Shown here in pieces: positions 1-35,229 of a stretch of DNA of 35,229 bases. The position numbers were made by a program, and so were the translations under genes. This DNA is from a virus: positions 1 through 35,229 of the IMG/VR virus record IMGVR_UViG_3300011013_001952, one strand, 5' to 3'. Within the stretch, counting starts at the first letter, position 1. The number at the start of each line of letters is the position of its first letter. A model generated the notes under the pieces. It did not search any database, was not told where the DNA came from, and saw only the letters and a program-made list of their open reading frames with translations.

Positions 1-1
1 A

Positions 2-943
2 TGTATGAGTGGCTGGGGTCGTAATCAAAAGATTGTTGGTGTAGGTTATCCTAGTATTGGTTCGGTTGCCTCCAAGATTCAAGGACCAGTGGACGTGTCG
101 GTACCAGCTACTATTGGTCTAGCAGCCAAAACCCAACATGCTCCGTGGTCCGAATCTGGAGCTGAAGGTTATCTAGGTATCTCCCATAGACCATTTAAAC
201 CTAATGGCGAAATGATGTCTGACCTTACACTTAATGGTATCAGTAAGAATAGATTACAAGCTAGAAAAGAGTTGTTAACAGGTCTTGGAAAAATTAAACC
301 AGAAGGAGATGTGTTTATCGAAGAGGCTTTTGATGTATTAACTTCTAGTAGGTTGGTTGACGCTTTAGATTTAAGTCAAGAAGATCCTAAAGTTCGTGAA
401 CGATATGGAGATGGTAAACCGTTCAAATATCAATATGATGGCGCTCCTACTGTTAATGAACATGTACTAATGGCCCGTCGTTTGGTTGAAGTTGGTGTAC
501 GGTCTGTTAGTTTGTCGTATGGTAGGTGGGATAGTCATGGTGCTAACTTTGATTTAGTTAGAGATCATGGCGCTAAGCTTGATCAATGTGTGAGTGCTTT
601 AGTGGAAGATCTAGAAGTGAGAGGAATGCTTGACGACGTAACTGTTATTGTATGGGGTGAGTTTGGACGTACTCCTAAGATCAATAAGAGTGCTGGGCGA
701 GACCATTGGCCGCAAGTTAGTTGCGCCCTTATGGCTGGCGGTGGCATGAAACTTGGTCAAACTATTGGTGAAACTAACCGTCTTGGCGAATATGCCGTCG
801 AGCGGCCCGTTCATTTTCAGGAAATTGTCGGAACTATTTACTATAATCTTGGTATTGATCCTAGAGACACGACGGTTATCGACACAGGTGGACGACCTCA
901 GTATCTTCTAGATCACCGAGATCCCATGACAGAGCTGGTTTGA
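2..943 (+). CDS. DUF1501 family protein, C-terminal part (5' end outside window)
   Basis: The reading frame is open to the left edge. The first ATG (base 5) is not likely to be the true start, because DUF1501 proteins are usually 400-480 residues with an N-terminal export signal, and only about 313 are present. Conserved features seen are a YGRWDSHG motif near residue 172, WGEFGRTP near 217 and GRDHWPQ near 231, plus long stretches that match my memory of planctomycete DUF1501 proteins. The family belongs to the alkaline phosphatase/sulfatase superfamily; its substrate is generally unknown, and members are usually exported in planctomycetes. Its GC content looks higher by eye (about 45%) than the AT-rich genes downstream, but third positions are still often A/T. 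It may be host chromosome next to an integrated element, or host-derived cargo of a phage. The family call is firm; the role is not. Confidence 0.88.
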   Translation, partial: CMSGWGRNQKIVGVGYPSIGSVASKIQGPVDVSVPATIGLAAKTQHAPWSESGAEGYLGISHRPFKPNGEMMSDLTLNGISKNRLQARKELLTGLGKIKPEGDVFIEEAFDVLTSSRLVDALDLSQEDPKVRERYGDGKPFKYQYDGAPTVNEHVLMARRLVEVGVRSVSLSYGRWDSHGANFDLVRDHGAKLDQCVSALVEDLEVRGMLDDVTVIVWGEFGRTPKINKSAGRDHWPQVSCALMAGGGMKLGQTIGETNRLGEYAVERPVHFQEIVGTIYYNLGIDPRDTTVIDTGGRPQYLLDHRDPMTELV

Positions 944-1019
944 TCAGCAGCTTTATTATACAGGAGGTTTCGGGTTCTCCTCACTGTACTGATCAAGGCC
1001 ATTAAAACCCGTTTTTTTT
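940..1019 (+). terminator. Long imperfect hairpin at the DUF1501 stop codon, followed by a T tract
   Basis: An outer 8-bp perfect stem (TTGATCAG at 940-947 with CTGATCAA at 989-996) encloses an inner stem (TACAGGAGG at 959-967 with CCTC, one bulged A, then CTGTA at 979-988) around an 11-base loop. The outer stem begins one base before the TGA stop. A run of eight T lies at 1012-1019, about 15 bases past the stem, which is further than in a classical intrinsic terminator. It could therefore be a terminator, an mRNA-stabilising or processing hairpin, or a protein-binding site. It is the largest non-coding stretch of the window (87 bases). Confidence 0.5.
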
Positions 1020-1030
1020 AGGAGAATATC

Positions 1031-1597
1031 ATGAAAAGTGTAATCACAGCGTTAGTACTTATAATTAGCTCATATACCATCGTAGGCACAAGTTCCGCTA
1101 AAGCAGCTGACAGAGAATGCGTATGCGTGGGCGATAAATGCGATAAAGACTGCAAAAACTGCGATAAATGTGAAAGATGTATTCATAGAAAAGACTGTGA
1201 GTGTGAAGAGGTTTGCGTAGACGATTGTAAGGGATGTGATAAGTGTAAAGAGTGCCTTAAAAGAAAGCGGCTAGAAAGAAGACACAAGATCGCAGCCCAT
1301 GAAGCACAACGTAGAAGAGATAGAATTCATCGACGAAAAATTCAACCTCGTGTTATTATTACTTTTGGTAATGGCGGGATAAACCAATATCGTCATCATC
1401 CCAACTGTAGATGTAACAGATGTTGGTGGGCGATAAGGTACAGACCGTTACGTCGCCAGCTAGATGTTTTTATGCATGTGCGCCCTCAAGCGCATGCTCA
1501 TCATGATCATCACCACGGAAGAAAAGATCGTAATGCCCGTAAGTTGTGGCACGATGGACTTAGAACCCGTACAGATCGTCCCGCCTTTAGAAGGTAA
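1031..1597 (+). CDS. Secreted Cys-rich and His-rich putative metal-binding protein
   Basis: This 188-residue protein starts with a clear signal peptide (hydrophobic residues 4-18, likely cut after AKA near residue 25). A Cys-dense segment follows, with 14 Cys between residues 30 and 75, arranged as two related units ending in CKNCDKCERC and CKGCDKCKEC. Next come a strongly basic Arg/Lys region (about 76-106), a second cluster HPNCRCNRCWW, and a His-rich tail (HAHHDHHHGR). The pattern suggests an exported metal-binding or disulfide-rich, nucleic-acid- or polyanion-binding protein. No family is recognised. The start is supported by an AGGAG site 6 bases upstream. It lies between the hairpin and phoH and shares no obvious operon partner. 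Function is unknown. Confidence 0.72.
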   Translation: MKSVITALVLIISSYTIVGTSSAKAADRECVCVGDKCDKDCKNCDKCERCIHRKDCECEEVCVDDCKGCDKCKECLKRKRLERRHKIAAHEAQRRRDRIHRRKIQPRVIITFGNGGINQYRHHPNCRCNRCWWAIRYRPLRRQLDVFMHVRPQAHAHHDHHHGRKDRNARKLWHDGLRTRTDRPAFRR

Positions 1598-1607
1598 GAA
1601 AACTTTA

Positions 1608-2279
1608 ATGGCTAGAAGAAGAAAAAATTCTAATAATTCATCTCAACAACCTTTACATTACAGGAAAAAACTTAAGCCAAAAACGGAAAATCAAAGAGAT
1701 TACATTAGGTCTATGGTAGAATCAGAAATTACTTTCTGTTCTGGGCCTGCTGGAACTGGTAAAACTGCTGTGGCAGTAGGGCTAGCTTCTGAATATCTCT
1801 TGAATAAAAAGGTGGACCGTATTATTATATCAAGGCCAGTGGTAGAATCGGGGAGGGGTCTTGGCTTTCTTCCCGGTTCTGTTACTGAAAAAATTCAGCC
1901 TTACCTTATACCTTTAATAGAAGAAATGAATCTTTTTTTAAGTCGCGAAACTGTTAATAGTTTTAGATCTATGGGCAAAATAGAATTGTGTCCTCTAGAA
2001 TATATGAGAGGTCGAAACTTTCATGACTGTTTTATGATTTTAGACGAGGCACAAAACGCTACGTATGAACAAATTAAAATGTTTATTACTAGAATTGGCC
2101 AAGGCTCGAAAGCTGTTATCAATGGAGATATTCATCAAACAGATCTAGTAGGCGAATCGGGGGGACTCGCTTACTGCATGGGCAAGCTGGATAACTTGGA
2201 AGGAGTCTCAATTTGTGAACTGGACAATACGGATATAGTAAGGAATGATATAATATCTAAAATATTAGCAAGACTATAA
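1608..2279 (+). CDS. phoH: PhoH-like ATPase
   Basis: The protein is a 223-residue P-loop ATPase of the PhoH family, common in phages of many hosts. Walker A is GPAGTGKT at 46-53, Walker B is ILDEAQ at 144-149, and the family pattern SRPVVESG...GFLPGS lies at 75-91. The C-terminal NGDIHQTD matches the family sensor region. The open frame reaches back to base 1464, but that extension overlaps the previous gene by 134 bases and has no family similarity; the ATG at 1608 has an AAGG site upstream and opens with a basic MARRRK stretch like other PhoH proteins. The cellular role in phages is unsettled; some PhoH proteins have RNA helicase or RNase activity. One base separates it from the next gene. 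Confidence 0.92.
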   Translation: MARRRKNSNNSSQQPLHYRKKLKPKTENQRDYIRSMVESEITFCSGPAGTGKTAVAVGLASEYLLNKKVDRIIISRPVVESGRGLGFLPGSVTEKIQPYLIPLIEEMNLFLSRETVNSFRSMGKIELCPLEYMRGRNFHDCFMILDEAQNATYEQIKMFITRIGQGSKAVINGDIHQTDLVGESGGLAYCMGKLDNLEGVSICELDNTDIVRNDIISKILARL

Positions 2280-2280
2280 A

Positions 2281-2613
2281 ATGAAAGATATAATAAAGTC
2301 AACATTTTATGTAATGCTGTTTGTGGTTATTGTGGTTGTGGGAGTGGATTGCTTTTGGACTATTAAAACTGCGCAAACTATTTTAGAAAATGAGCAAAAT
2401 CCCATAGCTAGGTTGATAATAACATACGGCAATGGCGTTTCCCTTCTTGTTTTTTTAAAAATTATCAATACCTTATTTGTAGTGTATCTGTTATACAGAT
2501 TTTACATTATAGATAAATTTAGAAGTAAGACGTTTTTAACCACATTCGGAATTTTTATATTTCATTGTTGGTTATTATACTACTTATTCTTTGGGCATCA
2601 ATTACCTTATTAG
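2281..2613 (+). CDS. Small integral membrane protein, three predicted TM helices
   Basis: This 110-residue protein has three hydrophobic stretches, about residues 8-27, 52-73 and 86-105. The short connecting loops include a basic YRFYIIDKFRSK segment that probably stays cytoplasmic. The spacing of ENEQNPIARL before the second helix, followed by FLKIINT, resembles the DUF5658 type of small membrane protein, but I cannot confirm that. It starts one base after the phoH stop with no strong ribosome site of its own, so it is probably translationally coupled. No catalytic motif is visible. It could act in membrane remodelling, superinfection exclusion or lysis timing, but nothing in the sequence decides this. 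Confidence 0.72.
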   Translation: MKDIIKSTFYVMLFVVIVVVGVDCFWTIKTAQTILENEQNPIARLIITYGNGVSLLVFLKIINTLFVVYLLYRFYIIDKFRSKTFLTTFGIFIFHCWLLYYLFFGHQLPY

Positions 2614-2622
2614 AGTATTATT

Positions 2623-2961
2623 ATGATAACGTATGATTATGAATGTGCTGCTTGTGATCACGCTTTTTCAATTGAGCAAAGCATTAAAGATGATGCGTTA
2701 TCCAAATGTCCCAGCTGTAAAAAAAAGAAATTACAACGTGTAATTTTAGAGGCTCCCATTGCTTTCGTAGTAGGGGAGCCTACTACAGTTGGGCAACTTG
2801 CCGATAGAAATAGAAACAAAATGGGCAAATACGAATTAGATAAAAAACACAAAGAGGACGATGTTGCTACATATAGAAAGAACAAAGAGAAGTCTGAACT
2901 GTTTAAGAAAATAAACAGAATGACACCAAAACAAAAAGAAAAATGGATCAAGGAGGGATAG
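2623..2961 (+). CDS. FmdB-type zinc-ribbon protein
   Basis: The N-terminal 35 residues form a zinc ribbon of the FmdB/CxxC_CxxC_SSSS type: YDYEC at 4-8, Cys8-x2-Cys11, then Cys29-x2-Cys32 followed by a Lys run. The rest is charged and probably helical, with GQLADRNRNKMGKYE in the middle and MTPKQKEKWIKEG at the end, which I recall as a recurrent arrangement in phage FmdB-like proteins. The family was named for a putative regulator of formamidase genes, but in phages its role is unknown; a scaffold or nucleic-acid-binding function is plausible. The stop overlaps the start of the next gene by 19 bases. Confidence 0.82.
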   Translation: MITYDYECAACDHAFSIEQSIKDDALSKCPSCKKKKLQRVILEAPIAFVVGEPTTVGQLADRNRNKMGKYELDKKHKEDDVATYRKNKEKSELFKKINRMTPKQKEKWIKEG

Positions 2962-3194
2962 TTATTAAAGATAAAGACCCCATAAGAGCAAGTTGTCCTC
3001 ACCACGCTCTCATTAGATTTACTATTGAGGTGGTAAAAAGAAATACGGATGGTACTCTTGACACCACACCAGTTAGCGGTAAAACTTTTAAAAAATATGG
3101 TATCTCAAATACTGCTGAGTTCACCTTAGACGGCTTTAATGAAGCCGATTGTCTTAGACAAATTAAAGAAACACTGGAGAGCTTAAATGGCTAG
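2943..3194 (+). CDS. Unrecognised small phage protein (83 aa)
   Basis: The gene begins inside the end of the FmdB-like gene and ends 8 bases inside the next, so it is embedded in the coupled operon. The protein has a single CPHH pair at about residues 18-21, a beta-rich middle, and a helical acidic C-terminus (ADCLRQIKETLESL). A GGAGGG stretch lies just inside the frame at 2952-2957, about 6 bases before an ATT codon at 2964, so an unusual downstream start is possible. The ATG at 2943 is the only standard start. I do not recognise a family. It may belong with the neighbouring small proteins in a conserved phage module. Confidence 0.65.
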   Translation: MDQGGIVIKDKDPIRASCPHHALIRFTIEVVKRNTDGTLDTTPVSGKTFKKYGISNTAEFTLDGFNEADCLRQIKETLESLNG

Positions 3195-3519
3195 ATGGGA
3201 AAACGAAGATCTATCAGGACTCAATATTCCTGAACCCGCAAAAGTAACAGAAACCTTTTACGGTAAAGGAGCAGATGTAGCTGAGCCTAAGGTGGCGTTT
3301 GCTAAAATTATTGCACATGGTGATAGAGAAACCTACTATGTAAAATATGGTAGAGGTGACCTACTTGATCCATATCATGTAGATAGACTTACTCACAATA
3401 GATCTTTTTTTGATTTTAAGAAGGTTAATAAAAACATATTTGATTTGTATATGGAATATCTGAAATCTACAAGTAGGATATTTCTTACTAGGGCCAGAAG
3501 ACTAATGATGGAGAATTAA
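3187..3519 (+). CDS. Unrecognised phage protein (110 aa)
   Basis: The 110-residue protein is mixed alpha/beta, with a central AKIIAHGDRETYYVKYG segment and a C-terminal basic helix ending in FLTRARRLMMEN. There is no Cys cluster, signal peptide or membrane segment. The ATG overlaps the previous stop by 8 bases, and one base separates it from the next gene. Context (zinc ribbon, HTH-like protein and recombinase nearby) suggests a nucleic-acid-associated role, but no motif shows this. It is reported as a real gene on tight packing, coding continuity and the absence of any competing frame. Confidence 0.65.
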   Translation: MARWENEDLSGLNIPEPAKVTETFYGKGADVAEPKVAFAKIIAHGDRETYYVKYGRGDLLDPYHVDRLTHNRSFFDFKKVNKNIFDLYMEYLKSTSRIFLTRARRLMMEN

Positions 3520-3520
3520 T

Positions 3521-3832
3521 ATGAAACGAGGACCACTATCTAACGACGAAAAGTCTTACATAGAAAAAAATTCCACTAAAACTGTGACAGCGCTATCAAA
3601 AAAACTTAATAGATCCGAAACAATAGTTGCTGGTCATTTGGAAACTGTAAAAGATAATGTTGAAGACGTGACAATTACACACAATCTATTTGCTAGAAAA
3701 AAAGATAGAGGTGTTGTTGTAATGACAGAAGCTGCTTCAATAGTTTCGGATGAAAATAAATCTAAAAGAAAAACTGAAATTAATGTATCATCAAGACATG
3801 AGGGGTCGATACATAAGATTAAAGAGGGTTAA
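3521..3832 (+). CDS. Putative helix-turn-helix DNA-binding protein
   Basis: The N-terminal 45 residues read like a short HTH domain: GPLSNDEKSYIEKN, then TVTALSKKLNRSETIV. This is the pattern of a first helix, a turn and a recognition helix seen in many phage proteins that open with GPLS-x-EEK. The remaining 60 residues are charged and rich in Lys, Ser and Glu, and probably disordered. It could be a small transcriptional or replication regulator. There is no second dimerisation domain. A clear GGAG site lies 8 bases before the start. Confidence 0.68.
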   Translation: MKRGPLSNDEKSYIEKNSTKTVTALSKKLNRSETIVAGHLETVKDNVEDVTITHNLFARKKDRGVVVMTEAASIVSDENKSKRKTEINVSSRHEGSIHKIKEG

Positions 3833-3833
3833 C

Positions 3834-4343
3834 ATGCTTTGCACAAAACAAGATTCTTATATACATAAATTGTTAATGGAAGACATAGAAATCTTATGGA
3901 AATGTACATTAACCGACGGTCAAGTAGTGTGGTCAGACTATGATAGACCCGGTGAAACTGAGTCTCCGTGGCATCGACTAATGGATTTCTGTGATGAAAC
4001 TGGTGAGTGTATCACTAAAGTTCAAGCGTTAGTTTTTGGCGCTCCTCAAGAAATATTGTTTGACAATCCCAATGGATTAGACGGCTTATTTGTAGTACGA
4101 GGAGTTTCTAAAGATATTAATATGGAAAGTGGGGCCGCTACAGCGTTTCAGCACTTGACAGCTGGCGTTTTAAATGATAACCTTGAGACTGTAGACATAA
4201 GAAAATTTAGTTGGCCATTGTGCGAATTTGAAGCGCCTGTGCAAACTAGAATATTGACTCCCGAAAACGCTCAATTAATGATTTTTAAAGATGGCTCAAA
4301 AAAGAAGCAAAGCGAGCAGGTTCAAGTCGCCCTCGACGGGTGA
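3834..4343 (+). CDS. Unrecognised phage protein (169 aa)
   Basis: The open frame extends back to 3750, but the ATG at 3834 is preferred: it sits 2 bases after the previous stop and has an AAAGAGGG ribosome site, while the upstream part overlaps the HTH gene in another frame. The protein opens with an acidic amphipathic segment (EDIEILWKCTLTDGQVVWSDYD), has a FCDETGECITKVQ stretch, and looks beta-rich through LVFGAPQEILFD and GLFVVRGVSKD. No catalytic motif, membrane helix or known family is seen. Its last 53 bases are shared with the next gene in another frame. Confidence 0.68.
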   Translation: MLCTKQDSYIHKLLMEDIEILWKCTLTDGQVVWSDYDRPGETESPWHRLMDFCDETGECITKVQALVFGAPQEILFDNPNGLDGLFVVRGVSKDINMESGAATAFQHLTAGVLNDNLETVDIRKFSWPLCEFEAPVQTRILTPENAQLMIFKDGSKKKQSEQVQVALDG

Positions 4344-4755
4344 GTATTGCGATGTTGCACAATATGTAGCTGAGATAATGTGCCAACGCAAATGCGAAAA
4401 CGACAACGAAGGTAGCCTCGCATATAAATTTTGGAATAAAAAACAAAAAAAGTCCTATCAAGGACAAGTTGTAGCAGCCCGAAAACTAGTTCAACAGTTT
4501 GGCGAAGATGCACTGATTAAATATATAAACTCGCCCAGAGGAAAGAAGACCTATTCTCTGGGCTTTTTTAATCCACGTCCATTTGTTAAAAAGGAAGTGG
4601 AACTAATGCGTAAAGTGATAGACCAACAACCCAAGTCTGAAGAAAATGTGGTTAAAAAAATAGACAATACTTCTAAACCACAAAAAGCTTTTGGTACTAA
4701 AAACTTATTTTCTAAAATAAAGAAAGCTGAAAGGAATGATGATGGCAACGAGTAA
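4291..4755 (+). CDS. Conserved phage hypothetical protein upstream of the recombinase (154 aa)
   Basis: The basic N-terminus (QKRSKASRFKS) is followed by GEYCDVAQYVAEIMCQRKCE, then a Lys-rich linker and a helical region (AARKLVQQFGEDALIKYI), with a charged tail. The overall plan (Lys/Arg N-terminus, EYC-x2-AQY-x2-E, FWN) resembles a hypothetical protein I recall next to recombinase or replication genes in marine phages; its function is not known. The start at 4291 makes a 53-base overlap with the previous gene, and the family-like basic N-terminus supports this start over the internal ATG at 4378. It ends inside the start region of the recombinase gene, so it is probably co-translated. Confidence 0.68.
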   Translation: MAQKRSKASRFKSPSTGEYCDVAQYVAEIMCQRKCENDNEGSLAYKFWNKKQKKSYQGQVVAARKLVQQFGEDALIKYINSPRGKKTYSLGFFNPRPFVKKEVELMRKVIDQQPKSEENVVKKIDNTSKPQKAFGTKNLFSKIKKAERNDDGNE

Positions 4756-5803
4756 AGATAAGCCCGGTTTCATGAAAGAAATTATCAAAAAGTATGGAAA
4801 CGTTATTTCAACTGGAAACCAAATACTAGATCAAAGAAAAGATTTTAAGGCTATTTCAGTAGGACCGTCAATAGATATTTCTTTAGGAGGCGGCATTAAA
4901 GAGGGCTCATGGGTAATTCTAACTGGAGATCCTAAATGTGGCAAGACAACCACAGCATTGCAAATCGCTGCTAATTGTCAAAAGGAAGGTCGTCCTATTA
5001 TTTATCTAGATGCCGAAGGACGGCTCAAAGAAATGAATCTGACTGGCATAAGCGGTTTAGATAAAGAGAACATTAAGATTGTTCATTCTGAAGATAGACC
5101 TTTAACTGCGGAAGAATTTTTAGAAATTGTTATAAAATTGATCAGCAGTAAAGAGTTCGAGAGATGCGTATGCATTATTGATTCTACCTCAGCCTTAATG
5201 CCTGAAAAAGAATTAGATGGAGATATGTCACCCGGACGCGCTGGTCTTCCTAAGTTGCTATCTGTTTTCTGTAAAAAGATGGGGCAAATTGTACCTAGAC
5301 AACGTGCCACTATGATTATTATTACACACTTTATTGCTAATACATCAGGCTATGGCGCTCCACGAATGCCAGACTGCGGTAAAAAAATACAGTATCAAGC
5401 TGACACACGTATGGAAGTTAAATCAATTGCTGCTTGGGAACAAAAAGATCGGCAAATAGGACAAGCTATCAACTGGCGCATCCTATGCTCTTCTATGGGA
5501 CCTCCCGGAGGAGAATGTCAAAGCTGGATAAGGTATGGGCACGGCATTGATAAAATTCAAGAGCTTATTATCTTAGGACAAGACTTGGGAATGATAGGCA
5601 AAGCTGGTGCATGGCTTACTTGTGAGTTTATGGCCTCCCACTTAGATCTGGTTAAAGAAATTAATCCAGAGGTTAATACAGAAGATATGGAAGCTGTACT
5701 AAAGTCTGTAAAGGTACAAGGTCAAGAAAAGTTGTACCAGTTTCTAACTAAACATCCAAAAGTAGTAGAGATATTAGAAAACGAAATTAAGGGGATGCTA
5801 TGA
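4742..5803 (+). CDS. RecA/UvsX-like recombinase
   Basis: The 353-residue strand-exchange ATPase has Walker A GDPKCGKT at 62-69, a LDAEG strand at about 90-95, and Walker B CIIDSTSAL near 141-149, then GRAGLPKLL and IITHFIANTSGYG as the putative DNA-binding loop regions. It should form filaments on single-stranded DNA for recombination-dependent replication and repair. Three in-frame ATGs occur at 4736, 4739 and 4742. The AAAGGA site at 4730-4735 is too close to the first and 6 bases from the third, so 4742 is chosen. The stop overlaps the nuclease gene by 4 bases (ATGA). It is phage-type rather than chromosomal RecA: it lacks the usual C-terminal domain sequence and shows only core similarity. 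Confidence 0.9.
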   Translation: MATSKDKPGFMKEIIKKYGNVISTGNQILDQRKDFKAISVGPSIDISLGGGIKEGSWVILTGDPKCGKTTTALQIAANCQKEGRPIIYLDAEGRLKEMNLTGISGLDKENIKIVHSEDRPLTAEEFLEIVIKLISSKEFERCVCIIDSTSALMPEKELDGDMSPGRAGLPKLLSVFCKKMGQIVPRQRATMIIITHFIANTSGYGAPRMPDCGKKIQYQADTRMEVKSIAAWEQKDRQIGQAINWRILCSSMGPPGGECQSWIRYGHGIDKIQELIILGQDLGMIGKAGAWLTCEFMASHLDLVKEINPEVNTEDMEAVLKSVKVQGQEKLYQFLTKHPKVVEILENEIKGML

Positions 5804-6207
5804 ATGTCAAGGGTCTTGACGGAAGAGAATATAGTTGGACTCCTGCTAGAAATCAATCAAGATCTAAGGAAAAATCTAGTTTACATAATAAGGCAAAAAA
5901 ACTTCTTGAAGAAATCTATCCTTTTGATAGAATATTAGAGGAAGTTTCTCTTCCGGGATCTAAAACAAGTAGACGAAAATCAATATTGAGAGCAGACCTT
6001 TTTATTCCAAACAGAAGTCTAATTGTAGAAGTACACGGTGAACAACACTTTAAGTATAATTCGCACTTTTTTAAGGATAAAATGAGTTTCTATAAAGCTC
6101 AGGCACGGGATAGAGATAAGTCTGAGTGGTGTGTTCTGAACAACATTAAATTAATTGAACTCAAGTATAACGAGGATATATATGAGTGGCGAAGAAAAAT
6201 TGAATGA
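5800..6207 (+). CDS. Small PD-(D/E)XK-type endonuclease (DUF559/Vsr-like)
   Basis: The 135-residue protein shows a nuclease core: Glu38/Glu47 region helix, Asp66 in RADLFIPN, then Glu77-Val-His79 in VEVHGEQH, and a conserved QARDRDKSEWC helix followed by IKLIELKY. D...E-x-H/K is the metal-binding pattern of the PD-(D/E)XK fold as in Vsr, DUF559 and related small endonucleases, with His in place of Lys. The ATGA overlap with the recombinase stop indicates coupled translation. It probably acts in recombination, repair or host DNA breakdown. The specific substrate cannot be told. Confidence 0.75.
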   Translation: MNVKGLDGREYSWTPARNQSRSKEKSSLHNKAKKLLEEIYPFDRILEEVSLPGSKTSRRKSILRADLFIPNRSLIVEVHGEQHFKYNSHFFKDKMSFYKAQARDRDKSEWCVLNNIKLIELKYNEDIYEWRRKIE

Positions 6208-6646
6208 ATTTTTATCCAAGATAGAAGATTGGATAACACTTAGTCATATTGATATTACAAAAGAAACTTCTACAGCTCATGTTATTTTAAACACAAGTGA
6301 AATGGAACTACGAGCATTAAATGCTGAGGATTGTTTAGAAAAGGCTTATACATTATATGCTCATGCGGATTATTTGCAGAGCTTATATAATAAACAAAGA
6401 GTTATTCTAGATTGGGCTGACGATAGTATCTGGTATATTATATCGCCAACAATTAATCAGTATGGTGACAAGTATACTAAATGGCAAGAAAAATATTGGA
6501 ATGCTGTACGAGAAAATCCGTTTGCTTCAGAAATTATAAAAATAAAAACACACGCTCACGCACGTATACTCGCCCTTAGTGAAAAGGCTGATAATGCTAA
6601 AAGAATGGGAGACATACTGCAAAATCTTTCAAAGAGGAGAACATGA
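6182..6646 (+). CDS. Helical protein next to the recombinase, possible UvsY-like mediator
   Basis: The frame is open from 6155, but the ATG at 6182 has a GAGG site with 6-base spacing and avoids a long overlap. The 154-residue product is almost wholly charged and helical: EEKLNEFLSKIEDWI at the start, ALNAEDCLEKAYTLYAHADYLQSLYN in the middle, and a C-terminal basic helix (ADNAKRMGDILQNLSKRR). T4 UvsY, the recombination mediator, is of similar size, helical, and encoded near the recombinase in T4-like phages. This resemblance is of size, composition and place only. No sequence motif proves it. Confidence 0.6.
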   Translation: MSGEEKLNEFLSKIEDWITLSHIDITKETSTAHVILNTSEMELRALNAEDCLEKAYTLYAHADYLQSLYNKQRVILDWADDSIWYIISPTINQYGDKYTKWQEKYWNAVRENPFASEIIKIKTHAHARILALSEKADNAKRMGDILQNLSKRRT

Positions 6647-7089
6647 TGTCTATTATTGATACAGCTAAAGATTTACTAAAAAAGGGAATGGCTCTTAATG
6701 ATCCTGATCTTATTAAGATGGCAAATGAATTGTTAGAACAAGCCGATGCTCCTCCTCCTGAGCCGCCAAAAAAAGAAAGTCCTGCATTAGATTCTTTAGT
6801 AACCAAGAAAGAGGGCGACTTTATCTCGTCTATAACTAATGAAGAAAATATGAAGGCGACTAATGCCACTCCTGTAAATCAAATGAAACACAAGAATCTT
6901 TTTGTAGACGAAAAGACAGACGCATTAGATATAACTACTCCAAGTTATACGCCTACGGCTAGAGATAGAAAGAAAACTAAAAAGTTAGAACAAAAATGTG
7001 AAGAATGTCGTAAGACGACTTCTGTTTTAGAAATACATGTAAGAGATTATTTTGTTTGTGATAGTTGTCTCGCAAGAAGGAGAAGATAG
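6643..7089 (+). CDS. Phage protein with C-terminal zinc ribbon (148 aa)
   Basis: Two ATGs (6643, 6646) follow a GAGGAGA site at 6633-6639; the first makes an ATGA overlap with the previous stop. Residues 1-32 form one amphipathic helix (DTAKDLLKKGMALNDPDLIKM), then comes a Pro-rich linker (DAPPPEPPKK), a charged disordered stretch, and a four-Cys ribbon at the end (Cys119-x2-Cys122, Cys139-x2-Cys142) closing with RRRR. The layout suggests a flexible nucleic-acid-binding or protein-bridging factor linked with the recombinase module upstream. No function is known. Confidence 0.66.
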   Translation: MMSIIDTAKDLLKKGMALNDPDLIKMANELLEQADAPPPEPPKKESPALDSLVTKKEGDFISSITNEENMKATNATPVNQMKHKNLFVDEKTDALDITTPSYTPTARDRKKTKKLEQKCEECRKTTSVLEIHVRDYFVCDSCLARRRR

Positions 7090-7553
7090 TGTCTAAAATT
7101 GATCCTAATACAGTTTTTATCGTAAAGCCAAAACCAATTGCTATTAAGAAGTTGACGGAAAATGCTACAGTGCCTACAAAGAACAATACTTCTGATGCAG
7201 GATGGGATTTATATGCTGTAGAAGATGCTGTAATAAATAGTGGAGATAGAACTACAATTGCCACCGGAGTTGCTATGGCTATCCCAGAAGGATATGTTGG
7301 TTTAATCTGGCCCCGTTCTGGCCTAGCCGTTAAAAGTGGTGTTGATGTATTTGCAGGAGTTATAGATTCAGGATACAGAGGCGAAATTAAAGTATGTTTA
7401 TATAACTCTTCTAAAGAAGAGCTAAAAATTACTACAGGTGATCGTATAGCACAAATTCTTTTCCAAGAGATCCCAAGCTTTTCCTTGACTATTGTTGATT
7501 CTCTTGATATAACTGAAAGAGGAGGCGATGGCTTTGGGAGTTCTGGCAAGTAG
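7089..7553 (+). CDS. dut: dUTPase (deoxyuridine 5'-triphosphate nucleotidohydrolase)
   Basis: The 154-residue trimeric-type dUTPase has all five family motifs: SDAGWDLYA at 35-43, PRSGLAVK at 75-82, GVIDSGYRGEI with catalytic Asp93, GDRIAQILF, and RGGDGFGSSGK as the very C-terminus (144-154). It converts dUTP to dUMP and PPi, keeping uracil out of phage DNA and supplying dUMP. The frame extends upstream to TTG 7065, but GTG at 7089 overlaps the previous TAG by one base and is preceded by AAGGAGAAG, so it is taken as the start. It begins the nucleotide and replication block. Confidence 0.95.
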   Translation: MSKIDPNTVFIVKPKPIAIKKLTENATVPTKNNTSDAGWDLYAVEDAVINSGDRTTIATGVAMAIPEGYVGLIWPRSGLAVKSGVDVFAGVIDSGYRGEIKVCLYNSSKEELKITTGDRIAQILFQEIPSFSLTIVDSLDITERGGDGFGSSGK

Positions 7554-7562
7554 GGAGATATT

Positions 7563-7877
7563 ATGTATAATTACAAAGCCAAACTAATTCGCTGCATAGA
7601 TGGAGATACTGTAGAGTTCGATGTAGACTTGGGATTAAGGTTAACCGCTAGACTGCGTTGTCGGTTATTAGGAGTAAATACTCCAGAACGTGGTCATGAA
7701 GATTATAAGAAGGCAACTCACGAACTTAAAAAACTAATCGTAGAAAATATGGATGACCAAGGATGTATTGATATTAGAACGTATAAAACTGGTAAATATG
7801 GAAGATGGCTGGTAGAAATTGGCGAAAATGCTAGTGTTAATAAGACTATGGCTGAGAGGTGGCCGTCAAACTATTGA
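7563..7877 (+). CDS. Staphylococcal-nuclease-like (SNase/thermonuclease) protein
   Basis: The short 104-residue SNase-fold nuclease carries IDGDTVEFDVDLG near residues 12-24, then RLRCRLLGVNTPERG with the catalytic-type Arg and Glu, and KTGKYGRWLVEI with the second Arg. It ends with a form of the family C-terminus. No signal peptide is present, so unlike secreted SNases it should act in the cytoplasm, where phage members could degrade host DNA or RNA. A GGGAG site sits 5-6 bases upstream of the start. It overlaps no real neighbour; a GTG-initiated frame that opens inside it (7859) belongs to the next gene's upstream region. Confidence 0.85.
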   Translation: MYNYKAKLIRCIDGDTVEFDVDLGLRLTARLRCRLLGVNTPERGHEDYKKATHELKKLIVENMDDQGCIDIRTYKTGKYGRWLVEIGENASVNKTMAERWPSNY

Positions 7878-7888
7878 TAGGATATCTA

Positions 7889-8467
7889 ATGAAAACAATT
7901 GTGTCTAGATTTATTATTTTAGCTATTGCGGGTCTGTCTATAATGACGATGATAGTTCTTGGGGCACCAAAAAAAAAGCTAAATAATACAGAAGCTAAGT
8001 TCGAGGAAATATATACTATCTTAACTAAGATGAACGAATACGAAAACTGTTTAGCTGACACTCAGCTGAGGAATCTACATTACGCTAAACCTCATACAGA
8101 GTTACAGAAGTTTTGTGTGGAGTGTTATGACTTATGGGGCAAGCAAGACGAAAGTATTGTAGAAATTTCTGTAGAAGAACTCAAACGGCTCAGAAAAACA
8201 TCCGAAGAAACAGTTGTCCCGGAAGAGGCTTTATCTATAGAAGAAGAATTAGATTCTATTATAACACTCTTGAAGGGGCATCGTTCCTTTTTATATATGA
8301 TACGGAATTCCGAAGAAAAAACGTATCACTATATGAAAAAGCATCCGTATGATAAAGCGGGTGCTGTAGATAAATGTCCTGATTGTGTTGCTCTCCGTAA
8401 AAAACAAACTACAGAGACAACTTTTATTTCTAAAAAAGAATATGATAAATTGATCAATGACAAATAA
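7889..8467 (+). CDS. Membrane-anchored protein with Cys pairs (192 aa)
   Basis: The frame can be read from GTG 7859, but ATG 7889 has an AGGA site with a 6-base gap and does not invade the nuclease gene. An N-terminal hydrophobic segment (about residues 5-22, IVSRFIILAIAGLSIMTMIV) acts as an anchor. It is followed by a charged, coiled-coil-prone soluble part with a CVECYDLW pair in the middle and a CPDC pair near the end. The Cys pairs could bind a metal together or make disulfides. The last 11 bases overlap the helicase gene. No family is recognised. Confidence 0.7.
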   Translation: MKTIVSRFIILAIAGLSIMTMIVLGAPKKKLNNTEAKFEEIYTILTKMNEYENCLADTQLRNLHYAKPHTELQKFCVECYDLWGKQDESIVEISVEELKRLRKTSEETVVPEEALSIEEELDSIITLLKGHRSFLYMIRNSEEKTYHYMKKHPYDKAGAVDKCPDCVALRKKQTTETTFISKKEYDKLINDK

Positions 8468-9923
8468 ACGCTCCCTACAAGACGTGGCGGCTGAAAGAGC
8501 TGTACTGGCTGGTTTATGTCAGTACGGCTTAGACGTTTTTTTAGACATTGACTTTATTGATACTGATCATTTTACTAATGAAATGAATCAGGTGCTTTTC
8601 AAGTGTATCAAAAAGGTGATATCGGAAAGCAGTCATGTCGAATTAGCTTCAATTTTATCAGCAGCTAATAATCTAAATCTATATGAGAACATCAATAATA
8701 AAAATGAGATCGGTTTTCTGCGGTCTCTTTTTAATTTTCCTATTCATAAAGACAATGTAAGTCTTCATGGTGCTAAGCTAGCTAAATTAAAACTAGCGAG
8801 AAACCTGAAACAAACACTTAAAGTTTGCGAGAAACGTCTTGATGCCGTCAGTGGAGACGAAGATTTAACTGAGTTGATCTCCATCGTAGAGTCTCCAGTA
8901 TTAGACGCTACGTCTGCCGTCTATGAGTCGTCTGGTACTACCCCAGAAATAATTGGTAATGATGTAGAAGATTATATTAATCATCTAGCTGACAATCCCG
9001 CTGAAATGATTGGTATTAGCAGTGGGTTTTCAATTTATGACCAAGCAATAGGTGGTGGTTTAAGAAGAAAGTGTGTGGACCTTGTGGCTGCACGTCCTAA
9101 GGTTGGCAAGTCTATGTTTGGAGATGCTGTAGCCCTCCACGTTACACAAAATTTAGATATTCCAGTTCTCATGTTAGACACAGAAATGTCTAAAGAGGAT
9201 CATCTTAATAGAATGTTGGCTAATTTAAGTGGTGTAGACATTAATAGAATCTCTACGGGTAAATTTGCGGATAACGAAATAGACAAAAGAAAAATAGAAG
9301 AAGCGGCCGAGAAGTTAAAGAGTATTCCCTATCACTACATTAGTATTGCTGGACAGCCCTTTGAAAACATTTTAGGATTAATGCGTAAGTGGCTCTATCA
9401 ACACGTTGGTGTTGACGAAAACGGCAGAACTAAAGACTGTCTTATAATATATGACTATTTAAAGCTAATGGGTTCTGATGGAATTTCTAACTCTATGCAA
9501 GAATTCCAGTTGCTAGGTTTTCAGATTACGCAACTCCATAATTTTTGTGTTAAGCACGACGTACCATGTTTAAGTTTTGTACAATTGAATAGAGATGGTA
9601 TAACTAAGGAATCAACAGATGTAGTTTCTGGTTCAGACCGTTTAATTTGGTTATGCACCAGTTTTACTATATTTAAAATGAAGTCAGACGAGGAAATAGC
9701 AGATGATCTAGAGGATAATGGTAATAGAAAATTAGTGCCCGTAGTGGCACGTCATGGGGCTGGACTGGATGATGGCGATTATATTAATATGAATATGTTT
9801 GGAAAATATGGAAAAATAGAAGAAGGTAAAACGCGCAACGAATTGAAAAAGTCTACCAGAAAAACAGACAAAGGATTTGAAACTGATGAAGATTACGACG
9901 GCGCAGATATCGCATCTGTCTAA
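8457..9923 (+). CDS. Replicative DNA helicase, DnaB-like
   Basis: The 488-residue protein has the DnaB plan: an N-terminal helical domain (AAERAVLAGLCQ, about residues 10-100), a linker, then a RecA-fold motor. Walker A is ARPKVGKS at 212-219, a divergent form of the usual GRPSMGKT; TEMSKEDHLNRMLA matches helicase motif H1a, IIYDYLKLM is the Walker B region, and SFVQLNRDG matches motif H3. It should unwind DNA at the fork as a hexamer in step with the primase encoded directly after it. It overlaps the upstream gene by 11 bases and the primase gene by 38 bases in another frame. Confidence 0.93.
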   Translation: MTNKRSLQDVAAERAVLAGLCQYGLDVFLDIDFIDTDHFTNEMNQVLFKCIKKVISESSHVELASILSAANNLNLYENINNKNEIGFLRSLFNFPIHKDNVSLHGAKLAKLKLARNLKQTLKVCEKRLDAVSGDEDLTELISIVESPVLDATSAVYESSGTTPEIIGNDVEDYINHLADNPAEMIGISSGFSIYDQAIGGGLRRKCVDLVAARPKVGKSMFGDAVALHVTQNLDIPVLMLDTEMSKEDHLNRMLANLSGVDINRISTGKFADNEIDKRKIEEAAEKLKSIPYHYISIAGQPFENILGLMRKWLYQHVGVDENGRTKDCLIIYDYLKLMGSDGISNSMQEFQLLGFQITQLHNFCVKHDVPCLSFVQLNRDGITKESTDVVSGSDRLIWLCTSFTIFKMKSDEEIADDLEDNGNRKLVPVVARHGAGLDDGDYINMNMFGKYGKIEEGKTRNELKKSTRKTDKGFETDEDYDGADIASV

Positions 9924-10929
9924 TAAATTATTTGATCGGGTTTCTGATTTGTTAGATCATTTTGAGATAGAATATGTCGAACATCATAACCGTCTTGCAT
10001 TTCCATGTCCAATACATGGTGGAGATAATCCCGATGGATGTTCTATTTTTATAGATGGAAATACAATTAAAGGAAACTGGAAATGTTGGACACGTCAGTG
10101 CGAAGAAGATTTTGCTTCTAATCTATTTGGTTTTGTGCGAGGAATTTTATCTTATCGGAATGATAAAAATGTACATCTGTTAGACACTTTTGAGTACTGC
10201 CTGAAATTTCTAGACACTAATATTGAGAGTCTAGACACTTACAGTGAACCTTTAGAGATAAACAAGGAACTCAAACTATTAGAAATTTTTGAAAAAAAAC
10301 CTGAACGTTATTCAAATAAAGTTAAACGGGACGAAGTACGACGTAGAATAAATATACCCGCTAAGTACTATATTAATAGAGGATATCGTTCTGAAACGTT
10401 AGATTTGTTTGATGTGGGACTTTGTTTGGAAAAAAATAGGCCAATGTCGGGAAGAATTGTTGTTCCAATTTATGATGAAGACTATAATTATGTTGGATGC
10501 GTTGGTAGATCTGTATCCCCAGACATGCTTCCCAAATGGTTGCATAGTAAAGGATTTAGAAAAACATATCTTTATGGACTAAACTTAGCTCATGAATACA
10601 TCGCTAAAACAGGAACTGTTATTCTAGTGGAAGGACAAGGCGACGTATGGAAGATGCATGAGGCGGGTTTTAAAAATACTGTTGGTATATTTGGAGCAAG
10701 TTTAACTGATGATCAATTAGTACTATTAGAACAAAGTGGAGCACTCGATGTCGTAATTCTCACAGATTCTGATGAAGCGGGCGAGAAGGCGGCGGAACAA
10801 ATAATGGAAAAATGTGGAAGAAGGTTTAATTATTATCGCCCCAAGATCTCCGAAAAGGATGTTGGAGATATGACAGTTACGAAGATTAAAGAAGAGCTTA
10901 GTGATCAAATCCAAGGAGCGTCTCTATGA
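9886..10929 (+). CDS. DnaG-type DNA primase
   Basis: The 347-residue primase shows an N-terminal zinc site (FPCPIHGG ... WKCWTRQCEED: Cys-x2-His, 22 residues, Cys-x4-Cys), a catalytic core segment (KYYINRGYRSETLDLFDVG) and a TOPRIM domain with VEGQGDVWK and LTDSDEAGEKAA (metal-binding Glu and Asp-x-Asp). It makes RNA primers for the DnaB and pol III machinery. It is shorter than bacterial DnaG (about 580 aa), lacking the C-terminal helicase-binding domain. Start: TTG 9877 is possible in frame, but AAGGA at 9871-9875 fits ATG 9886 (10-base gap). The stop makes an ATGA overlap with the next gene. Confidence 0.92.
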   Translation: MKITTAQISHLSNKLFDRVSDLLDHFEIEYVEHHNRLAFPCPIHGGDNPDGCSIFIDGNTIKGNWKCWTRQCEEDFASNLFGFVRGILSYRNDKNVHLLDTFEYCLKFLDTNIESLDTYSEPLEINKELKLLEIFEKKPERYSNKVKRDEVRRRINIPAKYYINRGYRSETLDLFDVGLCLEKNRPMSGRIVVPIYDEDYNYVGCVGRSVSPDMLPKWLHSKGFRKTYLYGLNLAHEYIAKTGTVILVEGQGDVWKMHEAGFKNTVGIFGASLTDDQLVLLEQSGALDVVILTDSDEAGEKAAEQIMEKCGRRFNYYRPKISEKDVGDMTVTKIKEELSDQIQGASL

Positions 10930-11747
10930 ATAGAATTCTTGCCTTTGCTGGAACTAAACAGGCTGGTAAAAACACTTGTTGCAACTTTTTACATGGCTAC
11001 CAGTTACGGTCATATCATATTATAGATAATTTTGCTATTACTGAAAGCGGCGAACTGGCTGTAGACACAAAGGTTGTAGATGCTGAAGGTAATGAGCAAC
11101 AAAATCAGGGCGTTCTAGATGTTACAAGAATCGATGCAGACTTCATGGAGTGGGCGATGTATAACATGTGGCCCTTTGTGAAACATTATGCGTTTGCTAC
11201 AGCCTTAAAAGAAATTTCTATGGGCTTATTTGGCTTGACTAAAGATCAGTGTTATGGTACTGATCAAGACAAAAATACTTTTACCACATGGAGATGGGAA
11301 AATATGCCCGGTGTTGGTAAAAAAAAGGGACGTATGAAAGCTAGAGAATTTCTGCAATATTTTGGTAGTGATATTTGTAGGGAAATAAATGAAAATGTTT
11401 GGACGGATACAACAATAGAACAGATAGAAAAAGAAAGCCCATTAATTGCAATTATTAGTGATTGTAGATTTCCAAACGAGGTAGAAGCTATTCATAGTGC
11501 TGGTGGTAAAGTTATTAAATTAACTCGACACAAAGATACTAAAGATCGACATGCTAGTGAAACAGCTTTAGAGGATTGGAAAGAATGGGATACCGTTATT
11601 GATAATCAAAACTTAAGTATCCAAGAGACAAATATAGAAATTATTAAAACCTTGGATGAGTGGGGATGGTTAGGAAGTGAAATTAAACAACCCGAACCTA
11701 CTGATAATAAACAATTGGTAGGAGGCATTAAAAAGATAAAAGAATAA
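10926..11747 (+). CDS. Deoxynucleoside monophosphate kinase (T4 gp1-like)
   Basis: The 273-residue P-loop kinase has GTKQAGKNT as Walker A near residues 9-17, and the dNMP kinase signature AREFLQYFGSDICREI in the middle, followed by NVWTD and ISDCRFPNEVEAI. In T4-type phages this enzyme phosphorylates dNMPs, including modified ones, to dNDPs. With dUTPase nearby it forms part of a nucleotide supply set. It lies between primase (ATGA overlap) and the RecB-like gene (overlap of one base, TAATG). The C-terminal 40 residues are an acidic, possibly disordered tail. Confidence 0.9.
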   Translation: MNRILAFAGTKQAGKNTCCNFLHGYQLRSYHIIDNFAITESGELAVDTKVVDAEGNEQQNQGVLDVTRIDADFMEWAMYNMWPFVKHYAFATALKEISMGLFGLTKDQCYGTDQDKNTFTTWRWENMPGVGKKKGRMKAREFLQYFGSDICREINENVWTDTTIEQIEKESPLIAIISDCRFPNEVEAIHSAGGKVIKLTRHKDTKDRHASETALEDWKEWDTVIDNQNLSIQETNIEIIKTLDEWGWLGSEIKQPEPTDNKQLVGGIKKIKE

Positions 11748-12766
11748 TGTTAATAACCTACATCAGAAGTTCCAGTTATAATAATTACGAATATTGTGAG
11801 ATGCAATATTTTATAACCTATGTGCTTGGCCATCAGTCTATCTCGGGCAAAAAGGCACAACTGGGAACGATTGTTCATAAGGTGATGGAATGTCTAGCCT
11901 CATGTAAAAAAAGACTCCAATACCGAGAGAACAAACAAATGTCTATTACTGACGATGCTCTCGGTAAAATTAAGTTCTCTAAGAGACAGCTTGATACCAA
12001 AAAGTTTGTAAACACTTTGCTTGATTTAAGTTATGATTACTATACTAGTACCTGTGTTCATAATTACACCAACGCAGATTTTAATTTTTGTAAAAAATCA
12101 ACATGGGATGCTTTGGAATATAACGATGGACAATTTGACCCCCGTAAGAGAAATGTGATCGCTAGTGAACCACAGTTTGATATCCCTATTGAAGAAGACT
12201 GGGCTAAGTATTCTTATAAAATGCCAGATGGCAAACGTATAGACGGAGTACTGGCTATCAAAGGAACTATTGATTTAGTAACACAAGTCGATGATAATAC
12301 TATCGAGGTGATTGACTGGAAAACGGGGAGACGTTTAAATTGGGCAACAGGTGAAGAAAAAACTTATGAAAAACTGATTGAAGATCCTCAACTGTTATTG
12401 TATAACTATGCTATATCAAAACTATTTCCTGAATATGACCAAGCTATCATGTCGATATTCTACATTAGGGATGGTGGTCCATTCAGCATGTGCTTTGACA
12501 GCAGCGATCAGAAGAAATTTCTGGGCATGCTTAAAAAGAGGTTTGAACAAATACAAAATAATAATACGCCTATGCCGATTTCTCGGGATAGAAGTAACTG
12601 GAAATGTACTAAACTATGTCACTTTTATAAAAATAAATGGCCCGGAACCAATAAAACTATGTGTCAATATGTTGAAGGAGAACTTAAAGGAACTGGCATG
12701 AAAGACACAATTAATAGTTGTACCAAAGAAGGCTTTAGTATTGGACACTATGAGGCACCGGGATAG
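11747..12766 (+). CDS. RecB/Cas4-like PD-(D/E)XK nuclease with putative Fe-S cysteines
   Basis: The 339-residue protein carries the PDDEXK core: GTIDLV with Asp176, then Asp190-Trp-Lys192 in VIDWKTGRR, and the QLLLYNYA motif that is typical of RecB-family nucleases. Four Cys are placed like a Fe-S nuclease ring: Cys17 in the N-terminal YEYCEMQY, and Cys287-x3-Cys291 and Cys306 near the end. The spacing differs from the usual C-x2-C-x5-C. It opens with SSSYNNYEYC, typical of Cas4/AddB-type proteins. It probably acts as a 5' or end-processing exonuclease in replication or recombination. Confidence 0.85.
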   Translation: MLITYIRSSSYNNYEYCEMQYFITYVLGHQSISGKKAQLGTIVHKVMECLASCKKRLQYRENKQMSITDDALGKIKFSKRQLDTKKFVNTLLDLSYDYYTSTCVHNYTNADFNFCKKSTWDALEYNDGQFDPRKRNVIASEPQFDIPIEEDWAKYSYKMPDGKRIDGVLAIKGTIDLVTQVDDNTIEVIDWKTGRRLNWATGEEKTYEKLIEDPQLLLYNYAISKLFPEYDQAIMSIFYIRDGGPFSMCFDSSDQKKFLGMLKKRFEQIQNNNTPMPISRDRSNWKCTKLCHFYKNKWPGTNKTMCQYVEGELKGTGMKDTINSCTKEGFSIGHYEAPG

Positions 12767-12786
12767 CTCCATGAAAGGAATGCAGT

Positions 12787-13437
12787 ATGAGCCTTTTAAG
12801 ATTAGACTTATTAAGCAATGAAGCAATTCAAAATTTATCTCCTTCCTTCGATCTTCTCACTCCCACAGATCACAAAGACGGTCAATATAGATTACGCCGT
12901 TATTCTATGGTAGAGTTGCTAACAGAACCCTATATGTTTAAAACCCTTCCAACTACTACATTTATGCAAACAGATGAGTATAATGATTTTCAAGGAAATA
13001 TTGAAAGAAAATTTGAGAATGTAGATGAGGATATATTGGATGGAAAAGGAATGAAGGAATTAATATATAAGTTTAGAACGTTCAATGAACTACCCATAGG
13101 AACTCCAATAGATATACATCAAATGAGAATCATAACTCTGTATGATGAGACTCCCGTTTCTCCTGAGGGAGTTCATCAAGATGGCTATGATTTTATTGCT
13201 ATGATTGGAATAGCAAGACATAATATAAAGGGAGGACACCTTCTAGTTTATACCGAACAAGACGGCGATCATTTTATGTCAATACCTTTAGATGCAGGTC
13301 AAATGGTTTCACTTGATGATACTAAATTGTGGCACAACGCTAGTGATATTGAGACTGTAGATAAAACCAAAAATGGATACATGGATGCGATTATTGTAAC
13401 AGCTAAAATAGATAAAAAGGATTCCGTTTGGATATAA
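12787..13437 (+). CDS. 2OG-Fe(II) dioxygenase, PF10014 (isoleucine dioxygenase-like) family
   Basis: The 216-residue protein matches the 2OG-Fe dioxygenase family that includes bacterial L-isoleucine 4-hydroxylase: an early RLRRYS segment, the VHQDGYDF motif with His130 and Asp132, GGHLLVY, and the distal LWHNASD with His183, giving the HxD...H iron triad. Family members usually have an Arg in a RDVLVVT-like strand soon after the distal His, and here that position reads YMDAIIVTAK, with Met. So 2OG binding may differ. Substrates in the family are free amino acids; here the substrate is unknown. It sits between two nuclease genes of the replication block, with an AAAGGA site 7-8 bases upstream. 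Confidence 0.78.
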   Translation: MSLLRLDLLSNEAIQNLSPSFDLLTPTDHKDGQYRLRRYSMVELLTEPYMFKTLPTTTFMQTDEYNDFQGNIERKFENVDEDILDGKGMKELIYKFRTFNELPIGTPIDIHQMRIITLYDETPVSPEGVHQDGYDFIAMIGIARHNIKGGHLLVYTEQDGDHFMSIPLDAGQMVSLDDTKLWHNASDIETVDKTKNGYMDAIIVTAKIDKKDSVWI

Positions 13438-13441
13438 AAAC

Positions 13442-13951
13442 ATGATTGAAATTGAAATTACAGAAGCTATGAAAAAACGAGCATGGAGAAAAGCTCGCAG
13501 TATGGGACAGCTGAAGAACTCTATTACTGCTGGTCAAGGAAATATTGCTGGTTTTTTAGGCGAAGAGGTTGCAAATGAGATAATCAATGGTATAGTATCA
13601 AATACATACGACTATGATATCTTGTATGAAACAACATCTAAAAAGATTAAGTACGATGTTAAAACAAAAAGATGTACTAGTGAGCCTAAGCCGTTTTATG
13701 AATGTAGCGTAGCCGCTTATAATACTAAACAAGGATGTGATAGATATGCATTTGTAAGGGTTGAATATAAAAACGGAAGGTGGGGAAGAGCGTGGGTGTT
13801 AGGGTGGCTAGAAAAGGAGGAGTATTTTAAAAATGCTCATAAGCTACGTAAGGGACAAGTAGATCCATCAAATGGATTTAAAGTGAAAGCTAATTGTTAT
13901 AATGTAGCAATTTCAGATCTCAAAAATTTTAGAAGAAGGAAGGGAAAGTAA
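13442..13951 (+). CDS. Small PD-(D/E)XK-like phage nuclease
   Basis: The 169-residue protein has the N-terminal helix and loop NIAGFLGEEVANEI with Glu42, then Asp59 in DYDILY, and Asp72-Val-Lys74 in YDVKTKR, a D...D-x-K arrangement of the PD-(D/E)XK superfamily. A C-terminal WVLGWLEKEEY and a basic end (NFRRRKGK) follow. I recall similar proteins in large phages and cyanophages. It could be a Holliday-junction, mismatch or host-restriction nuclease, but the motif does not say which. Its last base is the first base of the next small gene's ATG. Confidence 0.74.
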   Translation: MIEIEITEAMKKRAWRKARSMGQLKNSITAGQGNIAGFLGEEVANEIINGIVSNTYDYDILYETTSKKIKYDVKTKRCTSEPKPFYECSVAAYNTKQGCDRYAFVRVEYKNGRWGRAWVLGWLEKEEYFKNAHKLRKGQVDPSNGFKVKANCYNVAISDLKNFRRRKGK

Positions 13952-14127
13952 TGCCAACTAATGATTCCGAAGCCCGCCAAATATTTAGTATCATCAACGA
14001 GTTTATTGATGTACCAACCGCTAAAAAAATTACTACACGTCTTTATGAACAGGTTGGACAGCATACTGATAATGAATCTTTAGCAATTAGTTTAAAAATG
14101 CTCAAAGCTTTGTATGAGGATCATTAA
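13951..14127 (+). CDS. Small unrecognised protein (58 aa) just before the polymerase
   Basis: An open frame of 59 codons starts with ATG sharing one base with the upstream TAA (TAATG), with GGAAGGGAAAG ribosome-site material in front. It ends in TAA 14 bases inside the polymerase gene. The product is mostly helical and acidic: EARQIFSIINEFIDV, then TTRLYEQVGQHTDNESLAISLKMLKALYED. It fills what would otherwise be a 160-base gap, and the coupled overlaps on both sides support that it is translated. It resembles no family I know; an adaptor or regulatory role is only a guess. Confidence 0.6.
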   Translation: MPTNDSEARQIFSIINEFIDVPTAKKITTRLYEQVGQHTDNESLAISLKMLKALYEDH

Positions 14128-15676
14128 GTTGAATTGGGCTCCTCTTTCTGTACACACGCACTACAGTTTGTTACGTGGGTTTTGTAAGCCATATGAAGTT
14201 GTGTCTAAGTGCAAAGAGTATGGTTATCAAGCATGCGCTATTACTGACTATAAATCGGTTTCTGGCGCTGTAAATTTTTACAAAGCCTGTAAAGATGAAG
14301 GCATTAAGCCAATCATTGGATGTGATTTCGGTGATTGTACGCTCTTAGCCAAAAATAAAAACGGATGGTTGGACTTAATAGAATTAGTAGGAGCTATAGA
14401 CACTGATGATTTTAAGTCAGTTCTAACTGAGATATTTCAGAAAGATAATCTATACAAATTAGATAACTCTTTACGTGATAGAGAAATTTATTATGTACAT
14501 AAAGAAGATGCTATTCTACAAAGAATTCTTTTATGTTCTGGAATGAAAACTACTTTACCTAAAGTAGAATCAAAACTCGAAGAGCACAATAGGCGGTTTT
14601 TTGAATCAGACAAATTCTATTTACCTTCTCCAAACGATTTTGACGATATAGGAATTGATACAAGTGAGATTGAAAAAGTAAATGAAATAATTGATCTTTG
14701 TGAAGAGTATGATATACTAAGAAAACCAATGCTTCCCACGTTTGTATGTCCAGATGGAATGGAAGAAAATGACTATTTAACAGATCTCTGTAGAGAAGGA
14801 TGGAAACGTTTACTGATTCCACAAGGTAAAGTTAAGACAGACGATAAAAAACAAATTTATGTGGATCGTATAAAGACAGAATTAGATGTTATATTTGGAG
14901 CAGATCTATCTGGATACTTTCTTATTGTACAAGATATTATTAGACATGTTGAGGCTCAAGGATGGTTAGCAGGACCCGGACGAGGATCAGCCGCAGGATG
15001 CTTGATATCTTATTTAATCGGTATTACTAATGTGGACCCTATTGAATATGGTTTAATTTTTGAAAGATTTTATAACGAAGGAAGAAATACCGCAGAGTAC
15101 ACGTCTCTTCCTGATATTGATATTGATGTACCAGCTGAACATCGAGAGGATGTTATAGGTTATATTAAAGATAAATACGGATCAGACAACGTAGCACAAA
15201 TGCTTACATTTGGAAGACTACAGGGAAGAGCTGCTCTTAAAGAGGTTTTAAGAATGCACAACGCAGCTTCATTTGCTGAAATGAATGAAATTACAAAGGG
15301 TATTCCTAATGAGGCAGAAATTTCTGATCAACTAGAAAGCATGGAAGAGAAGTCTATTATTAAATGGGCTTTATTAAATGAGGGAGACAATCTTAGAAAG
15401 TGGTGTAAGATCAACGACGGCAAACTAGAAGGCTCTCTAGCGCCACTTTTTGAACAAGCTATAAGAATCGAAGGCACAAATAAGTCAATGGGAAAACACC
15501 CTGCTGGTGTTATTATTTCTAAACATCGTCTCAATTCTATCTGTCCTATGACTCAGGATAAAAGCGGCAATATGATGGCCGCCTTTGAAATGGGAGATCT
15601 TGAAAGTCAAGGACATGTAAAATTTGATATATTAGGTATTGATCTATTAAGTAAAATTATGGAAATTAAGGAGTAG
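14114..15676 (+). CDS. dnaE-N: DNA polymerase III alpha subunit, N-terminal half (PHP remnant and palm)
   Basis: Residues about 8-60 match the PHP start of DnaE (VHTHYSLL, AITDYKSVSGAVNFY, GIKPIIGCDFG). The usual 70-80 following residues of PHP are missing by comparison with E. coli DnaE, so the metal site is probably lost. The palm follows: GPGRGSAAGCLISYL, LIFERFYN, catalytic Asp334 and Asp336 in PDIDID, and Asp505 in KFDILG, which corresponds to the third catalytic Asp. The protein stops 15 residues after that motif; E. coli continues without a break. With the C half it makes about 1041 residues, close to full DnaE. An alternative start (TTG 14129) is possible. It overlaps the small upstream gene by 14 bases. 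Confidence 0.93.
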   Translation: MRIIKLNWAPLSVHTHYSLLRGFCKPYEVVSKCKEYGYQACAITDYKSVSGAVNFYKACKDEGIKPIIGCDFGDCTLLAKNKNGWLDLIELVGAIDTDDFKSVLTEIFQKDNLYKLDNSLRDREIYYVHKEDAILQRILLCSGMKTTLPKVESKLEEHNRRFFESDKFYLPSPNDFDDIGIDTSEIEKVNEIIDLCEEYDILRKPMLPTFVCPDGMEENDYLTDLCREGWKRLLIPQGKVKTDDKKQIYVDRIKTELDVIFGADLSGYFLIVQDIIRHVEAQGWLAGPGRGSAAGCLISYLIGITNVDPIEYGLIFERFYNEGRNTAEYTSLPDIDIDVPAEHREDVIGYIKDKYGSDNVAQMLTFGRLQGRAALKEVLRMHNAASFAEMNEITKGIPNEAEISDQLESMEEKSIIKWALLNEGDNLRKWCKINDGKLEGSLAPLFEQAIRIEGTNKSMGKHPAGVIISKHRLNSICPMTQDKSGNMMAAFEMGDLESQGHVKFDILGIDLLSKIMEIKE

Positions 15677-15678
15677 AC

Positions 15679-15918
15679 ATGAGAGACCACCAGATTATTA
15701 GACAAGATTTTAAATCTGTTATTTACTATGGCGCTGCTATAGATTATAATAAAATTTCAATATGTGATCTAAGACGAATGCTTCCTGAATATCGAGACAG
15801 AAAAGAAGGTATGTATCAAGTTGATGCGAGTGGATCACAACTCAAGTTCTCTAAGATATATAAGAATATTGATGATGCATTAGACAAATTTTTTGAAATT
15901 GTACAAGGAACCTCCTAA
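15679..15918 (+). CDS. Unrecognised small protein between polymerase halves (79 aa)
   Basis: The gene starts two bases after the N-half stop and shares one base with the next start (TAATG). The protein is 79 residues with a beta-like start (DFKSVIYYGAAIDYN), a MLPEYRDRKEG turn and a helical end (IDDALDKFFEIVQ). It has no resemblance to the C-terminal parts of DnaE, to inteins or to homing endonucleases. Its position between alpha-N and the exonuclease suggests a replisome accessory, for example a linker or an exonuclease partner, but there is no motif to support that. A GGAG site lies 7 bases upstream. Confidence 0.62.
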   Translation: MRDHQIIRQDFKSVIYYGAAIDYNKISICDLRRMLPEYRDRKEGMYQVDASGSQLKFSKIYKNIDDALDKFFEIVQGTS

Positions 15919-16607
15919 TGAACTACAGAGATATTATTGTTTTCGACTTTGAAACTGGTAGCCGTAATCCATTGATGACACAACCTACTCAAATAGCAGC
16001 AATTGCCATCCATGCTAGAAAGCTAACCCTCCAACCCGGAGGTGTTTTTAATAGTGAGATCAGGCCAATTATAGACGAAGAGAAAGCGGTGGCGGCTGGT
16101 GTTGATCCTCTAGAAGATGAAGCATTAGAAATTACGAACAAAAACAGGGACGCATTAGCAAAGGCTCCTCTTCCCAAAACGGTATGGAAAAAGTTTGGAC
16201 AGTTTTGTGATAAATATAACTTTAAGAAATCAAGCTGGACAGCACCTATTGCTGCTGGCTACAATATTATTGGATTTGATTTACCAATCGTTAAGCGTTT
16301 ATGTGAAACATATGGTCCTCTGGATACTAATGGTAGACAAAAACTTTTTAATCCCATCTTTAAGCTTGACCTGATGGATATGGTATTTTCATGGACAGAA
16401 AACAACAAGGATATTAAGTCACTAAATATGGACTATTTGAGAGAGTACTTTGGTTTCCCAGAAGAGTCTAAAGAAAACGCGCATGATGCACTTCAGGATG
16501 TTAAAGATACCGCCAACATACTAATTAAGTTTTTGAAATTTCAAAGGAAGCTTGCAGAAAAAACTAAATTTGAAAAGGCTTTTGCGAATGGCGAATTTTA
16601 CGTTTAA
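15918..16607 (+). CDS. DEDDh 3'-5' exonuclease, DnaQ-like (proofreading)
   Basis: The 229-residue protein carries the three Exo motifs: Asp10/Glu12 in DFET, Asp121 in GYNIIGFD, and His189/Asp194 in AHDALQDV, so it is of the DEDDh type seen in DnaQ (epsilon). It removes mismatched 3' ends; encoded inside the split polymerase, it likely works as the separate proofreading unit. It has an N-terminal core only, with no visible clamp-binding motif. The first base overlaps the preceding stop, and the last 20 bases overlap the start of the C-terminal polymerase half. Confidence 0.92.
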   Translation: MNYRDIIVFDFETGSRNPLMTQPTQIAAIAIHARKLTLQPGGVFNSEIRPIIDEEKAVAAGVDPLEDEALEITNKNRDALAKAPLPKTVWKKFGQFCDKYNFKKSSWTAPIAAGYNIIGFDLPIVKRLCETYGPLDTNGRQKLFNPIFKLDLMDMVFSWTENNKDIKSLNMDYLREYFGFPEESKENAHDALQDVKDTANILIKFLKFQRKLAEKTKFEKAFANGEFYV

Positions 16608-18153
16608 TATCAACGATTTTTATGATGATCGAGTGTGGGATTTAATATGCGACGGTAGAACTAAAGGAGTGTTTCAGCTGGAGTCCCAATTAGGACGCTC
16701 ATGGGCAAAGCGTGTATCTCCTCGTAATATCAATGAGCTATCAGCTTTGATATCCTTAATCCGTCCCGGATGTCTAAAGGCATTTACAGATGGTAAATCC
16801 ATGACGCAACACTACGTGGATAGGAAAGCTAATCTTGATCCTGTTGTTTATCCCGACGATTCCTTAGAACATATACTTCAAGAAACCTATGGTGTATTAG
16901 TATATCAAGAACAATCTATGATGATCGCTCAAGAGTTAGCTGGATTCAGTCTTAAAGAAGCAGATTCGCTTCGCAAGGCTATTGGAAAAAAGAAAGCTGG
17001 TCTAATGGCTGAGGTAAAAAAATCTTTCTTATCAGGCGCTAAAAAGAAAGCTATTGTTACTAAAGGTGTAGCTGAAGAAATTTTTTCGTGGATTGAAAAA
17101 TCTAACCGTTACGCTTTCAATAAATCTCACGCGGTAAGCTATGCAATGAATGCTTATTGGAGCGCCTACTGTAAGTGCTATAGACCTGTCAAGTTTTTTA
17201 AAACGTATTTAAATCATGCTAAAAGAAAACCAGATCCCAAACAAGAGATTAAGGAATTGGTAACCGACGCTAAGATGAATGATATTGAGGTGTATCCTCC
17301 TCGTCTTAAACATCTATATAAAAATTTTCAATCTGTTTCAAAAACAATATACTTTGGTATTAATAATGTTAAACAGGTCGGTGAAGTAGAATGCGATAAG
17401 ATAAACAGGTTTCTCCCCGAAGCCGAAGAGATACTTCATAAGACGATAGACAATTGGAATTGGCTTGATATTCTCAATAACTTATGTTCCATATTAAATA
17501 AACAGGCCGTTATAGCTTTGATTTCAGTAGGCGCATTTAACGGTAAAAATAATAATAAAAACAGAAATGAAATGTTATATGAATTCGATAGCTGGAAACA
17601 GCTATCTCCAAGAGAGCAAAAGTATATAAAAGCAAACTATCATCAACATGATACATTAATTGAATGTATGGATGATATGATTAATAATTTAAAGATAAAC
17701 TCTAGAAGACTTGTTACTGTAGCTGATATTAAAAATTCTCTAGAAAATCCATTTTATGATATTAAAGATGATCCCGTGTGGATCGCTGAGACTGAAGAAA
17801 AATATATGGGATGTGCATTAACGTGTGGAAAAACTGACTATATACAAAGCGCTATTGTTAATACTATCTGTAAAGATATTGCTCTTGGTTATATGAAAGG
17901 TAAAGTGAATGTAGCTGTTCAAATCAATTCCTTAAGAGAGTATAAAACAAAAAAAGGTAAAAATCCGGGACAACTTATGGCGTTTTTGTCTGTAGAAGAT
18001 AGCTCAGGAGTTCTGGATTCAGTCATTGTATTTCCAGAAGATTATCAGAAAAATAAGGAATTTTTAGTTGAAGGCAATATGGTAATACTGATGGGGCAAA
18101 CCTCTAAAAAAGAAGATGGTGGAATTATTGTGAATAAAGTGTGTCAAATTTAA
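16588..18153 (+). CDS. dnaE-C: DNA polymerase III alpha subunit, C-terminal half (fingers, HhH, OB)
   Basis: The 521-residue protein begins where E. coli DnaE reads DDKKSFDML...AVFQLES: here DLICDGRTKGVFQLES. Then come ALISLIRPG, the GVLVYQEQSMM fingers motif, LRKAIGKKK, NKSHAVSYAM, and, after a helical stretch, a C-terminal OB-fold (VAVQINSLREY...LMAFLSVEDSSG...). No catalytic Asp lies in this half, so activity needs the N half. The frame is open from 16552, but ATG 16588 has an AAAAGG site with a 9-base gap and starts MANFTFN. The final OB domain has no obvious beta-clamp motif. Confidence 0.93.
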   Translation: MANFTFNINDFYDDRVWDLICDGRTKGVFQLESQLGRSWAKRVSPRNINELSALISLIRPGCLKAFTDGKSMTQHYVDRKANLDPVVYPDDSLEHILQETYGVLVYQEQSMMIAQELAGFSLKEADSLRKAIGKKKAGLMAEVKKSFLSGAKKKAIVTKGVAEEIFSWIEKSNRYAFNKSHAVSYAMNAYWSAYCKCYRPVKFFKTYLNHAKRKPDPKQEIKELVTDAKMNDIEVYPPRLKHLYKNFQSVSKTIYFGINNVKQVGEVECDKINRFLPEAEEILHKTIDNWNWLDILNNLCSILNKQAVIALISVGAFNGKNNNKNRNEMLYEFDSWKQLSPREQKYIKANYHQHDTLIECMDDMINNLKINSRRLVTVADIKNSLENPFYDIKDDPVWIAETEEKYMGCALTCGKTDYIQSAIVNTICKDIALGYMKGKVNVAVQINSLREYKTKKGKNPGQLMAFLSVEDSSGVLDSVIVFPEDYQKNKEFLVEGNMVILMGQTSKKEDGGIIVNKVCQI

Positions 18154-18169
18154 GAAGTGTTTATATAAC
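18141..18169 (+). promoter_or_regulatory. Candidate sigma70-like promoter before ssb
   Basis: GTGTCA at 18141-18146 (four of six to TTGACA) and TATAAC at 18164-18169 (five of six to TATAAT) are 17 bases apart. They overlap the polymerase stop codon and precede the ssb start by about 30 bases. The gap of 47 bases between polymerase and ssb is unusually wide for this window, which favours a start of a new transcript. In an AT-rich sequence such matches arise by chance, and the phage may use its own promoters. A weak hairpin (GAGT CCCT ACTC) lies just after. Confidence 0.28.
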
Positions 18170-18200
18170 ATAAGAGTCCCTACTCAAATTGGAGATTCTT

Positions 18201-18545
18201 ATGAATAGATGCACTTTTGTCGGTAGATTAGTAGCCGATCCTAAACTAAAAAAAGTTAATAATACCCACCTTGTAAGCTTTACTTTAGCTATTGAAGAGC
18301 ATAGAAAAGATAAAGATGGCACTAAAAAAAAGCGAGTGGATTTTCTAGAATTCGAGGCGTGGGATAGTGGAGCCACGACTATCGAAAAGTACTGTAAAAA
18401 AGGAGACTTTATTGCAGTGGAAGCTATTGCTCGACAACAAAGGTGGACTGTTGGTGAAGAAAAAAGACAGAAGGTCAACTTTAGAATAACAAATTTTAAG
18501 ATCTTCAATAGTAATAAAGAAGAAACTCTTAATGAAGAAACGTAA
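18201..18545 (+). CDS. ssb: Single-stranded DNA-binding protein
   Basis: The 114-residue protein is a single OB-fold SSB: MNRCTFVGRLVADPKLKKV, FTLAIEEHRKDKDG, RVDFLEFEAWDSGATTIEKYCKKGDFIAVE, then EEKRQKVNFRITNFKIF. It binds single strands at the fork for the polymerase and recombinase encoded upstream. Unlike bacterial SSB it lacks a long Gly/Pro tail and the DDDIPF-type end; the tail is short and acidic (NKEETLNEET). The frame opens at TTG 18189, but GGAG at 18191-18194 with 6-base spacing selects ATG 18201. The end overlaps the first glycan gene by 14 bases. Confidence 0.92.
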   Translation: MNRCTFVGRLVADPKLKKVNNTHLVSFTLAIEEHRKDKDGTKKKRVDFLEFEAWDSGATTIEKYCKKGDFIAVEAIARQQRWTVGEEKRQKVNFRITNFKIFNSNKEETLNEET

Positions 18546-20184
18546 AAAAATCTTGTTTTGCACAGAAGCCTCGTTTTTACCAACAGGATATTCTGTATAT
18601 ACCAAGGAAGTTCTGTCTAGACTGAATCGTATTCCCGATTTAGAGGTAGCGGAATTAGCTTGTTATGTAGACGTTAATAATCCTTCTCTGAAGGATGTCC
18701 CGTGGAAAATATATCCCAATCAACCCTTATCGGATTCTCCAGATTGGGGCACATATAAATCATCTCCATCATACCAATTTGGTGAATATACATTTGATTC
18801 TGTGTTGCTTGATTTTATGCCTGACTTCGTTATGGATATTCGTGACTGGTGGATGATAGAATTTCAGGCAAGGTCTACTTTTCGAGACTATTTTCACTGG
18901 GCTATAATGCCAACAGTAGATGCCTATCCTCAAAATCCACAGTGGATCACAACTTTTGCTAGTGCTGATTCAGTATTTACGTATTCTGAATTCGGAAGAG
19001 ACGTGCTGCTTTCGCAGTGCGACGATATTAAATATAAAGATATTGCGTCTCCTTGTGCTAGTGAAAACTTTAAACCTGTTATCAATAAAGCTAAACATAA
19101 GGACTCTATGGGAATAACAGGAGATATATTTCTTATTGGTACTGTAATGAGAAACCAAAAGAGGAAATTATATCCAGACCTGTTTCGTGTCTTCAGGAAC
19201 TTCTTAGATGCAACCAAGACTACAAACGCATATTTGTATTGCCATACTTGTTATCCTGATGTAGGTTGGGATATTCCACGTCTACTACAGGAATTTGATT
19301 TAACCCACAGGGTTTTGTTTACGTATAAGTGTAATTCTTGTAATGAAATACAACCCAACTTCTTTAAAGACTCTTTTACCTTCTGTAAAAAATGCGGCCA
19401 GTTTAGTAGTCATATGGCTGGTATAAGTAATAAAGTGGAAGAATCAGAATTCTGTAAGATATATAATTTATTTGATGTATATATACAATATGCAAATAGC
19501 GAAGGGTTTGGAATGCCTCAGCTGGAAGCTGCTCAGTGTGGTGTCCCCATTATGTCTGTAGAGTATTCCGCAATGGAATCTGTGATTAATAATATTAAAG
19601 GTATAGCGTTAAAGCCCTTAGCTTTAAATAGAGAATGCGAAACAGGATGCTATAGAGCAGTCCCCAATAATGAAGAAACATTACAAAAGTTAATAGAACT
19701 GTATTCTAATGCTGATACGTTACCTGCTTTAGGTACTGAGATTAGAAAGAATACATTGTATCATTATGATTGGAATAAAACTGCATCCGTATGGGCTAGG
19801 CACTTCCAAGAAACCGAAGTTAGAGATCATAGAGAAACTTGGTTATCTCCTCCCCAAATTATAGAACCTGCTCCAGCTCCTCCTGAAAATCTAAGTCCAA
19901 CTGATCAAACTAATTATTTGTTTGAAAGAGTACTAGCCAAACCAGAATGGATAGGGAATTACTTGTGGAAAAGGACGGTGCGAGATTTAACATATAGACG
20001 TATGATTGAAAGTACCCATAGAGATTTTTATTTTAATGAAGCACATAATACATTAGCTGCTGGGACTATGGGTTCACAACCTTTCGATATAGAAAAAGCA
20101 TATAAAAGTTTCTGTGATTTAAGGGCATCGTTTAATAAATGGGAACAACATAGACATGAAAGTATTGTACATCGGCAACTATAA
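18532..20184 (+). CDS. GT-B glycosyltransferase (GT4-like) with inserted zinc ribbon
   Basis: The 550-residue protein opens with a Rossmann strand (KKILFCTEASFLPTGYSVYT), and the second domain has the EX7E motif, Glu324 and Glu332, in EGFGMPQLEAAQCGVP. Between the two domains lies a four-Cys insertion, Cys267-x2-Cys270 and Cys285-x2-Cys288, with a zinc-ribbon look and rare in this enzyme class. A Pro-rich linker (PAPAPPENLSP, about residue 445) leads to an extra C-terminal domain of about 100 residues of unknown fold. It should move a sugar from an activated donor to an acceptor in the cytoplasm. It is the first gene of the glycan locus and overlaps ssb and the next gene. Confidence 0.85.
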   Translation: MKKRKKILFCTEASFLPTGYSVYTKEVLSRLNRIPDLEVAELACYVDVNNPSLKDVPWKIYPNQPLSDSPDWGTYKSSPSYQFGEYTFDSVLLDFMPDFVMDIRDWWMIEFQARSTFRDYFHWAIMPTVDAYPQNPQWITTFASADSVFTYSEFGRDVLLSQCDDIKYKDIASPCASENFKPVINKAKHKDSMGITGDIFLIGTVMRNQKRKLYPDLFRVFRNFLDATKTTNAYLYCHTCYPDVGWDIPRLLQEFDLTHRVLFTYKCNSCNEIQPNFFKDSFTFCKKCGQFSSHMAGISNKVEESEFCKIYNLFDVYIQYANSEGFGMPQLEAAQCGVPIMSVEYSAMESVINNIKGIALKPLALNRECETGCYRAVPNNEETLQKLIELYSNADTLPALGTEIRKNTLYHYDWNKTASVWARHFQETEVRDHRETWLSPPQIIEPAPAPPENLSPTDQTNYLFERVLAKPEWIGNYLWKRTVRDLTYRRMIESTHRDFYFNEAHNTLAAGTMGSQPFDIEKAYKSFCDLRASFNKWEQHRHESIVHRQL

Positions 20185-21265
20185 GGATGGTACTGGATGG
20201 TCAAATGCTTGTATCAATAATATATTAGCTATTGATGCCGCAGGTATCCAAGTAGTCCCACGAGCTATTTCTTTTGGTGAAGTATCAGATGATATTCCTT
20301 CCAGAATTACAGACTTAGAACAAAATGATACAGTAGGTGCCGATATATGTATCCAGCATACGCTGCCCCACCTATACTCTTATAATTCAAAATATAAAAA
20401 CATTGGCTTCTATGTGACTGAAACTTCTAATTTTCGTGACTCTATGTGGCACAAGTCTATTAATCTCATGGATGAAGCATGGGTTCCGAATAAACAAATA
20501 GTTAAGGCGTCACAACAAACCGGAGTTACAGTGCCTATAAAAGTAGTTCCTCATTCGTTACCTGTAGAATCCTATAAGATATCTCCGACTAGCGCACAAG
20601 TTCAAGAATTAATTGGAACATTTAATTTTTGTTTTATAGGAGAATTTGTGGTACGAAAAAACATAGAAGCTTTGATCAAAGCGTTTCATATAGAATTTCA
20701 TCCTTCTGAACCTGTTAATCTATTTATCAAAACAAGCCAAGCTGGTATGAATCCTAATGAATGTATGGATCATTTTAATGAATATATTGCTCATATCAAA
20801 AGCGGCTTAAAGCTGAGACAAAACTATAAAGACGAAATAATAGTAACAGGAAGATTTAAGCGGGACGATTTACTATCATTAATGGGCCAATGTCATTGCT
20901 TTGTAATGCCAAGCTATGGAGAAGCGTGGTGTATACCAGCATTAGAAGCAATGGCTCTTAAAATTCCTGTGATTTACACTAAAGGAACTGGAATGAGTGA
21001 CTTTTGTTCTGGTATCGGAGTTACTTCTTCTGAAGTTCCATGTTATAGGGCTGTTGATTCTTTGCCTAATTTATACACCGCTAATTCTAAATGGAATGAA
21101 ATTGACGTGGAGCAGTTAGCATTTGCTATGAGGTCTATGTATACCAAATATAAAGAAGCCCCTAAAGACTTTGAAAAAGATCGAGCTAAAGCTAAAAGAG
21201 CAGCCGCTAAATATAGCCATAAGAAAGTAGGAAATATTATAAAGAGGATACTCAATGACAGCTAA
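20156..21265 (+). CDS. GT-B glycosyltransferase, GT4-like
   Basis: The 369-residue enzyme has a glycine-rich start (MKVLYIGNYKDGTGWSNACI) for the acceptor domain, FIGEFVVRKNIEALIKAF at the start of the donor domain, and the EX7E pair Glu256 and Glu264 in GEAWCIPALEAMAL. It ends in a basic, helical tail. The gene overlaps its upstream neighbour by 29 bases and ends 11 bases within the next. Donor and acceptor are unknown; with three GT-B genes in a row it likely adds successive sugars of one chain. Confidence 0.86.
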   Translation: MKVLYIGNYKDGTGWSNACINNILAIDAAGIQVVPRAISFGEVSDDIPSRITDLEQNDTVGADICIQHTLPHLYSYNSKYKNIGFYVTETSNFRDSMWHKSINLMDEAWVPNKQIVKASQQTGVTVPIKVVPHSLPVESYKISPTSAQVQELIGTFNFCFIGEFVVRKNIEALIKAFHIEFHPSEPVNLFIKTSQAGMNPNECMDHFNEYIAHIKSGLKLRQNYKDEIIVTGRFKRDDLLSLMGQCHCFVMPSYGEAWCIPALEAMALKIPVIYTKGTGMSDFCSGIGVTSSEVPCYRAVDSLPNLYTANSKWNEIDVEQLAFAMRSMYTKYKEAPKDFEKDRAKAKRAAAKYSHKKVGNIIKRILNDS

Positions 21266-22262
21266 GGCTACGCAACAATCTATAAAGTCTATTCTAAGAA
21301 GGTCGTCACTATCTAGTGATGAGCCCTTAAATATTCTTACGTTTTGTACGCATGAACGGTATGAACAAAATCTATGTAAGACAAATCATAACTTTTATTC
21401 TTTGAAAGAAGGTAAGCTATGGAACACAGATTACTCAAGAATACCCTCTAATTATTTTCCAGTCACAGAAATACCGTTTCATATAAATTTTGATTTAGTA
21501 TTATGCCATACTAGCTGTAACAGAATAAACACTTCTTATCAAATACGAGATTTTTTAAATATACCTATTGTTCGTCATACTCATGTCTTACCAGATGTTA
21601 GGTACGAAATAGATTCGCAAGTTCAAGGATTTAACCAGATAGAAGTTGATCACGAAAGTTTTATATCGTCTTATAATCGACAGGCGTGGGGTAAGAATAA
21701 ACATAACGCTTCTGTTATAGAGCATGGAGTTGATTGTGAGTTTTGGAAACCTAATGGCGACAAAAGAAATCCTGTTTGTTTGTCTGTTGTAAATGATTGG
21801 CCGAATAGAGACTGGTGTTGTGGATGGAACCTATGGAATCAAGTTGTTAAACCTACGAGTCTCCCAGTTAAGGTTTATGGAAACAATCCGGGACTTTCAG
21901 AAGCTGCTTCATCATTAGAAGAATTGAGAAGAGGATATCAAACATCATCTATATTCCTTAACACATCCCTACATTCTCCTGTACCAACAGCGCTTATGGA
22001 AGCAATGGCGTGTGGTTGTGCGATAGTAAGTACTGATAACTGCATGATACCAGAAATAATCACACATAATAAAAACGGTTTATTAAGTAATGATCCATTA
22101 GAACTAAAGGTTTTTTGTGAGCAACTATTATTTAACCCTGACGAAGCAAAGCGTTTAGGGGACGCTGCAAGAAAAACTATAGAAGATAATTTTAATTTGT
22201 CGAAATTTGTTGATTCTTGGAATTCAATGTTTAGAGGCGTCATTCAAAATTATAGGAATTAA
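21255..22262 (+). CDS. GT-B glycosyltransferase, GT4-like with altered EX7E motif
   Basis: The 335-residue protein has a donor domain reading VCLSVVNDWPNRDWCCGW, then SLHSPVPTALMEAMACG and a C-terminal family tail (GLLSNDPLELKVFCEQLL, DEAKRLGDAARKTIEDNF). In the EX7E position the second Glu is kept, while the first reads Ser, which occurs in some GT4 members but may lower activity. The N-terminal domain is less standard and holds several Cys. It starts 11 bases before the previous stop. Substrates are unknown. Confidence 0.82.
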   Translation: MTAKATQQSIKSILRRSSLSSDEPLNILTFCTHERYEQNLCKTNHNFYSLKEGKLWNTDYSRIPSNYFPVTEIPFHINFDLVLCHTSCNRINTSYQIRDFLNIPIVRHTHVLPDVRYEIDSQVQGFNQIEVDHESFISSYNRQAWGKNKHNASVIEHGVDCEFWKPNGDKRNPVCLSVVNDWPNRDWCCGWNLWNQVVKPTSLPVKVYGNNPGLSEAASSLEELRRGYQTSSIFLNTSLHSPVPTALMEAMACGCAIVSTDNCMIPEIITHNKNGLLSNDPLELKVFCEQLLFNPDEAKRLGDAARKTIEDNFNLSKFVDSWNSMFRGVIQNYRN

Positions 22263-22265
22263 AAA

Positions 22266-22703
22266 ATGAGAATTTATTTATCTAAAAGTGAACCGTCTGA
22301 TACCTCCTACACATGGATCAACGATCTTAATACATTGGACCTTCTAGTAGAAGAATCTGAAGCCACTAATATAGTTGTAGATAATATATTATCCGAATTT
22401 ACATTTGAAGAAATAGGCGATATTGTACAAAAAATAATGTCCAAGATGAGAATTAATTCTACAGTTACGTTTTATCAACTAGACTTTGATCTATTATCGC
22501 ATCATTACAATAAAGGTTTGATTGGTGTTCACGATGTAAATACATTCTTATTTGCAGACGGCCCAAAATCTTCTGTATTTAACATGGTAGATATTTGTAA
22601 TTTAATTTCTAACCATTTAACCATAGAGTCTAAAGACTTTTCTCACGACAATTTTCAATGTGTTATTATTGCGAGGCGTCCAAATGGTAGAAATGAAGTT
22701 TAG
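22266..22703 (+). CDS. Short methyltransferase-like protein lacking SAM-binding start
   Basis: This 145-residue protein reads like the second half of a class I methyltransferase: NIVVDNILSEFTFEEIGDIV, IMSKMRINSTVTFYQLDFD and a late FQCVIIARRP strand correspond to the DVLEH..., LKPGG... and last-strand regions. The glycine-rich SAM motif is absent. It could be a degenerate or helper methyltransferase in the glycan locus, or another Rossmann-like fold. Three bases separate it from the glycosyltransferase upstream, and it overlaps the next gene by 20 bases. Confidence 0.5.
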   Translation: MRIYLSKSEPSDTSYTWINDLNTLDLLVEESEATNIVVDNILSEFTFEEIGDIVQKIMSKMRINSTVTFYQLDFDLLSHHYNKGLIGVHDVNTFLFADGPKSSVFNMVDICNLISNHLTIESKDFSHDNFQCVIIARRPNGRNEV

Positions 22704-23496
22704 TTGTGACAAATGTGTGTTTGCGGAAGTGACATACGGCTCAGGAGCATGCGTTCAAACGGGATGTAAAATTGATCGTATTAATAAAATTAATCCTAGT
22801 CGTACCATGGAATCTAATGAAGATGGAGAGACGCATTTTGTGTCTAATAGGTTCTGCAATACCTATAGACCTCAAGCGTGGATCAAAGAGCTTACAATGG
22901 ATGAAAAATCCAATTTAAAAAAAACAGTATTTTCAGAAATCAAACCTGCTGTAGGATTTTTTATTATACTTGATGATACTGTAAAAGATGCGATGCAACA
23001 ATTAGAAAGCACATTGCTAGATATTAAATATCAATTAAACCATAAGGCTAGATATATTGTGGTTTGTAATAAGAAAGTGGAGTATAATGAAGAAATACAC
23101 GCTTGTCTTGTTAAACATTTTGATTTTGCGGAAACAGAATATAATATTGTATTAAATATGTATGAACCTGATCCACATCTCATGATAGCTGACGCTTTTA
23201 GGCATGCAAAAAACGGATGGATATATGTGACGCATAGCGGTGAAGCAATTGATAGATCGTTGATAGAAAAAATACATCAACGTATTAATATTGATATGAA
23301 AAGGCTTGTATTAGTAGAACCATATGAAGATGTCAATGGTTTACTTTTTCAGGCAGCGGCATTTAACTTTGCTCAATCTACCATAGAGGGTGAAGAAAAT
23401 TTTATTGAAAAACTTAAGAAGGTTCCTACTGATGATCCAGATACTATAATTTCGTGGAGTGAATTTAATGAATCCAAAAGTAGCAATAATTATTAG
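22684..23496 (+). CDS. Cys-motif protein with GT-A-like domain (270 aa)
   Basis: The frame is open from GTG 22660; ATG 22684 is chosen for its GAGGCG site, with a second ATG at 22693. The N-terminus has a four-Cys pattern (Cys8-x2-Cys11, Cys23, Cys28) that could bind zinc or iron. The rest alternates strands and helices in a way that recalls GT-A transferases (VGFFIILDDTV, ARYIVVCNKK, ADAFRHAKNGWIYVTHSGE), but there is no DxD motif. It may be an inactive or unusual transferase, or a partner of the GT2 enzyme encoded next, with which it overlaps by 29 bases. No family is recognised with certainty. Confidence 0.55.
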   Translation: MVEMKFSCDKCVFAEVTYGSGACVQTGCKIDRINKINPSRTMESNEDGETHFVSNRFCNTYRPQAWIKELTMDEKSNLKKTVFSEIKPAVGFFIILDDTVKDAMQQLESTLLDIKYQLNHKARYIVVCNKKVEYNEEIHACLVKHFDFAETEYNIVLNMYEPDPHLMIADAFRHAKNGWIYVTHSGEAIDRSLIEKIHQRINIDMKRLVLVEPYEDVNGLLFQAAAFNFAQSTIEGEENFIEKLKKVPTDDPDTIISWSEFNESKSSNNY

Positions 23497-24253
23497 CAAT
23501 TATAATTATGGTGCATATGTTTTGGAGGCAATTAATAGCGCTCTAAAACAAACATATAACAATATACAAATTTATGTATTAGATGACGGTTCCTCTGACG
23601 ATTCGTGGAAAAAAATATGTGAGCAAACAGACCCCGTAGCAAGTGATACTATAGATACCCCATATTATAAGGGACCTATAGAGCGACGTAAACGAGATAA
23701 CTTGTACGCTTATACGATAAATAACTCAGGAGCAAGTACCGCGAGAAATGTAGCTATTTGGGAAGCGTGGGAATGGGCGGATGTATTTGGTATATTAGAT
23801 GCTGATGATGTATATAAACCCAATAAAGTGGAAGTTTTGTTGCAAAAACTGATCCACCATATGGAAGTCGGCGTTGTATATGCAGACTATGAAACCCATA
23901 GAACATACGGACATACTAATTATATTAAACATGAATACAAACTACCCTATGATAAACGTATTTTAGAACGTCAATGCATTGTACACAGCGGATCATTGGT
24001 TCGTAAGGAGTACTTACAGCAAGTAATTCTACCAAACGGTGAATTTTTTGATAGCAATTTACATGGACCAGCAAGTCAAGGGTTTATAGGTTGTACTGAA
24101 GATTACGATCTATGGTTACGATTGTCGACAGTATGTATGATTGTACATGTTCCTGAGCCTCTTTCTATAGTTAGAGAGACTGGGCAAAATCAATCAATGA
24201 AAATGACTAATGAAATTTTTCAAAATAACATTGCTTCTATAAGGTCGCGATGA
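23468..24253 (+). CDS. GT2-family glycosyltransferase
   Basis: The 261-residue GT-A enzyme has VAIIISNYNYGAYVLEAI as nucleotide-binding start, LKQTYNNIQIYVLDDGSSDDS, NNSGASTARNVAIW, and the metal-binding Asp111-Ala-Asp113-Asp114 in GILDADDVYKPNK. A late TEDYDLWLRL (ED motif) supports an inverting GT2. Frame opening at GTG 23459 is rejected for ATG 23468, 7 bases after a GGAGT site. It probably adds one sugar to a lipid- or glycan-linked acceptor. The stop makes an ATGA overlap with the nucleotidyltransferase gene. Confidence 0.9.
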   Translation: MNPKVAIIISNYNYGAYVLEAINSALKQTYNNIQIYVLDDGSSDDSWKKICEQTDPVASDTIDTPYYKGPIERRKRDNLYAYTINNSGASTARNVAIWEAWEWADVFGILDADDVYKPNKVEVLLQKLIHHMEVGVVYADYETHRTYGHTNYIKHEYKLPYDKRILERQCIVHSGSLVRKEYLQQVILPNGEFFDSNLHGPASQGFIGCTEDYDLWLRLSTVCMIVHVPEPLSIVRETGQNQSMKMTNEIFQNNIASIRSR

Positions 24254-24966
24254 GTAGATTTACACAAAAAATTAAAAAACAATCTAGTGGCACTGCATGT
24301 GTTGCCATACTTTCTGCTGGAATAGGTAAAAGAATTAAATCGTATGAACCCAGAAGTCTTATTAAGATAGGAAACAAAACACTTATAGAACACCAAATAA
24401 CTGTTCTTGAAAATTCTTTTGATAATCCCGATATTATATTGGTAACAGGATACTCTACAAATAGGATAATAAGGAAAACAAAAAATAAAGTTAGAATAGT
24501 AGAAAATCAAATATACAACGAAACAACATCGTCTGAAAGTCTAAGGTTGGCCATTAATAATACTACAAGCAATAGTATGTTTTTCTTTCATGGAGACCTT
24601 TACTTTAATCTAGATACTATGAAAGAATTAAGATACGATAGGTCGTTTTTAATAATTGATAATCAAGATCAAATAAGCAGTAAAGAAGTTGGTATTACTG
24701 TTGTTAATAAGCGAGCTACAATTTTATCTTATGGATTAAATACTAAGTGGTGTCAAATGGCTTACATCACTGGTAAGGAGTTTGAAATAGCAAAAAACTT
24801 ATATCTAAGAGGAAACGAAACTATAAAAAAAATGTTACTTTTTGAAATACTAAATTTAATAATTTCAAAAGGCGGTAGTTTTATTTGTCACGAACCACAA
24901 GACATGTCAATATTAGAAATTGATTGTATGAGGGATTTATCGAATGAAAGTTTTAATATCGAGTGA
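24250..24966 (+). CDS. Sugar-phosphate nucleotidyltransferase-like protein
   Basis: The 238-residue protein has the nucleotidyltransferase start ILSAGIGKRI at 20-29, then EPRSLIKI at 33-40, where the usual PKxL Lys is Arg, followed by ITVLENSF, IILVTGYSTN and FFHGDLYFN, the metal-site region. It would make an NDP-sugar (or CDP-alcohol) from sugar-phosphate and NTP, feeding the transferases around it. The PR for PK change could alter specificity or activity. The N-terminal 15 residues are basic and unstructured. It overlaps the next gene by 23 bases. Confidence 0.82.
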   Translation: MSRFTQKIKKQSSGTACVAILSAGIGKRIKSYEPRSLIKIGNKTLIEHQITVLENSFDNPDIILVTGYSTNRIIRKTKNKVRIVENQIYNETTSSESLRLAINNTTSNSMFFFHGDLYFNLDTMKELRYDRSFLIIDNQDQISSKEVGITVVNKRATILSYGLNTKWCQMAYITGKEFEIAKNLYLRGNETIKKMLLFEILNLIISKGGSFICHEPQDMSILEIDCMRDLSNESFNIE

Positions 24967-26005
24967 TGGTATGCACGCCCACTTTTACCAGAGGGCTGCT
25001 TGGCTATCTGCGTTTAGAACTATTGGAGTAAACGTAGCAATGTGGGACTGCAAAGCTGTGTCAGCTTTTGACGCCTTTGATTCTTTTGAGCCAGATATAT
25101 TTATGGGGCAAGCATATAACCTTACTTCCTCACTTATTAAGTGTATATATGAAAGGCCACATTTAAAGGTGGGTCTCCGTGCAGGAGACTGGGGAGACCA
25201 TGAAAAAGAAGTAGATAAATCGCAATTTAATATATTGTACGCGACGGATCAAGAAAAAGAAGCTATTGAAAAACTAAAACAAGAAACTGGAAAGCCTGAC
25301 TTTGTTCATATTCATTATGATCAAGACGCTATGCAGACCACACACAACTATTGGAAAGATAAGTTAGACATAGATATCGTATCTTTAATGATGTGTGCCG
25401 ATCTAGACACTTATTGTTACTCCTCTTTTAAAGACCATTTGGCATGTGACATTGGTTTTGTTGGTGGCTATTGGCCATACAAATCTCTGGTCATTGACCG
25501 TTATTTATTACCTCTATGTTTTCCAGTAGGTCACCTTAACATTAAAATATTTGGAAACCAACCTTGGGAAGGAGTTAATCAATACTGTGGTATTATAGAC
25601 GATGTTGACGTGAAAGATCTTTTTGCTTCTGCAAAAGTATGTCCCAATCTTAGTGAACCCCACGCTCAGGAGTTTGGGTTCGATGTTAATGAGAGAGTGT
25701 TTAAAATTTTATGCTCGGGAGGATTTTGTGTTTCTGATCACGTTGAATCTATAAATAAAATTTTTGGAGACGCAGTTCCTTCCGCTCGCTCTCATGCAGA
25801 ATTTGCTGATAAAATTACATACTATCTTCAAAACGAAGATGAGAGAAATGAATTGGCAAAAAGGGGTAAAGATATTTTGTTAAATGGTCACACTAATTTT
25901 CATAGAATTAGCGCTATTTTGGAGGCTGCTGGATATCATGAAGAAGCCAAGGATGTAATTAAAAAATGGAATCATACAAAAGAGGAATTACATGCAACAG
26001 GATAA
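24944..26005 (+). CDS. CgeB-like glycosyltransferase (GT-B)
   Basis: The 353-residue protein has a Rossmann start (MKVLISSDGMHAHFYQRAAW), an IGFVGGYWPYK strand at the domain boundary, and the CgeB/Glyco_trans_1_2 signature in the donor domain, FDVNERVFKILCSGGFCVSDH, followed by DERNELAKRGKDILLNGHT. This family (PF13524) includes spore and cell-surface transferases. It probably acts on the same glycan as the neighbours. It overlaps the upstream gene by 23 bases and the fucose synthase gene by 14. Confidence 0.84.
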   Translation: MKVLISSDGMHAHFYQRAAWLSAFRTIGVNVAMWDCKAVSAFDAFDSFEPDIFMGQAYNLTSSLIKCIYERPHLKVGLRAGDWGDHEKEVDKSQFNILYATDQEKEAIEKLKQETGKPDFVHIHYDQDAMQTTHNYWKDKLDIDIVSLMMCADLDTYCYSSFKDHLACDIGFVGGYWPYKSLVIDRYLLPLCFPVGHLNIKIFGNQPWEGVNQYCGIIDDVDVKDLFASAKVCPNLSEPHAQEFGFDVNERVFKILCSGGFCVSDHVESINKIFGDAVPSARSHAEFADKITYYLQNEDERNELAKRGKDILLNGHTNFHRISAILEAAGYHEEAKDVIKKWNHTKEELHATG

Positions 26006-26957
26006 AATATTGGTGACAGGCGCGCGTGGATTTTTAGGTAAGGCCGTATGTGAGCAGTTAAAAGATGGCGGTTTTACAAATATAATCCCTTTAGGAGGTA
26101 AGGCTGAATGGGACCTTACCAAACAGAAACAGACCGACTACATATTAGCTGAAAAGAAACCGGACTATGTTATACATTTAGCGGCTCGCGTGGGAGGCAT
26201 TGGGGCCAATAAAGAAAATCCGGGACTCTTTATGTATGAAAATCTGGCTATGGGTATGAATCTTATTGAATCTTGCAGAAAATATGGTAAACTAAAAAAG
26301 TTCGTAATGGTTGGCACTGTATGTGCATATCCAAAGGTTACTAAAGTTCCATTTCAAGAAACAGATTTATGGAATGGTTATCCCGAAGAAACAAATGCAC
26401 CTTATGGAATAGCTAAGAAGACACTTATGGAACTATTGGTAGCTTACAAAAAACAGTACGGCTTTCAATGCGCTAACCTAATACCAGTAAATATGTATGG
26501 TCCTCATGATAACTTTGATCCTAAAATTAGCCATGTGATTCCAGCTCTAATTCTCAAGTTTGCTAAAGCCATGCAGAATAAACATGCGCCAGTTGAAATA
26601 TGGGGAACAGGAAGTGCAAGTCGAGAATTTTTATATGTAAACGATTGCGCAAAAGCCATCCTAAAATCTATCCAAGAAGATACCCCGCCAGATCCTATTA
26701 ATATTGGTACAGGTTCTGAAATTACAATTAAAAATCTGGTTCAGAAGCTTGGGTCTCTTATGGGATATCAAGGTAGTATTTATTTTAATCCCAAATATCC
26801 AGATGGACAACCACGCCGATGTCTAGACACACATGTTGCTAAATCCTTACTTAACTTTGAAGCGGCTACAGATCTAGACACAGGGCTACAAAAAACTGTT
26901 GAATGGTTCAATAAGAATAAGGATCAATTTGTTGATTACTTCGATCATATTCAGTAA
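25992..26957 (+). CDS. fcl: GDP-L-fucose synthase (GDP-4-keto-6-deoxymannose epimerase/reductase)
   Basis: The 321-residue extended SDR shows GARGFLG at 10-16 for NADP(H), ARVGGIGANKENP, VGTVCAYPK, and APYGIAKK with Tyr138 and Lys142. SHVIPALI holds the active-site His, and Cys111 matches the second epimerisation residue. The triad Ser of E. coli is Thr109 here, a mild change. The enzyme turns GDP-4-keto-6-deoxy-D-mannose into GDP-L-fucose with NADPH. The partner dehydratase Gmd is not in the window, so it may be elsewhere in the genome or supplied by the host. Length is normal for the family. Confidence 0.92.
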   Translation: MQQDKILVTGARGFLGKAVCEQLKDGGFTNIIPLGGKAEWDLTKQKQTDYILAEKKPDYVIHLAARVGGIGANKENPGLFMYENLAMGMNLIESCRKYGKLKKFVMVGTVCAYPKVTKVPFQETDLWNGYPEETNAPYGIAKKTLMELLVAYKKQYGFQCANLIPVNMYGPHDNFDPKISHVIPALILKFAKAMQNKHAPVEIWGTGSASREFLYVNDCAKAILKSIQEDTPPDPINIGTGSEITIKNLVQKLGSLMGYQGSIYFNPKYPDGQPRRCLDTHVAKSLLNFEAATDLDTGLQKTVEWFNKNKDQFVDYFDHIQ

Positions 26958-27774
26958 AGACAGACCAGCACAACTGGATTTATGTCTTAGCAGTATTGAA
27001 CGTAACTTTAAAGATTGCGGACGTACTACCGTATTATATAATAATTCAAAAGATTTCGTAGATTCGTATAAGATAGTACAAAAGGAACACCCCGATACAT
27101 TTTTTTGGCCTCAAGGAATTTCATTATATAAAGATGTATATGCCGCTATTTCTACTGTACAAGATGATTATGTCTGCTTTTTTACAGATGATGATATATT
27201 TTTTGCGTCTCTCAAAACTATTCCATTAAAGAGTATATTAGATAATAAAGATGTTACCTGTGTCTCTTTGAGGTTGGGTTTTAATATATGTCAAAGACAG
27301 CATGGCGATAACATATATCATGACAGGCTAAATGAACATATAGTAAAAGACAATTTTATTTGGTGGCCTAGAACCGCCTATTTATACGGGTCTTACTGGT
27401 CGTATTCATTATCTGTAGACGGTCATATTTTTAGAAAGTCTGATTTATTAGATATGTTTGATGAGCTATGTTATTTAGAATCAAAATATAAATGGAAGCA
27501 AACACCAAATGAATTAGAAGGTGCCCTTCAAAGATTTTGGGCAATTGCTCCTAACGTTATGGTTTGTCCTCAGCATAGCGTAGTAGTTAATAGTCCAAAT
27601 AATCGCGTACAAGACACACATGCTGATAATAGGGCGGGCGATGTACATGCTACAGACAATCATTTTTTATTGAAGAAATATATTTCTGGAGAAAGAATTA
27701 ATCTAAAACAGTTAAGTTTTAATAATATACGTTGTCCTCATCATGAGATAGACATCTTGAAAGGCTTACAATGA
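26932..27774 (+). CDS. GT-A-type glycosyltransferase (280 aa)
   Basis: The open frame extends back to TTG 26899. The most likely start is TTG 26932 (or 26929), because AAGGA at 26919-26923 is 8 (or 5) bases before it and the sequence then opens with ITSIIFSKDRPAQLDLCL, the first strand and helix of a GT-A fold. The metal motif is FFTDDDIFF near residue 85. A long TVLYNNSKD strand and C-terminal PNVMVCPQHSV follow. No ATG start exists in a sensible place, which is unusual here. It shares 26 bases with fcl and 4 bases (ATGA) with the methyltransferase. Confidence 0.78.
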   Translation: MITSIIFSKDRPAQLDLCLSSIERNFKDCGRTTVLYNNSKDFVDSYKIVQKEHPDTFFWPQGISLYKDVYAAISTVQDDYVCFFTDDDIFFASLKTIPLKSILDNKDVTCVSLRLGFNICQRQHGDNIYHDRLNEHIVKDNFIWWPRTAYLYGSYWSYSLSVDGHIFRKSDLLDMFDELCYLESKYKWKQTPNELEGALQRFWAIAPNVMVCPQHSVVVNSPNNRVQDTHADNRAGDVHATDNHFLLKKYISGERINLKQLSFNNIRCPHHEIDILKGLQ

Positions 27775-28415
27775 TTTTTAATCTAGCTGATTTGATCAAT
27801 AAATATAATATGAATATTAAGGGTGTGTTTCATATAGGAGCTTATACCGGAGAGGAACTGGAACTTTATAGGACCATAGGTCTATCTAATACTGTATTGT
27901 TTGAGCCACAAAAGGATCTATTTAGAATAGTAAAGAATAAATGTATAGCTACTGAAAACGTTTATAACGTAGCTCTTGGTAATGTAAATGATCAGTTAAT
28001 GAATATGTATATATCTCATACAGACGGAGGAATTGAAAATGGATCAGGAGCATCCAGTTCATTACTGAAACCTAAGAAGCACCTTATTGAGCATCCTAAT
28101 GTAAAATTTGTAAAAAAAGAATCAGTGGCAGTATATAGGCTAGATAACTTTATTTCTGCTTTTGATATTAATATAAATGAGTACAATTTTCTAAACATTG
28201 ATGTTCAAGGATATGAATTAGAAGTATTAAAAGGAGCCGAAAAGTCTTTGCAACAAATAGATTATATGATCGCAGAAGTAAATCGTGATGAAATGTATAG
28301 TGGTTGTCCTATGATTGGCGATATTGATAATTACCTGAAAGGTTTCGGATTTACGAGAGAGCTTGTGGCGTGGCAATCTGAAAGCTGGGGAGACGCTTTT
28401 TATATTAAGGTGTAA
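27771..28415 (+). CDS. FkbM-family SAM methyltransferase
   Basis: The 214-residue protein has VFHIGAYTGEELELY, the SAM-binding Gly-rich motif, then TVLFEPQKDLF, YNVALGN, and the family hallmark NIDVQGYELEVLKGAE (about residues 141-156). FkbM enzymes O-methylate sugars or polyketides; in this locus a glycan hydroxyl is the likely target. The end (SWGDAFYIKV) is the normal family finish, so the gene is whole. It overlaps its upstream neighbour in ATGA fashion and leaves two bases before the next gene. Confidence 0.9.
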   Translation: MIFNLADLINKYNMNIKGVFHIGAYTGEELELYRTIGLSNTVLFEPQKDLFRIVKNKCIATENVYNVALGNVNDQLMNMYISHTDGGIENGSGASSSLLKPKKHLIEHPNVKFVKKESVAVYRLDNFISAFDININEYNFLNIDVQGYELEVLKGAEKSLQQIDYMIAEVNRDEMYSGCPMIGDIDNYLKGFGFTRELVAWQSESWGDAFYIKV

Positions 28416-28417
28416 AA

Positions 28418-29242
28418 ATGAATTTCTTTGATATGTGCGAAATAGAAACATCGTTATTCGATAGAAGCTACGCAGAAAAAAATGCGAACTGGCTCATCAT
28501 GAAAAAGATCTATGAAAAAAATATAGACAAAAATAACGGCGAGACTATTCCGAATATAATTCATTTTATATGGCTTGGCGCGCCAATGCCAGAGTGGTAT
28601 GTTAAAAATATAGAAGACTGGAAGAATAAAAATCCAGACTTTGAAGTGAAAATATGGGGTAATAAAGATGTAGAAGACTTTTTACCTACAATGGAAAACA
28701 AAGAACTATACCTAGCCGCTCCCAGCTGGGGTAATAAGTCCGATCTTCTAAGGTATGAAATATTAAAACAGTATGGAGGACTATATGTTGATGTAGATTT
28801 TTTATGTTTATCCTCGGAGTTTTCTGCTATTCATAGTAATGCTTCCTTTTATGCAGGTATATGTTTAGAAAGAGAAGTTCAAATGAATAACGGGATCATG
28901 GCGTCTGCCCCAAACCATCCTATATTAGATCTATGTATTCAACGATGTACCTTAGATAATCCTTGGGAAATCGCGTGTGATCAAACTAAAGTGTTATATC
29001 AAACTGGTCCGTGGGTTCTTACAGAAAGTATTCTACGGTATATAAAAGAGTGGTCTTGGACTGCATTCGATAATGTACTAATTTTTCCATCGCAATCATT
29101 TCATCCTTTTCCAGCCGCGTATAGAAATGAGGCCACGGAGGAACTCATTAAATCTTATTTGAAGCCTTGGAGCTATGCTTGTCATTTGTGGCATGCTAGT
29201 TGGCAACCAGACTCTAAACATTATGTCGGAGACTTAATATGA
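28418..29242 (+). CDS. GT32-like glycosyltransferase with DXD motif
   Basis: The 274-residue protein has IPNIIHFIWLGAPMPEW, WKNKNPDFEVKIW, SDLLRYEILKQYGGLYVDVD with the metal-binding Asp125-x-Asp127, and MNNGIMASAPNHP, the pattern of Gly_transf_sug (PF04488) and OCH1-type transferases. These are often mannosyl-, galactosyl- or glucosyl-transferases of cell-wall or capsular glycans. A start 3 bases after the previous stop has a weak AAGGTG site. The last 4 bases overlap the exostosin-like gene. Confidence 0.88.
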   Translation: MNFFDMCEIETSLFDRSYAEKNANWLIMKKIYEKNIDKNNGETIPNIIHFIWLGAPMPEWYVKNIEDWKNKNPDFEVKIWGNKDVEDFLPTMENKELYLAAPSWGNKSDLLRYEILKQYGGLYVDVDFLCLSSEFSAIHSNASFYAGICLEREVQMNNGIMASAPNHPILDLCIQRCTLDNPWEIACDQTKVLYQTGPWVLTESILRYIKEWSWTAFDNVLIFPSQSFHPFPAAYRNEATEELIKSYLKPWSYACHLWHASWQPDSKHYVGDLI

Positions 29243-30066
29243 ATTCTGCATTTGCCATATCTACTAACCATGAAAATCCTCCCTATAATTATACAATATT
29301 TGAGGAGTATTTTTATACTAGATTTAGTAAAGAGCGTCCAGATACTTGTAGAAAGTATCTTCCGGTTTGTTGGACAAACTACTATGTATCTAAAAATTAT
29401 GGACAAGAAGACATGTCTGACTTGCAATTTTATCTAGATAGTTTGGATAGGGATGAAGAATATTTTACTATTGTACAATGGGACGATGGTATTCTTCATG
29501 ATGTGGAGCATTTAGATCTATTCTCTTTTGCTAGTGGAGGCGTAGGAGATTATCCCTATCCGCTAAACTGTGAGCCTCGGCCACAAACTACAAATCTGAA
29601 GCCTCCTAAGACACTCTTGTGTAGTTTTGTAGGCGCAATTGAAGGAAGACATCCTGTACGGCAAAAGATGAAGTATTATTTTAATGAGCACGATGATGCT
29701 TTTGTTAGTGAATGGATGGGCGTAACTGGATTTGAAATGGCTATGAGGTCTTCTAAATTTGCCTTATGTCCAAGAGGTTATGGAAAAACATCTTTTAGGA
29801 TATGTGAGGCTTTGAGGTATGGTACTATTCCTGTTTATATTTATGACGAGCCGTGGATACCGTTTCACGATATTGTAGACTTTGAATCATATGGTGTTTT
29901 ATGTAGTGTAAAAAATCTAAGACATTTGTACGGACATTTAAGTCTAATGAGTGATCATAAGATTAATGAGATGTTAGATAAGGGTCAACAAGTATATAGA
30001 GAATATTATGATTATAAAGGATGTTATAATAAAATATTATCGAAATTAGATGAATGGAAAGACTGA
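29239..30066 (+). CDS. Exostosin-like glycosyltransferase (GT47-type)
   Basis: The 275-residue protein matches the exostosin C-terminal pattern: SKFALCPRGYGKTSFRICEA, then LRYGTIPVYIYDEPWIPF and DFESYGVL. An earlier KTLLCSFVGAIEGRHPVR segment is the usual start of that domain. Eukaryotic exostosins build heparan sulfate; bacterial and giant-virus relatives make surface glycans. It starts in an ATGA overlap with the GT32-like gene and ends one base into the next gene (TGATG). Confidence 0.85.
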   Translation: MNSAFAISTNHENPPYNYTIFEEYFYTRFSKERPDTCRKYLPVCWTNYYVSKNYGQEDMSDLQFYLDSLDRDEEYFTIVQWDDGILHDVEHLDLFSFASGGVGDYPYPLNCEPRPQTTNLKPPKTLLCSFVGAIEGRHPVRQKMKYYFNEHDDAFVSEWMGVTGFEMAMRSSKFALCPRGYGKTSFRICEALRYGTIPVYIYDEPWIPFHDIVDFESYGVLCSVKNLRHLYGHLSLMSDHKINEMLDKGQQVYREYYDYKGCYNKILSKLDEWKD

Positions 30067-30965
30067 TGAAAATACTATACGTTACCACACCTGATACAGG
30101 CGCTCAAGGAGATTACCAAGAGGTATCTATGCTGCATGGTCTACGAGAAGTTTTAGGCGATGACTGTATAGATTTTCCTAGAAAAAAAATTATGTATGGA
30201 GATTTTTCAGTGTCTCCTAAAAATGAGCTACACGGATGGGGCTTTAGTTTGTTAACCTATCCTATTGAAGAGGTTGCTAATAGGGAGATAGACGAGGTAG
30301 ACTTTGTTTTATATGGCGTTACAGATGCTTACGGTGTAAAAAGTATGCCAGAAGTAAACAAATTAGCTAAACATGGAGTATGGTTTTTGGATGGTCACGA
30401 CCATGCCAAAATAACTCAAACCCCATGCTTTAAAAGAGAGCTATTTGAAGAAGCTGACGACGTATATCCTACAGGGTTTGGTATTCCGTCTCACCGAATT
30501 CGTCCCATATTGTTTAGTAATAGACAACAAGTTATACAAAAAACAGCTCCTCCTTACGCTGTATTTGGTCCCCAAATTTTAGGGCCAGCAGCTAGACAAC
30601 TTTATGTTTTTAGTAACGAAGAGAACTATTATAATGATATGTCGTCTTCTTGGTTCGGTTTAACCTGTATGAAGGGCGGATGGGATTCATTGAGACATTA
30701 TGAAATAATGGCAAGTGGTACATGTTTACTTTTTCGAGACTATAAAGATAAGCCTCCTCTCTGTTCGCCTCAAGACTTGCCCTGTTATTCATATAGCAAT
30801 CTTGATGAAGTAGAGACCATAATAAACAGACTTATTGTTAACAATCGTCCAACACAAGAATATATGGATATGGTGTTTGCGCAACGTGAGTGGTTATTGA
30901 AGTATGGAACTACCAAAGCACGAGCTGAAAGTTTGATAAAAGTACTAGAACAACATAAAACTTAA
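30066..30965 (+). CDS. GT-B/CgeB-like glycosyltransferase candidate
   Basis: The 299-residue protein starts with MKILYVTTPDTGAQGDYQEV. An ATG at 30054 is in frame, but 30066 overlaps the previous stop as TGATG and gives the normal Rossmann start. WDSLRHYEIMASGTCLLFRD in the second half resembles the CgeB/Glyco_trans_1_2 donor site (NERTFEALACG in other members). A HDHAKI segment lies in the middle. The fit is weaker than for the CgeB-like gene at 24.9 kb. It may be an inactive relative. Confidence 0.7.
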   Translation: MKILYVTTPDTGAQGDYQEVSMLHGLREVLGDDCIDFPRKKIMYGDFSVSPKNELHGWGFSLLTYPIEEVANREIDEVDFVLYGVTDAYGVKSMPEVNKLAKHGVWFLDGHDHAKITQTPCFKRELFEEADDVYPTGFGIPSHRIRPILFSNRQQVIQKTAPPYAVFGPQILGPAARQLYVFSNEENYYNDMSSSWFGLTCMKGGWDSLRHYEIMASGTCLLFRDYKDKPPLCSPQDLPCYSYSNLDEVETIINRLIVNNRPTQEYMDMVFAQREWLLKYGTTKARAESLIKVLEQHKT

Positions 30966-30973
30966 GGAATATT

Positions 30974-31768
30974 ATGTTAGAATATTACGACTATCTTCCA
31001 GACAATAACTTAGAGACTAAATATTTCAATGAAATAATTGAGCATCTAGATATTGATATTGCTGTAGTAGCAAAGAATTTTGGTGATACAGTTCCCAAAG
31101 TTGATAGAGAAAAAATTATGTTGATAAATGCCGATGAAGCATATAGAATACCAGAAGAAGTAAATGATCCATCAGTCAAGTTAATATTTAAACAGTATTG
31201 TTATAAAAACCAGCATCCAAAATTAAGACCAATTCCTCTATGTCCCTCTAAAGAATTTATAGTAACTGAAAAGCCTATTCTGGAAAGAAAGTTTGACATA
31301 TCTTTTGTAGGTCAAATAGCTGTTACAAGATCTGGATTCTATAGAGAAGTTCCTGAGTTTTTAATGGACAGTTCTGTTAATTCTTTTTTTGGTTTTTATG
31401 AAGGCTTCAATAGAGGATTAGATTGTTCCATGTATTCTAATATTTTATGTGATACTAAAATAGCTGTATGTCCTCATGGAGCGGGTAGCCCAGAATCTTT
31501 TCGGTTTTTTGAAGCGTGCGCAGCGTCTTGTATTATACTTACAGTGGAACAACCAGAAAATTGGGTGTACCAGAACGCTCCTTATGTTAAGTTTAAAAGT
31601 AATAATTTTCCACATACATATTCTATCGCTAAAGAATTGTTATCGAATCCAGACAGGCTAGTATCAATAAGTGATGCAACCAAATTATATTACAACGAAC
31701 AAATATCAGCAGAAGCAGTTAGTAAATATATAAAAGGAGAACTATATGAATGTGGGAGTAATAGGTAG
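30974..31768 (+). CDS. Exostosin-like glycosyltransferase (second copy type)
   Basis: The 264-residue protein has the exostosin-like donor region TKIAVCPHGAGSPESFRFFEACAASCIIL followed by VYQNAPYVKFKS, and an ISFVGQIAVTRSGFYREV strand-helix at the domain start. It aligns in plan with the gene at 29.2 kb, but the two share little sequence beyond these motifs, so recent duplication is unlikely. A separate AAGGA site lies 9 bases before the start. It ends 23 bases inside the dehydrogenase gene. Confidence 0.74.
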   Translation: MLEYYDYLPDNNLETKYFNEIIEHLDIDIAVVAKNFGDTVPKVDREKIMLINADEAYRIPEEVNDPSVKLIFKQYCYKNQHPKLRPIPLCPSKEFIVTEKPILERKFDISFVGQIAVTRSGFYREVPEFLMDSSVNSFFGFYEGFNRGLDCSMYSNILCDTKIAVCPHGAGSPESFRFFEACAASCIILTVEQPENWVYQNAPYVKFKSNNFPHTYSIAKELLSNPDRLVSISDATKLYYNEQISAEAVSKYIKGELYECGSNR

Positions 31769-32576
31769 AGGCTTTGTGGGAGGAGCAATATATAAATTTT
31801 TGAAAGATAGCTCGCCCTATGCAGCGTATTCATACGATATAAAAGATGATATGGATATTAACGATGGATATCTAAATATCATAGACAAATGTGAGATTAT
31901 TTATGTGTGTTTGCCCACACCAATGGATAAAGACGGTAGGTGTTTTACGGGTATTGTAGAAGATTCATTATCTTTATTAGACAGATATGCTGCGCAGTTG
32001 TCTGTAAAGCCTATCGTACTAATCAAGTCTACGCTTGTTCCGGGCACTTCAGAAAGATTCAATCTACAATTTAGAGCCTTAGATGTAATAGTCAACCCAG
32101 AATTTCTCACTGAACGTAATGCTGAGGAAGACTTTAAAAATTCTCCATCGCATCTGATAGGATTTTCTCGTGACACTCCTACAGTAGGCTTAAAAGTAGA
32201 AAAATATTACAAAGACCTGTGGCCTTCCTCTAATATTATTAAAACGTCTCACACAGAAGCGGAGTTAATAAAATACATTGTTAACTCTTATCTGGCAGTA
32301 AGAGTTGGCTACGCTAATCATGTATATGAAATGTGTTCTATTTTGAAAATTGACTATAATGATATGGTTGAGAATGCTATTCAGGCCAATTCGAGAATAG
32401 GTAGAACGCACTGGAAGGTTCCGGGACCAGATGGCAAATTTGGTTTTGGCGGTTCGTGTTTTCCAAAAGATCTGAGTGGCCTAATTAAACTATTTGAAGA
32501 TAAAAAATTAGACGCTTCTATTTTTAAGGCTACTCAAGATTACAATTTGAAAGTCAGGGATAAAAATGTTCTCTAG
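31746..32576 (+). CDS. UDP-glucose/GDP-mannose dehydrogenase, short form
   Basis: The 276-residue protein has the NAD-binding MNVGVIGRGFVGGAIY, IIYVCLPTPMD, LIKSTLVPGT, VNPEFLTERNAEEDF, the Lys in AELIKYIVNSYLA, and the catalytic Cys238 in FGGSCFPKD. It ends soon after, so the C-terminal UDP-sugar-binding domain (about 100 more residues in UGDs of 390-450) is absent. The catalytic set is present, so it may use another partner, or be a truncated form. It should oxidise a C6 alcohol of an NDP-sugar to a uronic acid with NAD+. It overlaps both neighbours by 11-23 bases. Confidence 0.87.
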   Translation: MNVGVIGRGFVGGAIYKFLKDSSPYAAYSYDIKDDMDINDGYLNIIDKCEIIYVCLPTPMDKDGRCFTGIVEDSLSLLDRYAAQLSVKPIVLIKSTLVPGTSERFNLQFRALDVIVNPEFLTERNAEEDFKNSPSHLIGFSRDTPTVGLKVEKYYKDLWPSSNIIKTSHTEAELIKYIVNSYLAVRVGYANHVYEMCSILKIDYNDMVENAIQANSRIGRTHWKVPGPDGKFGFGGSCFPKDLSGLIKLFEDKKLDASIFKATQDYNLKVRDKNVL

Positions 32577-33357
32577 AAACCCACATAATCCGTCTCCAAA
32601 ATACTTGGAGAAAGATATCACCATTTGCTTACATGCTGGATCTGATTCTAAGGTTGTAGAAAGTCAGATGCAAAAATTAGAACCATTAAATAATGAATTT
32701 AATATACATTGGAACAATAGAATTGATAGACGAGCAGAAGCATATGATTCATATTCGGAATTAGTCAATGAGGCCGTAGCTACTTCTCCAACCGAAACTG
32801 TTATTTTGGTAAATGACAGAGTAATTCCAAAGCCAGAAGAAGTTACTTTCATGCTACAGCTTCTCCATAGAGGATATGCGGTGGTAGGACAATGGAATGT
32901 AGCCTTTTTAACTCTTACTAAAGAAGTCTTTAGAAAAATAGGATGGTTTGATCAGAGGTTTTATGGAGGAGGATGCGAAGACGATGATTTCGTGTTACGT
33001 TTAAGATTAGCTAATTTAGCCTATTATGAATCATTATCATGTGAATATGATCAAACATGGAAGAGTCCATTGTTAAAAGAGGAAGCTACTAAGTGTGCTG
33101 TATCTGGACCCTACTTTCATAGAAAGTGGCAACAGACTCCCCAAGAAATTAAAAGAGTTATACCAGAAGAAAACTATCCACAATGGGATAATATGATAGG
33201 AGACTCAAGACCAGATATTAGCGGGTCTTGGCTTGATTGGACACATTCTATAATTGGAGTTGACTTTGGAAGAAGGTCAACTGATGGTGAGTCACGCACA
33301 TACCACTTTATGCTTTCAGACTATAAGACAGAATATAGAAAGGTTACTTCGGTATGA
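32566..33357 (+). CDS. GT2-like glycosyltransferase
   Basis: The 263-residue protein lacks the usual hydrophobic GT-A start but has an early ITICLHAGSDSK strand, VILVNDRVIPKPEEV, then FRKIGWFDQRFYGGGCEDDDFVLRLRLA, the late half of GT2 enzymes where an ED pair supplies the catalytic base. The classical DXD reads NDR. It likely transfers a sugar in the same pathway. It overlaps the dehydrogenase by 11 bases and the formyltransferase gene by 4 (ATGA). Confidence 0.76.
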   Translation: MFSRNPHNPSPKYLEKDITICLHAGSDSKVVESQMQKLEPLNNEFNIHWNNRIDRRAEAYDSYSELVNEAVATSPTETVILVNDRVIPKPEEVTFMLQLLHRGYAVVGQWNVAFLTLTKEVFRKIGWFDQRFYGGGCEDDDFVLRLRLANLAYYESLSCEYDQTWKSPLLKEEATKCAVSGPYFHRKWQQTPQEIKRVIPEENYPQWDNMIGDSRPDISGSWLDWTHSIIGVDFGRRSTDGESRTYHFMLSDYKTEYRKVTSV

Positions 33358-33992
33358 AAGTACTATTCTGCGGATATAGGGAATGGGCTCTTAAAATTCA
33401 TACTTCTTTAAGCTTTCCCTGTGTTCTCGTTTCCACTCCCGAAGAACTTAAGGAAGAGGTAGAAGTAAATACATACGACATCATCTTTTTTATTGGGTGG
33501 AGCTGGTTTGTTGAGGATCATATCATCAGTTCAAGCAAATGTATATGTCTACACCCATCCCCTCTCCCTAAATACAGGGGTGGGTCTCCGCTACAAAATC
33601 AAATAATAAATGGAGAGACTATAAGTGCTATCACATTTTTTGTTATGGACGAGCAACTTGATCACGGTAAAATTCTATGGCAAGAAGAGTTTGCTTTAGC
33701 TGGTAGTTTACCTGATATATTTGAACGAATGGTCACTCTTGGAACGGCGGGCATTGAGTTTATATTGAATCATCCACAATATGAGGGTTACGAACAAGAG
33801 CATGCTTTAGCGACTACATATAAACGAAGAAAGCCTAAAGAGAGCGAGATAAAGCTAGAGGATTTATGTGTCATGACAAGTAAAGAACTATACAATAAAA
33901 TACGATGTCTACAAGATCCATATCCACGCCCATTTATAAGATGTAAAAATGGGACAACGCTATATATAACCGGAGCACAGTATGCTGAATAA
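33354..33992 (+). CDS. Formyltransferase, sugar N-formyltransferase-like
   Basis: The 212-residue protein has the formyltransferase fold core: ICLHPSPLPKYRGGSPL, ITFFVMDEQLDHGKIL, and a short C-terminal region. The catalytic triad of the family is Asn-x-His...Asp; here His67 and Asp103 are present but Asn is replaced by Cys65. It is too short for methionyl-tRNA formyltransferase (about 315 aa), and the PxPLPKYRG pattern and context fit a sugar N-formyltransferase that puts a formyl group from N10-formyl-THF onto an amino sugar. The deacetylase encoded next could expose that amine. ATGA overlap upstream, 11-base overlap downstream. Confidence 0.82.
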   Translation: MKVLFCGYREWALKIHTSLSFPCVLVSTPEELKEEVEVNTYDIIFFIGWSWFVEDHIISSSKCICLHPSPLPKYRGGSPLQNQIINGETISAITFFVMDEQLDHGKILWQEEFALAGSLPDIFERMVTLGTAGIEFILNHPQYEGYEQEHALATTYKRRKPKESEIKLEDLCVMTSKELYNKIRCLQDPYPRPFIRCKNGTTLYITGAQYAE

Positions 33993-34614
33993 GTTAATCA
34001 TAGCTCCACATGTTGATGACGACGTACTTGGGTGCGGAGGTATAATCAAAAACGATACATTTGTTTTATACTGTGGACTAAATGAATCCGATTTAATAGA
34101 TAGACCCTCTATGAAGGTCCGCCTCAACGAAGCAGATAGGGTTGCTCTCTATTTAGGTCACACTTATAGTTTGTTAGAAAACAAAGTAAACCATTACACT
34201 ATACCTGACTTAATAGCTTCAATAGAAAACGTAATAAATGAAGTACAACCAGAAGAAATATATATACCATATCCATCGTACAATCAAGATCATAGAGTTG
34301 CATATGATGCCTCATTAGTTGCGTTACGTCCACACGATAGAAACTTCTTTGTTAAAAAGGTGTTTGTTTATGAGCAACCTCATGTATTTTTATGGGACTA
34401 TTCTCATCAGATAGAAGGGTGCTTCAAACCTAACTACTACAAGCCTATTGATATAGATAGAAAAATTACAGCTTATGAGATGATGGAAACACAAGTTCGT
34501 ACATTTCGTAGTTCAGCAATGGTACGGTCTCTAGCTCATCTTAGAGGGGCTCAGTCTGGTTTAGAATACGCAGAATCTTTTAAAATAATACGTTTTATAG
34601 AGCAAGAGCAATAA
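33982..34614 (+). CDS. PIG-L/LmbE-family deacetylase
   Basis: The 210-residue protein has the zinc site His10-Val-Asp12-Asp13 in APHVDDDVLGCGG and the later His104 in NQDHRVAYDAS, so the His/Asp/His zinc set and catalytic Asp are present. LmbE proteins remove acetyl groups from N-acetylglucosamine-type sugars (PIG-L, MshB, BshB). The usual next step would be modification of the freed amine, which fits the formyltransferase gene upstream. One base separates it from the next start. Confidence 0.88.
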   Translation: MLNKLIIAPHVDDDVLGCGGIIKNDTFVLYCGLNESDLIDRPSMKVRLNEADRVALYLGHTYSLLENKVNHYTIPDLIASIENVINEVQPEEIYIPYPSYNQDHRVAYDASLVALRPHDRNFFVKKVFVYEQPHVFLWDYSHQIEGCFKPNYYKPIDIDRKITAYEMMETQVRTFRSSAMVRSLAHLRGAQSGLEYAESFKIIRFIEQEQ

Positions 34615-34615
34615 A

Positions 34616-35229
34616 ATGAATAAAAAAATATTAATCACAGGCGGCCTTGGATTTCTAGGTTCATATGCTATTGAAAGATTTACCAAAGAAGGCTGGGATA
34701 TTCATGTTATAGATAATCTTTCTACTAACGCAATTGATCAGCATGACAAGTTATTGTCACATGTCACCTTTCAAAATGTTGACGTGTTAGATTATTCATG
34801 GGAGTCCAATGACACTTGTTTTGATTTAATTTTGCATTTAGCGAGTCCTGTTGGTCCTGCGGGAGTATTAAAACATTCAGGTAAAATGGGAAGACAAATT
34901 ATAGATGATGTATATTGGGCTATAGACGGGGCCGTTCAAATGGAATGCCCTTTAGTTTTTATTAGTACATCAGAAATATATGGATATAGAGCTGAAGCAG
35001 AAGCTCTTAAGGAAGATGATTATAAGTTACTCATTGGGGATTTTAAGGTACGCAATGAATACTCTATGGCTAAACTGTTGGCAGAGATTATACTTAGCAA
35101 TACCGCTAAAGTAGAAAGTAGGCTCAATTATCATGCTATACGACCCTTTAATATTAGTGGAGCTAGACAGCAACCTGACGGAGGATTCGTCCTTCCACGT
35201 TTTGTAAAACAGGCATTGTCTAACGAAAC
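34616..35229 (+). CDS. NAD-dependent epimerase/dehydratase (extended SDR), 3' end cut by window
   Basis: The open frame runs off the right edge after 204 codons. It starts ATG at 34616, after the deacetylase TAA, with KILITGGLGFLGSY for the nucleotide (GxxGxxG), HVIDNLST, LILHLASPVGP, FISTSEIYG, and YSMAK, the Tyr-x3-Lys pair (Tyr near residue 146). ASPVGP and ISTSEIYG resemble UDP-glucuronate decarboxylase- and NDP-sugar epimerase-type SDRs. If UDP-glucuronate is made by the dehydrogenase at 31.7 kb, a decarboxylase or epimerase here would act on its product, but the substrate cannot be told from this part. Confidence 0.85.
   Translation, partial: MNKKILITGGLGFLGSYAIERFTKEGWDIHVIDNLSTNAIDQHDKLLSHVTFQNVDVLDYSWESNDTCFDLILHLASPVGPAGVLKHSGKMGRQIIDDVYWAIDGAVQMECPLVFISTSEIYGYRAEAEALKEDDYKLLIGDFKVRNEYSMAKLLAEIILSNTAKVESRLNYHAIRPFNISGARQQPDGGFVLPRFVKQALSNE

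What the first reader, a model, noticed from the sequence alone, without database searches (positions are those of the whole stretch)
14114..18153. Split DNA polymerase III alpha with an exonuclease gene between the halves
DnaE similarity runs through three palm Asp (334, 336, 505), stops, and resumes in another gene at the fingers (GVFQLES), with a 79-aa protein and a DEDDh exonuclease in between. The break lies in a linker between palm and fingers. No intein or homing endonuclease is visible, and it differs from the cyanobacterial split-intein site. Two polypeptides must therefore assemble, perhaps with the exonuclease, into a single polymerase. The two halves add to about 1041 residues, close to normal DnaE, so little has been lost at the join.
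Basis: partly seen in the sequence, partly recalled or inferred. Interest (0 to 1): 0.78.

Follow-up and report, generated by a model that had tools for sequence, protein, structure and literature searches.

The report
Phage replicase split around its proofreader
In a large group of mostly uncultured viruses of bacteria, the gene for the DNA-copying enzyme is cut into two genes at the boundary between its palm and fingers domains, with a proofreading nuclease gene between them; both halves are kept intact by selection, so two proteins most likely assemble into one working replication enzyme.

Summary
Window 14114-15676 (PHP + palm, with D334, D336, D505) and 16588-18153 (fingers to OB) are the two parts of one C-family (DnaE-type) polymerase, separated by a conserved 79-aa protein and a DEDDh exonuclease.

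It is not an assembly accident. 122 of 123 distinct viral loci holding both sides of the junction are split at the same linker with the exonuclease between. Between close relatives both halves mostly show dN/dS of 0.01-0.1. Twelve contigs of 103-173 kb hold no PolA or PolB, and one fingers domain each, so this is probably the phage replicase.

The key comparison is a relative (L124/L199) with the same neighbours but the order s79-exo-dnaE(one frame)-ssb and an intact PHP site. The split phages have dnaE-N before s79-exo and have lost PHP metal ligands. Bacillaceae phage phiT1 has a separate split at the same linker.

No intein, intron or frameshift was found that could rejoin the halves. A two-chain polymerase working with the exonuclease is the best explanation: inferred, not shown biochemically. 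Split phage PolIII-alpha genes are known (Iyer 2021), so this is a new variant of a known kind.

The parts
14114..15676 (+). DnaE N half: degenerate PHP domain + palm/thumb, 520 aa; PGRGS 288-292, D334, D336, K503, D505
   Evidence: AlphaFold model pLDDT 90.8, Foldseek E 1e-34 to PolIII alpha
15679..15918 (+). s79: conserved 79-aa protein of unknown function, found in 195 loci (some contigs are held as more than one locus), absent from one split subclade
   Evidence: fold alpha-beta4-alpha, pLDDT 90.3, no PDB match at E<=0.001
15918..16607 (+). DEDDh 3'-5' exonuclease (RNase_T; PHROG 192 DNA polymerase exonuclease subunit)
16588..18153 (+). DnaE C half: fingers, HhH-like and OB regions, 521 aa; start overlaps the exonuclease by 20 bp (ORF open from 16552)
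18189..18545 (+). single-strand DNA-binding protein, next gene of the module
8457..9923 (+). DnaB-like replicative helicase of the same module
9877..10929 (+). Toprim/DnaG-like primase
11747..12766 (+). RecB/Cas4-like PD-(D/E)XK nuclease; syntenic anchor upstream of the polymerase in both split and one-frame relatives

Best explanation
The window encodes a two-chain C-family DNA polymerase. Shown: the PHP-palm chain and the fingers-HhH-OB chain are encoded as separate genes, broken in the palm-fingers linker, in an operon order dnaE-N, s79, exo, dnaE-C, ssb. Shown: the arrangement is old and under purifying selection. Inferred: the two chains assemble non-covalently through the interface that is intramolecular in ordinary DnaE, giving one active site with the catalytic Asp residues from the N chain and the nucleotide-binding fingers from the C chain, and this is the phage's own replicative polymerase. 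Inferred: proofreading, lost or weakened with the PHP site, comes from the DEDDh exonuclease encoded between the halves, an epsilon-like partner; s79 is an accessory factor that is not always required. Likely origin: an ancestor with the order s79-exo-dnaE-ssb, as in L124, in which the dnaE-N segment came to lie upstream of s79-exo, for example by tandem duplication of the module followed by complementary loss.
For: 122 of 123 distinct loci are split with the exonuclease between (174 of 174). dN/dS, window versus L003: N 0.064, C 0.020, exo 0.026, s79 0.052; in other pairs N and C mostly 0.01-0.1. Catalytic motifs are invariant in both halves and in the exonuclease. The N half is predicted to fold on its own as PHP-palm-thumb, pLDDT 90.8, and matches PolIII alpha structures. 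12 contigs of 103-173 kb: no PF00136, no PF00476, one fingers-domain gene each (two pieces in one contig with an interrupted C half), DnaB in 11. The one-frame relative L124/L199 shares the neighbours dNMK, RecB/Cas4, g13442 and ssb, and differs in the place of dnaE-N. PHP ligands are intact in L124 and L217 but lost in the split genes sampled. phiT1 (PV767480) has gp20/gp18 split at E. coli 574/584, and grouping it with the other splits to the exclusion of L124 is rejected, p 5e-91.
Against: No expression, complex or activity data. No phage beta clamp was found in the 12 contigs and no canonical clamp-binding motif was seen, so how processivity is obtained is unknown. The contigs may be incomplete, so a second polymerase cannot be excluded. 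The position of L124 as sister of all splits has support of only 80/61, and nested positions are not rejected (p 0.30-0.43), so L124 could be a re-fusion or the split could have happened more than once.
Confidence: 0.8

Rival explanations
1. The halves are rejoined after transcription or translation by a trans-acting split intein or a split (trans-spliced) intron, so the working enzyme is one chain.
For: Split inteins with free-standing endonuclease genes do occur elsewhere in this same polymerase (FNK|SH site) in relatives L060, L122, L124, L126.
Against: No intein sequence at the end of N or the start of C: N ends 5 residues after the palm match and C starts 12 residues before the fingers match. 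No Rfam intron in 13400-18700 at E<=1. N and s79 are 2 bp apart, exo and C overlap. In L117 the N stop overlaps the exonuclease start, leaving no room for an intron half.
Confidence: 0.05
2. The polymerase is a decaying or inactivated gene; the phage relies on the host polymerase.
For: The PHP domain has lost most metal ligands; the gene is in pieces.
Against: dN/dS of about 0.02-0.06 in both window halves, invariant palm and fingers motifs, conservation in 122 loci over deep divergence.
Confidence: 0.03
3. The halves do not form one polymerase; N (nucleotide-binding palm) and C (DNA-binding fingers/OB) act separately, or the C half exchanges with host DnaE.
For: A related idea, that split modules could cooperate with another polymerase, was raised for the minimal split PolIII alpha of jumbo phages that also carry PolB (PMC7824862).
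Against: The active site needs residues of both parts; no other phage polymerase family was found in 12 long contigs; N and C always occur together in one operon where both ends are in view.
Confidence: 0.07
4. Sequencing or assembly artefact, or a frameshift breaking a normal gene.
For: Metagenomic origin.
Against: Whole genes with their own starts lie between the halves; the same order recurs in 122 distinct loci from many metagenomes.
Confidence: 0.005

Closest known systems
Split minimal DNA polymerase III alpha of group 2.2 jumbo phages (Iyer et al. 2021, PMC7824862)
   Same: Phage PolIII alpha encoded as two standalone proteins proposed to reconstitute one enzyme.
   Different: There: a minimal catalytic module without the other PolIII domains, genes far apart, an additional family B polymerase, and (as described) division into an NTP-binding part and a Mg/template-binding part. 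Here: PHP, palm, fingers, HhH and OB all present, broken at the palm-fingers linker, halves in one operon around a DEDDh exonuclease, no PolB found.
Rossellomorea phage phiT1 gp20/gp19/gp18 (PV767480)
   Same: Two DNA polymerase III alpha genes broken at the same linker (E. coli 574/584), a small protein gene between.
   Different: About 36-38% identical, only a 49-aa protein between and no exonuclease there; a shared split to the exclusion of L124 is rejected.
Cyanobacterial split DnaE with the Ssp/Npu-type split intein
   Same: DnaE encoded in two genes.
   Different: There the chains are ligated by protein trans-splicing within the fingers (from memory: just before the conserved CFNKSH); here there is no intein and the break is about 175 residues earlier.
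Fractured genes with split inteins and Vsr-like endonucleases (Dassa et al. 2009, known to me; paper not held)
   Same: Phage replication gene broken into separately encoded parts; such elements sit in the C half of several relatives.
   Different: The N/C break of the window has no intein and the inserted gene is an exonuclease of the replication module, not a homing endonuclease.
Bacillus phage vB_BauM_KLEB27-3 gp166/gp165/gp164 and Bacillus phage G
   Same: Phage dnaE in pieces.
   Different: KLEB27-3 is broken at E. coli 612/628 by an HNH endonuclease gene, intron-like; phage G has at least three pieces.

Membership tests
C-family DNA polymerase (DnaE/PolIII alpha) | PHP + palm (PGRGS, DxD, KxD) + fingers with sequence similarity to DnaE | tested here: met
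C-family DNA polymerase (DnaE/PolIII alpha) | All catalytic parts in one polypeptide (usual, not strictly defining) | tested here: not met
C-family DNA polymerase (DnaE/PolIII alpha) | Polymerase activity | not testable with these tools
   no biochemistry
Split minimal PolIII alpha of jumbo phages (group 2.2) | Minimal module without PHP and other PolIII domains, with a PolB in the same genome | tested here: not met
   PHP, HhH and OB regions present; no PF00136 in 12 contigs; definition from PMC7824862
Split-intein DnaE (cyanobacterial type) | IntN at the end of the N gene and IntC at the start of the C gene | tested here: not met
   N ends at LLSKIMEIKE and C starts at MANFTFNINDF; both ends align with extein only
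DEDDh exonuclease / DnaQ-like proofreader (for the 229-aa protein) | D-E-D-H-D catalytic residues | tested here: met
   D10, E12, D121, H189, D194 invariant in 109 sequences
DEDDh exonuclease / DnaQ-like proofreader (for the 229-aa protein) | Physical association with the polymerase alpha subunit | not testable with these tools

The most novel reading that the evidence does not exclude
An old, widespread family of phage replicases in which a C-family polymerase works as a permanent heterodimer split at the palm-fingers hinge, built on or around its proofreading exonuclease. The split would have arisen by permutation of an operon (dnaE-N moved upstream of s79-exo) rather than by an intein or intron. 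In some relatives a further trans-splicing split makes it a three-gene polymerase, and the same hinge has been split separately in Bacillaceae phages.
Probability: 0.5. Interest if true: 0.75.

Novelty: new variant of a known kind. Interest (0 to 1): 0.6.

Why it matters
Replicative C-family polymerases are treated as single chains. A family in which the enzyme is permanently two chains, with the proofreader between them in the operon, gives a natural test of how palm and fingers communicate and how proofreading is coupled. It also gives two components for controllable polymerases. The comparison with the one-frame relative, which keeps the same neighbours, gives a view of how a gene can be broken without an intein or intron, and the separate split in phiT1 marks the palm-fingers linker as a tolerated break point. 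Practically, annotation pipelines will score such phages as having truncated or duplicated polymerases.

Tried and rejected
Intein or intron at the junction: none. Rfam on seven related loci with long gaps: only a tRNA. Pseudogene: rejected by dN/dS. Chance or assembly: rejected by recurrence. Second phage polymerase: PolA and PolB searches empty in 12 contigs, controls ring. Phage sliding clamp: none found by PF02767; simple clamp-motif scan negative in the window C half. Function of s79: no Pfam, no PDB sequence match of note, no PDB fold match at E<=0.001, weak similarity to small uncharacterised phage proteins (best E 0.058, TM about 0.6). Host: no bacterial genome held an exonuclease relative. 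Dating the split with the tree: FastTree placed the one-frame L124 inside the split clade, the mixture-model tree placed it outside (80/61), and nested placements are not rejected, so 'single origin' is favoured but not shown. Papers: Dassa 2009 and Kazlauskas & Venclovas 2011 are not held.

Full report
What is in the window. The genes lie on the + strand in one compact run. N half 14114-15676 (520 aa) matches PHP and DNA_pol3_alpha. s79 is 15679-15918. The exonuclease 15918-16607 matches RNase_T and PHROG 192 (DNA polymerase exonuclease subunit). The C half, from ATG 16588 to 18153 (521 aa), matches DNA_pol3_finger. SSB follows, and RecA, DnaB-like helicase, Toprim primase, dNMP kinase and a RecB/Cas4-like nuclease lie upstream, so this is a phage replication module. 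Against E. coli DnaE the N half matches to 565 and the C half from 593, and against Thermus PolIII alpha to 628 and from 652. With the 5 and 12 residues that run beyond those limits, the junction is complete: the break is in the linker between the palm (last strand with D505, then a helix) and the fingers. The catalytic set is invariant in 32 N halves, the finger residues in 27 C halves, and the DEDDh set in 109 exonucleases.

Real and old. Scans of IMG/VR with N, C and exonuclease gave some 200 loci. In all 174 loci that hold the end of N and the start of C (some contigs counted more than once) a stop lies between them and the exonuclease lies between. After removal of identical sequences 122 of 123 are split with the exonuclease between, and one is in a single frame. 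Divergence reaches about 40-50% identity. Window versus L003 gives dN/dS of 0.064 (N), 0.020 (C), 0.026 (exo) and 0.052 (s79); other pairs mostly give 0.01-0.1 for both halves, apart from a few with saturated dS. Twelve contigs of 103-173 kb have no PolA or PolB, one fingers-domain gene each and, in 11, a DnaB helicase. The contigs are not known to be complete.

No rejoining. There is no intein sequence at the junction, no Rfam match at E<=1 over 13400-18700, N and s79 are 2 bp apart, and exo and C overlap by 20 bp. In relative L117 the order is N-exo-C with no s79 and an overlap of N and exonuclease. The two chains therefore have to work as separate polypeptides (inference from sequence; no protein data).

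The one-frame relative. L124/L125/L199/L200 (two contigs) hold a dnaE in which palm and fingers are in one frame (894 aa up to an intein), with full-length PHP and its ligands intact, in the order dNMK-RecB/Cas4-g13442-s79-exo-dnaE-ssb-glycosyltransferases. The window has dNMK-RecB/Cas4-2OG-g13442-58aa-dnaE-N-s79-exo-dnaE-C-ssb-glycosyltransferases. In this module the main difference is the place of dnaE-N. L217 also has RecB/Cas4-s79-exo, then a methyltransferase-like gene, then a dnaE start with PHP ligands intact; its contig ends there. In the split genes examined the PHP has lost most ligands, and in most of them about 100 residues. L120/L126 keep PHP length but not the ligands, and have other genes in the gap.

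Order of events. A mixture-model tree puts L124 outside all the related split sequences (support 80/61); a FastTree run had put it inside, and AU tests do not reject nested positions (p 0.30-0.43). A single split from an L124-like ancestor is favoured, because an intact PHP is hard to regain, but re-fusion or repeated splitting is not excluded. A tandem duplication of s79-exo-dnaE with complementary loss would give the observed order; that is conjecture.

Elsewhere. Ordinary phage dnaE genes are single (Finn, Zemlya, MTATph1 and others). Rossellomorea phage phiT1 has gp20 and gp18 broken at the same linker (E. coli 574/584) with a 49-aa gene between, and grouping it with the other split genes to the exclusion of L124 is rejected (p 5e-91). 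KLEB27-3 (HNH gene at 612/628), Larrie (397/398) and phage G (at least three pieces) are broken elsewhere or more often. Iyer et al. 2021 (PMC7824862) described a split minimal PolIII alpha in jumbo phages that also carry PolB. Split phage C-family polymerases are thus a known kind; this is a new variant, by place of the split, operon, exonuclease between, and apparent role as the only polymerase.

Mobile elements around the split. The gap between the halves carries endonuclease VII-type genes (L021, L035), a GIY-YIG-like gene (L140) and sugar or methyltransferase genes in other relatives. The C half of several relatives has a split intein with a DUF559/MTES_1575 endonuclease gene at FNK|SH (L060, L122, L124, L126), and L206 has an in-frame HNH intein. 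In L060, L122 and L126 the polymerase would thus be assembled from three genes, one joint covalent by trans-splicing and the other not. The window itself has none of these.

s79. Present in 195 loci and absent from one split subclade, so it is not required for every split enzyme. Confident alpha-beta4-alpha model (pLDDT 90.3), no clear structural relative. Role unknown; an accessory or bridging factor of exonuclease and polymerase is a guess from position.

Verdict. Observation confirmed; interpretation supported at the level of sequence; assembly and activity untested.

Noticed in passing
L060 10931-13784; L122; L124 6214-9017; L126 8001-10502: Split intein with a free-standing DUF559/MTES_1575 endonuclease gene at FNK|SH of the DnaE fingers, close to the cyanobacterial DnaE intein site; in the already split relatives this makes a three-gene polymerase.
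   Followed up: partly
L206 10322-12676: C half with an in-frame HNH-containing intein near the RPG motif, a different intein site; L205 seems to carry both breaks.
   Followed up: partly
L021, L035, L180, L140, L146, L139, L141, L118 between the halves: The gap between the halves is an insertion hot spot: endonuclease VII-like, HNH-like and GIY-YIG-like genes, FkbM-like methyltransferases, nucleotide-sugar genes.
   Followed up: partly
L221 (PV767480) 4989-8271: Bacillaceae phage phiT1 has dnaE split at the same linker with a 49-aa gene between; both parts annotated as DNA polymerase III subunit alpha.
   Followed up: yes
L226 (OM634661) 3926-8296: KLEB27-3 dnaE is interrupted at FQIE by an HNH endonuclease gene; looks like an intron with its endonuclease, but no Rfam intron was found.
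   Followed up: partly
JN638751 239332-250008 (phage G): The dnaE of phage G is in at least three pieces; gp339 starts near the palm-fingers boundary.
   Followed up: partly
L231 (ON950054) 1833-5413: Tenacibaculum phage Larrie: dnaE in two adjacent genes broken inside the palm just before the DxD motif (E. coli 397/398).
   Followed up: partly
window 12787-13437: 2OG-Fe dioxygenase gene (PF10014) inserted in the replication module between the RecB/Cas4-like nuclease and the polymerase; absent at that place in L199.
   Followed up: no
window 5-943: DUF1501 protein, best known to me from bacterial genomes, in a phage contig; paralogue-like copies lie upstream of dnaE-N in L213 and L214.
   Followed up: no
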